Positions 1 to 64,000 of a stretch of DNA of 64,000 bases are shown here, in pieces. A program made the position numbers and the translations under genes. The notes beneath the pieces are model-generated. The model saw only the letters and a list, made by a program, of their open reading frames with translations, ran no database searches and was not told where the DNA came from. The stretch lies in contig JAJYXR010000003.1 in the NCBI GenBank assembly GCA_021801795.1, positions 1 to 64,000 on the forward strand, in the 5' to 3' direction. Every line of letters begins with the position of its first letter. Positions within the stretch are counted from its first letter, which is position 1. Source of the stretch: Actinomycetes bacterium. GTDB taxonomy: Bacteria > Actinomycetota > Acidimicrobiia > Acidimicrobiales > JAJYXR01.

Positions 1-174
1 GAGCACTGGGTGATCTCGGGTAACCCAGCAGAGGAGCTCTCGTTCGTCAGCCCCGCCGGCAGGACCTTCAGAAGCCGGACGGTGCCCCTTAGGCCCGCCA
101 TCTCCGAGCGGATCTTCGGGCCCGGTGAGCCACGGGCGCCGGGCAGCCATCCCGAGAGCCCGAACGGACCCTAG
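1..174 (+). CDS. C-terminal fragment of a protein resembling DUF222/HNH endonucleases (cut by window start)
   Basis: The frame is open from base 1 to a TAG and gives 57 residues. The fragment begins with HWVISGNPAEELSFVSPAGR, followed by a Thr/Arg/Pro-rich tail. A GW-x-(I/L)-x-G-(N/D)-x-x-x-E-L-x-F-x-S-P-x-G-R pattern is common at the extreme C-terminus of actinobacterial DUF222/HNH endonuclease proteins, downstream of the HNH motif. The HNH motif itself would lie outside the window, so the family call rests on tail resemblance only. These genes are often multicopy in actinobacteria. No terminator is evident before the next gene. Confidence 0.45.
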   Translation, partial: EHWVISGNPAEELSFVSPAGRTFRSRTVPLRPAISERIFGPGEPRAPGSHPESPNGP

Positions 175-317
175 GAGCATGAGGGCCCTGGCTCGGGAGC
201 GGGCAGCATGCGGGGGGCAAGTGGGGCCCCGGGGCCGAGGACACTAAGGTCATGGAGCAGATGAGCAGCCACCGATCTCCTCACGATGCCGCGCGTAGGC
301 CAGCCCAGGTGAAGTAG

Positions 318-1190
318 ATGGCTACCGAGATGCCGGAACCTGCCTACCTCGGGTCCTACGACGGTACCCGGATAGCGGCCTACGACCTCGGTGGTCGCGG
401 ACCTGACCTGATCTTGGCCCATGCGACAGGCTTCTGCGCGTCGGTGCTCCTGGTCATGGCCAGGGAGCTTGCAGGAAGGTTTCGGTGCGTCGCGTTCGAT
501 GCACGGGGACACGGTCGCTCTGGTACGCGCCCCGGAGGTGACGACGAGTTCGACTGGCACGCCTTTGGCGCGGACGCCCTCTGCGTGGTGGAGGGCATGG
601 GCCTGAGGGAACCCTATGGCTTCGGGCACTCCTGCGGAGGAGCCGCCCTGCTGCTGGCCGAGGAGAGCAGCTCCTCCACCTTCTCCGGGCTCTACCTCTA
701 CGAGCCCGTCGTCTTCCCCTCCGACACACCACTCGAGCCGAGCTTCGAGAACAATCCACTATCAGCAGGGGCCCTCAGACGCAGGAGCAGCTTCGCGTCG
801 AGGCAGGAGGCACTGGACAACTTCGCGTCCAAGCCGCCCTTCGAGGCGCTCGACCCAGAAGTGCTGAAGAGTTACGTGGCCGACGGGTTCGTAGATGACT
901 CCGAAGGGGGCATACACCTGGCCTGTGACCCCAGACACGAGGCCATGATCTACGCGCAGGGCTTTTCCCACGATGCTTTCAGCAGGCTCGACGAGGTGAA
1001 GTGCCACGTCACTCTTGCATGCGGTGAGAAGACCGATGCGTTCGGACCGGACTTCCTCTCCCTGTTCGCCGCCAGGCTATCCAGTGTGGACACCGTGGTT
1101 CTCCCAGGTCTCCACCACTTCGGGCCCCTGGAGGCACCCGCGGAGGTGGCTGCTTCGGTCGCCGCGTCCCTCGGCGCTCTCTCGCCGTAG
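318..1190 (+). CDS. alpha/beta-fold hydrolase
   Basis: A 290-residue protein with the alpha/beta hydrolase layout. The oxyanion-loop region is HATGFCASV near residue 35, followed by FDARGHGRSG (about 60-70). The nucleophile elbow GHSCGG near residue 103 carries the catalytic Ser, and LHHFGPLEAP near the C-terminus supplies the likely catalytic His. The cap region is moderate in size. Substrate cannot be read from sequence; epoxide-hydrolase, esterase and C-C hydrolase functions are all possible. It stands alone between the DUF222-like fragment and a RecB-like nuclease, and its TAG abuts a four-copy tandem repeat. Confidence 0.85.
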   Translation: MATEMPEPAYLGSYDGTRIAAYDLGGRGPDLILAHATGFCASVLLVMARELAGRFRCVAFDARGHGRSGTRPGGDDEFDWHAFGADALCVVEGMGLREPYGFGHSCGGAALLLAEESSSSTFSGLYLYEPVVFPSDTPLEPSFENNPLSAGALRRRSSFASRQEALDNFASKPPFEALDPEVLKSYVADGFVDDSEGGIHLACDPRHEAMIYAQGFSHDAFSRLDEVKCHVTLACGEKTDAFGPDFLSLFAARLSSVDTVVLPGLHHFGPLEAPAEVAASVAASLGALSP

Positions 1191-1256
1191 GCCTGGACCC
1201 GGCGGAGCCTGGACCCGGCGGAGCCTGGACCCGGCGGAGCCTGGACCCGGCGGAGC
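1191..1256 (+). repeat. 16-bp tandem repeat, 4 copies
   Basis: Four identical copies of GCCTGGACCCGGCGGA begin at the first base after the stop codon of the alpha/beta hydrolase. The unit is not a multiple of three, as expected for non-coding sequence. It ends 31 bp before the RecB-like gene. Confidence 0.95.
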
Positions 1257-1287
1257 ATCTGATACAGCCTGCGCGTAGCCTGGCGAC

Positions 1288-2085
1288 ATGCCACTGCCGC
1301 TTCCACGCTCCCTCTCCCCATCCAAGGTCTCCAGCTTCAAGGACTGCGCGCTGGCCTTTCGCTTTTCGGCGATAGACCACCTGCCGGAGGCACCATCCGC
1401 ACCAGCGGTGAAGGGGACCTTGGTGCATGCTGCGCTGGAAGAACTCTTCTGGTCTTATCCTCCTGGACACCGGTCCCGGGAGGCAGCTAGTGCTTGTCTC
1501 GATGACGCCTGGAGCGCGCTCGTAGGCACGGAGGACTTCGTCTCGCTGGATCTCAGCCCCGAAGAATCTCAGGCTTTTCGTGGCGATGCAGAGCGCCTCG
1601 TCGAGAACGTCTTCCTGATCGAGGATCCCGACGGGATAGACGCCGCGGCTACCGAGCTCACTCTCGAAGCAGACGTCGACGGCGTTCGCCTGAGGGGGAT
1701 CATCGACCGGCTCGACCGCACCGAGGCCGGAGGATTCGTGGTGACCGACTATAAGACAGGGCGTGTCCCGAGGAACGGTCAGGAGCAGGGGCGCATGGCC
1801 GGGGTCCATTTCTACGCCATGCTCTGCCAGGAGATCCTCGGTGAGCGACCCGAGCGTGTCCAGCTGCTGTACCTCCGCGGTCCCACCGCCATAACCGCCG
1901 AGGTATCAGAGAGCTCGATCCGATCGCTGCGCCGCCGCACCAGCGCTCTGTGGAAGGCGATCGAACGTGCATGCGAGACGGAGGACTTCCGGCCAAGTCC
2001 CTCTGGCCTCTGCTCCTGGTGCAGCTTTAAGCCACTCTGCCCCATATATGCCGAGGAATCTGCCCCCGGAGGGTCGGACCACTAA
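1288..2085 (+). CDS. RecB-family PD-(D/E)XK nuclease with likely Fe-S cluster (Cas4/AddB-like)
   Basis: A 265-residue protein. It starts LSPSKVSSFKDCALAFRF, the usual N-terminal helix of RecB/Cas4-type nucleases, including the first cluster Cys. The nuclease core follows: GTLVHAALEELF (the conserved His, about residue 45), DGVRLRGIIDRLDR (motif II Asp, about 132-140) and VTDYKTG (Asp and Lys of motif III, about 152). QGRMAGVHFYAMLCQE is the QxxxY helix. C-terminal CSWCSFKPLC supplies the other three cysteines of a 4Fe-4S cluster. The size matches standalone actinobacterial RecB-like exonucleases. No cas genes are nearby, so a CRISPR role is not suggested. Confidence 0.88.
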   Translation: MPLPLPRSLSPSKVSSFKDCALAFRFSAIDHLPEAPSAPAVKGTLVHAALEELFWSYPPGHRSREAASACLDDAWSALVGTEDFVSLDLSPEESQAFRGDAERLVENVFLIEDPDGIDAAATELTLEADVDGVRLRGIIDRLDRTEAGGFVVTDYKTGRVPRNGQEQGRMAGVHFYAMLCQEILGERPERVQLLYLRGPTAITAEVSESSIRSLRRRTSALWKAIERACETEDFRPSPSGLCSWCSFKPLCPIYAEESAPGGSDH

Positions 2086-2115
2086 TCATCGGCGGAAGGC
2101 TCGAAAGGTCCCACC

Positions 2116-2709
2116 ATGTTTCTCGACCGCCCGACAGGCTTCGACAGCTTCGTAGACCGCCGCCTCGAGAGGCTTCGGGGCGTGAAGCCTCTGGACATCG
2201 GCGCGTCGGTGCTCTCCGCGCTAGGCGACTGGGGACTGGTGTGGTTCCTGATAGCCATCGCCAGATCACGAGACCCGGTAGCCAGACGAGGGGCACTTCG
2301 CGCCGTCGTATTCACCGGTGCCCTCGCACCGCTCGTGAACGTCCTGGTGAAGCACTATGCAGGTCGTTCCAGACCACCCAGATCCGCTCCTGGCCAGATG
2401 ACCTCTCCCGCACGGTTGGTGAGGTCTCCGCGTAGCTCCAGCTTCCCCTCTGGCCACACGCTCGCAGCATGCTGTGCCACGACCCTGCTGGCAGACGCCG
2501 GTTCCCGAAGATGGACCCTGGTGGTCCTGTCAGCCGGCATCGCCTGGAGCCGTGTCCACCTGAGACACCACCACGCCACGGACGTGATCGGCGGGGCACT
2601 CATCGGTACGGCTATGGGGCTAGCGGGCAGATGGGTCTGGCCACTGGCGCCCCGACAGGGCACCCTGCCCCGGACGAGCCCCAGCCCTACGCCCATCCTC
2701 CAGGGCTGA
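2116..2709 (+). CDS. PAP2-family membrane phosphatase
   Basis: A 197-residue integral membrane protein with the three phosphatidic acid phosphatase type 2 signatures: KHYAGRSRP (about residues 78-86), SSSFPSGHT (about 105-113) and the S-R-V-x-L-R-H-H-H-A-T-D block (about 141-152), followed by an IGGALIG transmembrane helix. The three motifs hold the catalytic Lys/Arg/His set. It probably removes a phosphate from a lipid pyrophosphate or phosphatidate at the outer membrane face. It follows the nuclease gene by 30 bp and may be cotranscribed with it. The specific lipid substrate is unknown. Confidence 0.9.
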   Translation: MFLDRPTGFDSFVDRRLERLRGVKPLDIGASVLSALGDWGLVWFLIAIARSRDPVARRGALRAVVFTGALAPLVNVLVKHYAGRSRPPRSAPGQMTSPARLVRSPRSSSFPSGHTLAACCATTLLADAGSRRWTLVVLSAGIAWSRVHLRHHHATDVIGGALIGTAMGLAGRWVWPLAPRQGTLPRTSPSPTPILQG

Positions 2710-2755
2710 TAGCTCCCATGGAATCGACGGGGCTCCAGCGGGGTTGACGTCATCC

Positions 2756-3364
2756 ATGAGCCTTCCCTCCTTCGCTGTCACCTATGACTACCGCTGTCCC
2801 TTTGCCCGTAACGTTCACGAGCACCTCATCACTGCCCTGGAAGACGGCGCAGACTGGGATGTCCGGTTCCTTCCCTTCTCCCTCACCCAGGTTCACGTGG
2901 ACGATGACGGCGGGGTGCCAGTCTGGGACGATCCCGACGCCTATGGCGACCACATGGCCATTGAGGCCGGATTGGTAGTGTCCAGGAACTCCCCGGAACG
3001 CTTTCTAGCTGTTCACCGCTCCCTGTTCGCTGCCCGCCACGACGAGGCTCGCGACATAACGGACAGGAAGGTGATATCCGAAGTCCTGGCCACCCACGGC
3101 GTCGAGCCGGAGCCGGTCTTCGCGGAGGTGGACGCTGGGTGGCCCCGGGAGGAGTTTCGCACTGCTCATACGAAGGCCGTGGACGAGCATCAGGTATTCG
3201 GCGTGCCGACCTTCATCGTAGGGCCGGACGCGGTCTTCGCCCGGGTAATGACTAGGCCGGCCGGAGATGCCCAGCTGGCACGCTCCACGATCGAGCGCAT
3301 AGTGCGCCTGACGGCAGACCACCCCGAGCTCAACGAGCTCAAGCACACCACTGTCAGGCGCTGA
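2756..3364 (+). CDS. DsbA/FrnE-family thioredoxin-fold oxidoreductase
   Basis: About 202 residues from the ATG at 2756 (a TTG lies four codons upstream). The N-terminal strand-helix YDYRCPFARNVHEHL carries a CPFA motif, so only the first active-site Cys is kept. The long helical insertion and the C-terminal GVPTFIVG segment with its cis-Pro fit the DsbA-like/2-hydroxychromene-2-carboxylate isomerase fold. There is no signal peptide, so it should be cytosolic, perhaps a mycothiol-linked oxidoreductase or isomerase. It is convergent with an LLM oxidoreductase, 6 bp apart. Confidence 0.8.
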   Translation: MSLPSFAVTYDYRCPFARNVHEHLITALEDGADWDVRFLPFSLTQVHVDDDGGVPVWDDPDAYGDHMAIEAGLVVSRNSPERFLAVHRSLFAARHDEARDITDRKVISEVLATHGVEPEPVFAEVDAGWPREEFRTAHTKAVDEHQVFGVPTFIVGPDAVFARVMTRPAGDAQLARSTIERIVRLTADHPELNELKHTTVRR

Positions 3365-3370
3365 CCGGCA

Positions 3371-4285
3371 CTAGGCCATCGAAGACGATGCCTCGGCCAG
3401 CACCTCCATCGTCGCCTCACGCTCTGCACTGTTACCGGTGAGCACTGCCACTACCTCCGTAGCACCGCCCTCGGCGAGACTGCTGAGCGTGGAGCGAACC
3501 TGGACAGCTGTTCCGACGATCGCCACCTCAGCTGGCCCGGCCGCCCCCTCACGATCCAGCATCGCCCGGTATGAGGGCAGATGACCGTAGATTACGAAGG
3601 CCTTTGCTACTCGATCACGCGCTGCTGCTTCGTCGCCCGTCACACAAATGGGTAGCCCTACGACCACCCGAGGCGCCGGTCGTCCGACTTCAGACGCCGC
3701 CTTCAGGATTCGCGGCACCACGTGCTCGCGAATGGTGGTGGGACCCGTCATCCACGTCACCGTGCCGTCAGCCAGCTCTCCGGCCACCTGGAGCATCATC
3801 GGCGCGAGCGCCCCCACTAGCACCCCTGGAGCAGACACACCCTTCACGTCGAGGGCCCCGAGGGTGTTCGCCCGCACCGTCTCCCCCTGGAAGGACACCT
3901 GCTCACCATGTAATAACGGCACCAGCACCGACAGGTACTCGCGCATCCGCAGCGCGTTCTTCTCGAATGGGTAGCCAAACACCCCTTCGATGACCACCTG
4001 ATGTGACAATCCCACACCGAGGGTGAGGCGGTCACCAGCGGCAGCTTGAACCGTAAGTGCCTGAGTAGCCATAACGATCGGGTGGCGAGGCTGGATCGGC
4101 ACCACCGCGGTGCCCAGTGCTATGCCTGGCACCTCACGCCCGACCATGGCCAGCAGGCTCAGGGCATCGTAACCGAATATCTGCAAGGCCCACACCGAAG
4201 CCAGTCCGGCCTGAGAGGCATTTCTTGCCTGGGAGATCACATCGTCTATCGGCCTGTCCACGTCGAGCATCAGACCTACCTTCAC
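3371..4285 (-). CDS. LLM-class F420-dependent oxidoreductase
   Basis: A 304-residue (beta/alpha)8 luciferase-like monooxygenase-fold protein. N-terminal MKVGLMLDVDRPIDDVISQA is followed by ASVWALQIFGYDALSLLAMVG and the GTAVVPIQPRHPIVMATQAL barrel strand, typical of F420-using LLM enzymes. The GTG start is supported by an AGGAGG six bases upstream. Its substrate is unknown. It is divergent from the nitrobindin gene, sharing a short intergenic region of about 95 bp. Confidence 0.85.
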   Translation of the reverse strand: MKVGLMLDVDRPIDDVISQARNASQAGLASVWALQIFGYDALSLLAMVGREVPGIALGTAVVPIQPRHPIVMATQALTVQAAAGDRLTLGVGLSHQVVIEGVFGYPFEKNALRMREYLSVLVPLLHGEQVSFQGETVRANTLGALDVKGVSAPGVLVGALAPMMLQVAGELADGTVTWMTGPTTIREHVVPRILKAASEVGRPAPRVVVGLPICVTGDEAAARDRVAKAFVIYGHLPSYRAMLDREGAAGPAEVAIVGTAVQVRSTLSSLAEGGATEVVAVLTGNSAEREATMEVLAEASSSMA

Positions 4286-4380
4286 CGGAGCCTCCTCAGG
4301 TTCGCCGCCTGATCAGATCAGGCTTGGTGACGACGGTAACATGCCATCGTGAAGCCTGCGACGTACACCTCGGTCCGCTG

Positions 4381-5028
4381 ATGGCTTCCGATGGCCCCAC
4401 AGCGCCAGGTGACCAGCCTGGTGCCGGCAGCGGGTCGGGTGCTGCCGACCAGCCTGGTGCCGGCGACCAGCCTGGTGCCGGCGCAAGGGTCGACTCCCCT
4501 GCCTATGGGTTCGCTGGAGGCCCTGAATCTCACGGCTCCTCAGGGGGCCCTCCGCTGCACGAGCTGCTCCTTCCACTGGCCTTCCTGGTCGGTGTGTGGG
4601 TGGGCGAGGGAGAGGGTCGCTACCCCACCGTTACTCCCTTCCGCTACGGGGAGGAGATCCACGTCTGGCACACCGGCAAGCCCTTCCTCGCCTACGCACA
4701 GAGAACCTGGGATCTCGACGATGGTAGGCCGCTACATGCCGAGACGGGTTACTGGAGGCTCGCGGGGAATGGGAAGGTCGAGCTGGTGCTGGCCCATCCT
4801 ACCGGAGTAGCCGAGGTCTCCGAAGGTGAGGCCGCAGGCACATCGGTTAGCCTGAGTAGCAGATCCTTGGGTCTCACCTCGACTGCCAAGCAGGTGACAG
4901 AGCTTGTGCGAAGATTCGAGGTGAAGGGGACGCGCCTCACCGAGACCTTGGAGATGGCTGCCATGGGCCATCCACTCCAGCCCCACCTGCACGCGGTTCT
5001 CGAACAGGTGGCGCGCGCGAAGCCATAG
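4381..5028 (+). CDS. nitrobindin-family heme-binding beta-barrel protein
   Basis: About 215 residues from ATG 4381. An N-terminal low-complexity stretch of about 45 residues has three DQPGAG repeats. The nitrobindin/THAP4-like domain then begins: LLPLAFLVGVWVGEGEGRYP holds the G-x-W-x-G-x-G signature of the first strand, followed by FRYGEEIHVWHTGKPFLAYAQRTW. The C-terminal MAAMGHPLQPHLHAVLEQ provides the conserved His that ligates heme iron in characterised nitrobindins. Known members bind ferric heme and react with NO or peroxynitrite. The upstream open frame (to 4117) crosses the divergent LLM promoter and is probably not translated. Confidence 0.88.
   Translation: MASDGPTAPGDQPGAGSGSGAADQPGAGDQPGAGARVDSPAYGFAGGPESHGSSGGPPLHELLLPLAFLVGVWVGEGEGRYPTVTPFRYGEEIHVWHTGKPFLAYAQRTWDLDDGRPLHAETGYWRLAGNGKVELVLAHPTGVAEVSEGEAAGTSVSLSSRSLGLTSTAKQVTELVRRFEVKGTRLTETLEMAAMGHPLQPHLHAVLEQVARAKP
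4411..4482 (+). repeat. 18-bp in-frame repeat (DQPGAG), 3 copies
   Basis: GACCAGCCTGGTGCCGGC occurs three times, the last two adjacent and the first separated by 18 bp. It lies in the N-terminal linker of the nitrobindin gene and preserves the frame. Confidence 0.9.
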
Positions 5029-5071
5029 CGCCCGCGCTGCGCGCTCGGCGATGCCGGAGCCACGGCTGGCG

Positions 5072-5086
5072 CGGCGGCAACCGCCG
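5072..5086. other. short perfect inverted repeat between nitrobindin and purE
   Basis: CGGCGG-CAA-CCGCCG forms a 6-bp stem with a 3-nt loop, 44 bp past the nitrobindin stop. There is no T-run after it, so it would be at best a weak or non-canonical terminator. Confidence 0.3.
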
Positions 5087-5145
5087 GGCAAGAATGCTAT
5101 GGCCATGACTTCAGCATTTGCTGCCAGATGAGGAGAAGATAGGCA

Positions 5146-5649
5146 ATGTCGGTCGGCATAGTGATGGGGAGCGCATCGGATACCGGGATCATGGACGGTG
5201 CCGCGGAGGCCCTACGCGAGCTGGGCATCGAGTTCGAGGTCCGGGTCCTATCGGCGCACCGGACTCCTGACGAGGCCCTGGCTTTCGCTCGCGAGGCGGC
5301 TTCCAAGGGCATCAGGGTGATCATCGCGGGTGCCGGTGGCGCGGCCCACCTGGCTGGCGTGCTGGCTGCGGCGACACCTCTTCCGGTCATAGGCGTGCCG
5401 ATCGCGCTGGCGAACCTCGGTGGCCTTGACTCCCTGCTGTCCATGGTCCAGATGCCAAAGGGCATCCCCGTGGCCACCGTGGCCGTGAATGGCGCTCGGA
5501 ATGCAGGCCTACTGGCAGCGCGCATCATCGCTCTGGGGGACCAGAAGGTTGCCGCGGCTCTGGACGCCCAGCGCGAGGACATGGCGGCCCAGGTCCGTGC
5601 TTCCGACACCGAGGTCCGTTCCAGGTACGCTGCCGACCGGACCGCCTGA
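5146..5649 (+). CDS. purE: N5-carboxyaminoimidazole ribonucleotide mutase PurE
   Basis: A 167-residue class I PurE. It converts N5-CAIR to CAIR in purine synthesis. The diagnostic N-terminus [20 protein letters not shown] is followed by [14 protein letters not shown] with the catalytic His, [17 protein letters not shown] and [27 protein letters not shown], which together line the nucleotide and active site. Length is normal. GAGGAGAAG upstream of the ATG serves as ribosome binding site. The usual partner purK is not adjacent, which is atypical. It is followed by a 26-bp tandem repeat. Confidence 0.96.
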
Positions 5650-5674
5650 GCAGGCTTCCATCCGCCCAGAACCG

Positions 5675-5745
5675 TCCGCCGTATCCAAAAGCCCTCGCTG
5701 ACCGCCGTATCCAAAAGCCCTCGCTGACCGCCGTATCCGGAAGCC
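5675..5745. repeat. 26-bp tandem repeat, about 2.7 copies
   Basis: The unit ACCGCCGTATCCAAAAGCCCTCGCTG occurs nearly twice, followed by a diverged partial third copy. It begins 26 bp after the purE stop and fills the gap to the convergent LLM gene. The unit is not a multiple of three. Confidence 0.9.
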
Positions 5746-5776
5746 GAACAACGGCCACACGGAGGAACTATGCCGG

Positions 5777-6730
5777 TCAGACGCGTGGTGCCAGATCCTC
5801 CAGTGCTTGGTGCAGGTCCGTGCCCGACGGGAGCAACCCGAGAACCGGCACCGTAACCCCATTCTCCACGTAGCGGCTCACCTGCTCGCGGCAATGCTCC
5901 GGTGGACCATGTATCACCAACTCGTCGACCACCGCGTCTGGAATCGTCTCTAGGGCCCTACGCCTATCACCAGAGCGCCATGCCTCCCACATGTCCTCCA
6001 GGAGCGGCCCACGTCCCAGCCACTCGTGGAAGGCGGCGTAGACCTCCACGTTCAGGTAGGCCGCGATGCCCATCCGCCCGACGGTCCTGGCCCGTTCGGC
6101 ATCTGCCGTCGGGCAGACGAATATCCGAGCCACCACCTCTTTGCCCACACCCACTTCTGGCACTACCTTGGCTACGTCCTCGGCCGAGAGCCAGTTCACG
6201 ATCGCGCCGTCTCCCTCGCGGCCAGCCAGCCTCAGCATTCCAGGACGCAGCGCTGCGAGGAGTATCGGTGGCGGCGTGTGGAGCTTCCTCCCGAGACGGA
6301 AGCCGTGGACGGAGAAGGTCTCGTAATCCTGGTCGATCCTCTCGCCGGCAAGGGCGCCGCGCAGGAACCGCATGGTATCGCGAACCCTCTTGTAGGGCTC
6401 CACGAATGATCCCGCATTCCACTGTTCGACGATCACGTCAGATGAGGAGCCAATACCGAGGAAGAACCTACCTGGTGCCAACTCGGCCATGGTCGCTGCC
6501 TGCACCGCCAGCAGCCCCGGTCCGCGTGTATAGACCGGGACGACCGCCGTGCCGACGTTCAGAGTCGGCTGCCAGGCGGTCGCGAGCGCCAGGGGCACGA
6601 ACCCGTCCGTGCCGTTGGCCTCACCCGTCCATACATCGGTGAAGCCGAGATCGACCAGCTCCTTGAACACCCGGTCGTGCTCGAAAAGGGGAACGTCGTC
6701 GAAGGGGATGGTTATGCCGTAGCGCCTCAC
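5777..6730 (-). CDS. LLM-class F420-dependent oxidoreductase
   Basis: About 317 residues if started at GTG 6730; an in-frame GTG at 6766 would add 12 residues. The internal start is preferred because the protein then opens with RRYGITIPFDDVPLFEHDRV, the usual first barrel strand. DVWTGEANGTDGFVPLALA, VGTAVVPVYTRGPGLLAVQAATMAEL and FFLGIGSSSDVIVEQWN are typical of F420-binding LLM enzymes. C-terminal HGPPEHCREQVSRYVENGV is the family's end region. Substrate is unknown. It is convergent with purE. Confidence 0.85.
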   Translation of the reverse strand: MRRYGITIPFDDVPLFEHDRVFKELVDLGFTDVWTGEANGTDGFVPLALATAWQPTLNVGTAVVPVYTRGPGLLAVQAATMAELAPGRFFLGIGSSSDVIVEQWNAGSFVEPYKRVRDTMRFLRGALAGERIDQDYETFSVHGFRLGRKLHTPPPILLAALRPGMLRLAGREGDGAIVNWLSAEDVAKVVPEVGVGKEVVARIFVCPTADAERARTVGRMGIAAYLNVEVYAAFHEWLGRGPLLEDMWEAWRSGDRRRALETIPDAVVDELVIHGPPEHCREQVSRYVENGVTVPVLGLLPSGTDLHQALEDLAPRV

Positions 6731-6766
6731 AGCGCCAGTGTTACACCCTCGCGCGATGCTCGTCAC

Positions 6767-7084
6767 ATGAACACCCAGCAGTCCCTACCACTAGAACCCG
6801 GCGACCCACCCCGCCGAGCACCCACCAGGCCTCCTGATGCGACCAGTCGTGCTGGAGGCGTGCATCGACAGCGACGCCATCGCTTCGGGGAGGCTAGCTG
6901 GAAGCTCGATGCGCGCACTCGTCAGATCGGCCTCGAAGGACTCCAGCGGGCCCGCCAGGCCCTGGCATCTATCGAACCAGCGCCCGCTCCCCCCCAGGCC
7001 GCCATAGCACAGCCCGGATACGCACAGCCGGCGGATGCGCTGATCAGACGTGAAAATGCCCTCCGCTCTCACACGGCAGCCTAG
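6767..7084 (+). CDS. possible small actinobacterial protein, unknown function
   Basis: A 105-residue frame with an ATG in the divergent gap between two solid genes. Its centre, RFGEASWKLDARTRQIGLEGLQRARQAL, reads like a real amphipathic helix with ordered charge. The rest is Pro/Ala/Arg-rich. No ribosome binding site is visible, so it would have to be leaderless. No function is proposed. Without it, 6767-7161 is about 395 bp of otherwise empty sequence. Confidence 0.4.
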   Translation: MNTQQSLPLEPGDPPRRAPTRPPDATSRAGGVHRQRRHRFGEASWKLDARTRQIGLEGLQRARQALASIEPAPAPPQAAIAQPGYAQPADALIRRENALRSHTAA

Positions 7085-7161
7085 AGTGCCCGTCCAGCTT
7101 CAGGGCAACAGGAGGCCCAGATGCGCCCCCCAGCCGGAGAAAACGCATTACGGTCGCGAAG

Positions 7162-8001
7162 GTGACATCGCTCGTCGAAGACCTCGGATACCCCGCCGAC
7201 GCGAAGCTCCTGATCATAAACTGCGACGACCTGGGCTTCTGTCATGCCTCGAACACCGGGGTGTACAGCGCGCTGCGCGAGGGAGTGGCCACCAGCGCCA
7301 GCCTGATGGTTCCATGCCCCTGGGCTCGTGGTGCCGCAGTGGCCTACCGTGGCGAGGATGTCGGGGTCCACCTCACGCTGAACTCCGAGTTCGACCTCTA
7401 CCGATGGGGACCAATCACCCATGCCCCCTCCTTGCTGGACGGTGACGGGGGTTTCCCGAGAACGGTCATCGACGTGTGGGACCACGCGGACCTCGACGAG
7501 GTCCGCCGCGAGTGCCGTGCACAGATAGAGCGGGCGGTGCTCTGGGGCTTCGATGTCAGCCATCTCGATTCCCACATGGGCACGGTACAGATAAAGTCGG
7601 AGTTCTTCGACGTCTACCTCGACATGGCGATCGAGTTCGCCCTGCCGCTCCGGCTCTCTGGCGCGGGAACGGAGGGGCTGATCGGCTTCCCCTTCAGGAG
7701 CCTCGCCGCAGAGGCGGGAGTGGTCTTCCCCGACGAGCTTGTCTTCGTGCCAGGCGTGGGCAGTCGGTCCTCCCTGCTCGATGCGCTGCCGACCCTCTCC
7801 CCAGGGGTGACCGAGGTATACCTTCACCCAGCCGTCGACAGCCCTGAGCTACGGGCCATGGCGCCTGACTGGGAGGGACGGGTGGACGACCACGACCTAC
7901 TGGTGAATGGGTCGACCCTGCGGGACGCGCTGGAGGCTGCGGGGATCACCCTCATCGGTTACAGGGAGCTGAGAACCCTTATGAGGTCGAGGCTTCCATG
8001 A
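7162..8001 (+). CDS. ChbG/HpnK (YdjC)-family carbohydrate deacetylase
   Basis: A 279-residue protein. LLIINCDDLGFCHASNTGVY (about residues 14-33) has the metal-binding Asp pair of the YdjC family. EDVGVHLTLNSEF (about 69-81) gives the conserved His, and DVSHLDSHMGT (about 131-141) gives two more His ligands. Known members remove acetyl groups from chitobiose or hopanoid-linked N-acetylglucosamine. EVYLHPAVDSPELRA near residue 220 is the C-terminal active-site strand. Start is GTG. The acetylated substrate here is unknown; no chitin or hopanoid genes are adjacent. Confidence 0.87.
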   Translation: MTSLVEDLGYPADAKLLIINCDDLGFCHASNTGVYSALREGVATSASLMVPCPWARGAAVAYRGEDVGVHLTLNSEFDLYRWGPITHAPSLLDGDGGFPRTVIDVWDHADLDEVRRECRAQIERAVLWGFDVSHLDSHMGTVQIKSEFFDVYLDMAIEFALPLRLSGAGTEGLIGFPFRSLAAEAGVVFPDELVFVPGVGSRSSLLDALPTLSPGVTEVYLHPAVDSPELRAMAPDWEGRVDDHDLLVNGSTLRDALEAAGITLIGYRELRTLMRSRLP

Positions 8002-8032
8002 CGCTGGCGCGCCTGCCCGGTGCATCCAGGGA

Positions 8033-8611
8033 ATGCTGATCACCGGCGTAGTCATTCTTGGGGACCCACCTGGTGATCGAGTCCGTATGACCGATGTCCA
8101 GCTCGTGATCGACTCTCATGGTATCGGGGTCACCCGGTCGCCCACCGATACCCCCCGGGTGCTCCCCTGGGCTTCTGTGGCTCGGATAAGCGTCACCGAC
8201 TACGTCGATCCCGGTCAGAGTCCTGCGTCTTGCCTGGAGTCCGCCACCAGCGTCACACGAGGTGCCTCGCCTCGCGCCGCGGGTGCAGGAGAAACCGGCA
8301 CCGGGGCCCAGGTGGTCATAGAGACCGCTGAGTCCACCTACCGGTTCCTCGTCCCTGGATCTGACGCTGGTGCCCTTCGGGCCACCTTGGAAGGCCTGGG
8401 CCGCCCCTATGGCGCCAGCTACACCGGGACATCCGGCACGATCCCAGGCGACAGGTCAGAGGGAACCTTCGAGCGGATCAGACCAGTCATCATCGTCGTG
8501 CTGGTCATCGCAGTCGCTGCCATGGTCGCGGTGATTCTCGCCCAGAGCGCAGGCGCCCTCCACCTGTCGTTCCTCGACGGCGCAGCTACACCGGCGCACC
8601 TAGGCACATAG
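8033..8611 (+). CDS. membrane-anchored protein of unknown function with a possible PH-like domain
   Basis: A 192-residue protein. The N-terminal 130 residues are beta-rich: VQLVIDSHGIGVTRS, PRVLPWASVARISVTDYV and QVVIETAESTYRFLVPGSD resemble the paired-strand pattern of small bacterial PH-like domains. A single transmembrane helix (VIIVVLVIAVAAMVAVILA, about residues 152-170) follows, with a short tail. An ATG at 8087 is an alternative start. It is convergent with the SCP2 gene and has no recognised partner. Confidence 0.65.
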   Translation: MLITGVVILGDPPGDRVRMTDVQLVIDSHGIGVTRSPTDTPRVLPWASVARISVTDYVDPGQSPASCLESATSVTRGASPRAAGAGETGTGAQVVIETAESTYRFLVPGSDAGALRATLEGLGRPYGASYTGTSGTIPGDRSEGTFERIRPVIIVVLVIAVAAMVAVILAQSAGALHLSFLDGAATPAHLGT

Positions 8612-8628
8612 CCCACGCAGCCTCGGAG

Positions 8629-9015
8629 CTAGAACTCCGTTATAGCTGTGATCTCCTCCTGGAGCTTCTTGTACTCAGGGGAGTTGGTGATGGGCAGGAG
8701 CGCCATGACCTTCGCCATGTTGCCAGTCACCTTCACCTTGCCCTGCATGAAGGCTGCGTTCGCGTCCAGCTCGCCCTTCTGGATCTTCCGGGCGTCGTCA
8801 TACCCAGTGGTGAGGGTCACCTCGGCATCCTCGAGGACTCCTAGCCTGCTCTCGATGATGTGCCCGTTCTCCAGGATCCAGTAGTAGTCGATCTCCCCAT
8901 CTGGTCCGCCTGTCACCACGTACTGCATCCTCGCAGAGGCACCTGGACGCTCAGGCTGACCCTCTGCCATCTTGCGCGTCTCGTCGAGCCACTCCTGGGT
9001 AAGCCATCTGGACAT
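8629..9015 (-). CDS. SCP2 sterol/lipid-carrier domain protein
   Basis: About 128 residues, started at ATG 9015 because AGGAGG lies seven bases upstream; the longer frame has no such site. The sequence has the SCP2 pattern: a beta-sheet built from ARMQYVVTGGPDGEIDYYWILENG and EVTLTTGYDDARKIQKGELDANAAFMQGKVKVTGNMAKVMALLP, the last being the lipid-tunnel helix pair. Stand-alone SCP2 proteins bind sterols or fatty acyl-CoA. Given the steroid genes farther along, a lipid-carrier role is plausible but unproven. Confidence 0.87.
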   Translation of the reverse strand: MSRWLTQEWLDETRKMAEGQPERPGASARMQYVVTGGPDGEIDYYWILENGHIIESRLGVLEDAEVTLTTGYDDARKIQKGELDANAAFMQGKVKVTGNMAKVMALLPITNSPEYKKLQEEITAITEF

Positions 9016-9100
9016 CGCTTCCTCCTGTCCTCGTAGAGTCCTGCCGGTTTTCAGGATACTGCGAGTCAACGGCTACCCGCATCGCCTCAGGCCGGCGGTC

Positions 9101-9141
9101 GGTTCCCGACCCGGTTCCCGACCCGGTTCCCGACCCGGTTC
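9101..9141. repeat. 12-bp tandem repeat, 3.4 copies
   Basis: GGTTCCCGACCC is repeated exactly and runs into the stop codon of mca (read on the minus strand, it starts directly after the gene end). Confidence 0.95.
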
Positions 9142-10018
9142 AGCGCAATCCGGCGAAGAGATCGTCCTCCAGGGCCTCGCTAGCCCCGCCCGGCGCGACG
9201 GGTCCGACGACCGACAGATCGGACAGTAGGTACTCGTCGACGGGATGCACCCCGCGGGCGACCTCAGGCGGCAGCCCGAACCAGAAGGGCGACGAGGGAT
9301 CGATCTGGGTCGCGTGAGCCAGCAGCGCCTCCCTCCTGACATCTGTGTAGTCCGAGACGTCGACCACGGTGGTGAAGGCCTGGGGACGCCCGGCTCGCTC
9401 CAGCCAGGTCTCGTTGAAAGGCGACTCGAGGCCCAGCTCCAGGAACTTCAAGTGCATGTCCATGATCCGCTGGCCGGACCAGCTGATGTAGTACAGCTTC
9501 AGAGGCCTGAACGGCTCACCTGCATGCGGGTAGCTGTCCGGATCGCCTGCCGCCTGGAACGCCGAGACGGTAACCTCGTGGGTCCTCACATGGTCGGGAT
9601 GCGGGTACCCACCGTGATCCTCCCCGTAGGTGACGATGACCTGGGGTTTCTCCTCGCGTATCACCGCCACCAGACGCCCTACAGCCTCATCCGTGCTCGC
9701 CATCGCGAAGCACTCCGGGTGGCTGTTGGACGGCGACCCTGCCATCCCCGAGTCCCGATATCCGAGATGGACGACCCTGTCGTAGCCGATGACTGCAGCT
9801 GCCTCGGCCAACTCCCGCCGGCGTACCTCTCCGATGTTCTTCCTGGTCTCTGGTGTATCGGCGGCTGGGTTCAGGATGTCACCCTCCTCCCCGCCCGTGC
9901 AGCAGACCAGAACGGTGCGGATGCCCTCGGCGTGGTAGCGGGCGACGGTGGCAGGACCCTTCGAAGACTCGTCGTCTGGATGAGCATGCACGGTGAGCAG
10001 GCAGAGGCCCGATCCCAT
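9140..10018 (-). CDS. mca: mycothiol S-conjugate amidase
   Basis: About 292 residues from ATG 10018; a longer frame to 10078 exists, but family members start just before this strand. LLTVHAHPDDESSKGPATVARY has the HPDDE zinc site of PIG-L/MshB/Mca enzymes. CCTGGEEGDILNPAADTPE and the HPDH block (EDHGGYPHPDHVRTHE) complete the metal and mycothiol pocket. The SSKGPAT form and the C-terminal WFGLPPEVARGVHPVDEYLL region favour Mca over MshB. Mca cleaves mycothiol-toxin conjugates to mercapturic acids. It implies a mycothiol-producing actinobacterium. Confidence 0.92.
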   Translation of the reverse strand: MGSGLCLLTVHAHPDDESSKGPATVARYHAEGIRTVLVCCTGGEEGDILNPAADTPETRKNIGEVRRRELAEAAAVIGYDRVVHLGYRDSGMAGSPSNSHPECFAMASTDEAVGRLVAVIREEKPQVIVTYGEDHGGYPHPDHVRTHEVTVSAFQAAGDPDSYPHAGEPFRPLKLYYISWSGQRIMDMHLKFLELGLESPFNETWLERAGRPQAFTTVVDVSDYTDVRREALLAHATQIDPSSPFWFGLPPEVARGVHPVDEYLLSDLSVVGPVAPGGASEALEDDLFAGLR

Positions 10019-10331
10019 CAGGGCACCTCGGTGGGGCTGGCGGCTGCGTCCGTCAGAGAAGTCACCGGGGCACCTCATCCACGTCGCCGGACATCACCAG
10101 GAGAGCATCCACTCCGCCACACCATACCGGCCGCGTGCGGGCCTGGTGCCCCAGGCGCTATCCCCACGCCTGGCCGGGAACGTATGCTGGAGCCACCCCT
10201 GCATCGGCTAGACATACGGGCAGGAGACATGATCGCAGCCGGCAGGGCGAAGGCGGGCAGGACGACCGTCGACCATGCCGGAAGCGCCAGGCAGTGACGG
10301 AAAACCACTCCAAGGGAAGGGCAAGATACCC
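10019..10331. other. divergent intergenic region between mca and the psp operon
   Basis: 313 bp hold the promoters of both directions. I see no convincing sigma-70 pair, operator palindrome or extra gene. The psp ribosome binding site (AAGGGAAGGG) is at the right end. Confidence 0.5.
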
Positions 10332-11189
10332 ATGAGCGTCATGAAGCGCCTCAACGGGATCATGAAGGCCAAGGCCAACAAGATCCTCGACAAGGCCGAG
10401 GACCCACGCGACACCCTAGATCTTTCCTACGAGGAGCAGCTGGAGAACCTCCAGAAGCTGAAGCGCTCGCTCGCGGAGGTCGCTACTGCGAGGAAGCGTA
10501 TCGAGCTCCAGGCCAACCAGCTCCAGGCTCAGGCTGACAAGCTGCAGGCTCAGGCCAAGCAGGCCCTCACCCAGAACCAGGAGGACCTAGCCCGGGAGGC
10601 ACTGACCAGGCGAGCAGCCATAGGCGAGCAGCTGAGCGACCTGCAGACCCAGCACGACCAGGTGGCTGCGCAGGAGGACAAGCTGAAGCTCACCGTCCAG
10701 CGGCTGCAGACCCAGATAGAGGCCTTCAGGACCAAGAAGGAGACCATGAAGGCCAGCTACACTGCCGCGCAGGCCCAGACCAACATAGGTGAGGCCATCG
10801 CCGGCATCTCCGAGTCGGCCACCGACGCCGGTCTCGCCATGCAGCGTGCCCAGGACAAGATCGCGAGCATGCAGGCGCGCGCGGGTGCGATCGACGAGCT
10901 GACGGCCTCTGGAGCCCTGTCGGATCCGAACAGCCAGCCATCCGACGACATCCAGGCACAGCTCGACAAGATCTCCGCTACCTCCCAGGTGGACGAGGAG
11001 ATGGCGAAGCTCCAGGCCGAGATAGGAGGTGCTCCAGCGGCAGCGCTGCCTTCGGCCCCAGCTGCCGGAGCCGATGCCGGAGCCGATGCCGGAGCCGATG
11101 CCGGAGCCGATGCCGGGCCCGCAGCAGCGCCGGCCCAGGTACCTGGCGCCGCGGAGGCGCCAGCGGAGGGAGCGGGTGGGGAGTCGTGA
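10332..11189 (+). CDS. pspA: PspA/IM30-family membrane-stress protein
   Basis: About 285 residues from ATG 10332, preceded by AAGGGAAGGG. Nearly the whole protein is coiled coil: KANKILDKAEDPRDTLDLSY is the PspA hallmark, followed by long Gln/Ala/Lys heptads and the IGEAIAGISESATDAGLAMQRAQDKIASMQARA segment. The last 50 residues are an Ala/Gly/Asp/Pro tail with four AGAD repeats, not typical of PspA. PspA oligomers bind damaged inner membrane. It is the first gene of a fully overlapping psp operon, which confirms the assignment. Confidence 0.93.
   Translation: MSVMKRLNGIMKAKANKILDKAEDPRDTLDLSYEEQLENLQKLKRSLAEVATARKRIELQANQLQAQADKLQAQAKQALTQNQEDLAREALTRRAAIGEQLSDLQTQHDQVAAQEDKLKLTVQRLQTQIEAFRTKKETMKASYTAAQAQTNIGEAIAGISESATDAGLAMQRAQDKIASMQARAGAIDELTASGALSDPNSQPSDDIQAQLDKISATSQVDEEMAKLQAEIGGAPAAALPSAPAAGADAGADAGADAGADAGPAAAPAQVPGAAEAPAEGAGGES
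11066..11113 (+). repeat. 12-bp in-frame repeat (AGAD), 4 copies
   Basis: CCGGAGCCGATG is repeated four times inside the pspA C-terminal tail, adding four-residue units. Confidence 0.95.
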
Positions 11190-11476
11190 TCGTCCGGATC
11201 CTCGGCGAGGGGCAGTTCGAAGTTCCCGAAGACTGCGTCGCGAAGCTCGAGAAGCTCGACGACGATCTGATGAAGGCCGTCGACTCAGGCGACGAGGCGG
11301 CCTTCGACGCCGCACTCCTAAAGGTGCTGGCGGAGGTGCGGACCTCGTGCCAGCCGATACCACCCGAGGACATCCGGTCCTCCGACCTGGTCCTTCCGGA
11401 CTCCGACTCCACCTTGGACGACGTGAGGGAGATGCTGGAAGGAAAGGGGATACTGGCTGGCGGCGAGACCAGCTGA
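11186..11476 (+). CDS. pspAA: PspA-associated protein PspAA
   Basis: A 96-residue small protein, starting with MIVRILGEGQFEVPEDCVAKLEKLDDDL, which is diagnostic of PspAA. It is acidic with a C-terminal STLDDVREMLEGKGILAG helix. Its GTG start overlaps the pspA TGA in a GTGA, so translation is coupled. PspAA accompanies PspA in actinobacterial and some archaeal operons; its molecular role is not settled. Confidence 0.92.
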   Translation: MIVRILGEGQFEVPEDCVAKLEKLDDDLMKAVDSGDEAAFDAALLKVLAEVRTSCQPIPPEDIRSSDLVLPDSDSTLDDVREMLEGKGILAGGETS

Positions 11477-12393
11477 TGGCCACAGGCAACCGGATACCGC
11501 CCGACAGGGGGCTGTCTGCCAGGATGCTCCTGGTCGCCTTCCTGCTCGGGTTGCTCTACGTGGTGCTGATAGGAGCCCTCTTCGCCTTCGGGGTCTCCGC
11601 TGTGCTCATCATCGTGGTGGTCGGCGGGCTCTTCATCGCCCAGTACTGGTTCTCGGACAAGATTGCCCTTTATTCGATGGGTGGTCACGAGGTCACCCCC
11701 GAACAGGAGCCACGTCTCCACGGAGTAGTCGACCGGCTGACCGCTATGGCCGACATGAAGAAGCCCCGGGTGGCCGTAGCCAACACCGACATCCCCAACG
11801 CGTTCGCCACCGGACGCAGCCCGAACAACGCCGTCGTCTGCGCCACCACCGGCCTGCTGAGACGCCTGGACGAACCAGAGCTCGAGGCAGTGCTCGCCCA
11901 CGAGCTCTCCCATGTGGCTCACCGGGACGTCGCCGTCATGACCATCGCGAGCTTCCTCGGGATACTTGCGGGGCTGATCACCAGGGTAACCATGTACATG
12001 GGGCTCTTCGGTGGCTTCGGAGGAGACAGAGATGGCGAGGACGCGGCCATGGTGGAGATAGGCATAATGCTTGTTTCGGCCATCGTCTACGCGATCAGCT
12101 TCCTGCTCACCCGGGCACTGTCGCGCTACAGGGAGCTGGCGGCAGACCGGTCAGGGGCAATACTGATCGGTAGGCCATCCTTGCTGGCCTCCGCGCTGGT
12201 AAAGGTGACCGGCGAGATGTCCCGTATCCCCACCCGAGATCTTCGTTCGGCAGAGCACTTCAACGCCTTCTACTTCGCCCCGGCACTGGCAGGTGGGGTG
12301 AGCCTCTCCTCCCTCTTCGCCACCCACCCTCCCCTCCAGAAACGCCTCGATCAGCTGGCCAAGCTCGAGGCCGAGATGAACCGGCCCTCATGA
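11476..12393 (+). CDS. htpX: HtpX-like M48 membrane metalloprotease
   Basis: About 305 residues from ATG 11476, which shares its A with the pspAA stop (TGATG). Two N-terminal transmembrane helices (about residues 17-55) precede the catalytic domain. AVLAHELSHVAHRDVAV carries the HExxH zinc site; RYRELAADRSGAIL supplies the third ligand Glu. Two further membrane segments lie between. The C-terminal LFATHPPLQKRLDQL is typical of M48B. HtpX degrades misfolded membrane proteins, which fits the envelope-stress operon. A longer frame upstream is only the overlap with pspA in another frame. Confidence 0.95.
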   Translation: MATGNRIPPDRGLSARMLLVAFLLGLLYVVLIGALFAFGVSAVLIIVVVGGLFIAQYWFSDKIALYSMGGHEVTPEQEPRLHGVVDRLTAMADMKKPRVAVANTDIPNAFATGRSPNNAVVCATTGLLRRLDEPELEAVLAHELSHVAHRDVAVMTIASFLGILAGLITRVTMYMGLFGGFGGDRDGEDAAMVEIGIMLVSAIVYAISFLLTRALSRYRELAADRSGAILIGRPSLLASALVKVTGEMSRIPTRDLRSAEHFNAFYFAPALAGGVSLSSLFATHPPLQKRLDQLAKLEAEMNRPS

Positions 12394-13091
12394 AGCTCTT
12401 GGACACCCTCCTCGGAAAGACGAAGCCGGTCCAGGCGAATCTCGACGCACTCTTCTCGCTGCCCGCTGCTGCCATTACCCTCGAGACCACCACCGGACTA
12501 GCCCCCAGCGGCAGAGCGGGCGTCTGCTTCAAGCCCCCCGCTGGACAGTCCTTCGAGGACATGCAGCACGATCTCGAGCAGCTCCTCCAGATGCCCGACG
12601 ACGCTGGCACTTCCACGGAGAGCCTGGCTGCGGCACCCCAGACCGCGGCACCCCAGACCGGCTCGGGTACGCCGGAGTCACCTGGAGGCGCTGAATCCCG
12701 AGCGGCTGGGTCGGCCACCATCGAGGTCCGTCACGAGGCCGACGCATATGGGTACCGGTGGATCATCCTGGGGGGAACCGGGATAGACGACCTGGTGACA
12801 CGTGTCCACATGGTCCACTCGTCACTGAGCGACGCTGGCTGGGGTACCCAGCTCCTGTGCTCCGTGGTCGGCTTCGTCCCGGGAGGGGGCGCTGACGACT
12901 CTGCCGTCGATCAGCCTGTCTACCTCATCTATCTGGCGAAGCAGGGCACCTTCTACCCATTCGCACCATCAGGCAAGGAAAAACGCGACGTCGAGCTGGA
13001 GTTGCGGCTGAAGAGCTTCCTGGCCGGAGATCTGGCCATCGAGCCGGACCTCGACCGCTGGTTCCCCATCTGGGACCTACCCATAGCCTGA
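12390..13091 (+). CDS. pspAB: PspA-associated protein PspAB
   Basis: A 233-residue protein, coupled to htpX by an ATGA overlap. The N-terminus MKLLDTLLGKTKPVQANLDALFSLPAAAITLE is the PspAB signature. A variable linker with a duplicated AAPQT follows, then IEVRHEADAYGYRWIILGGTGIDDLVTRVHMV and KEKRDVELELRLKSFLAGDLAIEPDLDRWFPIWDLP. The function is unknown, but it closes the pspA-pspAA-htpX-pspAB operon of actinobacteria. Its 3' 139 bp are overlapped by the convergent DUF6687-like gene. Confidence 0.92.
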   Translation: MKLLDTLLGKTKPVQANLDALFSLPAAAITLETTTGLAPSGRAGVCFKPPAGQSFEDMQHDLEQLLQMPDDAGTSTESLAAAPQTAAPQTGSGTPESPGGAESRAAGSATIEVRHEADAYGYRWIILGGTGIDDLVTRVHMVHSSLSDAGWGTQLLCSVVGFVPGGGADDSAVDQPVYLIYLAKQGTFYPFAPSGKEKRDVELELRLKSFLAGDLAIEPDLDRWFPIWDLPIA

Positions 13092-14179
13092 GGAACCAAC
13101 GGCGTACCGGGGGCGTAAGGGTCCCAGGCTGGCGGGCCCGCGTCGAGGACCGCGAGCTCCTGTAGCAGCGCAGGCATGAAATCGTCCGGGGAGATGCTGC
13201 TCAGCTCACCACCTAGCGGCCTGAGTGCGCTTCGGAGCGCCCCGGCTCCGTCGAATGCCCACCGGGTGCCCGAAGACTCCATGTCCGAGAGCCTCTCGGC
13301 CAGTCCCGTGAGGTCCACCCGGGCCCGGGGGCGCCAGCTCGCGAGCCTCACCCAGGTCTCGTAGCGGTACCTCACCTCGTAGCCGTACCTAGCCCCGTAG
13401 CGGTACCTAGCCCCGTGGCCGAACCGGCCCCCAGGCGCACCGGGCCCACGGCCGCCGGGCTCGCCGGGCCCGTGATCGCCGGGCGCGCAAGCGGCATGAC
13501 CGCCCGCCGAGCGGCCGGCATCCATCACGATCGCTACACGCATGCAGCTGGTGACCGAGTTCAGCGCCGCAGGGTGCAGCCTCATGCCTTCCCAGGAGGT
13601 CCGGTAGACATCCAGATCCCCCGCGTCGAACCGGAACACGGCCAGGTCTGCCTCCGCGTTCTCCTCCAGGGCCAGAGCACCCGAGGCCACGAACTCCCTG
13701 GATGCTTCATAGGCGATCAGCTCCTCAGCCCAGAGGGACTCGTAGAGACCGGGATGGCTCATCAGGTCATCCATGATCGACAGGGCCTCTTGGGTGGACC
13801 TGGCCACCGTCTGGCCCCTCCTGGAGATGGAACGCAGGGCGAAGGCGACCTTCGCCGCCAGGTCGTCACCCACTACGTCGAAATCCCCGGTGGTTGCCAC
13901 CTCCAAGGCCAGGGAACCGTGACGGTCAACCATGCCCTCGTCCACCAGCAGAGCGAGCGCCACCGCACCGTCCTCGTCATAGTGGTCGACGGTGGCCCAG
14001 CCCGGCCCCTGGCGCGCCGCGGGGGGCCGAAGGCCCTCGGCGATGAACTTCATGACTATCCCCGTAGACAGGTCCGCAGCCAGCTCGGGGGGCGTCGGCG
14101 TCCTGGGCCAGTGGGAGAGGGTGAGAACGGTACCCGGTCGCGGGGCTCCGTCTACCACCAGATGGGCCACATCGCCCAC
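12953..14179 (-). CDS. DUF6687-like actinobacterial protein with a repeat-expanded middle
   Basis: A 408-residue protein starting at GTG. VLTLSHWPRTPTPPELAADLSTGIVMKF and WATVDHYDEDGAVALALLVDEG resemble the family now called DUF6687; the Asp/His-rich DHYDEDG could bind metal. The middle (about residues 225-270) is low complexity, with Gly/Pro then RYRYGARYGYEVRYRY encoded by 18-bp repeats. The last 45 residues are Ser/Arg-rich and encoded antisense to pspAB, as if an original stop had been lost. The function is unknown. It follows the pterin dehydratase gene on the same strand. Confidence 0.65.
   Translation of the reverse strand: MGDVAHLVVDGAPRPGTVLTLSHWPRTPTPPELAADLSTGIVMKFIAEGLRPPAARQGPGWATVDHYDEDGAVALALLVDEGMVDRHGSLALEVATTGDFDVVGDDLAAKVAFALRSISRRGQTVARSTQEALSIMDDLMSHPGLYESLWAEELIAYEASREFVASGALALEENAEADLAVFRFDAGDLDVYRTSWEGMRLHPAALNSVTSCMRVAIVMDAGRSAGGHAACAPGDHGPGEPGGRGPGAPGGRFGHGARYRYGARYGYEVRYRYETWVRLASWRPRARVDLTGLAERLSDMESSGTRWAFDGAGALRSALRPLGGELSSISPDDFMPALLQELAVLDAGPPAWDPYAPGTPLVPQAMGRSQMGNQRSRSGSMARSPARKLFSRNSSSTSRFSLPDGANG
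13361..13425 (-). repeat. 18-bp in-frame repeat (RYRYGA-type), about 3.5 copies
   Basis: Degenerate copies of GTAGCGGTACCTAGCCCC (plus strand) lie inside the DUF6687-like gene and preserve its frame. Confidence 0.8.
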
Positions 14180-14214
14180 CTCGTCTGCCGGGAGGTATCT
14201 ATAGGACTGGTGTC

Positions 14215-14505
14215 TCAGCCTGCACCCACCGCCAAGGTGTCTATCCGGCGTGCCAGTGCGAGATCCGAGGCTGTTATCCCGCCAGCGGAGTGGGTGGAGA
14301 GACGCAGCGTGACCTCGTTCCAGCGGATGTCGATGTCCGGATGGTGATTGGCCTCCTCGGCCAGGGCACCCACAGCGTTCACGTAGGAAAGGGCGTCGGC
14401 AAAGTCCTTGGCGGTGTAGACCTTCACGATCTCAGCCCCCTCGCGCTCCCAGGCGATGCCCTCCGAAAGTGCTAAGTCCACACTTGCCGGGTCAAGAACG
14501 TCCAT
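14215..14505 (-). CDS. phhB: 4a-hydroxytetrahydrobiopterin dehydratase (PCD/DCoH family)
   Basis: A 96-residue protein. EEANHHPDIDIRWNEVTLRLSTHSAGGIT is the PCD signature, with the catalytic His-His pair and the C-terminal His of the active site. The length matches the family. The enzyme regenerates the pterin cofactor of aromatic amino acid hydroxylases; none is visible here, so a general pterin or moonlighting role is possible. It lies between fumC and the DUF6687-like gene on the same strand. Confidence 0.92.
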   Translation of the reverse strand: MDVLDPASVDLALSEGIAWEREGAEIVKVYTAKDFADALSYVNAVGALAEEANHHPDIDIRWNEVTLRLSTHSAGGITASDLALARRIDTLAVGAG

Positions 14506-14598
14506 TCCAACGAGACTAGCGACGGAGAGGATCCTCTGCAGCGGGTCCCCTGCCCGCCTGGCAGGGGCCGCCAGGAGAGAGGGCCTACCGCGACGGCC

Positions 14599-15987
14599 CT
14601 AGGGGTGGACCATCTCCTCGGGACGGACCGCCCGGTCGAACTCCTCGGGGCTCAGGTACCCGAGAGCCACGCAGGCCTCCCTCAGGGTCGTGCCCTCTGT
14701 GTGAGCCTTCTTCGCTACCTGGGCAGCCTTGTCGTAGCCGATCAGCGGGTTGAGGGCGGTGACGAGCATGAGGGAGCGCTCCAGGTGCTCCTCGATCCGC
14801 TGCCTGTCCGGTTCCATCCCCTCCACGGCGAACCTCCGGAAGGTCCCACAGGCGTCGGCCAGAAGGGTTGTCGAGTGCAGCACGTTATGGATTATCACCG
14901 GCTTGCAGACGTTCAGCTCCAGGTTCCCCCGGCTGCCGGCAATCCCAACTGCCGAGTCGTTGCCCATTACCTGGATGGCCACCATGATCATGGCCTCGCA
15001 CTGGGTCGGGTTCACCTTCCCTGGCATGATCGAGGAGCCCGGTTCGTTGGGAGGAAGCACCAGCTCGCCTAGACCCGAGCGGGGTCCCGATCCGAGCCAC
15101 CTGAGGTCGTCCGCGATCTTCGTCAGCGACACCGCGAGTGTCCTGAGGGTGGCACTGGCCTGCACCAGGGCATCATGGGCAGCCAGGGCAGCGAACTTGT
15201 TCGGCGCGGACACGAAGGGCAGTCCGGTGATCTCAGCTACCTGCGCGGCAGCCCTTGATGGGAACTCCGGATGGGTGTTCAGACCGGTCCCCACCGCGGT
15301 GCCTCCGAGGGCGAGCTCGTAGAGGGCAGGCAGGCAGGAGTCGATCCTTCCGAGGTCTGCCTCCAGCTGGGATACGTATCCCGAGATCTCCTGACCGAGG
15401 GTCAGGGGCACTGCATCCATCAGGTGGGTGCGACCGATCTTCACGATCTGCGCGAATGCATCGGCCTTCTCGGCCAGGGCGTCCCGCAAGGCGCTGACGG
15501 AAGGGACCAGCCTGCCGACTATCTCCTGGACTGCCGCGATATGCATGGCAGTAGGGAAGGTGTCGTTCGACGACTGCGACATGTTCACGTGGTCGTTCGG
15601 ATGCACCGGTGACTTCGACCCGAGGACACCACCGGCGAGCTCGATCGCCCTGTTCGAGATCACCTCGTTCGCGTTCATGTTCGTCTGCGTCCCGCTTCCC
15701 GTCTGCCAGACACGGAGCGGGAACTCCCCGTCCAGACGGCCCTCGATGACCTCGGTCGCTGCTTTCGCTATGAGATCTGCCAGGCCTGGATCGAGCTTGC
15801 CGAGCTCAGCGTTGGTGCGGGCAGCCGCCAGCTTCAGTATCCCGATTGCCCTGATCAGGGCCCGTGGCATCAGGTCATGCCCGATCGGGAAGTGCACCAG
15901 GGAGCGCTCCGTCTGGGCTCCCCAGTAGTGGTCAGCGGGAACCTCGATCTCGCCCATCGAGTCGGACTCTGTACGCGTGGAAGTCAT
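14599..15987 (-). CDS. fumC: class II fumarate hydratase
   Basis: A 462-residue protein of normal length. Conserved regions are present in order: [17 protein letters not shown] (about residue 93), [17 protein letters not shown] (about 130), [14 protein letters not shown] (about 180) and the superfamily signature [15 protein letters not shown] (about 310). These form the fumarate-binding site across three subunits. It hydrates fumarate to malate in the TCA cycle. It is encoded alone or with the downstream small genes. Confidence 0.97.
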
Positions 15988-16035
15988 ACCAGACGACCAT
16001 AGCCCGACCCGCGAAGCCTCCAGGGACGGGGGGAT

Positions 16036-17550
16036 TCAGCCGGCCGGGGTGAAGGTGAACAGGCTCACGCTCTCACCGGGCTGGTCGAAGCTCACACTGG
16101 CAGAGCCTGCGTTCACGCTCCCGTTGGCCACCACAGTGCCGTTTACCTGCGCGTCCACCAGGGACTGCGTCCAGGTGTAGGAGCCCGGCTTCAGGCCATT
16201 CAGCGATAGGTCGACCTGGTGGTCGAATGGGTTGGGGTCCGTGGTGCCGTAGTTACCGCTCAGGTCGTAGGCGAGGAAGTTGTACACGAGCACGTGGACC
16301 ACTCCGTTCGAGGCGACAGACGCCACGGCACCCACACGCCCGTCCTCCCGGCCGAGTAGCTGGTCGGGAACGCTCACGGGAAGCTGGGACTCCCCGGCCA
16401 TCTCGTGCCAGAACATGAAGGTGTAGTACACCGGCTGCGGGGTGAAGTTGGGGTTCAGGAGGCCCCAGTTAGCCGGGGGGTTGCCGCCTGAGGAGTTCCA
16501 GGCGTTGAAGAAGTCCATCCGGTTCAGACCCGCGGACTGCACGCTGTCGAGCACCGCTGCAGCGAAGGCAGCGCCGTATGTCTGGCTCATCCGGACGTCG
16601 TATCCCGCGTCGACATTCCACTCGTCTATCCAGAGCTTCGGATGCAGCGAGGGAAACGCCGAGACGAACTTCTTCACCAGCGCGACCTGCTCCCCGTAGC
16701 TGCGCGCGGAGAGCAAGGGGTTGTACCAGTAGGGGGTCGTACCCGGAGGTGGATTCGGGATTATGCCTCCAGGCCCCACCATCGGGTCATTCGCGTAGTA
16801 GTGCCAGGAGAGGAAGTCGAGCGGCAGGTGATTCGCAGCGACGTCCGCCAGGAAGGCAGGTATCCACACCGGATCCGCGAACGCGAGTGCGGGTCCTCCC
16901 ACCTGGATGGTCGCTCCGGCCGCAGCCGCGGCTCTTTCCAGCACCGGCACCGTGTCGTTATATAGGTGCAGGTATCCAGCCAGGCCCCCGTACCAGAAGA
17001 AGCCATCGGGCTCGTTCCAGACCTCGAATACACGTACCCCTTCTGCGCTGATCTCGTGGTATGCCATCTGGTAGACCAGCGCATCCCACTTCGCCTGGTT
17101 AGGCCCGAGATCAGGAGGCTCGTAGGTGAGGTTCACCCCCGGCACGTCCACGCTGGCCAGGCATGGCGGGGTGTAGTCGATGATGAGCTCAGGGATCGAA
17201 CCCTCGGCCTTTATCATGTTCACCCGCTGGTCCAGCGAGGCGGGGTTCCAGGCCCCCGTGGCGCAGTTGTAGACAGGCTGCCCGTCGTAGGTCCCCTCGA
17301 AGCCCACGTCGGTGCGGTCGTAGCGGAGCCCGAGCTGGGCAAGGGATGACACCGCGCCCTGCGCACCCGGACCATCCACGCCTAGGAGGCTGGGGTTTAT
17401 CTCGCCGCTGGGGGACGAGACCTTCACCCCGACCGCCACCGTGGCAGACCCCACGATGCCGCCGAGACCGCCCACCGATATACCCGAGCAGGCAGAGGCC
17501 ACCAGGCCAACCGCGACCAGCACACCGGCACGACCAAGAATCTTCGACAC
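16036..17550 (-). CDS. secreted GH39-like glycoside hydrolase, probable lipoprotein
   Basis: A 504-residue protein. The GTG start has a GGAGGGGG site. The signal peptide is [26 protein letters not shown] is a relaxed lipobox. The (beta/alpha)8 domain has [12 protein letters not shown] near residue 178, whose Glu would be the acid/base, and [14 protein letters not shown] near 305, whose Glu would be the nucleophile, as in clan GH-A families such as GH39. A beta-sandwich-like tail ([20 protein letters not shown]) ends the protein. The substrate, perhaps a xyloside or cell-wall glycan, is not evident. Confidence 0.75.
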
Positions 17551-17640
17551 CGTCCCCCCTCCAGAAGATCCCAGCGCACGGCCACACGGCCCAGAACGCG
17601 CTATGGATTCCGTAAGCGTACCACGGCGGTGCCGCTCCAG

Positions 17641-17769
17641 CCTGCCCAGCCTGCCCAGCCTGCCCAGCCTGCCCGTCCTGCCCAGCCTGCCCAGCCTGCC
17701 CGTCCTGCCCAGCCTGCCCGTCCTGCCCAGCCTGCCCGTCCTGTCCAGCCTGCCCGTCCTGCCCAGCCC
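17641..17769. repeat. 9-bp tandem repeat, about 14 copies
   Basis: CCTGCCCAG and CCTGCCCGT units alternate over about 129 bp in the divergent promoter region between the GH39-like lipoprotein and the PPOX-type gene. The rest of the 17551-17849 gap holds the two ribosome binding sites and no other gene. Confidence 0.95.
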
Positions 17770-17849
17770 GGCAAACGCTCCAGATAGGCTCAGTGGAGAT
17801 CACTTCCGTTCCACCCGCCCGCCAGAACCGTCCACAGGAGGACCTAACA

Positions 17850-18251
17850 GTGACCGACCGGCTCACCGATGCCGCCAAGGCGCTCATCGAGACCAAGGCA
17901 ATCGCCCATCTGGCCACCCTCGACGCCGAGGGAAATCCCCAGATCACACCGCTGTGGATCGACCACGACGGCGACGACATAGTGCTTAACACCGCCGAAG
18001 GACGTGCCAAGGCGCGCAACATGCGCAGGAACCCGAAGGTAGCCCTATCACTTACCGCTCCCGACGACCCCTACCGGGTGCTCGTGGTCCGCGGCACGGT
18101 CAGGGAGATAACCACCGATGGCGCCGACGAGCACATCGACTCCCTCGCGAAGAAGTATCTCGGGCTGGATACCTACCCCATGCGCCAGCCCGGCGAGGTC
18201 CGCCTGAAGGTGCGGATCCGCCCCGACCGCATCGTCGCCCAGCCGGCCTAG
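17850..18251 (+). CDS. PPOX-class F420-dependent (flavin-like) oxidoreductase
   Basis: About 133 residues from GTG 17850, chosen because AGGAGG lies seven bases upstream. The split-barrel pattern is clear: AHLATLDAEGNPQITPLWIDHDGDDIVLNT, then GRAKARNMRRNPKVALSLTAPDDPYRVLVVRGTVREI, and the C-terminal EVRLKVRIRPDRIV. This matches PPOX-class enzymes that use F420 (Rv1155-like). The substrate is unknown. It is divergent from the lipoprotein gene. Confidence 0.88.
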   Translation: MTDRLTDAAKALIETKAIAHLATLDAEGNPQITPLWIDHDGDDIVLNTAEGRAKARNMRRNPKVALSLTAPDDPYRVLVVRGTVREITTDGADEHIDSLAKKYLGLDTYPMRQPGEVRLKVRIRPDRIVAQPA

Positions 18252-18289
18252 CCGCCCCGAACGGTCGTCAACCGGTCCGGTGGGCCCGC

Positions 18290-20503
18290 CTAGCTGGGCG
18301 GGTGGTCGTTCGGGCAGGAGCCGGGCGGGTCGTCGTAGCGCTTCGACAGGGTCCAGCTACCGCTCCACCATCCCGCTCGGGCTGCTGGCAGGTGGAAGAC
18401 GCTGGTCATGTCGGCGAGGATCGCGCCCGCGTAGCGGGCTGCCCCAGGCGGGCAGAAGTGGGTGTTGTCCACCGTGCGTACCCGGACCCATTCGCTCTTC
18501 GGGGCCTTCGGGTCGCCGAGCGGAGGCAGCCACGGGGTAAAGCCTCCATGGAGCTCCACGGCTGGGGCAGCAGGAAAGTACATGACCTTGCCTGGCATCT
18601 CCCCCGGTATGGACGCGACGATCCCGTTCCAGGCGTTCACCCCTGCGGTCCGCTGGGCATCGAGCTTCTGGGCATCGTTGACGATCGACCAGAGTGGTCC
18701 GAGCGGTGGGAACTGGACGAACACGATGCCATCCACGCCGTCCCCTGGTGCGAGGAGGGTGTCTATGGCCTGGCCGAGCAGGACCCGGTAAGCCCGTGGA
18801 TGCTCCAGTGCCATGTTGTCGTCCCAGCTCCACATCCCGATCACCACATCTGGATGCAGCTGCCTGACCAGGACCGGCAGCTCGGTTCGCCAGTTCGCAG
18901 CAGTGGTCAGCCCCCAGCCGGGTATGGACCGGTTATAGGCCCTCACCACCCCAGTGGCATCTAGGGCAGCCACCACTGCCGGTGCCGCTGCGTACATCAC
19001 CGAGTCACCGATCAGCATTACTCTCAACGGATCGCTCTTCGTGGGCACCCGACCCCCTGGGAGAGAAATCGGCAGTTCCTTCGAGATCCCGCCAGCACCC
19101 GGCGCGAGCGTCCCGGCGGCAGGAGCTTCTGGCTTCGGTTGAGCGGCCAGTGCATCCCCAGCAGGCACGGCTGTGGCGACGAGGATCACTACCGCAGTGG
19201 CCACCACCCCGGCTGGCGCGAGAGCGAATCGAGGCCACCCTGGGAGACGTACCCGCCTGAGCGGACGCTCCAGTAGATAGAAGCTGGCGGTAGCGATGGC
19301 GAAGGTGGTCGCCAGTCGAGAGACGCTCAGTGCGATCCCGCTGAGCCCTGTGCTCTCGGTGGTCATGAAGACGAATACCGGCCAATGCCATAGGTAGAGT
19401 CCGTACGAGATCTTGCCCACCCACCTCACCGGCCTGACGGAAAGCACCGCCCCAAGGGGTCCGACCGAGGCGAGGCGGACGTCAGCTATCAGGACGGCAG
19501 CACCAGCCGCGCACGCCGCCAGACCCCCCTCGAAGAGCCACGGTGGCGGTCCCCCGGCACTCACCCACGCGTACATCAGCCAGGCCAGAGCAGCGAGCGA
19601 CGCGACGTGGAGGATCCTCGAGGTGCGCCGAGATGGCTCCGGCCGGGCGGCGACCAGCATCGCGACGGTCGCTCCTGCCAGGAGCTCGAAGGCCCGGGTG
19701 TCGGTACCGAGGTACACACGGTTGACCCCTGCTCCCTCGTGGTAGAGGTACGCCATCCAGGAGGCAGACAGCAGCGCGCCGCCCACGGTGACCATGAGGC
19801 CCTTTCGTCGCCAGGTCTCCGTCCCCGGCCGAATGGCTCCATCTGGGCCCTGCTGAAGGAGCCCCCCCCGATCACCGCCGACCTGCGCGCCGGCGCTCCG
19901 AGCACTATGAGCAGCACTGCCTGCGGCGAACGGCTGGTCGTTCCCGCCAGTGGTCACCGCTCCTGCACGCCTGCGCCTGACGTGTCTTCTCCAGCCGAGG
20001 ACAGCCAGCAGGACGAGGGGCCATAGAAGGTAGAACTGCTCCTCGATGGCGAGCGACCAGGTGTGCTCCAGTGGTGAAGGCGCTGCGAACTGGGCGAAGT
20101 AGGACTGGTGGGCGAATATCTCGTGCCAGTTCGCCACGTAGAAGAGGGTCGCCAGCGCGTCACCTCTGAGGGTGGAGAGATCTATGAATGTGCCGCCGGC
20201 ATCGATGCTCGTGCGCTGCGATATGGCGACCCAGGCGACGAGGACTACCAGCATCCCGATCAGGGCAGGCAGGAGCCGCCGGGCACGCCGTGCCCAGAAC
20301 TTGGCCAGTGCTATATGACCGTGTAGAACCCATTCCTCGACGAGGAGGCTCGTGATGAGGAAGCCCGAAAGGACGAAGAAGAGGTCTACCCCCAGGTAGC
20401 CACCGGCCGCCCATCCGTATCCGAGGTGATAGGCGAGGACCCCCGCGATCGCCAACGCCCGGACCCCATCGAGGGCCGGGAGGTAGCGCCCCGTGACCGC
20501 CAT
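18290..20503 (-). CDS. OafA/YrhL-type acyltransferase fused to an SGNH hydrolase domain
   Basis: About 737 residues from ATG 20503. The open frame continues to GTG 20767, but that part overlaps the upstream gene by 128 bp. RYLPALDGVRALAIAGVLAYH and GYLGVDLFFVLSGFLIT are the acyltransferase-3 hallmarks, followed by about ten membrane helices, with a long Gly/Ala loop near residue 190. The C-terminal 230 residues are SGNH-like: VMLIGDSVMYAAAP holds the catalytic Ser and DNTHFCPPGAARYAGAI the Asp/His block. Such fusions O-acetylate exported polysaccharide or cell-wall glycans. Confidence 0.88.
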   Translation of the reverse strand: MAVTGRYLPALDGVRALAIAGVLAYHLGYGWAAGGYLGVDLFFVLSGFLITSLLVEEWVLHGHIALAKFWARRARRLLPALIGMLVVLVAWVAISQRTSIDAGGTFIDLSTLRGDALATLFYVANWHEIFAHQSYFAQFAAPSPLEHTWSLAIEEQFYLLWPLVLLAVLGWRRHVRRRRAGAVTTGGNDQPFAAGSAAHSARSAGAQVGGDRGGLLQQGPDGAIRPGTETWRRKGLMVTVGGALLSASWMAYLYHEGAGVNRVYLGTDTRAFELLAGATVAMLVAARPEPSRRTSRILHVASLAALAWLMYAWVSAGGPPPWLFEGGLAACAAGAAVLIADVRLASVGPLGAVLSVRPVRWVGKISYGLYLWHWPVFVFMTTESTGLSGIALSVSRLATTFAIATASFYLLERPLRRVRLPGWPRFALAPAGVVATAVVILVATAVPAGDALAAQPKPEAPAAGTLAPGAGGISKELPISLPGGRVPTKSDPLRVMLIGDSVMYAAAPAVVAALDATGVVRAYNRSIPGWGLTTAANWRTELPVLVRQLHPDVVIGMWSWDDNMALEHPRAYRVLLGQAIDTLLAPGDGVDGIVFVQFPPLGPLWSIVNDAQKLDAQRTAGVNAWNGIVASIPGEMPGKVMYFPAAPAVELHGGFTPWLPPLGDPKAPKSEWVRVRTVDNTHFCPPGAARYAGAILADMTSVFHLPAARAGWWSGSWTLSKRYDDPPGSCPNDHPPS

Positions 20504-20639
20504 CGGCACCGGCTGCTGGCCCGCCGGCGGGGCAGCCGGCTGCTGGCCCCCCGATGGGGAGGGCGCCTCCCCAGTGCCCCCGGGGACCAGCCTCGCGACT
20601 GGCCACCGCTCCCACCAGCGAATGCCTCCGGACTCGAGA

Positions 20640-21728
20640 TCACTCACGCCGGATAGCAGGCGCGGATCGAGTGGCCCCAGGATCTCCCCCAGCCCCAGCC
20701 CCAGCACCAGGATCCCCAGCAAATGAAGCAGGGGGCTGGCGGTCCAGACCGGCCGAACCGAAGGCACCGCTCAACGTGCTGCCCGCGGCTTGCACCAGCT
20801 CCGGCTCTCCCACGTCTGGCATGTTGAAGATCAGACCGTCGAGCCCTGCCTCGAAGAGGGCGGCTGCCTGCTCGACGACCATCTCTGGGTCACCGTGGAT
20901 GATGGTCGAGAGCCGGCTGGGATCCATGCCGGCGGCTTCGGCGTAAGCCTCCATGCGACGCCTGGCCCCTTCGGCAGTCTCATCGATCACCAGCGTGCCG
21001 AGGCGTGTGCGGGTAATGGTCGACGGATCGCGCCCCAGGTCCTCGCAGTGCCGGTCGAGCACCTCGAGCTTTCTACGCACCGTGGCTGGGTCCCCGAATA
21101 TGTTGCACGCATCCGCGTGCTCGGCCACCAGCCGTAGGGTTCTGCGCTCGCCGCCACCGCCGACCAGGATGGGCGGACCACCCACCTGGACGGGCCGCGG
21201 CCTGTTAGGAGCTCGCTCGACGCGGTAATAACGGCCCTCGAAGTCGGTTTCCTCCCTGGTGAACATCGACCTGCATATGACCAGAGCCTCGGCCAGGCGG
21301 TCGAAGCGCTCGGCCAGTGGAGGGAACTCGAATCCCAGCAGCCGGTGCTCCAGCTCGTACCAGGCTGCTCCTATGCCGAGCACCGCGCGACCGTGGGAGA
21401 TCACGTCCAGGGCAGTAACCTGCTTCGCCACCAGGGCTGGGTTCCTGTAGGTCACCCCGGTCACCAGCGCACCGAGCCTCACCCGGTGCGTGACAGCAGC
21501 CAACGCACCGAGGAGGGTATATGCCTCGAACATGGGCTCAGACGGTGCGCCCACTCCAGGAATCTGCAGGAAGTGGTCCATCACCCAGACAGAGTCGAAA
21601 CCAGACTCCTCCGCTGCGCGGACCGACTGCTCGATAGCCGCGAACACGTCGCCTCGCCCTGGACCCCGAGGATCGCCTAGCGACGTAAAACTGGGAATCT
21701 GGAGGCCACATCGAGTTAGTCCCGGCAT
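20640..21728 (-). CDS. LLM-class F420-dependent oxidoreductase
   Basis: A 362-residue protein. CGLQIPSFTSLGDPRG, ESGFDSVWVMDHFLQIPGVG, VRLGALVTGVTYRNPALVAKQVTALDVISHGR and GIGAAWYELEHRLLGFEFPP define an F420-dependent LLM enzyme. PVQVGGPPILVGGGGERRTLRLVAEHADACN is the phosphate-binding region. The last 45 residues (GDPGAGAGAGGDPGA) are low complexity and run into the acyltransferase 5' region, so the natural end may have been extended. Substrate is unknown. Confidence 0.86.
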   Translation of the reverse strand: MPGLTRCGLQIPSFTSLGDPRGPGRGDVFAAIEQSVRAAEESGFDSVWVMDHFLQIPGVGAPSEPMFEAYTLLGALAAVTHRVRLGALVTGVTYRNPALVAKQVTALDVISHGRAVLGIGAAWYELEHRLLGFEFPPLAERFDRLAEALVICRSMFTREETDFEGRYYRVERAPNRPRPVQVGGPPILVGGGGERRTLRLVAEHADACNIFGDPATVRRKLEVLDRHCEDLGRDPSTITRTRLGTLVIDETAEGARRRMEAYAEAAGMDPSRLSTIIHGDPEMVVEQAAALFEAGLDGLIFNMPDVGEPELVQAAGSTLSGAFGSAGLDRQPPASFAGDPGAGAGAGGDPGATRSAPAIRRE

Positions 21729-22002
21729 CTGATCACCTCGGCTCCATCAGGTCAGCTCCCTGCCCCCAGACCAGCCGGAGAAACTAACCCGGCATCCCCC
21801 TGGCGGTGGCGTACTGGCGAAGGCGTACTGGCGGAACGCCATAAGCGCTCCTACCTAGACAAGGCTACCCGCCAACCAGCTCACGGCCAGTGCGCCTGCC
21901 AGACTCCTCGAGCCTCAGGGAGCTCCTGGCCGATACCTATGGCGTGCCCGCCTACATCCAGGCTCGAAAGGCGCGCCCACACGATGCCGGGGAAGCCGGA
22001 GC
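21729..22002. other. intergenic region between an LLM gene and dprA
   Basis: 274 bp. It has two copies of GGCGTACTGGCG near 21808-21835 and otherwise no feature I can support. It lies upstream of the LLM gene and downstream of dprA. Confidence 0.4.
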
Positions 22003-23571
22003 TCAACACCGCGTCCACCAGCCTGCATCCCCGCGAACCAGACCCAATCGGCTGAGATCTTCCAGAGCTAGCGCCGCCACAGGCATGGACAGGCCGCTCA
22101 GCTCGATCACCTCCTCGAGAGCCACCGGCTCCCAGTCGAGCACTGCCATGACTGCCCGGTGTCCAGGATCATCCAGGAACGAATCTGCACGTCCCGCTGA
22201 AGGTCGATCGTCTGGGGAGCGGCCCACGGAGGCCTCCGGGCACCACCCGCTGCCTGCCCGCCGCTGCCCACCACCTACGTTTCGCCCACCACCGGCACCG
22301 CTCCCACCGGATCCCTGCCGCCCACCACCTACGTTTCGCCCACCACCGGCACCGCTCCCACCGGATCCCTGCCGCCCACCACCTGAGACCCTGGGCCCAC
22401 CGCCGCGCGCTGCCATAGCCCCACTAGCTCCTGTGTGCTCCAACAGGCAGAGCACGTCTCGCGCATCTCGTACCAGGGCCGCCCCGGCAGCTATTAGCGC
22501 GTTGGTCCCCGCGGAAGCTGGGCTGCGGACCGAGCCGGGCACGGCAGCGACCGGCACCCCCCGCCTGCGGGCCTCCCTAACGGTTTGCAGGGATCCGCCT
22601 CGCTCGTGGCACTCGACCACCACCACGAGGTCCACCAGCGCCGCCATCAGCTGGTTCCTCATCGCGAAATGCCATTTCTGCCCAGGAATCGTAGGTGCGA
22701 CCGCGGAAAGCAGGACTCCCTGCTCGCTCAGACGTCTGCCCAGCTCTGCGGTGCATAGGAGCATCGAGTCGAGTGAGGTGCCCGGTAGACCGATGGCCGG
22801 TGCGCTCTCGGGTCCCTCGCACGAGAGCGCACCTTCGTGCGCCGCCGCGTCGATTCCGCTGGCCAGGCCAGACACCACCGACACCCCTGCCAGCGCGAGC
22901 TCGCCTCCGAGATCCCTGGCGATCTCCATGCCGCTGCGGGTAGCGGATCGCGTGCCTATGACACATACCCTCCGAAAACCCTCCAGCAGCGCCGCATCAC
23001 CCTGGGCGAAGAGGACCTCAGGTGCTCCCCGATCATCCCTCAGGACGCGCGGATACGCGCCGGAGTATCTCGTGTGGACGGAGATCGACTTCCTCTCGCA
23101 TATCCCCGCGATCTTCTCCACCAGTTCCTCGGTCGCGTAGGGCTGCCACCTTCTCTCGGGGTCCCGCGGGTGACGCCCGCTGGCAAGAGCCTCGAAGGTC
23201 GCGCGTGGTCCCACCGGAACCGCCAGAGCCCCCAGAGCCGCGTTGGCAAAGGCGCCGGGATCACCGGCCAGACCCCGATGCGATTCCCCGAGTGGAGTTT
23301 CGAGTGTAGTTTCCAGCGCTGCCTCGGGGCCTGGAAGACGACAGCCGCTTACCGTGTCCGGCACATCCTCTACCTCCGGCGCATCCTCTACCTCCGGCGC
23401 CTCAGGCCGGCCCATGATCTGCCTCAGGCGTGCCGGTGTCATCTTCGGCAGGGCCGCGAGTGCCGCTGCATAGCGCGCCTCGCACTCCAGTGCGTTTCCA
23501 AGAGGCAGATCTCGACGATGACCAGCCGTATCCTCGACGCCGGCACCACGGAGCACATCCTCGCCGCGCAT
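22003..23571 (-). CDS. dprA: DNA-processing protein DprA with a repeat-bearing linker
   Basis: A 522-residue protein, longer than the usual 300-400. An N-terminal helical/SAM-like region is followed by the Rossmann-like DprA fold: VLFAQGDAALLEGFRRVCVIGTRSATRSGMEIAR, VVSGLASGIDAAAHEGAL, and EQGVLLSAVAPTIPGQKWHFAMRNQLMAALVDLVVVVE. VPVAAVPGSV and TNALIAAGAALVRDARDVL follow. A Gly/Ser/Arg/Asn linker has two 18-residue repeats. The C-terminal PGHRAVMAVLDWEPVALEEVIELSGLSM is a winged helix. DprA loads RecA on incoming single strands in transformation. Its ATG overlaps the comM stop by one base. Confidence 0.93.
   Translation of the reverse strand: MRGEDVLRGAGVEDTAGHRRDLPLGNALECEARYAAALAALPKMTPARLRQIMGRPEAPEVEDAPEVEDVPDTVSGCRLPGPEAALETTLETPLGESHRGLAGDPGAFANAALGALAVPVGPRATFEALASGRHPRDPERRWQPYATEELVEKIAGICERKSISVHTRYSGAYPRVLRDDRGAPEVLFAQGDAALLEGFRRVCVIGTRSATRSGMEIARDLGGELALAGVSVVSGLASGIDAAAHEGALSCEGPESAPAIGLPGTSLDSMLLCTAELGRRLSEQGVLLSAVAPTIPGQKWHFAMRNQLMAALVDLVVVVECHERGGSLQTVREARRRGVPVAAVPGSVRSPASAGTNALIAAGAALVRDARDVLCLLEHTGASGAMAARGGGPRVSGGGRQGSGGSGAGGGRNVGGGRQGSGGSGAGGGRNVGGGQRRAGSGWCPEASVGRSPDDRPSAGRADSFLDDPGHRAVMAVLDWEPVALEEVIELSGLSMPVAALALEDLSRLGLVRGDAGWWTRC
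22267..22386 (-). repeat. 54-bp in-frame repeat in dprA, 2.2 copies
   Basis: Two exact 54-bp copies and part of a third encode 18-residue Gly/Ser/Arg/Asn units between the DprA core and the winged helix. Confidence 0.95.
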
Positions 23572-25091
23572 CAGGCACCCTCCGCCGTGATGACCCCACG
23601 AGCTGCCCTCAGTGCGAGCGCCTCGGCCACATGGTGCTCCTCTACCACCGATTCAGCCCCCAGATCGGCGATGGTGAGAGCGACCCGCCGGACCCTGTGC
23701 ATCCCACGCGCGCTAAGCGAGCCGTCCCTCAGACGGCGCCCCAGCAGCTCGCTGGCCGCCGCGCTGAGCGGGGCGCAGGCATCGATGCTCCCCGCTGGGA
23801 CGTCCGCGTTGGCGCGGAAGCCACGCCTCCGAGAGACCTCCCGCACCCAGGCAACCCGCTCGGCTACAGGTGCGCTGCCCTCACCGGGCTTACCACCCAG
23901 GATCTCCTCGGTACGAGGGCGGCCCAAGGGGACCACCAGGTCGAACCTGTCGAGTATCGGGCTGGAGAGACGTCGTGCGTAGCGGGAGCGCGCCGCGTCG
24001 CTGCACCGGCACCGACCGGATGCCTGGCCCTCGCCACATGGGCAGGGGTTCATGGCAGCCACGAGGAGGAACCTGGCAGGCATCGTGGCGGTGGCCCGTG
24101 CCCGGCAGACCCTAACCACACCCTCCTCGAGTGGCTGGCGGAGCATGTCGAGGACGTTGGCATGGAACTCCCCAAGTTCGTCCATGAAGAGCACCCCGCA
24201 GTGGGCAAGGCTTGCCTCACCTGGCCGCAACCAGGCAGAGCCGCCGCCGATGATCGAGACCTCGGAGGAACTGTGGTGGGGGGCCCTGAAGGGTGGACGC
24301 TCAGGCAGTTCCGGTAAACCGTAGGGCATCCCGGCCACGGAATGGACCCGGCTCACCTCCAGGGCTTCCTCACGCGTCAGTGCCGGCAGCAGGCCCGGCA
24401 GGCGCATGGCCAGCATGGTCTTGCCCGACCCGGGCGGTCCAACCAGCAGGAGGTGATGCCCGCCAGCGGCAGCCACCTCCAGAGCGCGCCTGCCAACAGG
24501 CTGGCCGTGGACATCGGCCAGGTCGAGATGGCTCCCCTCCCTGGATGCTCGCGAGATGGAAGGCCGGGGCGGCTCCCAGGAGTCCAGGCCCTTCAGCACG
24601 CGGACCAGCTTCGCCAGCGAGCTGGCCGGACGTACCCTGCAGCCTGCCGCTGCAGCCATCAGAGCCTCCCCCATCGACTCGGCCGGCACCACAGCCTGAG
24701 GCGAGCTGAGCGCGCTCACCAGCGCCACCGCCCCCGGCACCTGCCTCACCGAACCGTCGAGTCCCAGCTCGCCGACGAACGCGATGCCGTCGAGCCCACG
24801 ACTATCCAGCTCGCCTACAGCGGCCAGTATGCCGACGGCGATGGGCAGGTCGAGACCTGCCCCACCCTTGCGCAGCCCCGACGGCGCCAGGTTTACCGTA
24901 ATCCGCTGGTTCGGCCAGGCAAGTCCGCTCGACAGGATGGCGGCACGAACACGATCACGCGCCTCCCGCACGGCAGGATCGGGAAGTCCCACCATCGTAA
25001 AGCTGGGAAAACCACCCGATACGTGTACCTCGACGCTCACCGGCCTGCCGTCTACGCCGTAGAGAGTCGCTGACGGGATGGATGCGATCAC
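23571..25091 (-). CDS. comM: YifB/ComM-family Mg-chelatase-like AAA+ ATPase
   Basis: About 506 residues from GTG 25091, chosen over GTG 25112 because AGGAGG is five bases upstream. The N-terminal Lon-like fold runs SATLYGVDGRPVSVEVHVSGGFPSFTMVGLPDPAVREARDRVRAA. GHHLLLVGPPGSGKTMLAMRLPGLLP holds Walker A, and HCGVLFMDELGEF holds Walker B. RFLLVAAMNPCPCG is followed by the cysteine cluster with SGRCRC. The C-terminal lid has SARGMHRVRRVALTIADL. ComM is a hexameric branch-migration helicase that promotes integration of transformed DNA. It is translationally coupled to dprA. Confidence 0.93.
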   Translation of the reverse strand: MIASIPSATLYGVDGRPVSVEVHVSGGFPSFTMVGLPDPAVREARDRVRAAILSSGLAWPNQRITVNLAPSGLRKGGAGLDLPIAVGILAAVGELDSRGLDGIAFVGELGLDGSVRQVPGAVALVSALSSPQAVVPAESMGEALMAAAAGCRVRPASSLAKLVRVLKGLDSWEPPRPSISRASREGSHLDLADVHGQPVGRRALEVAAAGGHHLLLVGPPGSGKTMLAMRLPGLLPALTREEALEVSRVHSVAGMPYGLPELPERPPFRAPHHSSSEVSIIGGGSAWLRPGEASLAHCGVLFMDELGEFHANVLDMLRQPLEEGVVRVCRARATATMPARFLLVAAMNPCPCGEGQASGRCRCSDAARSRYARRLSSPILDRFDLVVPLGRPRTEEILGGKPGEGSAPVAERVAWVREVSRRRGFRANADVPAGSIDACAPLSAAASELLGRRLRDGSLSARGMHRVRRVALTIADLGAESVVEEHHVAEALALRAARGVITAEGA

Positions 25092-25111
25092 CTGATCCTC
25101 CTCCTGGTCCA

Positions 25112-25130
25112 CCCGCCGGCCTCCGGCGGG
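25112..25130. other. perfect 8-bp inverted repeat upstream of comM
   Basis: CCCGCCGG-CCT-CCGGCGGG sits just upstream of the comM ribosome binding site. It could form a leader hairpin. No T-run follows, so it is not a clear terminator. Confidence 0.4.
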
Positions 25131-25249
25131 ATGAGCACTGTTCAGGAGAGCCTGGTGTCACCGGCGCGGCTCGTCGATACGCCTCTTGGTGAAGCTACAC
25201 GGGGGGTGTAACGGCGACCGGCCCCGAGACCGATGACCTGCTCGGCTCG

Positions 25250-25430
25250 CCTCAGCGGTCTGTGCCTGGGACCGGGCCGCCCGTCGGTTCGTGCCGGCTG
25301 GCCTCAGCGGTCTGTGCCTGGGACCGGGCCGCCCGTCGGTTCGTGCCGGCTGGCCTCAGCGGTCTGTGCCTGGGACCGGGCCGCCCGTCGGTTCGTGCCG
25401 GCTGGCCTCAGCGGTCTGTGCCGAGAACCA
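25250..25430. repeat. 52-bp tandem repeat, 3 full copies plus a diverged copy that is the ltp2 gene end
   Basis: Three near-identical 52-bp units occupy 25250-25405. The next, diverged unit (CCTCAGCGGTCTGTGCC...) contains the final codons and stop of the minus-strand thiolase gene. Read on the minus strand, each copy repeats the CACAGACCGCTGAGG that ends the gene. The tract therefore looks like repeated duplication of the gene's own 3' end. 25131-25249 holds nothing else I can identify. Confidence 0.92.
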
Positions 25431-26598
25431 GGCCGCTCGTCGGCACGCCGGTGCCGGCGGTCACCACCACGTGCTCGAGGGCGGGGATCTGGTTCACCGC
25501 ACTGCCCCGCACCTGACGCACGGCTTCTGCGATCCCGTTCATGCCGTGCAGGTATCCCTCTCCCAGCTGCCCACCGTGAGGGTTCAGCGGGAGCCTGCCA
25601 CCGATCTCTATCGCCCCGTCACGAACGAAGTCCCGAGCCTCTCCCCTGGCACAGAATCCGAGCTCCTCCAGCTGGTAGAGGACGAAGGGGGTGAAGTGGT
25701 CGTAGAGCACCGCGCACTGAACGTCATCTGGCCCGATGCCAGAGGTCTCCCAGAGCTGGCGTGCCACGACGGACATCTCCGGAAGCTCGGTCAGGTCATC
25801 CCTGTAGTAGGAGGTCATCATGTGCTGGTCTGCGCCAGACCCCTGCGCGGCGGCTCTGATGACCGCAGGCGGGTGGCGGAGGTCTCTCGCGCGTTCCAGG
25901 GAGGTGACCACCAGCGCCTGGCCACCGTCGGTCTCCTGGCAGCAGTCGAGCAGCCTGAGTGGCTCCACGATGAACCGGGAGGCCTGATGATCCTGGAGCG
26001 TGATCGGCTTACCGTAGAACCACGCCGCTGGGTTCGTGGAGGCATGTCTGCGATCCGCGACGGCTACCCTGCCGAAGTCCTCGGAGGTGGTCCCGGTGAG
26101 ATGCATGTAGCGCTGCGCGAACATCGCCACCCAGGACGCGGGCGTCAGCAGGCCATAGGGCGCGTACCATGCGAACTGGGCGCTCTCGGCGTTCGGGAGG
26201 GGGGGCAGGCCCTGGACGCCGGCACCGAAGCGGTTGCCGGAGCGCTCGTTGAAGGCCCGGTAGCAGACCACCACCTCGGCTACCCCGCTGGCCACCGCCA
26301 TGGCCGCCTGCTGCACCGTCGCGCAGGCAGCCCCACCGCCGTAGTGGATACGGCTGAAGAAGGTGAGCTCGCCGAGCCCGAGGCTCCGGGCAATCTCTAT
26401 CTCGGGATTGGTGTCGGCAGAGAAGGTGACGAGACCGTCCACATCCCCGGCATCTATGCCAGCGTCATCCAGTGCTGCTGCCACCGCCTCCACCGCCAGC
26501 CTGAGCTCGCTCCTCCCGGACTTCTTCGAGAACTCCGTAGCGCCGATACCGCTGAGCGCCGTGCGCCCCGCGTAGGAATGCCGTCTCTGCGCGCTCAT
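25408..26598 (-). CDS. ltp2: Ltp2-like thiolase-fold aldolase (steroid side-chain degradation)
   Basis: A 396-residue thiolase-superfamily protein of the SCP-x/lipid-transfer type. ALSGIGATEFSKKSGRSELRLAVEAVAAALDDAGIDAGDVDGLV is the standard N-terminus, followed by FSRIHYGGGAACATVQQAAMAVASG. The NPHGGQLGEGYLHGMNGIAEAVRQVRG block near residue 340 is the thiolase C-terminal domain. In Mycobacterium, Ltp2 with the DUF35 part of ChsH2 cleaves the last C3 unit of the cholesterol side chain by retro-aldol reaction. The assignment rests on this order: last gene after chsH1, a 4-bp overlap, and a ChsH2/ACAD/P450 cluster. Confidence 0.82.
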   Translation of the reverse strand: MSAQRRHSYAGRTALSGIGATEFSKKSGRSELRLAVEAVAAALDDAGIDAGDVDGLVTFSADTNPEIEIARSLGLGELTFFSRIHYGGGAACATVQQAAMAVASGVAEVVVCYRAFNERSGNRFGAGVQGLPPLPNAESAQFAWYAPYGLLTPASWVAMFAQRYMHLTGTTSEDFGRVAVADRRHASTNPAAWFYGKPITLQDHQASRFIVEPLRLLDCCQETDGGQALVVTSLERARDLRHPPAVIRAAAQGSGADQHMMTSYYRDDLTELPEMSVVARQLWETSGIGPDDVQCAVLYDHFTPFVLYQLEELGFCARGEARDFVRDGAIEIGGRLPLNPHGGQLGEGYLHGMNGIAEAVRQVRGSAVNQIPALEHVVVTAGTGVPTSGLVLGTDR

Positions 26599-27191
26599 CG
26601 TCCGCCCCCTCGGGGCTCGCCGCCATCCCCCCTGGGCTCGGCGCCATCCCCCCTGGGCTCGGCGCCATCCCCCCGGGGCTCGGCGCCATGGTCGAGGAGC
26701 CTTCTGTCTTCAGTAGCTGGCCGGTCTCCCGCTCCCCCACGGATCGGCAGGGCGACGCGCACGGTGCCGGTCACGTGGTTCCCTATGGAGTTCCTGCCGC
26801 GCACCTCCACATCCACCACTCCCCGACCCTCGTTGCGCTCCGAGGGACCCCCGAGGGAGCTGACCTGGCCGGTGAGCACCATGGTGTCACCTGGATAGTT
26901 CGGAGCACCCAGCCTGATGGCGATCGACTCTATGAGCCCACAGGGTCCGCTCCAGTCGGTCACGAACCTTCCCACGAGGCCGTTCGTGGTCAGGATGTTC
27001 ATGAAGATGTCCGGTGCGCCGCGCTGGCGGGCCAGATCGGGGTCATGGTGGACGTCCTGGTAGTCACGGGTGGCGATAGCACCCGCCACGATCAGACTGC
27101 GGTTCAGCTCCACCTCCAGCTGGGGCAGCGGACTTCCCACGGTGACGTCCTCGTAATGCATGGAGCCGACCTCCTCGGCTGTAGCGCTCAT
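26595..27191 (-). CDS. chsH1: ChsH1-like MaoC enoyl-CoA hydratase subunit
   Basis: About 198 residues from ATG 27191, which overlaps the preceding ACAD stop as ATGA. This is a single hot-dog domain. VAGAIATRDYQDVHHDPDLARQRGAPDIF carries the MaoC Asp/His dyad, and IRLGAPNYPGDTMVLTGQVSSL is the central strand. The last 30 residues are GAEPRGD repeats encoded by a 21-bp repeat. In the M. tuberculosis igr operon, ChsH1 pairs with ChsH2 to hydrate the steroid enoyl-CoA. Here the catalytic dyad is in this subunit, while ChsH2 has Tyr where His would be, consistent with a heteromer. Confidence 0.82.
   Translation of the reverse strand: MSATAEEVGSMHYEDVTVGSPLPQLEVELNRSLIVAGAIATRDYQDVHHDPDLARQRGAPDIFMNILTTNGLVGRFVTDWSGPCGLIESIAIRLGAPNYPGDTMVLTGQVSSLGGPSERNEGRGVVDVEVRGRNSIGNHVTGTVRVALPIRGGAGDRPATEDRRLLDHGAEPRGDGAEPRGDGAEPRGDGGEPRGGGR
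26612..26690 (-). repeat. 21-bp in-frame repeat (GAEPRGD) at the chsH1 3' end
   Basis: Nearly four copies of a 21-bp unit (GCCATCCCCCCTGGGCTCGGC in one copy, plus strand, diverging by one base) extend the ChsH1 tail immediately before its stop, which overlaps ltp2. Confidence 0.92.
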
Positions 27192-28333
27192 CGCCCAGGC
27201 GCTCCGCTCAGCAGATCCCCGAGAGCTGCCAGCTGACCGGCTGGGGAGCCCAGCATCAGCTCTATCTGCTTGGCCCAGAGGAAGTACCGGTGTATCGGGT
27301 AGGAGACATCCGCACCGATCCCGCCGTGGAGGTGCTGGGTCGCGTGGACCACCCGCTGGCCGGCTTCGGAAGCCCACCAGTGTGCTGCCGCCACCGCCGC
27401 CGCGGCATCCCGGCCCGTGTCGATCCGCCAGGCGGCCGACCAGAGCGTGAGGCGCATCGCCTCCACGTCCAGTGATGCGTCGGCAGCCCTCATCAGGGGT
27501 GCCTGGAACGACGAGATGGCACGTCCGAACTGCTGGCGCTCGTTCAGGTAGGCGGCAGTCCTCACCAGAGCCTCCTCGCATACCCCGAGCGCCATAGCAG
27601 CCAGACCCGTCCTGGCACGCAGGAGCAGCCAGTCGAGCACCTCTCTAGCGGTGCCCCGAGCTCCGAGACCATCGGGTGCTCCCAGCAGATCCTCGCTCGT
27701 CACCCGCGCACCGTCTATATGCATGTTCGGGTGCACCTGGCGGTCGGTGCACACCTCGCGCTCCAGCTCCACGGATTCACCGCGGGGGTCCACCAGGAAG
27801 GCCAGGTCTTCTCCCTCGTCGCTGCGCCCGAACGCCACCACCCGGTCAGCCAGGTGGGCCTGGGGGACCGCCCGCGCCGTTCCGGTGATCCGCCAGCAGC
27901 CGCGATCCTCTCTCGCCCTCAGCGGCACGGCCCTCTCGGGGAAGGAGCCCACCTCCGTTATCGCTGCGCTCAGCACCGCATCACCTGATGCCACCGCAGG
28001 CAGCCACCTCTCCTTCGCCGGCTCGGACCCGAAACGCGCCAGCGGCATCGCGCCCAGGACCACCGTCGCCAGCAGCGGTATCGGCGCGACCTGGCGACCC
28101 TGGGCCTGGAGCAGCAGGCAGGTCTCCACCAGGCCGAGCCCCGAACCACCGAAACGCTCCTCCACCGCGAGCCCCAGCAGGTTGGTGCTCGCCAGCTCCG
28201 CCCAGAGGCGCCGGTCGAAGCGATCCTCGGTGGCCTCCACCCCTGCCACCCGCTCGGGGGCCGCGCGGCCACTGAACACCGAGGAGGCAGCCTCCGAGAC
28301 TGCCTCCTGGGCCTCCGTGAAGGTGAAGTCCAT
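27188..28333 (-). CDS. acyl-CoA dehydrogenase, FadE28/ChsE1-like subunit
   Basis: About 381 residues from ATG 28333 (GGAGG eight bases upstream). The fold is standard: MDFTFTEAQEAVSEAASSVF helices, EERFGGSGLGLVETCLLLQ, a short middle beta-domain, and ARTGLAAMALGVCEEAL with FGRAISSFQAPLMRAADASLDVEAMRL. The QRVVHATQHLHGGIGADVSYPIHRYFLWAKQIELMLG tail is the FAD-contacting region. Divergent middle-domain sequence and the partner gene 29395-30585 suggest the non-catalytic half of an alpha2beta2 ACAD, as described for ChsE1-ChsE2. The exact orthology is inferred from synteny. Confidence 0.82.
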   Translation of the reverse strand: MDFTFTEAQEAVSEAASSVFSGRAAPERVAGVEATEDRFDRRLWAELASTNLLGLAVEERFGGSGLGLVETCLLLQAQGRQVAPIPLLATVVLGAMPLARFGSEPAKERWLPAVASGDAVLSAAITEVGSFPERAVPLRAREDRGCWRITGTARAVPQAHLADRVVAFGRSDEGEDLAFLVDPRGESVELEREVCTDRQVHPNMHIDGARVTSEDLLGAPDGLGARGTAREVLDWLLLRARTGLAAMALGVCEEALVRTAAYLNERQQFGRAISSFQAPLMRAADASLDVEAMRLTLWSAAWRIDTGRDAAAAVAAAHWWASEAGQRVVHATQHLHGGIGADVSYPIHRYFLWAKQIELMLGSPAGQLAALGDLLSGAPGR

Positions 28334-28367
28334 CAGGGCACCTCCAGCCACAGCCAGGACAGCGACC

Positions 28368-29384
28368 TCATCGGCCGACCGGCCTGAAGCGAGGAAGGGC
28401 TATCTCCTGGTCGATCATCTCGAAGCCGGCCTCGACCTCCATACCGATCGCGACGTCCGCTGGCTCGACACCGGCCATGTCCGCGACGATCCGCAGGCCC
28501 TCGTGGAGCTCCACCAGGGCCACCACCAGCGGGTAGTCGAAGGCCGGTACCTGGGGGTGGTGGACTACTACGAAGCTGAGCACCCTGCCCCTGGGGGAAA
28601 CCTCCACCGCGTCCCAATCGAGACTCCTGCACTCGGGGCACGCTGGGGCGGGAGGATGGCGCAGCTTCCCGCACGAACCGCAGGACTGGACCAGCAGCCT
28701 TCCTTCCCGTGTCCCCTCGAAGAAGAACGCCGAGTCCTCGGTGATCGCAGGACGCGGTCGCATTGCCCCCACGGCCGACCGAGGGGACTGCCTGGGCCGG
28801 AACTTCAGGATCCTGAAGTGCATGGTGGCCACGGCTTCACCCCTGGCGTCGGTGAAGTCCATGCGGGTGGTCAGAAAGTGCCCTGCACCGAGCGCGGTCT
28901 GCTTCAGCCCGGAGACTGATTCTATGGAGGAGCGAACACTCAGATGGTCCCCCAGGAAGAGGGGCCTCAGGTAATCCTGCTCGCAGTTCGTGGCGACCAC
29001 CGAGGTGAAGCCGGCCTCGTCCAGAAGCGCCATCAGCTCGTCGGTGGGCGAACCGGCCGACTCCCCAGCCGCGCGGGCGCGTTCGAGCTCGAGGCTGGCG
29101 CGATATCCGCGCATGATCCACGCCTGGAGCATGGCCGGCGGGGCGATCACGCCCGGCAGGCCGCATGCCCGGGCGGCCTCCTCGTCCAGGTATACCGGGT
29201 TCTCGTCACCCATGGCCTCGACGAAGTGACGGATCATGGCCTGGTTAACCGGATCGGCTGCAGGAGACGGTTCCCCCGAGGAGCGACCCTGGAAGGAGGA
29301 GAGCAGGTCCTGCAGGTCTTGACCTCCTCCCACGGCTGAAGCCGCGGGATTGCGCCCGCTGGTCCGCTCAGCCCTGCTGCTCAC
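28368..29384 (-). CDS. chsH2: ChsH2-like protein: MaoC domain fused to DUF35 zinc-ribbon/OB domain
   Basis: A 338-residue two-domain protein. The N-terminal hot-dog domain (about residues 40-200) has FVEAMGDENPVYLDEEAARACGLPGVIAPPAML; the usual MaoC His is replaced by Tyr in NPVY. The C-terminal DUF35 domain (about 220-338) has a zinc ribbon with Cys235, Cys238, Cys249 and Cys252, then the OB-fold strands GRVLSFVVVHHP and YPLVVALVEL. This architecture is diagnostic of ChsH2 of steroid side-chain degradation, whose DUF35 part binds Ltp2. It sits between the two ACAD genes. Confidence 0.88.
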   Translation of the reverse strand: MSSRAERTSGRNPAASAVGGGQDLQDLLSSFQGRSSGEPSPAADPVNQAMIRHFVEAMGDENPVYLDEEAARACGLPGVIAPPAMLQAWIMRGYRASLELERARAAGESAGSPTDELMALLDEAGFTSVVATNCEQDYLRPLFLGDHLSVRSSIESVSGLKQTALGAGHFLTTRMDFTDARGEAVATMHFRILKFRPRQSPRSAVGAMRPRPAITEDSAFFFEGTREGRLLVQSCGSCGKLRHPPAPACPECRSLDWDAVEVSPRGRVLSFVVVHHPQVPAFDYPLVVALVELHEGLRIVADMAGVEPADVAIGMEVEAGFEMIDQEIALPRFRPVGR

Positions 29385-29394
29385 GGCTCCCTCC

Positions 29395-30585
29395 TCACCG
29401 GTCTATCCGCCGCCTGGCTCCGGCCATGCCGAGCCCGAGGGTGGCGACGATCTCACGCTGGACCTCGTTCACCCCCCCGCCGAAGGTGTTCACCTGGGCC
29501 TGCCTCGCCGCCTGCTCGAGCCGCCCACCGAGCACCGCGCCGGGCGATCCCGGCACCAGGTAGCCCTGGGCCCCGACGATCCCGAGCAGGCGGTGGTAGA
29601 CGTCGATGGTCCGCTCGGTCCCGAACACCTTCACGGCCGAAGAGTCTGCAGGACCTATGGTGTCCTTCGCCACCGCGACGGCCATCCGCCAGTTCATGAG
29701 GTACATGGCCTCGACCTCTGCCCAGGTGATGGCCAGCTCCGACTTCACCCATGGCACCTCGGCCAGAGTGCGACCGTCGCCAGCCCTCTGCGATGCTGCC
29801 CAGCTGGCCACCTCCTCCCACATGAGCCGGGCGAATCCACTCCAGGCTGCGAGGCCGATGCGCTCGTGGTTCAACTGGGTGGTGATCATCTTCCATCCAG
29901 CGTTCTCCTCGCCGATGCGGTAGCCGGCTGCCACGCGCACGTCGTCGTAGTAGGTGGCAGTGGTCGTAAGACCCCCGACGGTGGATATCGGGCTCCAGGT
30001 GAAGCCCGGCGCGCTGGTCGGGACGCAGAGGATCGAGATGCCCTGGTGCTTCGGTGCCCCCGGATCGGTACGGGCCGCCAGCCAGATGTAGTCGGCCTGG
30101 TCGGCGCCGCTGGTGAAGACCTTCGAGCCGTTCACCACGTAGTCGTCGCCGTCGCGCACTGCGACAGTAGCCAGCGAGGCGAGGTCGGTGCCAGCCTCCG
30201 GCTCGGTGTAGCCGATCGCGAAGTTTATCTCGCCCGCGAGGATGCCGGGCAGGAAGAACTCCTTCTGCTCGTCAGAACCGAAACGCATGATGGTAGGCCC
30301 AACGGTGTTCACCGTCACGAAGGGGAATGGCGCCGAGGCCCTGCGGGTCTCGTCGAAGAAGATGAACTGGTCCGTAGCGGGCCGGCCCTGCCCGCCGTGC
30401 TCCACGGGCCACCCGATGCCCAACCAGCCGTCCTTGCCGATCCGCCTGACTACCTGCCGGAAAACCTCGCCCCCCTCGCCTTCGTCCCGCAGTGCGATCC
30501 GCACCTCGTCGGTCAGGAGGTCCGAGTAGTAGCCCCGTAGCTCCTCGCGAAGGGCCATCTGCTCGGGGGTCTCCTCCAGGTACAT
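29395..30585 (-). CDS. acyl-CoA dehydrogenase, FadE29/ChsE2-like subunit
   Basis: A 396-residue protein, first gene of the side-chain operon. It begins MYLEETPEQMALREELRGYYSDLLTDE, then GWLGIGWPVEHGGQGRPATDQFIFFDE, FAIGYTEPEAGTDLASLATVA (FAD/acyl-CoA site), and ITTQLNHERIGLAAW. The C-terminus VNTFGGGVNEVQREIVATLGLGM is typical of FadE26/FadE29-type subunits. It pairs with the ACAD at 27188-28333. The start ATG lies only 9 bp past a KstR-type palindrome and has no visible ribosome binding site, so the message may be leaderless. Confidence 0.86.
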   Translation of the reverse strand: MYLEETPEQMALREELRGYYSDLLTDEVRIALRDEGEGGEVFRQVVRRIGKDGWLGIGWPVEHGGQGRPATDQFIFFDETRRASAPFPFVTVNTVGPTIMRFGSDEQKEFFLPGILAGEINFAIGYTEPEAGTDLASLATVAVRDGDDYVVNGSKVFTSGADQADYIWLAARTDPGAPKHQGISILCVPTSAPGFTWSPISTVGGLTTTATYYDDVRVAAGYRIGEENAGWKMITTQLNHERIGLAAWSGFARLMWEEVASWAASQRAGDGRTLAEVPWVKSELAITWAEVEAMYLMNWRMAVAVAKDTIGPADSSAVKVFGTERTIDVYHRLLGIVGAQGYLVPGSPGAVLGGRLEQAARQAQVNTFGGGVNEVQREIVATLGLGMAGARRRIDR

Positions 30586-30594
30586 CCATCATAG

Positions 30595-30608
30595 TGTAAC
30601 GCGTTCTA
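30595..30608. promoter_or_regulatory. KstR-type operator, exact match to TnnAACnnGTTnnA
   Basis: TGTAACGCGTTCTA fits every defined position of the published KstR motif. It lies 9 bp upstream of the ACAD start and would cover the promoter -10 (TACACT on the minus strand). Confidence 0.75.
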
Positions 30609-30674
30609 ATAATGATCGGCAACCAGGTGGGGGCTGTCGCGAAATTCGCGCTGGCCTTCGGCGTCACGGCGGCT

Positions 30675-30697
30675 TATGATAAGTGGAACACGTTCTC
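30675..30697 (+). promoter_or_regulatory. probable -10 box and imperfect KstR-type operator ahead of the P450
   Basis: TATGAT (30675-30680) is followed three bases later by TGGAACACGTTCTC (30684-30697), which matches the KstR motif at all but the last defined base. This is the expected layout for a repressor site next to a start point. No good -35 is seen. Confidence 0.6.
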
Positions 30698-30819
30698 GTC
30701 AGCGCAGGCTAGCTGGGGCTGAGCGTGGAGAAGTGCTCGATGCCCAGCAGGCGAGGCTCGCCTCGCCGCCTACAGGCACGGGGGCGCCGCGGCGCCGGGG
30801 AGACACGAGGAGACATGGC

Positions 30820-32046
30820 ATGGTCCAGCTGAGCGACATCGACCTCACCGACTCGAGGAACTTCGTGGCACGGGTTCCCCACGACTGGTTCGCCTACCTA
30901 CGCCGACACCACCCCGTGTTCTGGCACGAGGAGACCGGCGGCTCGGGCTTCTGGTGCGTCACCAGATATGCAGACTGTGTCGCGGTCAACCGGGATGCCG
31001 AGCACTTCTCCTCCCACCTCGGCGGCGTGCTCATCTGGGACCAGGAGCCGGAGCTTCTGGAGCAGCAGAGGCTCATGATGCTGAACATGGACCCACCGCT
31101 GCACACCCGCTACCGCCGCCTGGTTAACAAGGGCTTCACGCCCAGGATGATCGCCCAGCTCGAAGGGCGGATCCACGCAGCCACCGACCGCATCATCGAC
31201 CAGGTATGCGAGAAGGGGGAGTGCGACTTCGTGACGGAGATCTCAGCCGAGCTGCCCCTGATAGTCATCGCCGAGCTGCTCGGCGTTCCAGACGAAGACC
31301 GCTACCAGATGTTCGACTGGTCCAACCGCATGGTCGGCAACGAGGACCCCGAGTACCAGATATCGCCCGAGGCCGCCACCGAGGCCGCCATGGAGCTCTA
31401 CGCCTACGCGGCAGACCTCTTCGCGAAGAAGCGTGCGAACCCCCATGAGGACCTGATGAGCATCCTCACCCAGGTCGAGATCGACGGCGAGCAGCTCTCG
31501 GAACTGGAGCTGGAGCTGTTCTTCCTACTCCTCACCGTCGCCGGGAACGAGACCACCAGGAACCTCATATCGGGAGCCATGCATGCCTTCTTCGAGCATC
31601 CCGACCAGTGGCAGCGCCTCATAGCGGATCGCTCCCTCCTGCCGGGCGCGGTGGAGGAGATGCTGCGCTTCGTCTCTCCTGTGATGGAGTTCCGGCGCCA
31701 GGCGGTCTCGGACTGCCAGATCGGATCGGCAGAGGTGAGAGCAGGTGACAAGGTGGTCTTCTGGCACGTCTCCGCGAACCGTGACGAAGAGGTCTTCGCT
31801 GACCCCGACTCCTTCGACATCTCCCGTAACCCGAACCCCCACATGGCCTTCGGTGCCGGCGGTCCCCACTTCTGCCTAGGGGCTAACCTCGCGCGCATGG
31901 AGATAAGGGTCATGTTCGAGCACCTCCTGGACCGGCTCCCCGACATCCACCAGGCCGCACCCGTCCAGCGTCTGCAGTCGAACTTCATAAACGGCGTAAA
32001 GCACCTGCCGGTCGCCTTCAGCCCTGCAGCTGTCCGGGCGAGCTGA
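30820..32046 (+). CDS. CYP125/CYP142-like cytochrome P450 (steroid C26/27 monooxygenase candidate)
   Basis: About 408 residues from ATG 30820, with an AGGAG site. P450 landmarks are all present: I-helix LLTVAGNETTRN, EMLRF (ExxR), and the heme loop FGAGGPHFCLGANLAR with Cys near residue 352. GFWCVTRYADCVAVNRDAEHFSSHLGGVLIWD and the end LQSNFINGVKHLPVAF resemble mycobacterial CYP125/142, which oxidise the sterol side-chain terminus to a carboxylate. Divergent placement from the igr-like operon across KstR-type sites supports this role. The upstream leader has two GC-rich hairpins (30751-30766 and 30783-30796). Confidence 0.85.
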   Translation: MVQLSDIDLTDSRNFVARVPHDWFAYLRRHHPVFWHEETGGSGFWCVTRYADCVAVNRDAEHFSSHLGGVLIWDQEPELLEQQRLMMLNMDPPLHTRYRRLVNKGFTPRMIAQLEGRIHAATDRIIDQVCEKGECDFVTEISAELPLIVIAELLGVPDEDRYQMFDWSNRMVGNEDPEYQISPEAATEAAMELYAYAADLFAKKRANPHEDLMSILTQVEIDGEQLSELELELFFLLLTVAGNETTRNLISGAMHAFFEHPDQWQRLIADRSLLPGAVEEMLRFVSPVMEFRRQAVSDCQIGSAEVRAGDKVVFWHVSANRDEEVFADPDSFDISRNPNPHMAFGAGGPHFCLGANLARMEIRVMFEHLLDRLPDIHQAAPVQRLQSNFINGVKHLPVAFSPAAVRAS

Positions 32047-32060
32047 CCCCTATCCCCGCC

Positions 32061-32133
32061 CCGCCTACCGCCTACCGCCTACCGCCTACCGCTAACCGCC
32101 TACCGCTAACCGCCTACCGCTAACCGCTAACCG
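32061..32133. repeat. 7-bp tandem repeat, about 10 copies
   Basis: CCGCCTA and CCGCTAA heptamers alternate between the P450 stop and the next gene. The unit is not a multiple of three. Confidence 0.95.
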
Positions 32134-32177
32134 CCGAAGCCCGAAGCCCGAGCCAACAGGACCATACAGAGCCCCAA

Positions 32178-33074
32178 GTGCGATTCCACCAGGCCGTCGC
32201 GTTCCTTCCCACATCGGAGATCGTCGCCCTTGCGGGGGCCTCGGAGGAGCTCGGCTACGACGGGGTCTACCTCTCCGACCATCTCTTCAACGCCCGGGAT
32301 CTGCGAAGCCGGTATGCCTATTCGACCTCTCCCGACGGATCGCCCTACTGGGCAAAGGAGACCGAGTGGCCCGACCCCATGGTGCTCATCTCCCATCTCG
32401 CTGCCCTCACCAGCGGCATCGTCTTCACGACCGGCATCTACGTGGCGCCAGTGCGCGACCTGGTAACGGTGGCGAAGACCGTGGGCACCGCTGCCGTCCT
32501 GTCCGCGAACAGGGTCAGGCTGGGCGTGGGAGTCGGCTGGTGCGCCGAGGAGTACGCCGCTACCGGTCAGGACTTCCATACCCGCGGCAGGCGACTGGAC
32601 GAGATGATCGTCGCGCTGCGACGCCTATGGAGCGGTGGCTGGGTGGAGCACCACGGCACCTACTACAACATACCCGCCTGCCAGATGAACCCTGCCCCGA
32701 CCCAGCCAGTGCCCATATACGGCGGCGGCGACTCCGATGCCGCGCTCCGGCGGGCCGCAGAGCTCTGCGACGGGTGGCTGACCACCGGAGCCTGCACACC
32801 GGAGGAAGCCTCCGGCCAGCTTGCCCGTGTCCGCCAGGCTCTCGCACGCGCAGGTCGCCTGGGATCGCCATTCGACACGTACCTGGCCCTGAAGGTCACC
32901 CCGTCGGTGGACGTCTACAAGGGCTTCGCCGACGAGGGCGTGACTGACATGCTCTGCGCACCCTGGATGTCAGCCAGTGTCTCGCCAGAGGACTCCCCCG
33001 AGTCCCGACTGAAGAAGCGCATGGAGGCCTCCGAGCGCTTCGCGGAGGAGATCCTCGAGAAGATGGACCGCTAG
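32178..33074 (+). CDS. LLM-class F420-dependent oxidoreductase
   Basis: A 298-residue protein starting at GTG. MRFHQAVAFLPTSEIVALAGASEELGYDGVYLSDHLF and FTTGIYVAPVRDLVTVAKTVGTAAVLSANRVRLGVGVGWCAEEY match the compact F420-LLM family (TIGR03619-type). PVPIYGGGDSDAALRRAAELCDGWL is the phosphate-binding barrel end. It lies in the same direction after the P450 and abuts the next LLM gene with no gap. A steroid-related F420 reaction is possible, but the substrate is unproven. Confidence 0.86.
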   Translation: MRFHQAVAFLPTSEIVALAGASEELGYDGVYLSDHLFNARDLRSRYAYSTSPDGSPYWAKETEWPDPMVLISHLAALTSGIVFTTGIYVAPVRDLVTVAKTVGTAAVLSANRVRLGVGVGWCAEEYAATGQDFHTRGRRLDEMIVALRRLWSGGWVEHHGTYYNIPACQMNPAPTQPVPIYGGGDSDAALRRAAELCDGWLTTGACTPEEASGQLARVRQALARAGRLGSPFDTYLALKVTPSVDVYKGFADEGVTDMLCAPWMSASVSPEDSPESRLKKRMEASERFAEEILEKMDR

Positions 33075-34109
33075 ATGAAGGATCTGAAGCTCGGACTCCA
33101 GCTCGGTTACTGGGGTGCGTCTCCGCCACCCGACGCGGCTGGGCTGGTCGAGGAGGCCGAGAGACTCGGATTCGACTCCGTCTGGACTGCCGAGGCATAC
33201 GGCTCTGACGCCCTGACACCGCTGGCCTGGTGGGGATCTCGCACCGAGCGCCTGAGGCTCGGCACTGCGCTCTGCCAGCTGTCCGCGAGAACCCCGACGG
33301 CGATGGCGATGGCAGCCCTTACCATGGACCACCTCTCGGGTGGCCGGTTCGTGCTCGGGCTCGGGGTGTCAGGTCCCCAGGTGGTGGAGGGCTGGTACGG
33401 TCAGCCCTTTTCGAAGCCCCTGGCCCGCACCCGTGAGTACCTGTCGATCATCAGGAGCGTCCTGGCCCGCTCGGAGCCGGTAAGGAGCCCGGGGCCTCAC
33501 TATCCCCTTCCCTTCCCCGGCGGGACCGGCCTCGGCAAGCCGCTGAAGCCCATAGTTCACCCGCTGCGCGCGGACATCCCCATAATCCTCGGCGCCGAGG
33601 GCCCGAAGAACGTGGCGCTGGCAGCAGAGATAGCAGACGGCTGGTTCCCCATCTTCTTCTCCCCTGCCCACATGGGCGAGTTCGAGTCCGCGCTGGCCGA
33701 GGGGTTCGCGATGCCATCGGCCAGACGCCGGCGCGAGGACTTCGAGGTGATCGCCTTGTGCCCAGTGGTCATCGACGACGACATCGAGCGTGCCGCGGAC
33801 TCCTTTCGTCCATATCTGGCCCTCTACATAGGGGGCATGGGCGCCAGGAAGATGAACTTCCACTTCGACGTCTTCTGCAGGATGGGCTTCGAGGCAGAGG
33901 CGAGGAAGATACAGGATCTCTACCTGGCAGGTCACCGGACCGAGGCTGCCGCAGCAGTGCCCCGTGGGATGGTGGAGGGCATATCCCTCATCGGGCCGGT
34001 CGCGAAGATCCGCTCCGACCTCGAAGCCTGGCGTTCCTCCATAGCCACCACGCTGCTGGTCTCGGGAGATGTGACCGTGCTGCGGACAATGGCCGAGCTG
34101 GTTGGCTGA
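33075..34109 (+). CDS. LLM-class F420-dependent oxidoreductase (Rv3520c-like)
   Basis: A 344-residue protein whose ATG directly follows the preceding TAG. KLGLQLGYWGASPPPDAAGLVEEAERLGFDSVWTAEAYGSDALTPLAWWG is close in style to the F420-dependent enzyme Rv3520c, a member of the mycobacterial KstR regulon (from memory, not searched). LGLGVSGPQVVEGWYGQPFSKPLARTREYLSIIR and PIILGAEGPKNVALAAEIADGWFPIFFSP complete the barrel. The steroid context supports a catabolic role, but the reaction is unknown. Confidence 0.86.
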   Translation: MKDLKLGLQLGYWGASPPPDAAGLVEEAERLGFDSVWTAEAYGSDALTPLAWWGSRTERLRLGTALCQLSARTPTAMAMAALTMDHLSGGRFVLGLGVSGPQVVEGWYGQPFSKPLARTREYLSIIRSVLARSEPVRSPGPHYPLPFPGGTGLGKPLKPIVHPLRADIPIILGAEGPKNVALAAEIADGWFPIFFSPAHMGEFESALAEGFAMPSARRRREDFEVIALCPVVIDDDIERAADSFRPYLALYIGGMGARKMNFHFDVFCRMGFEAEARKIQDLYLAGHRTEAAAAVPRGMVEGISLIGPVAKIRSDLEAWRSSIATTLLVSGDVTVLRTMAELVG

Positions 34110-34294
34110 AGGAGCCTCCCATCCTGCGAATGGCCGGGCGCATCCACCATCTGAGGCGATGGCACTGTTAGCCTTTTCGAGGTTTCTCAAGTCTTCTCCA
34201 ATGAAGCTCCATGGGGCATTTTCAGCCCGAACCGGGCGTTTTGACTCATAGAGGTGCCCAGGGCAGGTCAGGCACCAGAAGGGGGGTGAAGAGC

Positions 34295-35173
34295 GTGACA
34301 TTGTCAGAGGTCCTACGCCTGCCCCACATCCCATCGGTGAACCTTGGTTTCGTCGAGCGGGTCAGCCTGCCGGGCCGTGGCAGGTGCCGGGTGCGCCTGG
34401 TCCCACCGCCCGCGCCTGGCAGCCCCGTGGTGACCCTCCTGCATGGATGGACTGCCACCGCCGACCTGAACTTCGCCACCGTGATGGCCCCGCTGTCGGA
34501 ACGCTTCGGGATCGTGGCCCCCGACATGAGAGGCCACGGAGGCGGTATCCGCTCGCACGAGCGCTTCAGTCTCGAATCCTGCGCTGACGATGTCGCGGAG
34601 CTGCTCGAGGTGCTCGACGTCGGACCCAGCATCCTCCTCGGCTACTCCATGGGAGGCCCCATCGCCCTGCTGGCCGCCAGGCGCCACCCGGAGGCAGTCC
34701 GGGGATTGGTGCTCTGCGCCACCGCTGCGCGCCTTGGCAGGAGCAACGCAGGCCGCCTGGCACTCGGAGCCCTCGGCGCCGTCGGCATGGCTGCCCAGTC
34801 GGCCATGCTCCGCGTCGTCCACCAGGGCGCGCTACCCCGGGAGGTCATAAGGCACCTGCCGACCCCCCTAGGTCATGACCTCACCCAGGTGGCCGAGGTC
34901 GGAACCGAGCTTGCCCGCTTCGACGCCCGGCCCTGGCTGGACGAGATCCAGATGCCGACCGCCCTGGTGCTGACCCGTAACGACCACGCGGTCCCCCCGG
35001 CAGATCAGCAGGTACTCGCCCAGGGCCTGGCTGGATGCAGGCTCTTCGAGGTCGAGGGGGATCACGACGTCTGTCTCAGCCCGAACCCGGTGTTCGAGTC
35101 GACCGTCTGCGCAGCGGTCACCGAGGTCGCCCTCAGCTCGAGGCGATCAGCGCACCGAGCCTCAGCAGGCTAG
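34295..35173 (+). CDS. alpha/beta-fold hydrolase
   Basis: About 292 residues from GTG 34295, chosen for the AAGGGGGG eight bases upstream. VVTLLHGWTATADLNFATV is the oxyanion region, FGIVAPDMRGHGGG the next strand, ILLGYSMGGPIALLAARRHP the nucleophile elbow with Ser, LVLTRNDHAVPPADQQ the acid strand, and FEVEGDHDV the His. It could act on a steroid-derived thioester or ester. Its 3' end overlaps the convergent ACAD by 41 bp. Confidence 0.84.
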   Translation: MTLSEVLRLPHIPSVNLGFVERVSLPGRGRCRVRLVPPPAPGSPVVTLLHGWTATADLNFATVMAPLSERFGIVAPDMRGHGGGIRSHERFSLESCADDVAELLEVLDVGPSILLGYSMGGPIALLAARRHPEAVRGLVLCATAARLGRSNAGRLALGALGAVGMAAQSAMLRVVHQGALPREVIRHLPTPLGHDLTQVAEVGTELARFDARPWLDEIQMPTALVLTRNDHAVPPADQQVLAQGLAGCRLFEVEGDHDVCLSPNPVFESTVCAAVTEVALSSRRSAHRASAG

Positions 35174-36263
35174 GGGTAGCCCCGCCAAGCGTAGGCGCGA
35201 GCTGCTTGGTGATCAGGTAGTAGCGATGCAGTGGGTAGTCCCGGTCCACCCCCACACCACCGTGTAGGTGCTGGGCTCCATGGACCACCCGCTGGGCACC
35301 GTCGTCGGCCCAGAACTTCGCCACTGCCAGAGCCTCGGCTGCAGGCAGTTCCTCCGCCAGGCGCCATGCTGCCTGCCAGGCGCTCAGGCGCACTGCTTCG
35401 GTGTCCACGTACGCGTCTGCCGCACGCTGGCCGACTGCCTGGAATGTGGCGATGGGTTTCCCGAACTGCTCGCGGGTGGAGGTGTAGGCCGCCGTGAGGG
35501 CGAGGGCCGCCTGGCAGCAGCCCGACTGCAGGACGCACATGGCAGCCATCACCCGCTCGAGCACCCAGGCCAGGGCATCGGGGGAGTCGGTCACCAGGGA
35601 CTCCGGGCCCACCCGCGTGTCCAGCTCGAACCGTGCCTGGGGGTAACCGGTGACGGTGGGCTGGGGCTCCCGGCTCAGCCCCTCCGCTGCGGTGTCCAGG
35701 ACGAAGATGGCCACACCAGACCTGCCTGCCTCCTCGATGCGCGCAGGCAGGACCACCGCGTCTGCATCCATGCCGGCCGGTACGCACGACAGGCTCCCCC
35801 GGAGGAACCACCCGTCCGCGTCCCGCAGGGCGCGTGTCGACCGGCTCACCGCTGCCACCAGATCGGACAGGTCGGACCCGAGCGCGCTGAAGCCGCCGGT
35901 GAGCAGAGTCGAGCCCTCGGTGACCCCTGGCAGCCAGCGCCGCCTCTGGTCGGGACTCCCGAAGCGCTCCAGTACCATTCCCCCGGCCAGGGTGCCGAGC
36001 AACGGGTCCACAGCAGCCCCAGCCCGGCCTGCCTCCTCCAGGACTATGCAGCTCTCCACGAAACCCCGCCCGGCCCCGCCCACGTCCTCGCCTAGCCCCA
36101 CTGCCAGCAGGCCCGCTGAGGCAAGCTCCTGCCAGAGCCTACGGTCGAACCACTCCCTCGCCAGCTCCCGCTCACGGAGCCTCGCGGGGGCTGCCAGGTC
36201 CTCGAAGATCCGGCGTGCGAGCGCCCTCAGATCCTCCTGGTCCTCGCCGAACGAGAAATCCAT
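35133..36263 (-). CDS. acyl-CoA dehydrogenase, FadE27/FadE28-type subunit
   Basis: A 376-residue protein. AGGAGG precedes the ATG. MDFSFGEDQEDLRALARRIFEDL starts the helical domain; GLGEDVGGAGRGFVESCIVLEE and a shortened, divergent middle domain follow. The C-terminal half has STREQFGKPIATFQAVGQRAADAYVDTEAVRL and QRVVHGAQHLHGGVGVDRDYPLHRYYLITKQ. It closely parallels the ACAD at 27188-28333 and probably pairs with the upstream ACAD, forming a second heteromeric enzyme like ChsE4-ChsE5. Confidence 0.84.
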   Translation of the reverse strand: MDFSFGEDQEDLRALARRIFEDLAAPARLRERELAREWFDRRLWQELASAGLLAVGLGEDVGGAGRGFVESCIVLEEAGRAGAAVDPLLGTLAGGMVLERFGSPDQRRRWLPGVTEGSTLLTGGFSALGSDLSDLVAAVSRSTRALRDADGWFLRGSLSCVPAGMDADAVVLPARIEEAGRSGVAIFVLDTAAEGLSREPQPTVTGYPQARFELDTRVGPESLVTDSPDALAWVLERVMAAMCVLQSGCCQAALALTAAYTSTREQFGKPIATFQAVGQRAADAYVDTEAVRLSAWQAAWRLAEELPAAEALAVAKFWADDGAQRVVHGAQHLHGGVGVDRDYPLHRYYLITKQLAPTLGGATPSLLRLGALIASS

Positions 36264-36368
36264 CGCTCCTACCTCCTCTTGCTGGCTGGTGATCGGGGAA
36301 TCTTCACTGAAATCTGCCGAGCGCAGGACGAGACCAGTTCGCGACCTCGGCCCCCGCCCCTCGGCGCC

Positions 36369-37544
36369 TCAGCGAAGCGACCTCGGCATGCCGAGGCCGA
36401 ATATGGCTATCAGGTCGCGCTGTATCTCGTTGGTGCCGCCGCCGAAGGTAAGTATCAGCATGCTGCGCGCGTACATCTCCAGGCGCCCCGAGATGACCGA
36501 GTCGGGTGCTCCCCTGGCCAGGTATCCCGCCTGTCCTACCACCTCGGTGAGCAGCCTGAATGCCTCCATGTAGAACTCCGTGCCGAAGACCTTGATGGTG
36601 GAGGCGTCCGCCACGTCGAGCTCGCCCCTGGTGGCGCTCCAGGCCACCTTCCAGTTTATGAGGCGGAGGAACTCGAGCTTCGCAGCCACCTTCGCCAGGT
36701 GGATACGGACCCACTCCTGGTCGATGACGCGACGACCGTCCTCGAGCCTGGTCTCCTTCGCCCAGCTCACGGTGTCGGCCAGCGCGCGCTCGATGATCCC
36801 AGGTGAGCACAGGGTGACCCTCTCATGGTTCAGCTGGTTCGTGATGAGCGTCCAGCCGTTGTCGAGGCCCCCTACCACGTTCGTGAGCGGCACCCTCACG
36901 CCCTCGAAGAAGGTGGAGTTTATGTTGTGCTCGCCCAGCAGCTGCATGGGCACCACACGGATGCCAGGTGAGTCCATCGGGACTATGACGATCGATATCC
37001 CCCGGTGCTTGGGAGCGTCGGGGTTCGTCCGCAGAGCCAGCCAGCAGTAGTCCGCGTCCCCCGCCAGGCTGGTGAACACCTTCGCGGCGTCGATCACGAG
37101 CTCGTCGCCGTCCACCACGGCCTTCGACGTGAGCGAGGCCAGGTCGGTGCCCGCATTCGGCTCCGTGTAGCCGATGCAGAACGAGATGTCGCCCGCGAGG
37201 ATACGCGGCAGGTAGAAGTCCTTCTGCTCCTCGGTGCCGAAGTCCATGATGGTGGGGCCGACGGTGTTGATCGTGAGCATCGGCACCGGCGCGCCAGAGC
37301 GCATCGACTCGTCGAAGAAGATGAACTGCTCCATGGCCGAGCGACCCTGCCCCCCGTACTCGCTTGGCCAGCCGATCCCCAGCCAGCCGTCTGCGGCCAT
37401 CTGCTTCACCACCCGCCTCACGCAGGGTCCTACCCCACCGCTGCGGGCCAGCTCCTCCTCCACCTCAGGCGTCAGCAGACCGGCGTAGTACTCGCGCAGC
37501 TCGGCCCGCAGTGCCTCCTGTTCCTCGCTGTAGCCGATCTCCAC
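36369..37544 (-). CDS. acyl-CoA dehydrogenase, FadE26/FadE29-type subunit
   Basis: About 391 residues from GTG 37544 (AAGGGGGCGAGG upstream); an extra 14 codons are open upstream. VEIGYSEEQEALRAELREYYAGLLTPEVEEEL, GWLGIGWPSEYGGQGRSAMEQFIFFDE, FCIGYTEPNAGTDLASLTSKA, LITNQLNHERVTLCSP and LILTFGGGTNEIQRDLIAIFGLGMPRSLR mark it as the catalytic-type partner, paralogous to the ACAD at 29395-30585. A KstR-type palindrome lies 57 bp upstream. It probably acts on an earlier side-chain intermediate, as ChsE4 does. Confidence 0.86.
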   Translation of the reverse strand: MEIGYSEEQEALRAELREYYAGLLTPEVEEELARSGGVGPCVRRVVKQMAADGWLGIGWPSEYGGQGRSAMEQFIFFDESMRSGAPVPMLTINTVGPTIMDFGTEEQKDFYLPRILAGDISFCIGYTEPNAGTDLASLTSKAVVDGDELVIDAAKVFTSLAGDADYCWLALRTNPDAPKHRGISIVIVPMDSPGIRVVPMQLLGEHNINSTFFEGVRVPLTNVVGGLDNGWTLITNQLNHERVTLCSPGIIERALADTVSWAKETRLEDGRRVIDQEWVRIHLAKVAAKLEFLRLINWKVAWSATRGELDVADASTIKVFGTEFYMEAFRLLTEVVGQAGYLARGAPDSVISGRLEMYARSMLILTFGGGTNEIQRDLIAIFGLGMPRSLR

Positions 37545-37601
37545 TACCTCGCCCCCTTCTGGCGGCACCGCACCCGGCTGGCGCATGCCACGAGCTGCTC
37601 C

Positions 37602-37615
37602 TAGAACACGTTACA
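37602..37615. promoter_or_regulatory. KstR-type operator, exact match to TnnAACnnGTTnnA
   Basis: TAGAACACGTTACA fits all defined positions. It lies in the divergent gap between two ACAD genes, which could place both under the same repressor as the igr-like operon. Confidence 0.72.
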
Positions 37616-37665
37616 GCTTTGCACAGCTGGTCACCGGGTGCCAGCCCGAGGGAGCTCATTCAGCA

Positions 37666-37770
37666 GGTGGTCCGGACGCAGGTGGTCCGGACGCAGGTGG
37701 TCCGGACGCAGGTGGCCGATGTACAGGTGGCCGAGGTACAGGTGGTCAGGACGCAGGTGGCCGATGTACC
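37666..37770 (+). repeat. 15-bp tandem repeat, 7 units of two subtypes
   Basis: Three copies of GGTGGTCCGGACGCA and four related units (GGTGGCCGATGTACA type) lie between the KstR-type operator and the start of the downstream ACAD. The frame stays open through them as VVRTQ/VADVQ, but translation of this part is doubtful. Confidence 0.93.
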
Positions 37771-37777
37771 CTCGGGC

Positions 37778-39010
37778 GTGGACCTTTCCTACCCCCCCGA
37801 GGCAGAGGCCTTCCGCAGCGAGGTGCGCGGGTGGCTCCTCGCGAACCTACCGGAAGGATGGGGCCAGCCCGGCTTCTCCATGACCAGGCAGGAGCGCCAG
37901 CGCTTCAACGAGGAGTGGGTGGCAAAGCTCCGGGAGGGCCGGTGGCTGTGTGCCTCCTGGCCAAGCGAGTACGGCGGTCGGGGCCTGTCGGTGATCGAGC
38001 AGGTGGTGCTCACCGAGGAGTTCGCCGCGCTGGACGCGCCGATGCGTGCGGACTTCTTCGGCGACACCCTGGTCGGGCCCACCATCCTGAAGTGGGGCAC
38101 CGAGGACCAGAAGCGCAGGTTCATCCCACGCATACTCGACGGCAGCATCAGCTGGTGCCAGGGATTCTCCGAGCCCGACGCGGGGAGCGACCTCGCGTCC
38201 TTGAAGACCCGGGCCGAGCTCGACGGTGACGAGTGGGTGATAAACGGCCAGAAGGTCTGGACCACCCAGGCCCAGTATGCCGAGTACATCTTCCTGCTGG
38301 CCCGCACCAACCCAGAGGCCCCGAAGCACCAGGGCATCTCCTACCTGCTCGTCGAGATGCGCCAGCCGGGGATCGAGGTGCGGCCCATACGCCAGATCGA
38401 CGGCACCGCCGAGTTCAACGAGGTCTTCTTCACCAACGCCCGCTGCCCGAAGGACAACGTCGTCGGCGGCGTCGACAACGGCTGGAAGGTGGCGATGACC
38501 ACCCTGGGATTCGAGCGGGGAGCCTCCTCCACCACGGGGCACCGGCGGTTCATGAAGGAGCTCGACCTGGTCATCTCCGAGGCCAGGCGCACCGGCAGGA
38601 TCAGCGACCCCTTGGTGCGCCAGGGGCTCGCCAGAGCCTGGGGGATCGTGAAGATAATGCAGGTAAACGGCTACAGGAGCCTTACCGACACCCTGAACTC
38701 CACCCACCAGGCAGCCGCCCTGGGCGCAGTTCACAAGATGCTCTGGTCCGAGTACCACCAGCGCGTGATGGAGCTAGCCGTGAACATGCTGGGGCTCGAA
38801 GGCCAGATCCTCACCGGCTCTGGGGCCACCGAAGGTGAGCTGACCGGTGGGATAGGAAGGCGCGGGAGTGCCGACTACCCGGTAAGCGAGCTCCAGGCCT
38901 CCTTCTTCTTCTCCCGCTCCGAGACCATCTGGGGTGGCGCTGCAGAGATACAGCGGAACATCGTCGGGGAGAGGGTGCTCGGCCTGCCGAAGGAGCCGCG
39001 ACCGTCCTGA
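37778..39010 (+). CDS. acyl-CoA dehydrogenase
   Basis: About 410 residues if started at GTG 37778, ahead of DLSYPPEAEAFRSEVRGWLLANLPEGWG. In-frame GTG codons inside the upstream repeat make the start uncertain. LCASWPSEYGGRGLSVIEQVVLTEE, CQGFSEPDAGSDLASLKTRAELDGDEWVINGQKVWTTQAQYAEYIFLLART and TLGFERGASSTTGHRRF are full-length ACAD motifs; FFFSRSETIWGGAAEIQRNIVGERVLGLPKEP is the canonical C-terminus. It resembles the homotetrameric type rather than the heteromeric pairs. It is divergent from the FadE26-type gene across a KstR-type site. Confidence 0.87.
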   Translation: MDLSYPPEAEAFRSEVRGWLLANLPEGWGQPGFSMTRQERQRFNEEWVAKLREGRWLCASWPSEYGGRGLSVIEQVVLTEEFAALDAPMRADFFGDTLVGPTILKWGTEDQKRRFIPRILDGSISWCQGFSEPDAGSDLASLKTRAELDGDEWVINGQKVWTTQAQYAEYIFLLARTNPEAPKHQGISYLLVEMRQPGIEVRPIRQIDGTAEFNEVFFTNARCPKDNVVGGVDNGWKVAMTTLGFERGASSTTGHRRFMKELDLVISEARRTGRISDPLVRQGLARAWGIVKIMQVNGYRSLTDTLNSTHQAAALGAVHKMLWSEYHQRVMELAVNMLGLEGQILTGSGATEGELTGGIGRRGSADYPVSELQASFFFSRSETIWGGAAEIQRNIVGERVLGLPKEPRPS

Positions 39011-39106
39011 CCAGACGCGCCCCGCAAGCCCCTGGCCCGCCAAGGGTGTGATCCCGGCCGGCCAAGGGCGTGGATCCCGGCGTAACCTGTGGAGCACCCC
39101 AGAAAG

Positions 39107-39135
39107 CTGACAACGGAGACACGACGCTGTATAAT
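39107..39135 (+). promoter_or_regulatory. near-consensus sigma-70 promoter
   Basis: CTGACA (39107-39112), a 17-bp spacer and TATAAT (39130-39135) form one of the best vegetative promoters in the window. It is 60 bp upstream of the 89-residue orphan gene. Confidence 0.75.
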
Positions 39136-39195
39136 CAACACTGAGCGCGTCAGGATGACGCCCGGAAGGCTTTAGGAGCAGGAGCCAGGCAACAG

Positions 39196-39465
39196 ATGAG
39201 CACCACCACACAGGCGGTTTCGGCTAACGGGACGAGCGACCTGAACATGGTCCTCGTCCAGCAGGCGATTGCCCAGTCGCGCTCGCCGGGCATAGCCAGC
39301 ATCCCACCAGACGGACCTCCGGTCATGGTCACCAGTAACTGGTGGCCTCCGGGCTGGCTCGTGCTGCTGAACGCCGGTAACTACGGGGGGAACACCGCAC
39401 AGCCGGCTATCGAGACCGTGCTCCAGATGGAGTCCACCGGCCACCAGGTGGACACCTACCTCTGA
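39196..39465 (+). CDS. 89-residue orphan protein under a strong promoter
   Basis: I do not recognise this protein. It has a polar Thr/Ser/Asn N-terminus (MSTTTQAVSANGTSDLNMVL), a central SRSPGIASIPPDGPPVMVTSNWWPPGWLVLL with paired Trp, then NAGNYGGNTAQPAIETVLQ. It has no signal peptide and no convincing transmembrane span. GGAGCAGGAG lies upstream of the ATG, and a consensus-like promoter precedes it, so it is probably well expressed. It sits between the ACAD genes and the YbjQ operon. Confidence 0.7.
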   Translation: MSTTTQAVSANGTSDLNMVLVQQAIAQSRSPGIASIPPDGPPVMVTSNWWPPGWLVLLNAGNYGGNTAQPAIETVLQMESTGHQVDTYL

Positions 39466-39510
39466 GCCGCATAGATCCCACCTCCCGGCCTACTGGCTGA
39501 GACGCCACCT

Positions 39511-40554
39511 TCAACCGCCGAGTAGCCGTCGCACGTCGGTGGCCACCGTGGCGTCGTCCAGTGGCATCGCGGTGCGAACGTCCAGAGGCTGGTGGCCACC
39601 TTCCAGCGCCACCACTGCCGTGCCGATGGCCAGGAACTCGATCACCTGGCTGCCCCAGATGTGGGCGTGCTCGTCGATCCGCACTCCCACCACCCCTTCG
39701 GCGCCGGCATCCTCGGCCTCCTTCTGCATCCGGCCCATGGCCAGCTCGCGTGACTCGTAGAGGGCCTCCGTCACGTTCACCAGCTCGGTGTTGGCCGTCA
39801 CGTTACTCCACCACCTGGCTACCGACTGGCGAGCCACGTGGTACACGCAGACCCCCATCACCATCTCCACCGGAGCGAAGCCCGCGCGCTCGAGCAGGTA
39901 GAGCTGCTGGCCGCTCAGGTCGCTCGTAAAGGGGCGGCGCTCGTGACCATCGCGGCGCCGTCTCCTGGTGCCAGACGACGCACCGGGATCGGCCCGGCGC
40001 ACGACCGCGGTCCCCATGGCGAAGAACTCCATGTCGCGTCCCCGTCCCTCGGCACCGCGCATCTCGAGCTCCACGCCGGCCACACCGTCTGCACCGAGCG
40101 ACTGGGCCTGGTCCAGGAGCCGGTTCATCGCCAGCGAGCGCGCCAGGTGGAGCGCGCTGGAGAGTTCCGTCAGCTCAGTGCTGGTCGACATCGGGGCATA
40201 CCTGCCGAAGATGGAGGGTCGGTAGACCGCGCTGCCGGTGACCAGCCCACAGGCGTCATAGCCTGCCTCGTCGAGCACGATGGCCTCGTCGACGCTCAGA
40301 TCCGACGACACCGCGCGGCTCGGCGCCCCGGATCCTGCACCCCGGGCAGACCTCAGGTGCTCAATGGCCAGATCAGCGTCGGCGGACAGGTCTTCTCGCC
40401 TCCGGCTCCCTGCCGGGCTGCCGCCAGCCCCAGACCCACCGGCCCCAGACCCGCTGTCCCCCGATCTGCTGTCCCCCGATCTGCTGTCCCCCGATCTGCC
40501 GTGCCCAGACCCACCGTGCCCAGACGCCGATCCGGACCCAGGACCCGCGCTCAC
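39511..40554 (-). CDS. double YbjQ (heavy-metal-binding-like) domain protein, third of three
   Basis: A 347-residue protein. The N-terminal 50 residues are Gly/Ser-rich with GDSRS-type repeats. Two YbjQ/UPF0145-type domains follow: DEAGYDACGLVTGSAVYRP with ALHLARSLAMNRLLDQAQSLGADGVAGVELEM and FFAMGTAVV; then LERAGFAPVEMVMGVCVYHV with ALYESRELAMGRMQKEAEDAGAEGVVGVRIDEHAHIWG and FLAIGTAVV. YbjQ folds as a pentameric beta/alpha barrel; the metal-binding role is a database label without firm proof. The gene overlaps its upstream paralogue as ATGA. Confidence 0.85.
   Translation of the reverse strand: MSAGPGSGSASGHGGSGHGRSGDSRSGDSRSGDSGSGAGGSGAGGSPAGSRRREDLSADADLAIEHLRSARGAGSGAPSRAVSSDLSVDEAIVLDEAGYDACGLVTGSAVYRPSIFGRYAPMSTSTELTELSSALHLARSLAMNRLLDQAQSLGADGVAGVELEMRGAEGRGRDMEFFAMGTAVVRRADPGASSGTRRRRRDGHERRPFTSDLSGQQLYLLERAGFAPVEMVMGVCVYHVARQSVARWWSNVTANTELVNVTEALYESRELAMGRMQKEAEDAGAEGVVGVRIDEHAHIWGSQVIEFLAIGTAVVALEGGHQPLDVRTAMPLDDATVATDVRRLLGG
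40445..40525 (-). repeat. 15-bp in-frame repeat (GDSRS), about 3 copies plus degenerate flanks
   Basis: CTGCTGTCCCCCGAT units (plus strand) encode the Gly/Asp/Ser-rich N-terminus of the third YbjQ protein. Confidence 0.88.
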
Positions 40555-41540
40555 GAGTCCACCAGCCTTCGCACCACCATGGGTGGGTCAGCCACCCTGT
40601 GGGCGCGGTAACGTCGCACCGCTGTTCCCACGGCAAGCATCTCTCCGAGCAGCGAGTCCTCGCCACCATGGCCCACGGTGGCCCTCACTGCCACACCTAC
40701 CACCTGGTCCCCGAGGTCGGATGCCGACCTCTCCAGGTGGGCGATAGCCAGGTGGCGCGACTGGCCCACCGCATCGGAGTGCTGGCGGAACTCGCCGCCT
40801 GCGTAGTTCCCGCCGGTAGTCGCCACGCAGCCGCCGAAGGACCGCACTGCGCCTACCCCGATCACGAGACCAGCCGGTACGAAGCCGGCTACCAGCAGCT
40901 TCACGAAATCCTGCCCGCTCAGATGGGAGCTGAAGGGATGTGCTAGCGGCTTGGCCCCTGGCCTGTGGACCGCGGTGCCCACCAGCTTCACCTCCAGGGT
41001 CGGCACCGCAGAAGCCGACACCGCAATGCGCCTCTGGGTATGGCGGACCCCCACCACGCCGTGCGCGCCGAGGGCAGCGGCCTCTTCGAGAAGCCGCCCT
41101 ACGGCGAGCGCGAAGGCATCCGATATGGCCCTCTCGTAGAGCTGGTCCTCGTAGTTGAAGCCGGGCTGGTGGACTATCCCGATGTGCGGGCAGGGGTATG
41201 AGTGCCAGTAGCCGTGGTACCCAGGAGGCGGCCCACCCATCGCCACACCAGGCGCAGCGAAGCCGCCCATCCCCCGGCCATAGCCGACGCCACCCACGGC
41301 AGTGGACAGGCCACCGGTCGAGTAGCCCCACCCGTATCCCTGGAGGGCTATCTGGTAGACGGTCATGCCGACCACCATGCCGAGCGGCTCGAACCCTGCC
41401 CTGCGCAGCACCGCCAGCTCGCTCACGCTCAGGTCGCTGGTCCAGGTGGCAGCGTTCGCGGCCAGGCGCTCCCTGGCTGCCTCGGGCAGGTCCGAGGCGG
41501 CATCGACAGCTCGAAGGCCAGGCCCGGCGCTGTCGCTCAC
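40551..41540 (-). CDS. double YbjQ domain protein, second of three
   Basis: A 329-residue protein. Domain one has LRRAGFEPLGMVVGMTVYQIALQGYGWGY, then a Gly/Tyr/Pro-rich insertion (GGVGYGRGMGGFAAPG, PGYHGYWHSYPCPHIG) and AISDAFALAVGRLLEEAAALGAHGVVGVRHTQRR. Domain two has LLVAGFVPAGLVIGVGAVRSFGG and LAIAHLERSASDLGDQVVGVAVRATVG with MLAVGTAVRRY. The aromatic insertion is unlike its sisters. It is coupled to both neighbours by 4-bp overlaps, so the three are one operon. The function is unknown. Confidence 0.84.
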   Translation of the reverse strand: MSDSAGPGLRAVDAASDLPEAARERLAANAATWTSDLSVSELAVLRRAGFEPLGMVVGMTVYQIALQGYGWGYSTGGLSTAVGGVGYGRGMGGFAAPGVAMGGPPPGYHGYWHSYPCPHIGIVHQPGFNYEDQLYERAISDAFALAVGRLLEEAAALGAHGVVGVRHTQRRIAVSASAVPTLEVKLVGTAVHRPGAKPLAHPFSSHLSGQDFVKLLVAGFVPAGLVIGVGAVRSFGGCVATTGGNYAGGEFRQHSDAVGQSRHLAIAHLERSASDLGDQVVGVAVRATVGHGGEDSLLGEMLAVGTAVRRYRAHRVADPPMVVRRLVDS

Positions 41541-42409
41541 TGGTCGAGGCTGAGGATCATGACGGGGGCGTCTATCACGTGGTCGGAGCGTATGGGCCTC
41601 ACCGCGGTGCCGATGGCCAGGAACTCGATTACGTGGCTGCCCCAGAAGTGGGACTTCTCCACCAGCTGGACGCCGACGATCCCCTGGGCACCGAGAGCAG
41701 AGGCCTCGTCCTGCATCCGCGCCATCGCGAGCTCCCGTGCCTCGTAGAGCGCCTGGGTGAAGTGGGGAAGCTCTGCGTTACGCATCGAGGTGGCCAGCGC
41801 TGCTCCCGGGGAGCGATATCCGACGTGGTAGACGCAGGTGCCCATGACGAGACCTAATGGCGCGTACCCCGCACGCACCAGCGTCCAGAAGTCCTGGCCG
41901 CTCAGGTCGCTCGTGAAGGGCTTCCCCGCATCGGTCCGCCAGCTCGCGGGAGACCCCTCGGTACCCGGAGCCGCGCGGTCGGCAGACACGGCGGTGCCTA
42001 TGGCGATGAACTCGGCCGAGTGCTTTCCCCAGTCGTAGAAGTTCACGTCGAGCCGCACCCCCACCACCCCGTCCGCGCCGAGCAGCTCCGCCTCGGCCTC
42101 CATCCGGCTCATGGCCAGCTCTCGTGCGGTGTACATGGCCTGGGTGAGGGACCCGAGCTCCCGGCTGGTCATGAGGCCCTTTCGGGTGAGGCCGATGTGG
42201 TAGATCGAGCTGCCGAAGACCAGGCCTCGCGGGTGGAACCCCGCCTCCTTCACCAGGAGGAACTCGTTCACCGACAGGTCCGAGGTGAAGAACCCACCCT
42301 TCGCGGAGTCGTCCGAGAGCTCCGCCAGGCGCCTGCGTGCATCGGGCGGCAGCCCCGCGGTGGCGTCGGGGGCTAGCTTCGCCTCGGCGTCTGGTCCGGC
42401 ATCTGTCAT
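41537..42409 (-). CDS. double YbjQ domain protein, first of three
   Basis: A 290-residue protein. Each half begins with FTSDLSVNEFL or FTSDLSGQDFW and continues GFHPRGLVFGSSIYHIG or GYAPLGLVMGTCVYHVG; then a helix ARELAMSRMEAEAELLGADGVVGVRLDV or ARELAMARMQDEASALGAQGIVGVQLVE, and EFIAIGTAV or EFLAIGTAV. The repeated FTSDLS prefix before each YbjQ unit recurs in all three proteins and seems specific to this family. It heads the operon. A Gly/Pro-rich spacer with CAGGCCCC repeats precedes the next gene (42410-42558). Confidence 0.85.
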   Translation of the reverse strand: MTDAGPDAEAKLAPDATAGLPPDARRRLAELSDDSAKGGFFTSDLSVNEFLLVKEAGFHPRGLVFGSSIYHIGLTRKGLMTSRELGSLTQAMYTARELAMSRMEAEAELLGADGVVGVRLDVNFYDWGKHSAEFIAIGTAVSADRAAPGTEGSPASWRTDAGKPFTSDLSGQDFWTLVRAGYAPLGLVMGTCVYHVGYRSPGAALATSMRNAELPHFTQALYEARELAMARMQDEASALGAQGIVGVQLVEKSHFWGSHVIEFLAIGTAVRPIRSDHVIDAPVMILSLDQ

Positions 42410-42558
42410 CGAGCGACCTCCCTGGTTAGCGACTGGCGAATGCAGTGATGCGAAGAAATCCTAGTGGTGGCCCTCTGCCCCAGGCCCCGAAACACCTGGC
42501 CCTAACACCAGGCCCCGGAACACCAGGCCGCGACGCCCGGCAGATCGGCTAGGTCAGC

Positions 42559-42975
42559 CTATGTGACCAGCCCTTCGAGAGCGGCGCGGGCGGCCTCGGA
42601 TCGCTCGGCCTCGTCCGAGAGGTTCTTCACCAGGGCATCCACCCACTCCGCGAGCGATACGTCGGCATTGCTCACCACTATCCCCCGCACGCACCGGCGG
42701 ATCCGGCACACGTATGCGGTCTTCTGGCGCTCCGCATCGAGGGTCGGGCCCGCGGGGGCGAAGTCCACGGTGATGCCCGACACCCTCTTCTCCTTCCTGA
42801 ACCTGCCGCCCTCGCGGCGCAGCTCGACCCTGTCACCGAGCGCGTCGGCCAGCTTTGCGGCAAGCACCTCGAAGAAGGTGTCCCCGTCCCCGGCGTCCGC
42901 CCGAAGAGTCGCGGCAAGCATGTCGAGGTCCAGGGGATCTCCCCCATTTCCTGGCCCGCTTCCCGAGATGGTCAT
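42559..42975 (-). CDS. conserved-looking hypothetical protein, 138 residues
   Basis: I do not recognise a named family. The protein has a helical N-terminus (LDMLAATLRADAGDGDTFFEVLAAKLADALGDRVELRREGG), a beta region (VSGITVDFAPAGPTLDAERQKTAYVCRIRRCVRGIVVSNADV) and a C-terminal ALVKNLSDEAERSEAARAALEGL helix. It is soluble. It is on the same strand, just upstream of the YbjQ operon, with which it may be transcribed. Confidence 0.7.
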   Translation of the reverse strand: MTISGSGPGNGGDPLDLDMLAATLRADAGDGDTFFEVLAAKLADALGDRVELRREGGRFRKEKRVSGITVDFAPAGPTLDAERQKTAYVCRIRRCVRGIVVSNADVSLAEWVDALVKNLSDEAERSEAARAALEGLVT

Positions 42976-43056
42976 AGCCAGATCCTACCGCCCACCACCA
43001 TCTGCTGCCCGATCACGAGCGGCGTCCTGGACATCGCGCCCCGCAGGACCTATCCT

Positions 43057-43080
43057 GTAAGTAGATAAGTAACTACTTAC
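43057..43080. promoter_or_regulatory. palindromic operator, probably for the TetR regulator
   Basis: GTAAGTAG-ATAAGTAA-CTACTTAC has perfect 8-bp arms, 134 bp upstream of the diiron oxygenase. It is a plausible autoregulatory site for the TetR gene downstream in the same operon. Confidence 0.7.
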
Positions 43081-43214
43081 CTGCATGACTGGACGGTTGC
43101 GTGGCTGCGTGGCTGCTGGATCCGGGGACATGGGGTCGTCGGAGGGTGTCCGCGCCGCCATGGGCCATCCAGCCGGCACGCCATAGAACACGCCATAGAA
43201 GGGGAGGCATCTGA

Positions 43215-44156
43215 ATGACCGTCGTAGTGGACGTCCCGGCGAAGGTAGCCGACAGGCTGAACACCGTGAGCACCACCAGGCGTTGGTATCCCTTCGAGCC
43301 AGACGTCATCGACTGGTCGGTTCCCCTTACCGGCGACTGGGCATACGTGGCTGCCGGCAGATCCATCTTCTCTGCCTCTGGGATCCTCGACAGGCTCGAG
43401 CCGGCGGATCGGAGCTTCGTCGAGCGCTGGGAGACCACCCAGTTCATGCGTAACGTCGCCCATGGCGAGCACCTGCTGAACCAGGGGATACTGGCGATGC
43501 TCTGGCAGGTAGACCCCTACGACCCGAGCTACCGCTACCTGCTCCACGAGGTCGCGGAGGAATGCCAGCACATGGCCATGTTCAACCACTGGGTGCGGAT
43601 AAACGCGGACATCCGGACACGAGACGCGGGTGAAGGCGCCTGGAGCCAGGCAGTCGCCCAGTTCACCCAGGACCTCGCGACGAGGATCCCGGAGGCATTC
43701 TGGGTGAACGTGCTGCTGTTCGAGTTCGTGGGTGACGAGTCGAACCAGATGATGCGCTCCACCCCACGGGGGGACGACGGCAGGCCGCTGCATCCGATCC
43801 TGGTCCAGATCGGGGTGGCCCACACCTCCGAGGAGGCCAGGCACATCGCCTACGCCAGGCGATGGCTGCACGAGGGCATGCCGGGACTCGACGACGACCA
43901 GGTGGCCGAGGTCCAGCGACTGGCCGAGCTCGGCGCCCAGGCAGTCATCGACCGCCGCCAGTTCCTGCCGGTCCACTACTCACGCCAGCTCGAGCCCTAC
44001 ATGTCCAAGGAGGAGTTCGACTCGGCCAGAGGCGCCACCCCTGCCTCCCTGGCACTTCTCTCCCAGCTAAAGAAGCTGCTCGACGAGTTCGAAGAGCTCC
44101 GGGTCGTTAGCAGCGAGGCGATGCGCCGCTGGGAGGATGCAGGTGCCTTCGAGTAA
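43215..44156 (+). CDS. AurF-like diiron oxygenase
   Basis: A 313-residue protein. A GGGGAGG site precedes the ATG. Carboxylate/His ligands of a diiron centre are visible: VAHGEHLLNQ, LLHEVAEECQHMAMFNHW (ExxxH), LFEFVGDESNQ and AHTSEEARHIAYARRW (ExxRH). Spacing fits the AurF/PF11583-type family, which includes an arylamine N-oxygenase. The substrate is unknown. The 3' end overlaps the TetR gene by 20 bp, so the two are probably coexpressed. Confidence 0.86.
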   Translation: MTVVVDVPAKVADRLNTVSTTRRWYPFEPDVIDWSVPLTGDWAYVAAGRSIFSASGILDRLEPADRSFVERWETTQFMRNVAHGEHLLNQGILAMLWQVDPYDPSYRYLLHEVAEECQHMAMFNHWVRINADIRTRDAGEGAWSQAVAQFTQDLATRIPEAFWVNVLLFEFVGDESNQMMRSTPRGDDGRPLHPILVQIGVAHTSEEARHIAYARRWLHEGMPGLDDDQVAEVQRLAELGAQAVIDRRQFLPVHYSRQLEPYMSKEEFDSARGATPASLALLSQLKKLLDEFEELRVVSSEAMRRWEDAGAFE

Positions 44157-44868
44157 GGCCCTCGACCGTGCCGGCGGACCCAGCGCACCTCGAGCTGCCA
44201 GCTTCGCGCCCCAACGCGCTGAGCGCCCTGCAGCCCGGCCCGACCGGCGCCGCAGCGACACGCGCCTACGCATCCTGGAGGCCGCTGCCGGCCTCTTCGC
44301 CGAGCAGGGCTACATGGGCACGTCCATCGCGTCCATCGAGGCCGCGGTGGGCCTCAGGGCCGGATCCGGTGGCTTCTACAGGCACTTCCCCTCGAAGGAG
44401 GCCCTGCTCTCTGCCATAGTCGAAGGCTACCGGGAGCGGCTGGCCATGGTGCGCTCGACGCTCGCGATCGAGTGGGCATCGGATCCGAGGGCAGGCACCG
44501 GGTGCCGCCTGCCCGATCCCGCCGATGACCTGAGAAGGGTGCTCGCAGCCCTGGTGAAGTTCCTCGAGGGCGAGGAGGCCATGCTCCACATAGGAGCAGA
44601 CCTGAGCGGGCTGCCGGCGAGCGCCAGGACTGCCATCGGGGATGCCTGGGACGAGTCCTACGGCATCTTCGCGGACCTCTTCAGCGCATACGGCTGCGAC
44701 GCCGACCGCGCCCGGGTGCTCGGCGTGAGCGCGCTCGGTGGGCTGGCCCACTACTTCGTCCACCTCCGTAACTGGGCCAGGCCACCTCTCGGGGTAGGGA
44801 TCGACCCGTTCCTCGCCACCTGGACCAGCCAGTGGAGCGCCGCGCTCGCAGAGGTGTCCAGTAGCTGA
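44137..44868 (+). CDS. TetR-family transcriptional regulator
   Basis: A 243-residue protein; the first 40 residues are Ala/Pro/Arg-rich and the true start may be internal. DTRLRILEAAAGLFAEQGYMGTSIASIEAAVGLRAGSGGFYRHFPSKEALLSAIVEGY is a complete TetR helix-turn-helix. The C-terminal ligand domain has ALGGLAHYFVHLRNW. It most likely represses its own operon through the GTAAGTAG palindrome. It is not obviously the KstR that would bind the steroid operators. Confidence 0.9.
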   Translation: MQVPSSKALDRAGGPSAPRAASFAPQRAERPAARPDRRRSDTRLRILEAAAGLFAEQGYMGTSIASIEAAVGLRAGSGGFYRHFPSKEALLSAIVEGYRERLAMVRSTLAIEWASDPRAGTGCRLPDPADDLRRVLAALVKFLEGEEAMLHIGADLSGLPASARTAIGDAWDESYGIFADLFSAYGCDADRARVLGVSALGGLAHYFVHLRNWARPPLGVGIDPFLATWTSQWSAALAEVSSS

Positions 44869-44914
44869 AAGCCCTGCGACCAGGTCCAGCCTGCCGGCAT
44901 CACCTACTATCGCC

Positions 44915-46432
44915 ATGGTGAGCCTAGAGGTGGCCGGTGGAGCAGCTACTGGTGATGGGACGGCCCGACGCGAGGAGGCGGCTGCGGAGCCGGGCGCCGG
45001 GCAATCCGGTACTGGGAGGTCCGGTCGGCTCCGGGCGGCACTGGCAAGACGCTCTGTAGCGATAGCGCTCGGTATCCTCACGGTCGCGACGGGCATGGCA
45101 TACAGCCTCTGGTGGAGTCCCCTCGTGCAGCACCACACACCCTTCTCGGAGTGGATCACCCCCGGCGACTTCTGGGCGACAGTCCGGGCGGCCCACTTCG
45201 TGGGCTGGGGAGACTTCGGTGGCATCTACTCCGCTACCGGCGTGGTGGTCACCTTCCCGGGGCTCGTGGTGCTCCTAGCCCCCCTCGTCATGCTCGGTAG
45301 CGCCCTGCACCTGACCGAGTCCTACCCGATACTCCTGCCCCACCCGAGCGCCTGGCTGCTCTACGGGCCGGTGGAGATAGCGCTTGCGTGCTTCTCCCTC
45401 TTCGGCCTCGACGCGCTCGCCGAGCGGCTCGGTGCGAGCCGCCTGCGCCGCGTGCTGGTGGTGACGGTGGCAGCGGTGGTGCTCTGGCAGGTCCCCGTCA
45501 TATGGGGACATCCCGAGGACGCGATAGCCCTCGGATGCGCTGCCTACGGGCTCGTGGCCGTGCTCGACGAGCGATGGGTGCCCGCCGCCTGGTGGTTCGG
45601 GGCAGGCATCGCGTTCCAGCCGCTAGTAGGGCTAATCTTCCCCGTCGTCCTCGCGGTGGCCGGCTCGCGCAGGTGGGTGCCCATCCTCTGGCGAGCTGCC
45701 ATCTTCCCCGCGCTGCTAGTCGCGGTGCCCCTGATGGCCGACTGGCGCTCGGCCTCGCGCCAGCTCATCTCCCAGCCGACATACCCCACGAACCCGAACG
45801 CGCATGACACACCGCTGCTCGCCCTCGCTCCGCGGATGAGGTCCCTCTCCCCCACGAACCACTCGGTCCCGCCCGGCCAGCCCCAGTACCCCAAGCACGT
45901 CTCTCCGGCGGCGCTGAAGCACTTCCCCGGCCTTCCCGGGCTGAAGGCCGGGGTATTCAACCACCTTCACGCGGGAGCGAAGCACCTGCCCTCGGTCGTC
46001 TCGGGGGGCACCCCCCGCATCGGCGCGATCCTCGTCGCGCTGGCACTCGCCTGGTGGGCAGCGCGCCACAGGCACGAGCCCGCCCTGGTGGTCTGGGCAG
46101 CAGCGGTCGCACTCGCCTCTCGCCCCGTCTTCGAGGCAGTCGCGTTCCCCTACTACCTGGCCCCGGGCCTGGCGCTGCTGGTGATCGCGGTGGCGCCTGG
46201 CAGGTGGGTGCCTGCGCTCGGAGCCTGCGCCGTCGCCCTCGGGGCCACCACCCTGGCATACCACCACCTCGGGAGCTGGGGGTGGTGGCTCGCGGTGGCA
46301 GGCGTCACGCTCGCGCTAGCTGCACTTGCCTATCCCTACCGCCACGAGACGAGAGACCGCGCTGAGGGGCTGAGAGCACCAGAGCCAGGATCAGCAGAGC
46401 CACTACCGGCGCCCAGTAGCCCCACGGGCTGA
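44915..46432 (+). CDS. polytopic membrane protein, possible GT-C-like family (paralogue A)
   Basis: A 505-residue protein with about ten transmembrane segments. Shared paralogue motifs are MAYSLWWSPLVQHH, FGGIYSATGVVVTFPGLVVLLAP, VIWGHPEDAIALG, GIAFQPLVGL, HDTPLLALAPRM, and RPVFEAVAFPYYLAPGLALL. The periplasmic first loop and buried acidic residues resemble GT-C glycosyltransferases (GT87/DUF2029-like), but no family was confirmed. A Ser/Pro/Gln-rich loop lies near residue 310. Its C-terminal tail overlaps the convergent paralogue B by 128 bp. Confidence 0.75.
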   Translation: MVSLEVAGGAATGDGTARREEAAAEPGAGQSGTGRSGRLRAALARRSVAIALGILTVATGMAYSLWWSPLVQHHTPFSEWITPGDFWATVRAAHFVGWGDFGGIYSATGVVVTFPGLVVLLAPLVMLGSALHLTESYPILLPHPSAWLLYGPVEIALACFSLFGLDALAERLGASRLRRVLVVTVAAVVLWQVPVIWGHPEDAIALGCAAYGLVAVLDERWVPAAWWFGAGIAFQPLVGLIFPVVLAVAGSRRWVPILWRAAIFPALLVAVPLMADWRSASRQLISQPTYPTNPNAHDTPLLALAPRMRSLSPTNHSVPPGQPQYPKHVSPAALKHFPGLPGLKAGVFNHLHAGAKHLPSVVSGGTPRIGAILVALALAWWAARHRHEPALVVWAAAVALASRPVFEAVAFPYYLAPGLALLVIAVAPGRWVPALGACAVALGATTLAYHHLGSWGWWLAVAGVTLALAALAYPYRHETRDRAEGLRAPEPGSAEPLPAPSSPTG

Positions 46433-47684
46433 GGTGCCACTCCGCTACCACCGAGACGACCACAGCGACCGCCGCCACGGCCCCGATCCTGATCCAGCCA
46501 CCCGCGAGGGCCGCTGCCAGCAGGACGAAGGCGAGTGCAGGCCAGACGTAGAAGGGGTCCATCACCGGCTCGAAGATGATCCGGAGACTGAAGCCCACTG
46601 CGCCGAGCCACGCAAGCACTGACATATCGTCGAGCCACTCGCGCCTCCATCGCCACGCCGCCAGCGCGACCGCCAGCGCGCACAGAAGGGCCACCGACCT
46701 GAGGGGCCCGGCAGCCACCACCGGCTGGGAGGCCACATGGGCTGCCACTTCCTTCAGGCCGTGTCCCGATGCCACCAGGCGTACCGCCCCGGGGTACCTC
46801 TCTGGCGCAAGTCGCGTCGCGAAGGCCAGCAGCGGCGTCGGATGGTCGATGGCTGGGTAGTTCGGCTGCGCGCTGATCGACTGCCAGGTCCGGTGGAAGT
46901 GAGCGGCGAGCGGCACCGAGACGAGCGCGGCCGAGGGAAGCGCCATCCGTGTGAGCATCCCAGGCCAGCGCCGGGGCAGCTCCCTCAGCAGCACGAGGGC
47001 CACTACCAGGAGCACGAGGGGCTGGACCGCTATAGCGAGGCCCGCCAACCATCCCGCCACGACACTACGACCGCCCAGGGATGCCGAGAGCGCCCATGCG
47101 AGCAGCGCGACGGCGAGCGCGTCCTCCGGATGGCCCCAGAGGACCACCACCGGAAAGAGCACCACGGCAGCGAACCCGCCGAGCGCCATCCTGCGCCACA
47201 GGGCGGCATTCGCCTCGCGCATCAGCCGGTCGAGGGCGAAGAGCGCGCTCGAGGCGACGAGCATCGACCAGGGACCAACCAGGAGCCACGACCCAGGGTG
47301 AGCGACCGCGAACGGGAATGACCCGTGGAGACCCAGGTGCTGGCAGAGCCACACGCAGGGAGCGAGGACGAGGAGGATGCCCGGGAAGGTGACCAGCGCC
47401 GGGTGGACGGCGTATATTCCGCCGAGGTTCCCCCAGATCAGCTCCTCGGTGCTCCTGTAGGTGTCCCATATCGGCCCGGGTGTCACCCAGTAGGGATGAT
47501 GGCGCACGAGCGGCCCCCATCCGAGGCTGTAGGCCATGCCAGAGGCGACCAGACAGACTGTGCCGACAATCGGTGGACGTCGGTCGCACGCCCACATGAG
47601 CAGCTGATGCGTGAAGCCGACTGGCGAAGGCTTGCTCACTTTCGGGTCGCTCGCCACTGATACCACCAGAGTGCCTTCAGGCAT
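46305..47684 (-). CDS. polytopic membrane protein, possible GT-C-like family (paralogue B)
   Basis: About 459 residues from ATG 47684, which overlaps the upstream stop by 8 bp. A longer frame to 47729 exists. SGMAYSLGWGPLVRHHPYWVTPGPIWDTY, LGGIYAVHPALVTFPGILLVLAP, VLWGHPEDALAVALLAWAL, AIAVQPLVLLVVALVLL, HPTPLLAFATRL, and RIIFEPVMDPFYVWPALAFVLLA match paralogue A region by region. The final transmembrane helix lies in the 3' overlap with paralogue A. Confidence 0.76.
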   Translation of the reverse strand: MPEGTLVVSVASDPKVSKPSPVGFTHQLLMWACDRRPPIVGTVCLVASGMAYSLGWGPLVRHHPYWVTPGPIWDTYRSTEELIWGNLGGIYAVHPALVTFPGILLVLAPCVWLCQHLGLHGSFPFAVAHPGSWLLVGPWSMLVASSALFALDRLMREANAALWRRMALGGFAAVVLFPVVVLWGHPEDALAVALLAWALSASLGGRSVVAGWLAGLAIAVQPLVLLVVALVLLRELPRRWPGMLTRMALPSAALVSVPLAAHFHRTWQSISAQPNYPAIDHPTPLLAFATRLAPERYPGAVRLVASGHGLKEVAAHVASQPVVAAGPLRSVALLCALAVALAAWRWRREWLDDMSVLAWLGAVGFSLRIIFEPVMDPFYVWPALAFVLLAAALAGGWIRIGAVAAVAVVVSVVAEWHLSPWGYWAPVVALLILALVLSAPQRGLSSRGGRDRQVQLARA

Positions 47685-49101
47685 GAGCGCTGCACACTGT
47701 CTCTGTCCCCGAGGGCAGTGCCGATACACCCGTCATGTCCTCCGGGCCCTCGCTGGCTTGGAGCTCAGGCAAACCAAAGTCACGGTGCGTCGTGACTCCT
47801 CTTTCCATCCGAGGAGCAGACAAAGCACACAGCAGCGCCAGGCCGACCACCATTGCTGCGAAGTAGCCCCATTCACCAAGCGACCGCTCGTACGACCCGT
47901 AGGCCACTGCCGCTGCTAGGGGAACGCCGAGGGCTAGCCAGCGAGGCCTCCACTGCGCGATCCCGAGGAGCGCGAACACAAGCGGGGCGAAGAGGTAGTA
48001 GGGGATGACTACCGACTCGAACGCAATGCGCCCGCTGAAGGCAATTGCGAGCAGCCATGGTGCCAGCTCTCCCGGATGCTGCTCATGTCGATGAAGCAGC
48101 CATATGGCGATGCATGCCGCGAGCGCCACAGCCAGGAGTCGGCTCTCGCTTCCGTATGCGATGTGGGCGACGCGGCCGTACGCCAGGTGGAGGACCTGCT
48201 GGTGCAGCGTGAGCGAGCTCCATGGGGTCGGGTGATTGTCAAGAAGAGCCGATCCCCACTCGACGGGCTGGCCTATGACATGACGGATGGTGAGAGAGGG
48301 CTCCACCGCCAGAGGTACGACAAGCGACAGGACAGGTACGGCGCTCACGCGCCATGCGAACGACCACCAGCCCTTCAGGCCCCTAGGCCGTGCATACGCC
48401 GCGACGACGAAGGCGCCGAGCACCACCAACGGCTGCACAGCGAGCCCTGCACCAAGGAGCCATGCTGCACGCCGGCTCCGACCTCTAAGAGCTTCCCTCA
48501 ACGCCCATGTCATGAGCCCCACAGCCATGGCATCGTCCGGATGCCCCCAGAGCGCCACCGTCCAGGCCAAGGCCAGGCAGGCAAATAGGTTAAAGGCAAG
48601 TCTCGCACATTGGCCAAGCCCCAAGTCCCGAGCTAGACCATCCAGAGGAACGATCGCGCTCGTACCGAGACCGTAGGCCACTACGATGACGATCTGCGAG
48701 CCTATACCAACAAAACCTGGCATGCCTGTGTGTCCATCGACATGGGCGAAGGTGACAGAAGCGAAGACGTGGAACGTCTCGAGCAGGCGCCAGATGCCAG
48801 TCATAAGTTCCTCGAAGCCGGGCAACGCCACCAATATCTCGCCCCGTCCGGTATAGATATGACCGAGTCCCTGATAAGCCGCGTCGCTCGACTTCAGGAG
48901 CATGCTGGAGAAGTCGCTGAATACCGCCCAGCCATGCATAGAGGAAAGCGCTGGAAGCACTACCGCGGCCATAAGGACCGTGACTGCCCAGGTGAAGAGC
49001 CACGCGAGCAGCCCGACAATAGGAGCATAGCCCTCAGCAGTGTCTTCCGTCCACGCCATGCGCTTGTTATCAAGGCCTCTTTCACGCGAAATTGCGGTCA
49101 T
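47677..49101 (-). CDS. polytopic membrane protein, possible GT-C-like family (paralogue C)
   Basis: A 474-residue protein. LGHIYTGRGEILVALPGFEELM, ALWGHPDDAMAVGLMTWALREAL, GAGLAVQPLVVLGAFVVAA, NHPTPWSSLTL, RIAFESVVIPYYLFAPLVFALLG and EWGYFAAMVVGLALL show that it shares the fold of paralogues A and B, but it is the most divergent. Base composition is somewhat less GC-rich than its neighbours. It is the next gene after pilA on the same strand (109 bp gap), so it may read through from the pilus operon. Confidence 0.75.
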   Translation of the reverse strand: MTAISRERGLDNKRMAWTEDTAEGYAPIVGLLAWLFTWAVTVLMAAVVLPALSSMHGWAVFSDFSSMLLKSSDAAYQGLGHIYTGRGEILVALPGFEELMTGIWRLLETFHVFASVTFAHVDGHTGMPGFVGIGSQIVIVVAYGLGTSAIVPLDGLARDLGLGQCARLAFNLFACLALAWTVALWGHPDDAMAVGLMTWALREALRGRSRRAAWLLGAGLAVQPLVVLGAFVVAAYARPRGLKGWWSFAWRVSAVPVLSLVVPLAVEPSLTIRHVIGQPVEWGSALLDNHPTPWSSLTLHQQVLHLAYGRVAHIAYGSESRLLAVALAACIAIWLLHRHEQHPGELAPWLLAIAFSGRIAFESVVIPYYLFAPLVFALLGIAQWRPRWLALGVPLAAAVAYGSYERSLGEWGYFAAMVVGLALLCALSAPRMERGVTTHRDFGLPELQASEGPEDMTGVSALPSGTETVCSAHA

Positions 49102-49210
49102 CAGAGCCCCTTTACTGAACGCGCTGGCCGCCGCCCCCTACCGGGCATTCCCGGCGGGAGCGGCGGCCAACATCAGACCCGCGTTCTACAGGATCCGGCT
49201 ACCCCAAGCG

Positions 49211-49810
49211 TCAGGGCAGGTTACCAGCAGCCTGCGCGGCTCCGTAGCTGGAGTACCATTGGCTGGGTCCACTGCTTGAACACCCTCCAGTCGCACCGCC
49301 GTACCACACGCCGGCGTTGGCTACGCCGGAGTAGTTGGTGCTGCTGATCACACTGGAACCCGACTCGGCGTCTAGCACGTACCAGCACACCCTGTCAGAA
49401 GCGTACGACGCAAGCTCGAGGTGTTGGTCTCCGACGCTTATGACGTACACGGTGTTGTTACCAGCAGTGTTACTACTAGTAGTAGTCACCGGAGTTGTCC
49501 AGGTAAGCGATGGCTCGTCAGATTGGCCGACGCCCGCAGTAAAGCTGAAGCTGGTGCCGCTGTAGGCCTGCTGCTCGACGTAGTAGGACTTCGCCGCGGT
49601 AAGCGCATTGGTGAGGTCGGACTGGGCCGACTTGTCATTCGCGCCCTTCGTCACGCCGAGGAAGGTGGGGATGGCGATCGCCATCAGGATGCCCATGATG
49701 AGCAGCACCACCATCAGCTCGATGAGGGTGAAACCGGCATCTGCCGCCTCGCCCTCGGCTGTCCTGGCTGCCTGAGCGTCACGCAGGCGCTCGAAAGCTT
49801 TCTGGATCAT
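49211..49810 (-). CDS. pilA: type IV major pilin
   Basis: A 199-residue prepilin. The leader of 26 residues ends at Gly, then FTLIELMVVLLIMGILMAIAIPTFLG gives the class III/type IVa helix with Phe+1 and Glu+5. The mature globular domain is Ser/Thr/Gly/Asn-rich, with Cys in DRVCWYVLD and GGCSSSG forming a likely C-terminal disulfide. AGGAGG is five bases before the ATG. The high Ser/Thr content is compatible with O-glycosylation. It is the last pil gene of the operon and has its own leader region. Confidence 0.95.
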   Translation of the reverse strand: MIQKAFERLRDAQAARTAEGEAADAGFTLIELMVVLLIMGILMAIAIPTFLGVTKGANDKSAQSDLTNALTAAKSYYVEQQAYSGTSFSFTAGVGQSDEPSLTWTTPVTTTSSNTAGNNTVYVISVGDQHLELASYASDRVCWYVLDAESGSSVISSTNYSGVANAGVWYGGATGGCSSSGPSQWYSSYGAAQAAGNLP

Positions 49811-49843
49811 TTCTTCCTCCTAGTATCATTCAATGGATATATA

Positions 49844-49876
49844 CACTGACCACCCTGGTAGCCAGGCTGGTCAGTG
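49844..49876 (-). promoter_or_regulatory. large inverted repeat in the pilA upstream leader
   Basis: Arms CACTGACCA and TGGTCAGTG, with inner CCTGG/CCAGG, form a 14-bp stem with one C:C mismatch around a 3-nt loop. It sits about 35 bp upstream of the pilA ATG and just before an AT-rich TATATATCC stretch. It may be a leader stem-loop or an operator. Confidence 0.6.
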
Positions 49877-49967
49877 GCACTGCTGCAGAGTCTCGGACGA
49901 TTCCCGTGCCTGGAAGACCCGGAGCCCCCTCCTCGACGCTGTATACACTACATCGGCACGACCAGGC

Positions 49968-49983
49968 GCGCGCTTTAGCGCGC
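49968..49983 (-). terminator. hairpin between pilO and pilA
   Basis: GCGCGC-TTTA-GCGCGC is a perfect 6-bp stem with a 4-nt loop, 15 bp downstream of the pilO stop. No U-run follows on the minus strand, so termination would be partial or the hairpin may be an RNA-processing site. Confidence 0.4.
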
Positions 49984-49998
49984 TGAGCGTGATTATTT

Positions 49999-50679
49999 TC
50001 AGCCTTTGACCGCTGTCGGTGAGCCGGCAGCCGACGCGCAGAGGGCGGCCAGGCCGTGCTGGGCGGTGTCGTAGTAGATGCTCCCGGTGAGGTCGACGCT
50101 GAAGGACCCGGTGCCCGGCGGGATGGTCTGGCCCCCCACCACGATGGATCCGCCGGTCACGTCGATGGTGGAGATGGTGTAGAGCCGTGGGAAGGTGTCG
50201 AGCCCGTGGATGAAGGCAGACACCGCCCCGTAGTCCCCGGTGATGCTGAGGGTGATGCTGATGGCAGAGAGCCCCGAGGGCAGGCCGGTAGTGGAAGGAG
50301 CCGGCGTCGAGCTGGTGGTGGAGCCGGACGCCGCAGTTCCCCCGTTATAGGTGATGCTCGGCGTGCCGACACCCGATATGGAGGCGAGCTGGGTCACCTG
50401 GGTGTAGAAGGAGGCTATGTCAGGAGACGAGGGGATCTCCGTCAGGTCCTTCGTGAGCGTGGTGCAGTTCTTCGGCAGCAGCCGCTTCTCGTTCTGGAGG
50501 GTGGTGATCTCCGCGGTGAGCGAGCTGTCCTGGTTCGACAGGCTCGCCTTCGTGGCATCTAGGGTGGAGAGCTTCGATCCCTCAGGCGAGAGCCATGCCA
50601 CCCAGTCGACGAGGAGCACCACCACCACCACCGCCAGGGCGATGAGCGGGTAGCGGTAACGCCGTATGGTCGCTTCCAT
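49999..50679 (-). CDS. pilO: type IV pilus inner-membrane protein PilO
   Basis: A 226-residue protein. One N-terminal transmembrane helix (PLIALAVVVVVLLVDWVAWL) is followed by a coiled coil (KLSTLDATKASLSNQDSSLTAEITTLQNEKRLL) and an alpha/beta ferredoxin-like domain (LSAISITLSITGDYGAVSAFIHGLDTFPRLYTISTIDVTGG). This is the PilO plan; PilO pairs with PilN to align the pilus motor with the envelope. The start follows the pilMN stop by 7 bp and uses the GAGGA that overlaps it. Confidence 0.9.
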   Translation of the reverse strand: MEATIRRYRYPLIALAVVVVVLLVDWVAWLSPEGSKLSTLDATKASLSNQDSSLTAEITTLQNEKRLLPKNCTTLTKDLTEIPSSPDIASFYTQVTQLASISGVGTPSITYNGGTAASGSTTSSTPAPSTTGLPSGLSAISITLSITGDYGAVSAFIHGLDTFPRLYTISTIDVTGGSIVVGGQTIPPGTGSFSVDLTGSIYYDTAQHGLAALCASAAGSPTAVKG

Positions 50680-50686
50680 CAGGTCC

Positions 50687-52411
50687 TCACTTGTAGTTCG
50701 GGTTATGGGCGAGACTCGCCGCAGGCGTGATACCGACCGTCGAGGTGAAGGTCACGGTGCCACCCGCCACCGCCACGCTCGGCACCAGGGGGGTGTCGAA
50801 GAGCTTCGAGCTGCCCACCCCGTCGATCCACTCCGAGGCGAGGGAGAAGCCAGTGCCGGTCCCGCTGCACGACGCGGTGATCTGACCGATATCGGTCGAG
50901 GTGCTGGAGCTCGTGGAGCTGGTGCTCGTGGAGCTGGTCGTAGACGGCGAGCCGAAGGTCGCGGTGCCGTCGAACTTCACGATGGAGAGGTTCGCCGGGG
51001 TGAGAGGACCGATGGCGTCTAGCACGGCCGGCCAGTCCACCGCGTGCTCGGCCACGTCCCGGGCCTGAAGGGTCGAGGTGCCCACCGCCTTCGTGGCACG
51101 CACCACTGGGTCGTAGCGGACCTCCTGGGCGTTCAGCGATGCCACGCTGGCCCTCAGGCTCGCGATCGAGCTGTTCGCCTGGTGGACCTGCCAGAAGCGC
51201 CAGCCGGAGAACGCGACGATCAGCACCAGGGCAGCCACACCGCCTGTGATCGCGTAGCGCTTCAGCCGCCTCTGCTCGGCGCGTTCGAGCACCTCGGCGG
51301 GGACCAGGTTGAACTTCTTCGCGCCGGGCAGCGTCTCGGGCAGCGCCAGGCCCACGGGCGTGGCGAGCACCGGGTCCATCAGCCTGAACTGCTCAGCCGT
51401 TATGGGAGCCTGGAGCTGGGTGGTGTCCAGGCGGCTGAGCGGCGATATGGGCACCACCTGCATGCGGGTCTCGGTCTGGAGCTGCTCGAAGAAACCCCTG
51501 AGCTGGGCCCCACCGCCGGTAACCAGGATCCTCGCTATGGGTGCCCTGCCGGGCAGGGAGGCGAAGAACTGGACCGAGTTACGGATCTCGTTCACCAGCT
51601 CGGTGAGAACCGGCTGGACGGCCTTCTCTGCTGCCTGGACCTGGGGTGTGGGCTCCCCGAGGCGGCGCTTCACGGCCTCCGCGTCGGACATCGGCAGGTC
51701 GAGGGTGGAGGAGATCGCTGCAGTGGCCGCGTTACCCGCCGTGCCGATGGTGCGCACGAACTGGGGCCTGCCGCCCTGGTGGACCACCACCACCGTGAGG
51801 CCTGCTCCCACCGAGACGATGGCCTCTGGCTGGTCCGCGAGGCCCGCGCCCGGATAGCCCCCTGGGCCGTATCCCATGGAGCCGCCTCCGATCATGATGG
51901 CCCGCACGAGGGCCGAGGAGACGAGATCCACACCGGCCACCTCGAGGCCCGCTGCCTCGATAGCGTTCACCACACCGTCTACGAGGTCGCGGTGGGCAGC
52001 CGCGACGAGCACCCGGCGCATGGCGGTGCCGTCTGGAGCGTTATAGTCCGCGAGCACCTGGGTGGAGAAGACGGTGCGCTCGGCCGGGAAGGGGATGACC
52101 TCCTCGGCCTGGAACCTCACCGCCATGTCGACCTCTTCGTCGGGCACGTAGGGCAGGTCCATCTCCCGGGTGATCGCCCGGAGACCCGCCACACCCACCA
52201 CCACCGAGGTCTCCACGAAGCCGCCGTTCTCCCAAAGACGCCTGATGGCGTCAGCCACTGCAGCAGAGTCCTGGACCTCGCCGTCGACTATGGCGCCTGG
52301 TGGCAGGCCAGCCTGCCCGTAGGCACTGAGGGCAGGCGGGTTCGAGGTAGGGTCGATCTCCGCCGCCCGTACCGCGCTCGTGCCTATGTCCAGCCCTACT
52401 ACCAGCGCCAT
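50687..52411 (-). CDS. pilMN: fused type IV pilus assembly protein PilM-PilN
   Basis: About 574 residues from ATG 52411. Residues 1-360 are PilM, an actin-like fold: LVVGLDIGTSAVRAAEI, AVRFQAEEVIPFPAERTVFSTQVL, IVSVGAGLTVVVVHQGG and ARILVTGGGAQLRGFFEQLQ. The KKFNLVPAEVLERAEQRRLKRYAI linker is the IN(L)LP-like PilN N-terminus normally bound by PilM, followed by a transmembrane helix (VAALVLIVAFSGWRFW), a coiled coil and a ferredoxin-like domain with a Ser/Thr loop. PilM and PilN are separate proteins in most bacteria; here they are one chain. Confidence 0.92.
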   Translation of the reverse strand: MALVVGLDIGTSAVRAAEIDPTSNPPALSAYGQAGLPPGAIVDGEVQDSAAVADAIRRLWENGGFVETSVVVGVAGLRAITREMDLPYVPDEEVDMAVRFQAEEVIPFPAERTVFSTQVLADYNAPDGTAMRRVLVAAAHRDLVDGVVNAIEAAGLEVAGVDLVSSALVRAIMIGGGSMGYGPGGYPGAGLADQPEAIVSVGAGLTVVVVHQGGRPQFVRTIGTAGNAATAAISSTLDLPMSDAEAVKRRLGEPTPQVQAAEKAVQPVLTELVNEIRNSVQFFASLPGRAPIARILVTGGGAQLRGFFEQLQTETRMQVVPISPLSRLDTTQLQAPITAEQFRLMDPVLATPVGLALPETLPGAKKFNLVPAEVLERAEQRRLKRYAITGGVAALVLIVAFSGWRFWQVHQANSSIASLRASVASLNAQEVRYDPVVRATKAVGTSTLQARDVAEHAVDWPAVLDAIGPLTPANLSIVKFDGTATFGSPSTTSSTSTSSTSSSTSTDIGQITASCSGTGTGFSLASEWIDGVGSSKLFDTPLVPSVAVAGGTVTFTSTVGITPAASLAHNPNYK

Positions 52412-52602
52412 CCCCACGCCCCCTTCGTCGTCCAGCAGGCGCCACCGCAGGCCCTAGGCCGGGTGAACCCCCTGGGTGGTTCGCCAACATTCACCAGGGC
52501 ATACCGTCAGCCCCGTGGTGCCCCGTTACCCTAGCGCGCCTGGCACCAGCGCGGGCAATGGGAGCGCTGAGCCCGGATCCGAGCCGGGTTAGGAGCCGAC
52601 CC

Positions 52603-53844
52603 TCACTGGGAGGGAATGTGCTTCACGTAGTCGAACATCGGCAGGTACATGCTCACCACCATCACGCCCACGCCAGCACCCATCACCACCGTGAGAAGCG
52701 GTTCCAGCAGCGAGGTGAGGTTGTTCACGGTGGTGTCCACCTCGCCGTCGTAGAACTCGGCAACCTTGCGCAGCATCGCGTCCAGCGCGCCCGTCTGCTC
52801 GCCCACCTCGATCATCTGGGTCACCAGCGGGGGGATGATCTCCTCGTGGGCCCGGAACGGCTCCGCCAGGGGGCGTCCCTCGCGCACCGCGTCCTTCGTC
52901 TCCTGGAGCACCGCCGCGACGGTCTGGTTCCCAGCGGTGTCCGAGACGATGTCGAGAGCCTCCAGGATGGGCACGCCAGACTGCAGAAGCGACGAGAAGC
53001 TGTTCGAGAACCGCGACAGCGCGGTCTTGTGCATGAGGGGGCCGAACACCGGCGCTCGCAGCTTCGCCCGGTCCCATATCTCGCGGCCGCGCTCGGTGTC
53101 CTTCCAGCGAACGAACGCGTAGGCGCCGGCGATGATGACGGCTATCACCACTACAGCCCAGGGGGACAGGACAATGGCTGAGATGTGGATCACGATGCGG
53201 GTGGGAAGCGGCAACTTCGCCCCGCCCAGGGTGTTGAAGAGCTTCTTGAACACCGGCACGATGAAGATGAGCAGGGCCAGGAAGATGACCGCCATCACGC
53301 ACAGGACGATCACCGGGTAGGTCATCGCGCTGCGGATCTTCTTGTTTATAGCCGCCTGCTTCTCCATGGTGTGGGCGAGGTTGTTCAGTACCAGGTCGAG
53401 GTTACCGCCGGCCTCCCCTGCCTGGACCATGGCGACGAACAGGTTAGAGAACACCTTCGGGAACTTCGCGCACGCGGCCGACAGGGAGGCTCCGTGCTCC
53501 ACGTCGAGGCGCACAGCGGTGAGGATCCTCGCGAGCTCCTTGTTCTCCACCTGGCCGGCCAGTATCCCGAGCGCCCGCACGATCGACAGGCCGGAGTCCA
53601 CCATGGTGGCCAGCTGGCGCGTCGCCATCGCCACGTCCACCAGCTTCACGCGGTTCGAGATCCCCGGGATGTTTATGTCGCCCCGCAGGCCCGCGCTCAT
53701 CCGGCTCTTCGGGGTGACCGAGATGGGCAGGTAGCCCATCTCGCGCAGCTTCCCCACCACCAGCGCCAGGCTGTCGCCCTCCAGCTGGCCCTCCACCAGG
53801 TTCCCCGTGCGATCCCGCACCTTGTAGTCGAACGTCAGTGCCAT
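52603..53844 (-). CDS. pilC: type IV pilus platform protein PilC
   Basis: A 413-residue GspF-family protein. Two T2SSF domains are present: VATRQLATMVDSGLSIVRALGILAGQVENKELARIL and ALSRFSNSFSSLLQSGVPILEALDIVSDTAGNQTVAAVLQ. Three transmembrane regions follow the usual order (YPVIVLCVMAVIFLALLIFIVPVF, AVVVIAVIIAGAYAFV, and the C-terminal LEPLLTVVMGAGVGVMVVSMYLPMF). It is the rotor platform coupling PilB and PilT to pilin assembly. GGGAAGG precedes the ATG. A 191-bp gap to pilMN holds only weak inverted repeats. Confidence 0.95.
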   Translation of the reverse strand: MALTFDYKVRDRTGNLVEGQLEGDSLALVVGKLREMGYLPISVTPKSRMSAGLRGDINIPGISNRVKLVDVAMATRQLATMVDSGLSIVRALGILAGQVENKELARILTAVRLDVEHGASLSAACAKFPKVFSNLFVAMVQAGEAGGNLDLVLNNLAHTMEKQAAINKKIRSAMTYPVIVLCVMAVIFLALLIFIVPVFKKLFNTLGGAKLPLPTRIVIHISAIVLSPWAVVVIAVIIAGAYAFVRWKDTERGREIWDRAKLRAPVFGPLMHKTALSRFSNSFSSLLQSGVPILEALDIVSDTAGNQTVAAVLQETKDAVREGRPLAEPFRAHEEIIPPLVTQMIEVGEQTGALDAMLRKVAEFYDGEVDTTVNNLTSLLEPLLTVVMGAGVGVMVVSMYLPMFDYVKHIPSQ

Positions 53845-53887
53845 CTCTGCCTTCCCTCGATCCCCTCCTGCACTTCGGTCCCTGACC

Positions 53888-55663
53888 CTAGGAGGCCAGG
53901 TGGTTACGCAGGTCCTCCTCGCTACGGCACCTGTCGAACGCCACCGCCTCGGTGATCCTGCCCTCCTTCACCAGCTTCGCCAGGCCCTGGTCCATAGTCT
54001 GCATCCCGTACTGCGCGCCGGTCTGCATCAGCGAGTAGATCTGGTGGGTCTTCGCGCTGCGTACCAGGTTCCTGATCGCAGAGGTGCACAGCATCACCTC
54101 GCAGCACGCCAACCGTCCGGTCCCGTCCGCGTTCAGGATCAGCTGCTGGGTGACCACCCCCTCCAGCGAGGCCGCGAGCTGGGTACGGATCTGCTCCTGC
54201 TGGCTGGTGGGGAACACGTCGACGATTCGGTCGATCGTCTGGGGAGCGTCCTGGGTGTGTAGGGTCGCGAACACCAGGTGACCGGTCTCGGCAGCGGTCA
54301 GGGCCATCGATATCGTCTCCAGGTCGCGCATCTCGCCCACCAGGATGACATCCGGGTCCTCACGGAGCACCCTGCGGAGAGCCTCCGCGAAGGACTTCGT
54401 GTCCTGTCCCACCTCCCGCTGGTTCACCACCGAGCGCTTGTGGTTGTGCAGGAACTCGATCGGGTCCTCGATCGAGATGATGTGGAGCGGCTTCGTCCGG
54501 TTTATGATGTCGATCAGGGTCGCGAGCGTCGTCGACTTTCCCGAGCCAGTCGGACCCGTCACCAGCACCAGGCCGGAGCGCATCTCGGTGAAGGACCGGA
54601 TCGACTCCGGTATGCCCAGGGACTCGAACGAGGGGATCTCGTGGGGGATCGAGCGCATGACCGCCGCCACCGTGCCCCGCTGCATGAACACGTTCAGCCG
54701 GAACCTCCCCACCCCGGCTATCGAGTGGGAGGTGTCCAGCTCCTTCTCCTCCTCGAACCGCTCCCGGAGCGACTGGGGAAGGATGCCGAAGACCATCTCG
54801 CGAATGGTCTCGTTATCCAGCTTCGGGCATCCCTCTATGGGCCTGATCGCACCGTGCAGCCGGATGGATCCAGGCTTGCGTGCGGTCAGGTGCAGGTCCG
54901 ACGCGCCCACCTCCACCGCGTATCGAAGCAGGTCGTCTATGTGCAGCGGCACGTCACCCTGCCCGCCGTGGAACACCGGCTCACCCGAGTCCGAGGAATG
55001 CCCACCCGGCGCCGACCCATGTCCGTTCGGCGACCCGCCGGGGCCACCACCGGCCTCGCCGGCCTCCGAATGGGGCGACGCTGCGGGAGCAGCGACACCG
55101 GCTCCAGGCGGAGCGGGCTGCGCCTGGGCCTGCACATGGGGCTGGGGTTGGCCCTGGGACGCCATCTGTGCCTGGGGCTGGCCCTGGGGGGAACCTGGGT
55201 CTGACGGACCGACCGAGGAGAGCGCCACCAGGACCCGCTCGATGGCCAGCGGGTCTGCCAGCACCGCGGAGACCGGCCTGCCTATGAGCGTGGACAGGGT
55301 CCTCATGTCCTCCGCGTCCGGAGGCTCCGCGCATGCCAGAACCAGCTGGCCACCCGCCTCACGGAATCCCACCACCCCGTACTCCGCAGCCAGCGCAGCC
55401 GGGACCAGGGCCAGCGCCGCCGGCTCGGGACGCTCCGAGTAGAGGTCCACGGCCTGGAGCTGGGCGAGCTGCGCGAGGCTGGATACCACCACCTGCGGGG
55501 AGGCCACCTGGCGGGAGATGAGCAGCTTCCCGAGCGGGGTCGCGCTCTGGTCGGCCTCGGACACCAGGGGGGCTATCACCTCCTCGGGCACGTAGCCACC
55601 CGCCACGAGGGTCTGAGCCAGCCGGTGGCCCCACTCGACCCTGGTGGCCGCACTCGGGCTCAC
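53888..55663 (-). CDS. pilT: pilus retraction ATPase PilT with N-terminal MshEN-like extension
   Basis: About 591 residues from GTG 55663, which overlaps the pilB stop as GTGA; canonical PilT is about 350-370. The first 150 residues (EWGHRLAQTLVAGGYVPEEVIAPLVSEADQ, SSLAQLAQLQAVDLY, AAEYGVVGFREAGGQLVLACAEP) resemble the N-domain of GspE/PilB. A Gln/Pro/Gly-rich linker follows. The ATPase part has GPTGSGKST near residue 370, EDPIEFLH, DPDVILVGEMRDLETI (Walker B), ATLHTQDAPQTIDRIVDVF, and AIRNLVRSAKTHQIYSLMQTG, the PilT-specific motif. Confidence 0.93.
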   Translation of the reverse strand: MSPSAATRVEWGHRLAQTLVAGGYVPEEVIAPLVSEADQSATPLGKLLISRQVASPQVVVSSLAQLAQLQAVDLYSERPEPAALALVPAALAAEYGVVGFREAGGQLVLACAEPPDAEDMRTLSTLIGRPVSAVLADPLAIERVLVALSSVGPSDPGSPQGQPQAQMASQGQPQPHVQAQAQPAPPGAGVAAPAASPHSEAGEAGGGPGGSPNGHGSAPGGHSSDSGEPVFHGGQGDVPLHIDDLLRYAVEVGASDLHLTARKPGSIRLHGAIRPIEGCPKLDNETIREMVFGILPQSLRERFEEEKELDTSHSIAGVGRFRLNVFMQRGTVAAVMRSIPHEIPSFESLGIPESIRSFTEMRSGLVLVTGPTGSGKSTTLATLIDIINRTKPLHIISIEDPIEFLHNHKRSVVNQREVGQDTKSFAEALRRVLREDPDVILVGEMRDLETISMALTAAETGHLVFATLHTQDAPQTIDRIVDVFPTSQQEQIRTQLAASLEGVVTQQLILNADGTGRLACCEVMLCTSAIRNLVRSAKTHQIYSLMQTGAQYGMQTMDQGLAKLVKEGRITEAVAFDRCRSEEDLRNHLAS

Positions 55664-58600
55664 GCGACCACCCTCAGCACTTCCTCCAGGGTGGTGTCGC
55701 CGGCGATCACCTTGTTCAGTCCTGCCTGGCGCAGGGTCACCATGCCCTGCTCCACGGCCAGCCGGTGGATGCTCTCCACGGATGCTCCCTCCACGATCAA
55801 GCGGTCTATCTCCTCGGTCACGATCATCAGCTCGATGAGCGCCCGCCGACCCCGGTAGCCGGTGTTCGAGCACGCCCCGCAGCCCACCGCACGATACAGG
55901 GTGAGATGGTCCGAGTCCACGAAGACCTCAGAGGGCTTCCAGCCCGCCGCCACCACATCGGCCTCCGTGGCCTCGAAGGGCTCCCTGCAGTGGTGGCAGA
56001 GCCGCCTGGTGAGTCGCTGGGCCACCACCCCGCTCACCGCCGAGGTGACCAGGAACGACTCGATCCCCATCTCCACCAGCCTCAGCGGGGTGCTCGCGGC
56101 ATCGTTCGTGTGCAGGGTCGCGAGCACCATGTGACCGGTGAGGGCAGCCTCGATGGAGATCATCGCGGTCTCCCGGTCGCGGATCTCTCCCACCAACACC
56201 ACGTCGGGGTCCGACCGCATGATCGACCGGAGGGCCTTTGGGAAGGTGAGTCCGGCCTTCGAGTTTATCTGGACCTGGTTTATGCCCTTCAGCTGGAGCT
56301 CCACTGGATCCTCGACCGTGATGATGTTCTTCTCCGGCGAGTCCAGGGCACCGAGGGTCGCGTAGAGGGTCGTCGTCTTGCCAGACCCCGTAGGGCCGGT
56401 GACCAGGATGGTGCCATACGGACGGGACCAGACCGTCCTGTAACGCTCCATCAGCTCCTCGTCGAAGCCCAGCTCGTCGAGGCTCAGCACCACGCTCGAC
56501 TTGTCCAGCACCCGCATCACCATCTTCTCCCCATGGGTGGTCGGCAGCGTCGCCATCCGCAGGTCGATCTGCCTCGGCCCCACGTTCACCGATATCCGGC
56601 CGTCCTGGGGAAGGCGGTGCTCCGCGATGTCCATGTCGGCCATCACCTTCAGCCTGGTGGTCACCGCAGAGGCTATGTTCCGCGGAGCACTCGACATGTC
56701 GTGGAGGACCCCGTCGATGCGGTACCGGATCCTCAGGTGGTCCGAGGTCGGCTCTATGTGGATGTCCGATGCCCGCTCGTTCAGTGCCTGGAGGATAAGC
56801 AGGTTCACGTACCGGACGATCGGCGCGTCCTCGGCCACAGACTGGATGTTCTCGAGCTCCCGCTCCTCGCTGCCGGTGCCCTCGATGTCCATGGCAGCCG
56901 TCTTCGCGAAGGTCGCCGCGTCTCCCCCGCCGTGGTAGGCCCGATCGATGTAGGCCGCGATCTGGGACCTGGTGGCCACCAGCGTCACGAAGTTCCTACC
57001 GATGATCGTCCGCAGGTCGTCCATCGCGAACACGTCAGTCGGGTTCGATGCCACCACCTCCGGGACCCCGCCCTCGTTCGATATCACCAGCACGTTGTGG
57101 TGACGCGCGGTGGCCTCAGGGATCATGAAGGCTGCCGTGTAGTCCAGGTGGCGCGTCTCCAAGTCCACGAACTCCAGGCCCATCTCCTGGGCCATCCCCC
57201 ACATCAGGTCCGCCTCCGTCACCAGACCCTTCGCGGTCAGCAGCCGCGCCACGCTCTGGCCCGTCGACATGTGCTCCGCGAGCACCACCTGCATCTGCTC
57301 CAGTGGCACCCTCCCGCCTTCCACCAGCACCCTCGCCAGCGGCGGGAACGACGCCAGCAGCGAATCCTCGGCACCCTCCGCCAGCTCGCCGCCGAGGCCG
57401 GCCGCATGCACCAGGTCTCCCGCACCCGAGTGCTCGAACTCCGCCACCGCCACGTCCACCAGGTCCGCCGCCGCCTCTATGTCCGCCGGGTCGATCGACG
57501 CCACCGGCTCGTCCCCGCCGTCTACCGGTCCCGCGCCCGAGCCATCAGCGCCGGCAGCTATCTCAGCTAGGAGAGCATCCAGCGCAGGGTCCGAGGGAGG
57601 CGGCACATCTCCGACAACCGGGGACTCCGCTGGGGCGCTGCCGGCTGCTGGGGCGCTGCCGGCTGCTGGGGCGCTGCCGGCTGCTGGTGCGCTGCCGGCT
57701 GCTGGGGCCTCAGGCATAGCGGGCACCGGTGGGGGTGTCTGTGCCTGTGTCTGTGCCTTTGCCGGTGGCGCAGGCGTCTGTGCAACGGGCGCCGGTGGGG
57801 GTGTCTGTGTCTGTGCCTTTGCCGGTGGCGCAGGCGTGTCGGCCTTCGCATCTGCCTTCGCAGTAGCTGCCTTCGCATCTGCCTTCGACCGGCCACCTGA
57901 CTGCTTGGAAGGGCTGGGCGAGGCCTCCGAGATCGGTGGCGGTGGAGCGACCAGCGGCTCCGAGCGCCCGGACGGCGCCGCAGCCGGCGCGGTAGCAGGG
58001 GGCGTGGATGACGGCGTGGCCGGTGGACCAGCGTCCTCAGTGTCGGGAGCCTCCACCACGGGTCCCGCCCCTGCTGTGGGTGCAGCCGGTGGGGCAGTCG
58101 CTGGGGCTGGCGGGGCCGGTGGGGCAGTCACAGGGGCTGTCGGTGCAGGCGGGGCTGGTGTCGGGGCTGGTGTGGGCGCTGGGGCCATTATCGGGGCCGT
58201 TATCGGGGCCGTCGCCGCGACCGAGGGAGGTGCCAGCGGGGCCGTTGAGGGTGGGGCAGGCGGGGCCGATGAGGGTGGGGCAGGCGGGGCCGATGGCTGT
58301 GCGGGAGGCGCGAAGGCCATGCCGTAGATAGAGCTGCCAAGTGCATCATCGAGAGCCGAAGCGAGAGGATCGGGCGGCGACAGGACCTTCCCGTTCGAGC
58401 CGTTCAGCCCAGAGCCGTTCGAGCCGTTAGAGGCGTTCGTGCCGTTAGAGCCGTTCAGCCCGGCGGCGTACACCCTGTCCAGGCAACTCTCTATCTGAGC
58501 GGCATCGGCCACCACGGAGATGAAGTCACGCCCGATGCTCGCCTTCAGGGTGTCCATCGCGAACACGTCGGCCGGGTCGGCAACCGCTATCACCGGGGCC

Positions 58601-58755
58601 CCGAACTTACGGCCAATCGGCACCACCTTGTGCTTCCGAGCGATGGCTGCCGGGAGCACGCTCGAAGCGGAGACGTCGACGTTATACCTGTCGAGATCTA
58701 CGAACTCGAGGTTATAGTCGCTGGCGAGCAGCCGGAGCGCGCCGGAGTCGCTCAT
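55660..58755 (-). CDS. pilB: pilus extension ATPase PilB with duplicated N-terminal domain
   Basis: About 1031 residues from ATG 58755 (a TTG at 58830 would add 25); typical PilB is about 570. Domain one (residues 1-105) has LRLLASDYNLEFVDLDRY and VAVADPADVFAMDTLKASIGRDF. A long Pro/Ala/Thr linker follows, rich in repeats including PAAGSA. A second N-domain (about 480-620) has LLTAKGLVTEADLMWGMAQEMGLEFVDLETR and VVASNPTDVFAMDDLRTIIGRNF. The ATPase has GPTGSGKTT near residue 785, DPDVVLVGEIRDRETA, and the zinc CHHC/CGAC pair near 920-970. The two N-domains clearly share ancestry. Confidence 0.94.
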   Translation of the reverse strand: MSDSGALRLLASDYNLEFVDLDRYNVDVSASSVLPAAIARKHKVVPIGRKFGAPVIAVADPADVFAMDTLKASIGRDFISVVADAAQIESCLDRVYAAGLNGSNGTNASNGSNGSGLNGSNGKVLSPPDPLASALDDALGSSIYGMAFAPPAQPSAPPAPPSSAPPAPPSTAPLAPPSVAATAPITAPIMAPAPTPAPTPAPPAPTAPVTAPPAPPAPATAPPAAPTAGAGPVVEAPDTEDAGPPATPSSTPPATAPAAAPSGRSEPLVAPPPPISEASPSPSKQSGGRSKADAKAATAKADAKADTPAPPAKAQTQTPPPAPVAQTPAPPAKAQTQAQTPPPVPAMPEAPAAGSAPAAGSAPAAGSAPAAGSAPAESPVVGDVPPPSDPALDALLAEIAAGADGSGAGPVDGGDEPVASIDPADIEAAADLVDVAVAEFEHSGAGDLVHAAGLGGELAEGAEDSLLASFPPLARVLVEGGRVPLEQMQVVLAEHMSTGQSVARLLTAKGLVTEADLMWGMAQEMGLEFVDLETRHLDYTAAFMIPEATARHHNVLVISNEGGVPEVVASNPTDVFAMDDLRTIIGRNFVTLVATRSQIAAYIDRAYHGGGDAATFAKTAAMDIEGTGSEERELENIQSVAEDAPIVRYVNLLILQALNERASDIHIEPTSDHLRIRYRIDGVLHDMSSAPRNIASAVTTRLKVMADMDIAEHRLPQDGRISVNVGPRQIDLRMATLPTTHGEKMVMRVLDKSSVVLSLDELGFDEELMERYRTVWSRPYGTILVTGPTGSGKTTTLYATLGALDSPEKNIITVEDPVELQLKGINQVQINSKAGLTFPKALRSIMRSDPDVVLVGEIRDRETAMISIEAALTGHMVLATLHTNDAASTPLRLVEMGIESFLVTSAVSGVVAQRLTRRLCHHCREPFEATEADVVAAGWKPSEVFVDSDHLTLYRAVGCGACSNTGYRGRRALIELMIVTEEIDRLIVEGASVESIHRLAVEQGMVTLRQAGLNKVIAGDTTLEEVLRVVA
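57627..57710 (-). repeat. 18-bp in-frame repeat (AAGSAP), about 4 copies in pilB linker
   Basis: CTGCTGGGGCGCTGCCGG units lie beside longer direct repeats (57728-57840) that encode the Ala/Pro/Thr/Gln linker of PilB. Confidence 0.9.
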
Positions 58756-58935
58756 GCCTTTACCATCGGCATCTTCGTGCGTGACATTTAGTGCTTCCCC
58801 CTGGGCCCCCCCACGGGCCCACTGGTCCAAGCTGTGGATATCCGATCAAATGCTACCATAAGGGCCTGCGATTGGCTCGATGTTTTCCGACTCCTCATCC
58901 GGCTACCGTGCCAGCTCGTCACCAGGCCCGTCATC

Positions 58936-58988
58936 CGACCCGCGTGCCATCTCGTCATCCGACCCGCGTGCCATCTCGTCATCCGACC
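58936..58988. repeat. 24-bp tandem repeat, about 2.2 copies
   Basis: CGACCCGCGTGCCATCTCGTCATC is repeated just upstream of the prepilin-peptidase-like gene, in the divergent promoter region with pilB. A diverged copy precedes it. Confidence 0.88.
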
Positions 58989-59020
58989 CCTGTGAGGGCC
59001 CTCGCCAGGCGTAGGAACCG

Positions 59021-60040
59021 GTGACGCCCACCGGCAGCGAGGTCGCCTCGAACACGGAGACCCTTCGCGTCGCCATAGTCGCCGTCTCGGTGCCCTTCGG
59101 CCTCGTGATCGGCTCCTTCGTGAACGTGGTCGCCTACCGGGTCCCCCTCGGCCAGTCCATCGTCAGCCCCCCCTCTGCCTGCCCATCCTGCCACCACCCC
59201 ATACGGCCCCGAGACAACGTCCCGGTCGTCTCCTGGATGCTTCTGCGGGCCAGATGCAGGGACTGCGGGGTGAGGATCCCGGCGCGTTACCCCATGGTCG
59301 AGGCATTCACCGGGATCGCCTTCGGGTTGATCGCATGGTGGGTGGTGGCCATATCGAGCATGTCGAACCCGGAGAGATCACTTGGCTCAGTCGGCCTCCT
59401 CTGCGCCCTATGGGTGCTCGTCACCACCCTCGTCGCCCTGAGCGCGAGCAGCCTCCAGGGCTACGAACCACCCTGGTCGGTGGCGCTGTCGGGGACGGCA
59501 CTCGGGGCCCTTCTGCTGGCACTCTCCGCACTCGGAGGTGGGCCAGCCCTCAGAGGACCCTGGTCCACCGGAGCGGCAGGCCACCACGTAACGCACTGGG
59601 GGATCGCGGGAGCCCTCTACGGAGGTTTGGCCGGTACGCTGCTGGCCTGGGCCATCACCAGGATGAGAGCCGCCGCCCTCGGGATCGACCAAGCACCGAG
59701 GTCGCTCCGCCGCGGGAGCCTGGCGGCCGGCCTGGTCCCAGCCGGCGTGATCCTCGGCTGGTCCGGTCCCACCGCCGTGGCCGTAGGCCTGATCTGGATG
59801 CTGGTGATCGCGGGGCTCGCGCGCCTCGCCGGCGGCACGGCGCCCGCTGCTCAGCCCCCTGCTCAGCCCGCCGCTCAGCCCGCCGCTCAGCCCGCCGCTC
59901 AGCCCGCCGCTCAGCCCGCCGCTCAGCCCGCCGCTCAGCCCGCTGCGCGACGCGGGGAGCCATGGGGTCTGCTGCTGTCGGCAGCATCGGTGCCATTGGG
60001 GGTTGCAGCAGGCGTGCTCGCGGTGGTGCTCGCGCACTGA
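59021..60040 (+). CDS. pilD: prepilin-peptidase-like protein (PilD family) with degenerate peptidase site
   Basis: A 339-residue polytopic protein starting at [27 protein letters not shown], then Cys54, Cys57, Cys79 and Cys82 in [22 protein letters not shown] and [23 protein letters not shown] form the N-terminal (methyltransferase/zinc) part of A24 peptidases. In the membrane part, the first catalytic Asp region reads [16 protein letters not shown] with no Asp. Only a loose GID at 221-223 recalls the second GxGD. A 9-fold AAQP repeat lies before the last helix. It may be a methylase-only or inactive homologue. Confidence 0.8.
59848..59945 (+). repeat. 12-bp in-frame repeat (AAQP), about 8 copies in pilD
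   Basis: GCTCAGCCCGCC units encode (AAQP)n between the last two membrane helices and preserve the frame. Confidence 0.95.
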
Positions 60041-60217
60041 TCCGTTCGGGTCTGGCAGCTCCCATCCCAGAGCCAGGTGGGTCGAGACGAGCCGGACGGC
60101 TGGATGAGCGGGACGGCTGGATGAGCGGGACGGCGTCGCGCGCCGTTCTGTCGGAGTGCAGAATGAACGCGTGAATCCGCTAAGAACTGAAGCCGCCAGT
60201 CCCCTCGGGGCCCTCTG

Positions 60218-60709
60218 ATGGAACGCCAGCGACCTACGCCAGAAGAGACCATTGCGGATCTCGGTATCGACCTCCCCGGACCCCACCCGCCACACGATCC
60301 GCTGGAAGCCGTCGTGGTCCACGGGGGCGTCGCCCGCACATCGGGGCAGCTGCCTCGCGAGGGCGGCGAGGTCGCCTACCGGGGCACCCTCGGCATCGAC
60401 GTGAGCATCGACGAAGGCATGAGAGCTGCCGAGCTGTGCGCCCTGAATGCGCTCTCGGTCCTCCGGGGCGCGCTCGGGACTCTCGACAATGTCGAGCGCG
60501 TGATCTCCGTGACCGGCTACGTGGCCTCCTCGCCGGACTTCCATGAACAGCCGGCGGTGGTCGACGGTGCCAGCCGACTCCTCGAGAGAATCTTCGGCCC
60601 AGCCGGGCGACACACGCGCTCTGCCATAGGCGTCTCGGCCCTGCCCCGCGGTGGAGCCGTGGAGATCGAGATGTCCGTCGCCGTGCTCCAGCGACCCGCC
60701 AGCAGGTGA
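60218..60709 (+). CDS. RidA (YjgF/YER057c/UK114)-family protein
   Basis: A 163-residue protein. LEAVVVHGGVARTSGQLPREGG, then AAELCALNALSVLRGALGTLDNVERVISVTGYVASSPDFHEQPAVVDGASRLLERIFGPAGRHTRSAIGVSALPRGGAVEIEMSVAVL follow the trimeric RidA/chorismate-mutase-like fold. The conserved Arg that contacts the 2-aminoacrylate carboxylate in RidA proper is likely the one in HTRSAIG. This longer subfamily may not have RidA imine deaminase activity. It stands alone between pilD and an unknown gene. Confidence 0.85.
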   Translation: MERQRPTPEETIADLGIDLPGPHPPHDPLEAVVVHGGVARTSGQLPREGGEVAYRGTLGIDVSIDEGMRAAELCALNALSVLRGALGTLDNVERVISVTGYVASSPDFHEQPAVVDGASRLLERIFGPAGRHTRSAIGVSALPRGGAVEIEMSVAVLQRPASR

Positions 60710-60773
60710 ACTTCCTCGCCGTCGGGACCGGGCGCACTGGCCTGGAGCCAGGTATGCCCTGACGCGCCGGCGC

Positions 60774-61262
60774 TCAGCGGGTGGAGCGCTCGAAGACCTC
60801 GGCTCGCCACTCCCCCGTGAGCGGGAGGCTGCTGAGCGCTGCACCGGCACGCAGTATCCAGCCAGCCACCGCCGAGGCTTCCTCACCCTCGGGGACCACC
60901 ATCACCAACCCGCGGCGAAGGTGATCCTGGGCGACCCTCCACCCAGCAGGGACCTCTACTCCGAGGCCGGCCAGGCGGGCAACGGCGCGGGGACCCGAGG
61001 AATGGGAGATGCCGATCCTGGTGGGCTCGGTCCTGCGCCTCAGAACCCGGCCCGGCACCCAGGTGCACATCGGGGCGTCCGCAGAGGTTGATGAAAAGAT
61101 GGCACCCAGCGGGCTCACCGGATCGGGAACGTCCTCCGGCCGCACTCCCGCGAGCAGGTTCACCCACCCGCTCCTGGCCTCGGCCAGACGCTCCATCACC
61201 TCGACCAGCCTCCGAGGGTCCTCTTCGCGGAACTCGAATGCCTCGACCTGCCTGCGGGCCAC
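60774..61262 (-). CDS. conserved-looking protein of unknown function, 162 residues
   Basis: I do not recognise a family. The GTG-started protein has helical EFREEDPRRLVEVMERLAEARSGWVNLLAG, a central FSSTSADAPMCTWVPGRVLRRRTEPTRIGISHSSGPRAVARL and a C-terminal WRVAQDHLRRGLVMVVPEGEEASAVAGWIL. It appears soluble and ordered. It lies on the same strand as, and downstream of, the phosphoesterase, across an 18-bp tandem repeat. Confidence 0.7.
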   Translation of the reverse strand: MARRQVEAFEFREEDPRRLVEVMERLAEARSGWVNLLAGVRPEDVPDPVSPLGAIFSSTSADAPMCTWVPGRVLRRRTEPTRIGISHSSGPRAVARLAGLGVEVPAGWRVAQDHLRRGLVMVVPEGEEASAVAGWILRAGAALSSLPLTGEWRAEVFERSTR

Positions 61263-61269
61263 GGCAGAT

Positions 61270-61359
61270 GCTACCGCCGCTTCATAGGCTGCCGCCGCTT
61301 CATAGGCTGCCGCCGCTTCATAGGCTGCCGCCGCCTGAGATGCTGCCGCCGCTTCATAG
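61270..61359. repeat. 18-bp tandem repeat, 5 units including the phosphoesterase stop
   Basis: GCTGCCGCCGCTTCATAG is repeated with one diverged member. The rightmost copy contains the TGA (minus strand) that ends the phosphoesterase, so the tract is a duplicated gene end. Confidence 0.93.
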
Positions 61360-64000
61360 GCCGCCGCCGTGGTTCACCGCTAGCGCACCTACCTCCGATG
61401 CGAGGCACTCGACCTTCCTGTAGTGCAGCAGACCCTTGAAGCCGATCTCTGTGGGCCTCCCGTTCGCGCACCAGGGCTCCAGGCGCGGCGAGCCGGGCCT
61501 CGGGAAGGACAACAGCGGTGGCGTAGCCGGAACGACTGCTCTATATGCGGGCAGCCGACCGGTCGGCACCGACTGGGCTAGGAGGCTGTCGAGTGGATAG
61601 GAGGTGGCGTCACAGACTGCCATGGGCTCCAAGCGCAGGAGGTCCTCCACCGTCCGGTCGACTCCGCAGAAGGAGGAGACCTGGTCGCTCACCTGGCCCG
61701 CTGGACCCAGGCGCGCAGCCAGGCCCCCTGCCGTCACTATGTAGGAACGCAGCGCGTTCACGTGGTCGGCGGTGAACTGGGTGTCGTCCTCCATGATCAT
61801 CACCAGCGTGTTGTCCCAGAAGGGACTCTTCGACAGCCCCTGGACCAGCTGGCCGGTCGCGTAGTCGTTGTTCGCCACCATCACCTGGGGTGCCCACATG
61901 AGCGGGTTGTTCCCGTCGTTGAACACGTCGGTGTGGTCGTCGGGAACCTCCAGTATCGAAAGAGCGGGCATGGCCTGCTGGCACACCGACTCCGGCTTCC
62001 CCGCTGCATGGCAGCGGTCATACGCGGCCGTCCAGCCGGCCAGCGAGTACTTCGCATAGTCCGTGGGCGCCGCGCGGTGGTAGTCGCAGAAGCCAGCCGG
62101 GGATCCGCAGAGACCGATCTGCTTTCCGAACTCCGGAGGTGGAGTCGGGCTTTCGAGAGAGTCCCAGCTCTGGTCCACCGCAGAGCCCTTCAGGAATATG
62201 GAGATCCTGTCCGTGTCGGTGAAGTCCGTGTTAGTGCCGCTGAAGGCCGGCGACGACCGGTTGCCCCAGATCGCCTCGGGCACCTCGTTGGCCAGTGCCG
62301 GAGAGGTCGGGTTCAGGTCGCCACCGTAGGTCCGCTCCGAATAGCCGGCTGCCAGCGCCTCGTCGGCCAGGCGATGTGGGGGGTAGTCGATGGCACCGAG
62401 GGGATCTCCGTTCCTGTTGCCCCTGTATCCGGCGTCGTTACCCACATGGACGAACAGCTCGGTGGCGGGCGTCGTCTGGCCGGAGGTGAGCACCATGTGG
62501 CCGGTCTCGGACTCGTCGCCTGCGACGTAGTTGTTGTCGTCTATCCCGTACTCCAACGCCAGGCGCGCGAGGTTAGGCGTGGTACTCGGCCCGTATGTCT
62601 CGTCGGCAGTGGTCGCATCGAGCGCGGGCAGCTTCTGGTGGAGGTAGCCCAGCATCGAGTCCACCGTCTTGTTCTCGCGCAGCACTATAACCACGTGCAG
62701 GTCCTTCGAGTCCACCTTGCCCTCCGCGGCGGCGCACACGAGGGGGCTGAAGACCTGACGTCCACCCGGGAGGGGGACCTCCATGCAGGGATCCGTGGCC
62801 GGGGTCTTCACCGACGGGTCCACTAGGGAGATCAGCTGGTCTGCCGATATCGCCTGCGCCGTCCAGGTGGAGAGCTCTGACGCCGCGGACCCGCCTGGGC
62901 TCCCAGCAGACCGAGCGACCGATCCGCTGCGCCGTGGGCCTGTCGATGTCGCGCCGGGAGCTGCCAAACCGGGCACGTCTATGACGCTCAGTGAGCCTTC
63001 CGTGCCGGTAGCCCCGACGTCATTGGAGGCCGGGTCGTATAGGCCTGCACTGGCCCCCATGCCCTGGAAGTTCGCCACGTAGAGCCTGAACCCGGAGGCT
63101 GTGCCAGGGCCGGAGGCTGTGCCAGGGCCGGAGGCTGTGCCAGGGCCGGAGGCTGTGCCAGGGCCGGGCTCTGGGCCTAGAGCCATTGCCCAGGGCATCC
63201 ACCCAGTGGGCACGAGGGTGAAGGGAACGCGAACCCTTCTCGGCGGGGAGCTGCCCTCGCGCACCTCTATGGTCTCGGGCAAGCCCTGGCCGCCAGGGCT
63301 CAGGATCTCCACTGCGTTCAGGCCGAAGAGGGCGACCAGCAGGTCGCCGTCCGGGGCGTAGGCCACGTCCACCGGCTCGCTGGCTCCAGGGGCACCGGGG
63401 CCGAGCCCTACTGGCACGTTCCTTACCGATACAGCCCTGCCGTCTGGCGAGAGCCTGACGAGGCTTACCTGATCAGACATGGCGTCGGCCACCGCCAGGG
63501 TGTGGCCACCCGGGGAGAGGGCGATTCCCATGGGCTCGGCGCCAACCGGAACTGCCTGTATCTCTTTCCCCGCCCCACCACCGGGCGCGAGGCGTACCAC
63601 CGAGACTGTGCCGTTCCCGCCGGCGCGTGCCCTGTCCGCACCGTCGGCCCAGTTCGAGACGTACAGGGAGGCACCCCCCGAGGATCCCCTGGCAGCAGGA
63701 TTCAGCGCGATGCCGTACGCGTCCTGGCCCACCGGTATCAGATCCGTCGGCACCGGGCCGGCAGGAAAGCCGTTCTTCGGCGAAGCGGCCCCCACGTCGA
63801 TGGCATCCACCACCGCGCAGGAGCCAGGTGACGGTCCGACGCTCCCTGCGTGTCCGAGCACGTCACCGGCACCCGGGCAGCTGCCCGCCGATGGATCTGC
63901 AGCGTCGATGGCAGCCTGGCTCATGGAGAGGGTACCGGCTGCATAGAGCCATCCGCCTGGACCGAGCACCTCGTTGCCCGGATACCCCGGTGCGCCAAAG
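61354..64000 (-). CDS. beta-propeller / phosphoesterase-family protein (N-terminus beyond window)
   Basis: 882 residues are visible and the frame is open to the window edge, so the start is missing. The first part is a YncE/YVTN-like beta-propeller: PTDLIPVGQDAYGIALNPAARG, VPVGAEPMGIALSPGGHTLAVADA and NVPVGLGPGAPGASEPVDVAYAPDG. An 18-bp repeat encodes (GPGTAS)4. The second part is a phosphoesterase (PF04185-like): HVVIVLRENKTVDSMLGY with the nucleophile region, ESETGHMVLTSGQ, and VMIMEDDTQFTADHVNALRSY with metal-binding residues. Secretion is expected, but the signal peptide is not in view. The substrate is unknown. Confidence 0.85.
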   Translation of the reverse strand, partial: FGAPGYPGNEVLGPGGWLYAAGTLSMSQAAIDAADPSAGSCPGAGDVLGHAGSVGPSPGSCAVVDAIDVGAASPKNGFPAGPVPTDLIPVGQDAYGIALNPAARGSSGGASLYVSNWADGADRARAGGNGTVSVVRLAPGGGAGKEIQAVPVGAEPMGIALSPGGHTLAVADAMSDQVSLVRLSPDGRAVSVRNVPVGLGPGAPGASEPVDVAYAPDGDLLVALFGLNAVEILSPGGQGLPETIEVREGSSPPRRVRVPFTLVPTGWMPWAMALGPEPGPGTASGPGTASGPGTASGPGTASGFRLYVANFQGMGASAGLYDPASNDVGATGTEGSLSVIDVPGLAAPGATSTGPRRSGSVARSAGSPGGSAASELSTWTAQAISADQLISLVDPSVKTPATDPCMEVPLPGGRQVFSPLVCAAAEGKVDSKDLHVVIVLRENKTVDSMLGYLHQKLPALDATTADETYGPSTTPNLARLALEYGIDDNNYVAGDESETGHMVLTSGQTTPATELFVHVGNDAGYRGNRNGDPLGAIDYPPHRLADEALAAGYSERTYGGDLNPTSPALANEVPEAIWGNRSSPAFSGTNTDFTDTDRISIFLKGSAVDQSWDSLESPTPPPEFGKQIGLCGSPAGFCDYHRAAPTDYAKYSLAGWTAAYDRCHAAGKPESVCQQAMPALSILEVPDDHTDVFNDGNNPLMWAPQVMVANNDYATGQLVQGLSKSPFWDNTLVMIMEDDTQFTADHVNALRSYIVTAGGLAARLGPAGQVSDQVSSFCGVDRTVEDLLRLEPMAVCDATSYPLDSLLAQSVPTGRLPAYRAVVPATPPLLSFPRPGSPRLEPWCANGRPTEIGFKGLLHYRKVECLASEVGALAVNHGGGL
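63095..63166 (-). repeat. 18-bp in-frame repeat (GPGTAS), 4 copies
   Basis: GAGGCTGTGCCAGGGCCG (plus strand) is repeated four times inside the phosphoesterase gene, between propeller blades. Confidence 0.95.

Follow-up and report, generated by a model that had tools for sequence, protein, structure and literature searches.

The closest described counterparts of the locus analysed here are found in Rhodococcus jostii RHA1, Thermomonospora curvata and Mycobacterium tuberculosis. In R. jostii RHA1 the cholate C3 side-chain genes casL-casM-casN-casO-casP carry consecutive locus tags (RS28440-RS28460). T. curvata, which grows on cholate and not on cholesterol (PMC4810484), has yielded the solved structures nearest to Ltp2, to the OB domain of ChsH2 and to both ACADs (PDB 6ok1, 6wy8), and its locus tags Tcur3481-Tcur3483 suggest one gene between the two ACADs. 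The igr locus of M. tuberculosis (Rv3540c-Rv3545c) has the order cyp125-chsE1-chsE2-chsH2-chsH1-ltp2 with all genes co-directional. In mycobacteria a KstR palindrome is found at side-chain promoters and a separate set of C/D-ring genes belongs to the KstR2 regulon, whose motif is CAAG-nn-CTTG.

We describe a related locus in a window of 64,000 nucleotides, the start of a 184-kb contig (JAJYXR010000003.1) from an Acidimicrobiales bacterium. Our reading, which we hold with a probability a little below 0.8, is that the window carries a cas/igr-type operon for steroid side-chain degradation under KstR-type regulation, that its product feeds a C/D-ring module, and that the known A/B-ring module is absent. 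The operon matches casLMNOP in its five functions and in their order; it differs from the RHA1 system in being accompanied by a divergent CYP125-like P450 and two luciferase-like oxidoreductases, and in that the full 9,10-seco pathway is present in RHA1 but not in the window's genome. With M. tuberculosis igr it has orthologous enzymes, CYP125 and a KstR operator in common, whereas its two ACAD genes are interleaved with chsH2 and its P450 is divergent.

The side-chain operon and its surroundings

The first-pass annotation had proposed a coupled minus-strand operon of ltp2, chsH1, an ACAD gene, chsH2 and another ACAD gene, with a CYP125-like P450 gene divergent from it. All six genes were found where it had placed them, the operon occupying 25408-30585, and the locus extends further than these six:

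25408-26598, minus strand: Ltp2-type steroid C3-side-chain retro-aldolase (CasP-like); NF005892, 689 bits (cut-off 469)
26595-27191, minus strand: ChsH1-type MaoC hydratase subunit (CasO-like); PDB 4wnb_B / 4w78_B, E 3e-34
27188-28351, minus strand: ACAD beta-type subunit, FadE28/ChsE1/CasN type; best PDB match 6wy8_A (Tcur3481)
28368-29384, minus strand: ChsH2 with MaoC-like domain, zinc ribbon and OB domain (CasM-like); PF13452, PF12172, PF01796
29395-30585, minus strand: ACAD alpha-type subunit, FadE29/ChsE2/CasL type; best PDB match 6wy8_B (Tcur3483), also 4x28_A; tree
30820-32046, plus strand (reading frame open from 30676): CYP125-like cytochrome P450; PDB CYP125MRCA
32178-33074, plus strand: luciferase-like F420-type oxidoreductase (TIGR03619 family)
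33075-34109, plus strand: luciferase-like F420-type oxidoreductase, Rv3520c family (TIGR03559), 468 bits (cut-off 335)
34211-35173, plus strand: alpha/beta hydrolase (PF00561)
35133-36263, minus strand: second ACAD pair, Glu-less subunit (domain match, alignment)
36369-37586, minus strand: second ACAD pair, Glu-bearing subunit, grouping with FadE26/ChsE4 in the tree
37778-39010, plus strand: third ACAD, divergent from the second pair (reading frame open from 37364, homology from about 37778)

ChsE1, ChsE2, ChsH1, ChsH2 and Ltp2, the components of a C3 side-chain module of the igr/cas type, lie within one operon. The Ltp2 and ChsH1 genes overlap by ATGA, ChsH1 overlaps the stop codon of the neighbouring ACAD gene in the same way, and the two remaining intergenic gaps measure 16 and 10 bp, from which we conclude that the five genes form a single translationally coupled operon. 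The overlap with the ACAD stop also makes 27191 the most likely start of ChsH1, a protein with a repetitive C-terminal tail that has the motif RDYQDVHHD in common with its mycobacterial counterpart in the alignment. The best PDB match of Ltp2 is T. curvata Ltp2 (6ok1_A, 621 bits), and ChsH2 matches 4wnb_A, 4w78_A and 6ok1_B. In the alignment the catalytic Glu is missing from the beta-type ACAD and present in the alpha-type ACAD, which carries an NHER motif; Glu in one subunit only is the pattern of alpha2beta2 ACADs, an assembly predicted here as well. The MaoC-OB fusion with a four-Cys zinc ribbon, put forward earlier as diagnostic, is present in ChsH2, but the four Cys do not mark the M. tuberculosis igr locus, since they are missing from all four Mycobacteriaceae/Nocardiaceae ChsH2 sequences in the alignment.

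The P450 scores 564 bits with CYP125MRCA, 352 with CYP125A1, 324 with CYP124 and 283 with CYP142. Its 41% identity to mycobacterial CYP125 makes it a borderline member of the CYP125 family, defined as having CYP125 nearest among characterised P450s at an identity of at least about 40%. The gene probably starts at 30820 and not at 30676, because relatives begin there and because the longer form would place a one-mismatch KstR-type site (30684-30697) inside the gene. Downstream on the plus strand follow the two luciferase-like oxidoreductases and the hydrolase, and then the second ACAD group (35133-39010), which belongs to the same locus and has a second KstR-type operator upstream of it. The TIGR03619-family oxidoreductase is kept beside the locus in 11 of the 16 Acidimicrobiales loci compared, and the TIGR03559 protein matches a mycobacterial gene at a sterol locus at 59%. 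Over 16 side-chain loci the only conserved neighbours were the core genes, the P450 and the two luciferase-like oxidoreductases, and inspection of this neighbourhood for a replacement A/B-ring enzyme gave no candidate beyond speculation.

KstR-type operators

Sites resembling the KstR operator motif TnnAACnnGTTnnA (PMC1995591) are located as follows:

30595-30608: KstR-type operator TGTAACGCGTTCTA, 10 bp upstream of the ACAD gene 29395-30585
30684-30697: KstR-type site with one mismatch, TGGAACACGTTCTC, on the P450-proximal side of the divergent promoter
37602-37615: KstR-type operator TAGAACACGTTACA, 16 bp upstream of the ACAD gene 36369-37586

Strict sites number only two in the 184-kb contig, both at ACAD promoters, and the chance expectation is 0.11 per window. 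Operators at side-chain promoters are kept in relatives, and the one-mismatch site occurs in two other loci (L243 and L239). Such predicted operators at promoters are the mark of a KstR regulon and suggest control by a KstR-like repressor. No KstR homologue was found on contig C40 or the other stretches examined, which cover the genome in part; KstR homologues (34%) adjoin the locus in L245 and L250. As in the mycobacterial regulons, the C/D-ring genes of the window's genome have promoters of a separate kind, which carry TCTGA-N7-TCAGA in place of the CAAG-nn-CTTG form of KstR2; the latter was found neither on C40 nor in the C/D-ring stretch.

Ring-degradation genes and the probable substrate

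The steroid reading had earlier been made to depend on ring-degradation genes elsewhere in the genome, and the outcome is divided: a C/D-ring set was found and canonical A/B-ring genes were not. FadD3 (52%), IpdF (65%) and FadE30 (58%) are encoded on the window's contig and IpdA, IpdB, IpdC, EchA20 and FadA6 on contig 16, which together make up the HIP (C/D-ring) pathway, and FadE31/32-like proteins are also present. Uncharacterised thiolase/DUF35, FadD and P450 clusters lie on contigs C2, C39 and C32. Of the 9,10-seco pathway, HsaA and HsaC were not detectable in the genome by profile search, nor were KstD and KshA or another Rieske oxygenase, the Rieske-type proteins present being limited to a ferredoxin and a bc1-like protein. 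Missing homologues do not equal missing function.

Judging from characterised homologues, a sterol-type side chain would first be attacked by the CYP125-like P450 and by the FadE26-like ACAD pair, the alpha/beta ACAD pair would dehydrogenate the CoA ester of the C3 (propionyl) side chain, ChsH1-ChsH2 would hydrate the resulting ester, and Ltp2, docked on the OB domain of ChsH2, would release propionyl-CoA by retro-aldol cleavage and leave a 17-ketone. The operon would accordingly remove the final three carbons of the steroid side chain, and the 17-ketone would feed the complete C/D-ring module, rings A/B being missing from the substrate or else opened by enzymes that escaped recognition here.

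In a sample of 298 genomes from the order, Ltp2 co-occurs with IpdA in 59 of 62 (Fisher p 1e-25), but only 9-11 of these 59 also have HsaC-like proteins, so that the clade appears to combine the side-chain module with the C/D-ring module while lacking the known one for rings A/B. It is this missing middle that is new in a locus of this kind, and the open-access literature searched held no account of the pattern for steroid degradation in Acidimicrobiia. Coupled outer modules without the middle point to an A/B-opening route of a new kind or to specialised cross-feeders, and surveys of steroid degraders that rely on KshA or HsaC would miss the whole group. We suggest tentatively, at somewhat less than even odds, that much of Acidimicrobiales, 48-50 of the 59 sampled genomes having both modules, breaks sterols down with side-chain and C/D-ring modules of the known types but uses, for the opening of rings A/B, an undescribed route that has no homology to KstD/Ksh/HsaABCD.

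Cross-feeding is a possibility to be taken seriously, though we consider it rather doubtful: the organism may be a partial degrader that takes up side-chain-bearing C/D-ring fragments without rings A/B (HIP-type acids), or other intermediates, from other steroid degraders and needs no A/B module. The tight coupling of Ltp2 with IpdA and not with HsaC fits such a life, Actinobacteria can degrade side chain and rings at the same time (PMC4810484), and for bile acids both extracellular intermediates and cross-feeding have been documented (PMC8399759); the CYP125-like P450 and FadE26-like pair, however, suggest entry via an intact sterol side chain, and fragments lacking A/B would be scarce leak products. 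It is unlikely that canonical A/B-ring genes are present and were missed through gaps or extreme divergence, even though the genome is a MAG, 92% complete, and the KshA query is insensitive in this order (it found nothing either in genome G399, where HsaA, C, D, F and G are present), because HsaC is missing from 48-50 of the 59 genomes that have both other modules, at a mean completeness of 91%, the HsaC and HsaA profiles include Acidimicrobiales sequences and detect distant relatives, and the genome has no Rieske oxygenase of any kind. A pathway for CoA esters other than steroids (methyl-branched acids or another terpenoid, for example) is very improbable; the ACAD and thiolase families are broad and the steroid substrate is deduced, but Ltp2 exceeds the curated model cut-off by 220 bits, and the full gene set, KstR-type operators and C/D-ring module are found together. 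The steroid side-chain function proposed at the outset is supported by these same features, by homology to characterised steroid enzymes, by the presence of the catalytic residues and by the position of the proteins in the trees.

Gene order among side-chain loci

The nearest relatives of the locus are in Acidimicrobiales MAGs, in agreement with the first-pass suggestion of a non-mycobacterial actinobacterium, whereas its description of the gene order as a rearranged igr order does not hold. The interleaved order ACAD-ChsH2-ACAD-ChsH1-aldolase, identical to RHA1 casLMNOP, is the ordinary one, found in about 83 of 110 relatives' loci, among them loci of Binatota, Myxococcota and Gammaproteobacteria. 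The M. tuberculosis order is confined to one clade (support 100/91), and the M. tuberculosis igr locus forms a separate clade in both trees made (Ltp2 and ACAD alpha). On synteny and trees we therefore reject the idea that the window's order arose in this lineage by rearrangement from that of M. tuberculosis, although the two orders do differ as annotated. The M. tuberculosis order looks derived, which reverses its usual status as the reference and makes it the exception. The window's order has been described before, in Rhodococcus that degrades bile acids; the operon is of a known kind, and in the tree the window's ACAD alpha subunit groups with related Rhodococcus and Nocardia loci.

Composition and gene order of the side-chain operon

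The open reading frame positions given by the first-pass annotation were confirmed, and gene identities were assigned by Pfam, NCBIfam and PDB searches.

25408-30585, minus strand: operon encoding Ltp2, ChsH1, an ACAD, ChsH2 and a further ACAD, with a CYP125-like P450 divergent from it

Ltp2 scores 689 bits against NF005892 (cut-off 469), ChsH1 was identified by the same searches, and ChsH2 combines MaoC-like, zinc-ribbon and OB domains. The solved structures nearest to both ACADs are T. curvata Tcur3481 and Tcur3483, followed by the heteromeric ACAD 4x28, which we take to be M. tuberculosis ChsE4-ChsE5. The P450 has CYP125 as its nearest PDB match and is 41% identical to a mycobacterial CYP125. 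Neighbouring genes of the operon are separated by 10, 16, -4 and -4 bp; both negative values are ATGA overlaps. In the alignment the catalytic Glu (NHER) is present in the promoter-proximal ACAD but missing from the inner one, so that the order is chsE2-type, chsH2, chsE1-type, chsH1, ltp2.

The first-pass annotation had regarded this order as a rearrangement of the M. tuberculosis igr locus, a view that the comparison does not bear out. Gene order was typed by tblastn in 80 named loci, plus 20 stretches each from an even phylum sample and from the window's own order. The interleaved order of the window occurs in ~83 of 110 loci, including Binatota, Myxococcota and Gammaproteobacteria, and the M. 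tuberculosis order in ~10 of 110, the 80 named loci having been chosen for likeness to the window; in the phylum sample, likewise, the M. tuberculosis order is restricted to a single family group, Mycobacteriaceae/Nocardiaceae. The Ltp2 maximum-likelihood tree places the M. tuberculosis-order loci in one clade (100/91) and the window within an 11-row Acidimicrobiales clade (100/99). Since this tree is rooted at midpoint, we infer that the M. tuberculosis order is derived from how widely each of the two orders is spread. In the ACAD alpha tree the window falls in the interleaved-order clade, apart from the mycobacterial FadE29 clade, and both locus types are present in Nocardia (L113, L122) and in another genome of the family group (L123, L130). 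The interleaved order is already known: the consecutively tagged RHA1 cholate genes for CasL, CasM, CasN, CasO and CasP (ACAD, hydratase, ACAD, hydratase, aldolase; PMC8399759, also PMC12502768) have the same order, and the operon belongs to this known type.

Three further features concern the hydratase subunits. The ChsH1 C-terminus (26595-26700) is a repetitive DGAEPRG-like tail that the mycobacterial homologue lacks. The four zinc-ribbon cysteines are lost in four Mycobacteriaceae/Nocardiaceae ChsH2 (L018, L021, L023, L025) and largely retained in the others aligned. Separate MaoC and OB-domain matches suggest split ChsH2 genes in L130, the second locus of its genome, and in two Acidimicrobiales loci (L254, L257; genomes G418, G590); the three form a single Ltp2 clade (100/100).

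Predicted KstR-type operators

Against an expectation of 0.11, the window holds exactly two copies of the KstR operator TnnAACnnGTTnnA (PMC1995591), and these are also the only two in the entire 184-kb contig. One site lies 10 bp upstream of the operon, inside the promoter region divergent with the P450, whose own side has a one-mismatch site; the KstR-type site is kept at the same position in relatives. The other lies 16 bp upstream of a second ACAD pair, which diverges from a third ACAD and clusters with FadE26/ChsE4 in the ACAD alpha tree (support 93/93, below the starred level). FadE26/ChsE4 acts in the first cycle of sterol side-chain degradation. From this operator and grouping, the locus therefore extends to ~39010. 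The predicted KstR-type regulation connects this locus with steroid metabolism.

At the contig end (182557-182570), the KstR-like site GAGAACATGTTCTA sits where an SDR and a FadD-type CoA ligase diverge, a probable further regulon member. The same side-chain operon is also immediately preceded by KstR-type palindromes in one Candidatus Binatota contig and one Myxococcota contig (L066, L068), whose hosts are far outside Actinomycetota.

C/D-ring genes and the search for A/B-ring genes

Steroid ring genes elsewhere in the genome, on which the first-pass annotation had made its reading partly depend, were found for rings C/D only. FadE30 (58%), IpdF (65%) and FadD3 (52%) lie on the same contig, ~120 kb from the operon, and contig 16 carries EchA20, IpdA, IpdB, IpdC, an Rv3549c-like SDR, FadA6 and two FadE genes; together these are a full HIP (C/D-ring) module. 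Mycobacterial reference genes were named from gene order in the KstR/KstR2 region of a Mycobacteriaceae/Nocardiaceae genome. The contig 16 stretch (L183) contains four copies of an inverted repeat (0/200 shuffles).

TCTGA-N7-TCAGA at C/D-ring gene promoters, L183
802-818
4906-4922
6260-6276
12688-12704

One-mismatch copies occur near FadD3 (151282 and 154187 of the window's contig; count reached in 18/200 shuffles), several relatives have the repeat (L185, L187, L262), and the window has none. The repeat probably marks a second, KstR2-like regulon; mycobacteria also have a second regulon, but with a different operator.

KshA, KstD, HsaA and HsaC have no match in the genome; of Rieske proteins it has just a small ferredoxin and a bc1-like protein, hence no Rieske oxygenase was found. 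Ltp2, IpdA and HsaC were searched in 298 genomes of the order, HsaA in 23, and KstD and KshA in 12. Ltp2 (E <= 1e-150) occurs in 62 of 298, and 59 of these 62 have IpdA (Fisher p 1e-25, a test that ignores shared ancestry of the genomes). An HsaC-like protein is found in 9 of the 59 (E <= 1e-50) or 11 (1e-15). Completeness averages 91% in the 50 Ltp2 and IpdA genomes that lack HsaC, too high for the pattern to stem from assembly gaps. Full hsa clusters exist within the order (G399), and the profiles therefore function here; KshA is the weakest of the negatives, since no KshA match was obtained in G399 in spite of its HsaA, C, D, F and G. For this combination, in which much of the order pairs the side-chain operon with C/D-ring genes but lacks those for rings A/B, no description was found in open-access papers.

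Proposed function and neighbouring genes

By analogy with characterised homologues (PMC12329534, PMC12502768), the alpha/beta ACAD would dehydrogenate the CoA ester, ChsH1-ChsH2 would hydrate it, and Ltp2, bound to the OB domain of ChsH2, would free propionyl-CoA by a retro-aldol step, giving a 17-ketone. The CYP125-like P450, the FadE26-like pair and the KstR sites point to a putative sterol-type rather than bile-acid side chain, even though the C3 genes resemble the cas genes. Rings A/B may be opened in the cell by a non-canonical route, to which we give a probability of roughly 0.4; that the substrate instead arrives without rings A/B is only slightly less probable.

Two LLM oxidoreductases, one of the Rv3520c family also found at the mycobacterial sterol locus, adjoin the locus in 11 of the 16 compared and are its sole conserved unexplained neighbours. 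Further along the window are:

39511-42409: a tandem array of three genes, each of which matches the YbjQ-type domain (PF01906) in two stretches
43215-44156: AurF-like diiron oxygenase (PF11583)

Follow-up and report, generated by a model that had tools for sequence, protein, structure and literature searches.

In a 64,000-nucleotide stretch of an Acidimicrobiales genome (the window, meaning the whole stretch that was analysed), three sites are very probably operators of a KstR-type TetR repressor whose gene lies elsewhere in that genome. Two of them (operators 1 and 2) lie between the divergent genes for a FadE28-like acyl-CoA dehydrogenase (ACAD) and a CYP125-type P450, and the third (operator 3) is upstream of a FadE26-type ACAD gene; the coordinates are given in Table 1. 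The initial annotation had interpreted the first two as KstR-type operators served by a trans-acting repressor, and the comparisons presented here support that interpretation. Both sites are genuine, the first being an exact match to the consensus and the second one base away from it, as had been described, but the third was overlooked.

Table 1. Predicted operators, promoter elements and neighbouring genes in the window.
Feature	Positions	Strand	Evidence or remark
Operator 1, TGTAACGCGTTCTA	30595..30608	.	Distal to the P450 gene, overlaps predicted -10 of the ACAD operon; 21.4 bits
Operator 2, TGGAACACGTTCTC	30684..30697	.	Over predicted start point of the P450 gene; 18.9 bits
Operator 3, TAGAACACGTTACA	37602..37615	.	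Upstream of FadE26-type ACAD gene; exact consensus match; 22.6 bits
Predicted -10 (TACACT), ACAD promoter	30593..30598	-	Read from sequence; overlaps operator 1; TATACT at same place in G001
-35-like TTGCCG, ACAD promoter	30622-30617	-	Spacing 18 to TACACT
Predicted -10 (TATGAT), P450 promoter	30675..30680	+	Ends four bases before operator 2; TATCAT at nearly the same place in G001
CYP125-type steroid C26-monooxygenase	30820..32046	+	Best solved relatives CYP125MRCA (E 2.6e-168) and CYP125 (E ~1e-104)
Two luciferase-like, probably F420-dependent oxidoreductases	32178..34109	+	Downstream of P450; Pfam Bac_luciferase; TIGR03619 for the first
FadE28-like steroid ACAD	29395..30585	-	First gene of igr-type operon; Tcur3483 (6wy8) E 1.1e-152; 4x28 E 1.8e-127
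ChsH2-type hydratase with DUF35 domain	28368..29384	-	4wnb ChsH2 E 5.8e-41; 6ok1_B ChsH2(DUF35) E 5e-40; Pfam
Second ACAD, FadE29-like by position	27188..28351	-	NCBIfam ACAD matches; identity positional
MaoC-type hydratase, ChsH1-like by position	26595..27581	-	Pfam MaoC, under cut-off
Ltp2, retro-aldolase of thiolase fold	25408..26598	-	PRK07855, 689 bits (cut-off 469); 6ok1_A E 7e-186
FadE26 (ChsE4)-type ACAD	36369..37586	-	Behind operator 3; best solved match 4x28_A E 1.3e-130
Partner ACAD, FadE27-like by position	35133..36263	-	Pfam ACAD; identity positional
Further ACAD, divergent from FadE26 across operator 3	37664..39010	+	NCBIfam pimC_large-like, 264 bits; exact start uncertain

The sites were scored with a weight matrix built from 47 published mycobacterial KstR motif instances (Kendall et al. 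2007, PMC1995591, table 3). Under this matrix the known sites have a mean of 21.9 bits and a 10th percentile of 18.2, and all three operators score at that level. They are also the three highest of the 64,000 positions in the window (operator 3, then 1, then 2), the next position reaching 12.0 bits. When the loose consensus was applied with one mismatch to the 64-kb window alone, five matches were found against a shuffle mean of 2.8, which is not significant, and a count within the range of the shuffles is what chance matches to a degenerate palindrome would give. Such an origin has a negligible probability in the face of the matrix gap, the genome-wide enrichment and the conservation in relatives described below, and it is contradicted by the retention of both sites, at an altered spacing, in a genome of the same family (G001, FK3.bin72).

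The mechanical ORF of the P450 gene starts at 30676, within the promoter, and so includes operator 2. Its likely start is the ATG at 30820, behind GAGGAG, and operators 1 and 2 are therefore read as non-coding. It had also been proposed that each site adjoins a -10 box for its own direction. This is plausible from the sequence, with TATGAT placed four bases before operator 2, and TACACT overlapping operator 1. The predicted start point of the ACAD transcript is near 30586, so that a leaderless mRNA is possible. At several other sites in the genome the final TA of the operator opens a -10-like hexamer (GTTCTATACT, GTTCTACTATG, GTTCTAGGAT), and an overlap of KstR operator and -10 box was described by Kendall et al. 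(PMC1995591). Degenerate tandem repeats of 12–15 bp (ggtggtccggacgca) occupy 37660-37760, between operator 3 and the rightward ACAD gene. Elsewhere, the window carries type IV pilus/type II secretion-like genes (PilM, T2SSF, T2SSE) at 50687-55873.

G001 holds both operators of the divergent region, separated by 54 bases compared with 89 in the window. Its equivalent of operator 1 is TATAACGTGTTCTA, while the operator 2 14-mer is identical and follows the -10-like TATCAT. This bears on a variant of the main explanation, in which a single one of these operators mediates the action of KstR and operator 2 is too weak because its final A is replaced by C. Operator 2 does score lowest among the three operators, with one mismatch, but preservation of the 14-mer with the same C, just behind a -10-like box, makes the variant unlikely, as does the counterpart in a second relative, G045 (TGGAACACGTTCTG), which keeps the first 13 bases.

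The genome is a 2.5-Mb metagenome-assembled genome (MAG), 92% complete. It was scanned with two patterns having an intact AACnnGTT core (the consensus and VNNAACNNGTTHYA) and the matches were scored by the matrix, a procedure by which sites with a broken core could be missed. Exact consensus matches number nine, against one for the reversed control; with one mismatch the enrichment is weak (188 against 104). Nine sites reach at least 17.7 bits (C15:33415, C34:8082, C34:22322, C34:25429, C40:30595, C40:30684, C40:37602, C40:182557 and C41:175274) and seven reach at least 20 bits, where an order-3 Markov simulation predicts 1.1 per 2.5 Mb at 17 bits or more and about none at 20 or more. The motif is thus strongly enriched across the genome, and does not occur at the frequency of shuffled sequence. 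High-scoring sites are found at promoters, and low-scoring consensus matches mostly within genes. Exact matches in C1, C26, C27 and at C41:13398 were rejected as operators because of their scores (6 to 15 bits) and their positions within predicted genes.

Nearly all of the nine sites front genes of sterol side-chain type. Besides those in the window, sites precede a gene for FadA5 (PRK07850 over cut-off; 4ubv, E 8e-171) with an EchA19-type hydratase, a PRK07798 acyl-CoA synthetase gene, and a CasI/FadD17-like ligase gene divergent from that of a luciferase-like monooxygenase. The targets present at sites are cyp125, the igr operon, fadE26, fadA5, echA19 and fadD17/19-type genes. Further sites front an SDR/ligase pair, an alpha/beta hydrolase and an NMO-type flavoprotein, three targets that homology alone does not tie to sterols. 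Luciferase-like oxidoreductase genes repeatedly adjoin KstR sites, as in the window (Table 1) and at L032:4247-5377. Tandem ggccagag repeats at L032:2200-2280 immediately precede the operator that belongs to the PRK07798 gene.

There is no KstR gene in the window, and the repressor had accordingly been predicted to act in trans. A single KstR homologue was found in the genome, at C16:17895-18404 (minus strand), which is a different contig; the predicted repressor is therefore present. The protein has a TetR N-terminal HTH and the KstR-type C-terminal domain PF17925, both over cut-off, and is the only such protein in the genome. It matches solved M. tuberculosis KstR with E 2e-30; the HTH region is identical at 37 of 59 positions (63%), the remainder at 32 of 124, and the GGYEAVQMR recognition region is kept. 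Against the NCBIfam KstR model NF033703 it scores 157 bits (E = 3e-46), under the equivalog cut-off of 280, and is for this reason termed a KstR-type homologue and not a formal equivalog; all of the Acidimicrobiales KstR homologues found fall under the same cut-off. The operators might instead belong to a different TetR-family regulator sharing the AACnnGTT core, such as the one encoded in the window at 44137-44868, and about 12 TetR_N proteins, including this one, are available in the genome. However, the combination of PF17925 and the GGYEAVQMR region occurs only in the C16 protein, and every genome with a FadE26 site carries KstR, making another owner highly improbable. No operator was detected upstream of kstR in this genome (best score -3.4) or in G001 (best 3.3), while some relatives keep one there (L109, at 22.8, L104 and L111). 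kstR and a second TetR-family gene are divergently oriented (L029:9877-10467 and 10604-11491).

Almost all of the named relatives that were found are Acidimicrobiales MAGs. CYP125 was preceded by a site scoring 15 bits or more at 28 of 79 loci, compared with 16 of 2,218 control windows. The CYP125-like loci without a site, roughly two thirds of the total, belong largely to other P450 clades; on a quick tree of the P450s, those bearing a site group together. Ahead of the FadE26 orthologue, 22 of 30 relatives have a site (21 at 15 bits or more and one at 14.8). By our own tally all 22 of these genomes carry KstR, and the three genomes lacking KstR also lack the site. KstR and CYP125 co-occur as well (30/38 against 4/61 genomes; Fisher p 7e-14). 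In one CYP125 clade all 21 loci have a site, often TGATACACGTTCTA or TGACACACGTTCTA, in which one half-site reads TAC or CAC instead of AAC. Variant half-sites upstream of the P450 gene are found at L134, L136, L138, L139, L143, L149, L155, L157, L160, L166 and L167, and the change possibly reflects a drift of KstR specificity.

Operator 1 covers the predicted -10 box and the spacer of the promoter that drives the leftward ACAD operon, and operator 2 the point at which the rightward P450 transcript is predicted to start. One KstR dimer bound at each operator would therefore exclude RNA polymerase, acting as a roadblock on the two promoters separately. We infer binding and repression in this organism from these arrangements. 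The likely inducer is deduced from studies of other actinobacteria, where 3-oxocholest-4-en-26-oic acid or one of its derivatives, for example the CoA ester, has that role (PMC7807495). Upon entry of a sterol, KstR would bind the CoA thioester formed from the oxidised side chain and leave the DNA, and side-chain degradation would be switched on. An inducer that is a product downstream of CYP125 would give rise to a positive induction loop.

The arrangement resembles the KstR regulon of M. tuberculosis and M. smegmatis (PMC1995591) in operator sequence, -10 overlap and divergent promoters, in having an intergenic region with two operator copies (there Rv3570c/Rv3571), and in sharing as targets cyp125 and the igr operon along with fadE26, fadA5 and echA19; the full target set found here, which also includes the PRK07798 and CasI/FadD17-like ligases, is in large part under KstR in mycobacteria too. 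It differs in the number of sites (nine, compared with 16 in M. tuberculosis and 31 in M. smegmatis), in a regulator that falls below the NCBIfam equivalog cut-off and has no operator at its own gene, in the divergence of CYP125 from the igr-type operon, and in that ring-degradation genes were not detected. Nocardioides simplex, a non-mycolate actinobacterium, has the same side-chain set under predicted KstR control (PMC7807495), but with 71 predicted KstR operons, KstR2 and ring-degradation genes.

Clustering of sites at steroid genes had been expected from a genome scan; it was seen, but at side-chain genes, and the expectation is narrowed to these because ring-degradation enzymes were not found. 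KshA (PF19298) has no match in this or the sister genome and is present in 17 of 99 genomes. The only full-length FAD_binding_2 (PF00890) proteins in the genome are NadB and SdhA, so that KstD was not detected. The HsaC-type domain (PF22632) likewise has no match in the genome, by a profile uncalibrated against known HsaC. The presence of the side-chain gene set with KshA, KstD and HsaC undetected, in a MAG that is 92% complete, suggests that the KstR regulon here may be confined to the side chain. Extending this to the family is tentative, and we hold it with less than even confidence: KstR would control a side-chain-only regulon, the side chain being stripped for energy and the 9,10-seco ring pathway being absent, with C19/C22 steroid cores left for other microbes or for a non-canonical ring route.

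None of the papers searched mentions both KstR and Acidimicrobi-, and the class Acidimicrobiia is absent from the main text of a survey of steroid degraders published in 2016. The KstR operator code, which has been described chiefly in mycobacteria and in a small number of other actinobacterial genera, appears to extend, essentially unchanged in sequence, to uncultured Acidimicrobiales. The operators would offer a practical means of predicting sterol side-chain genes in Acidimicrobiia, and they raise a testable question, that of side-chain degradation without the canonical ring pathway.
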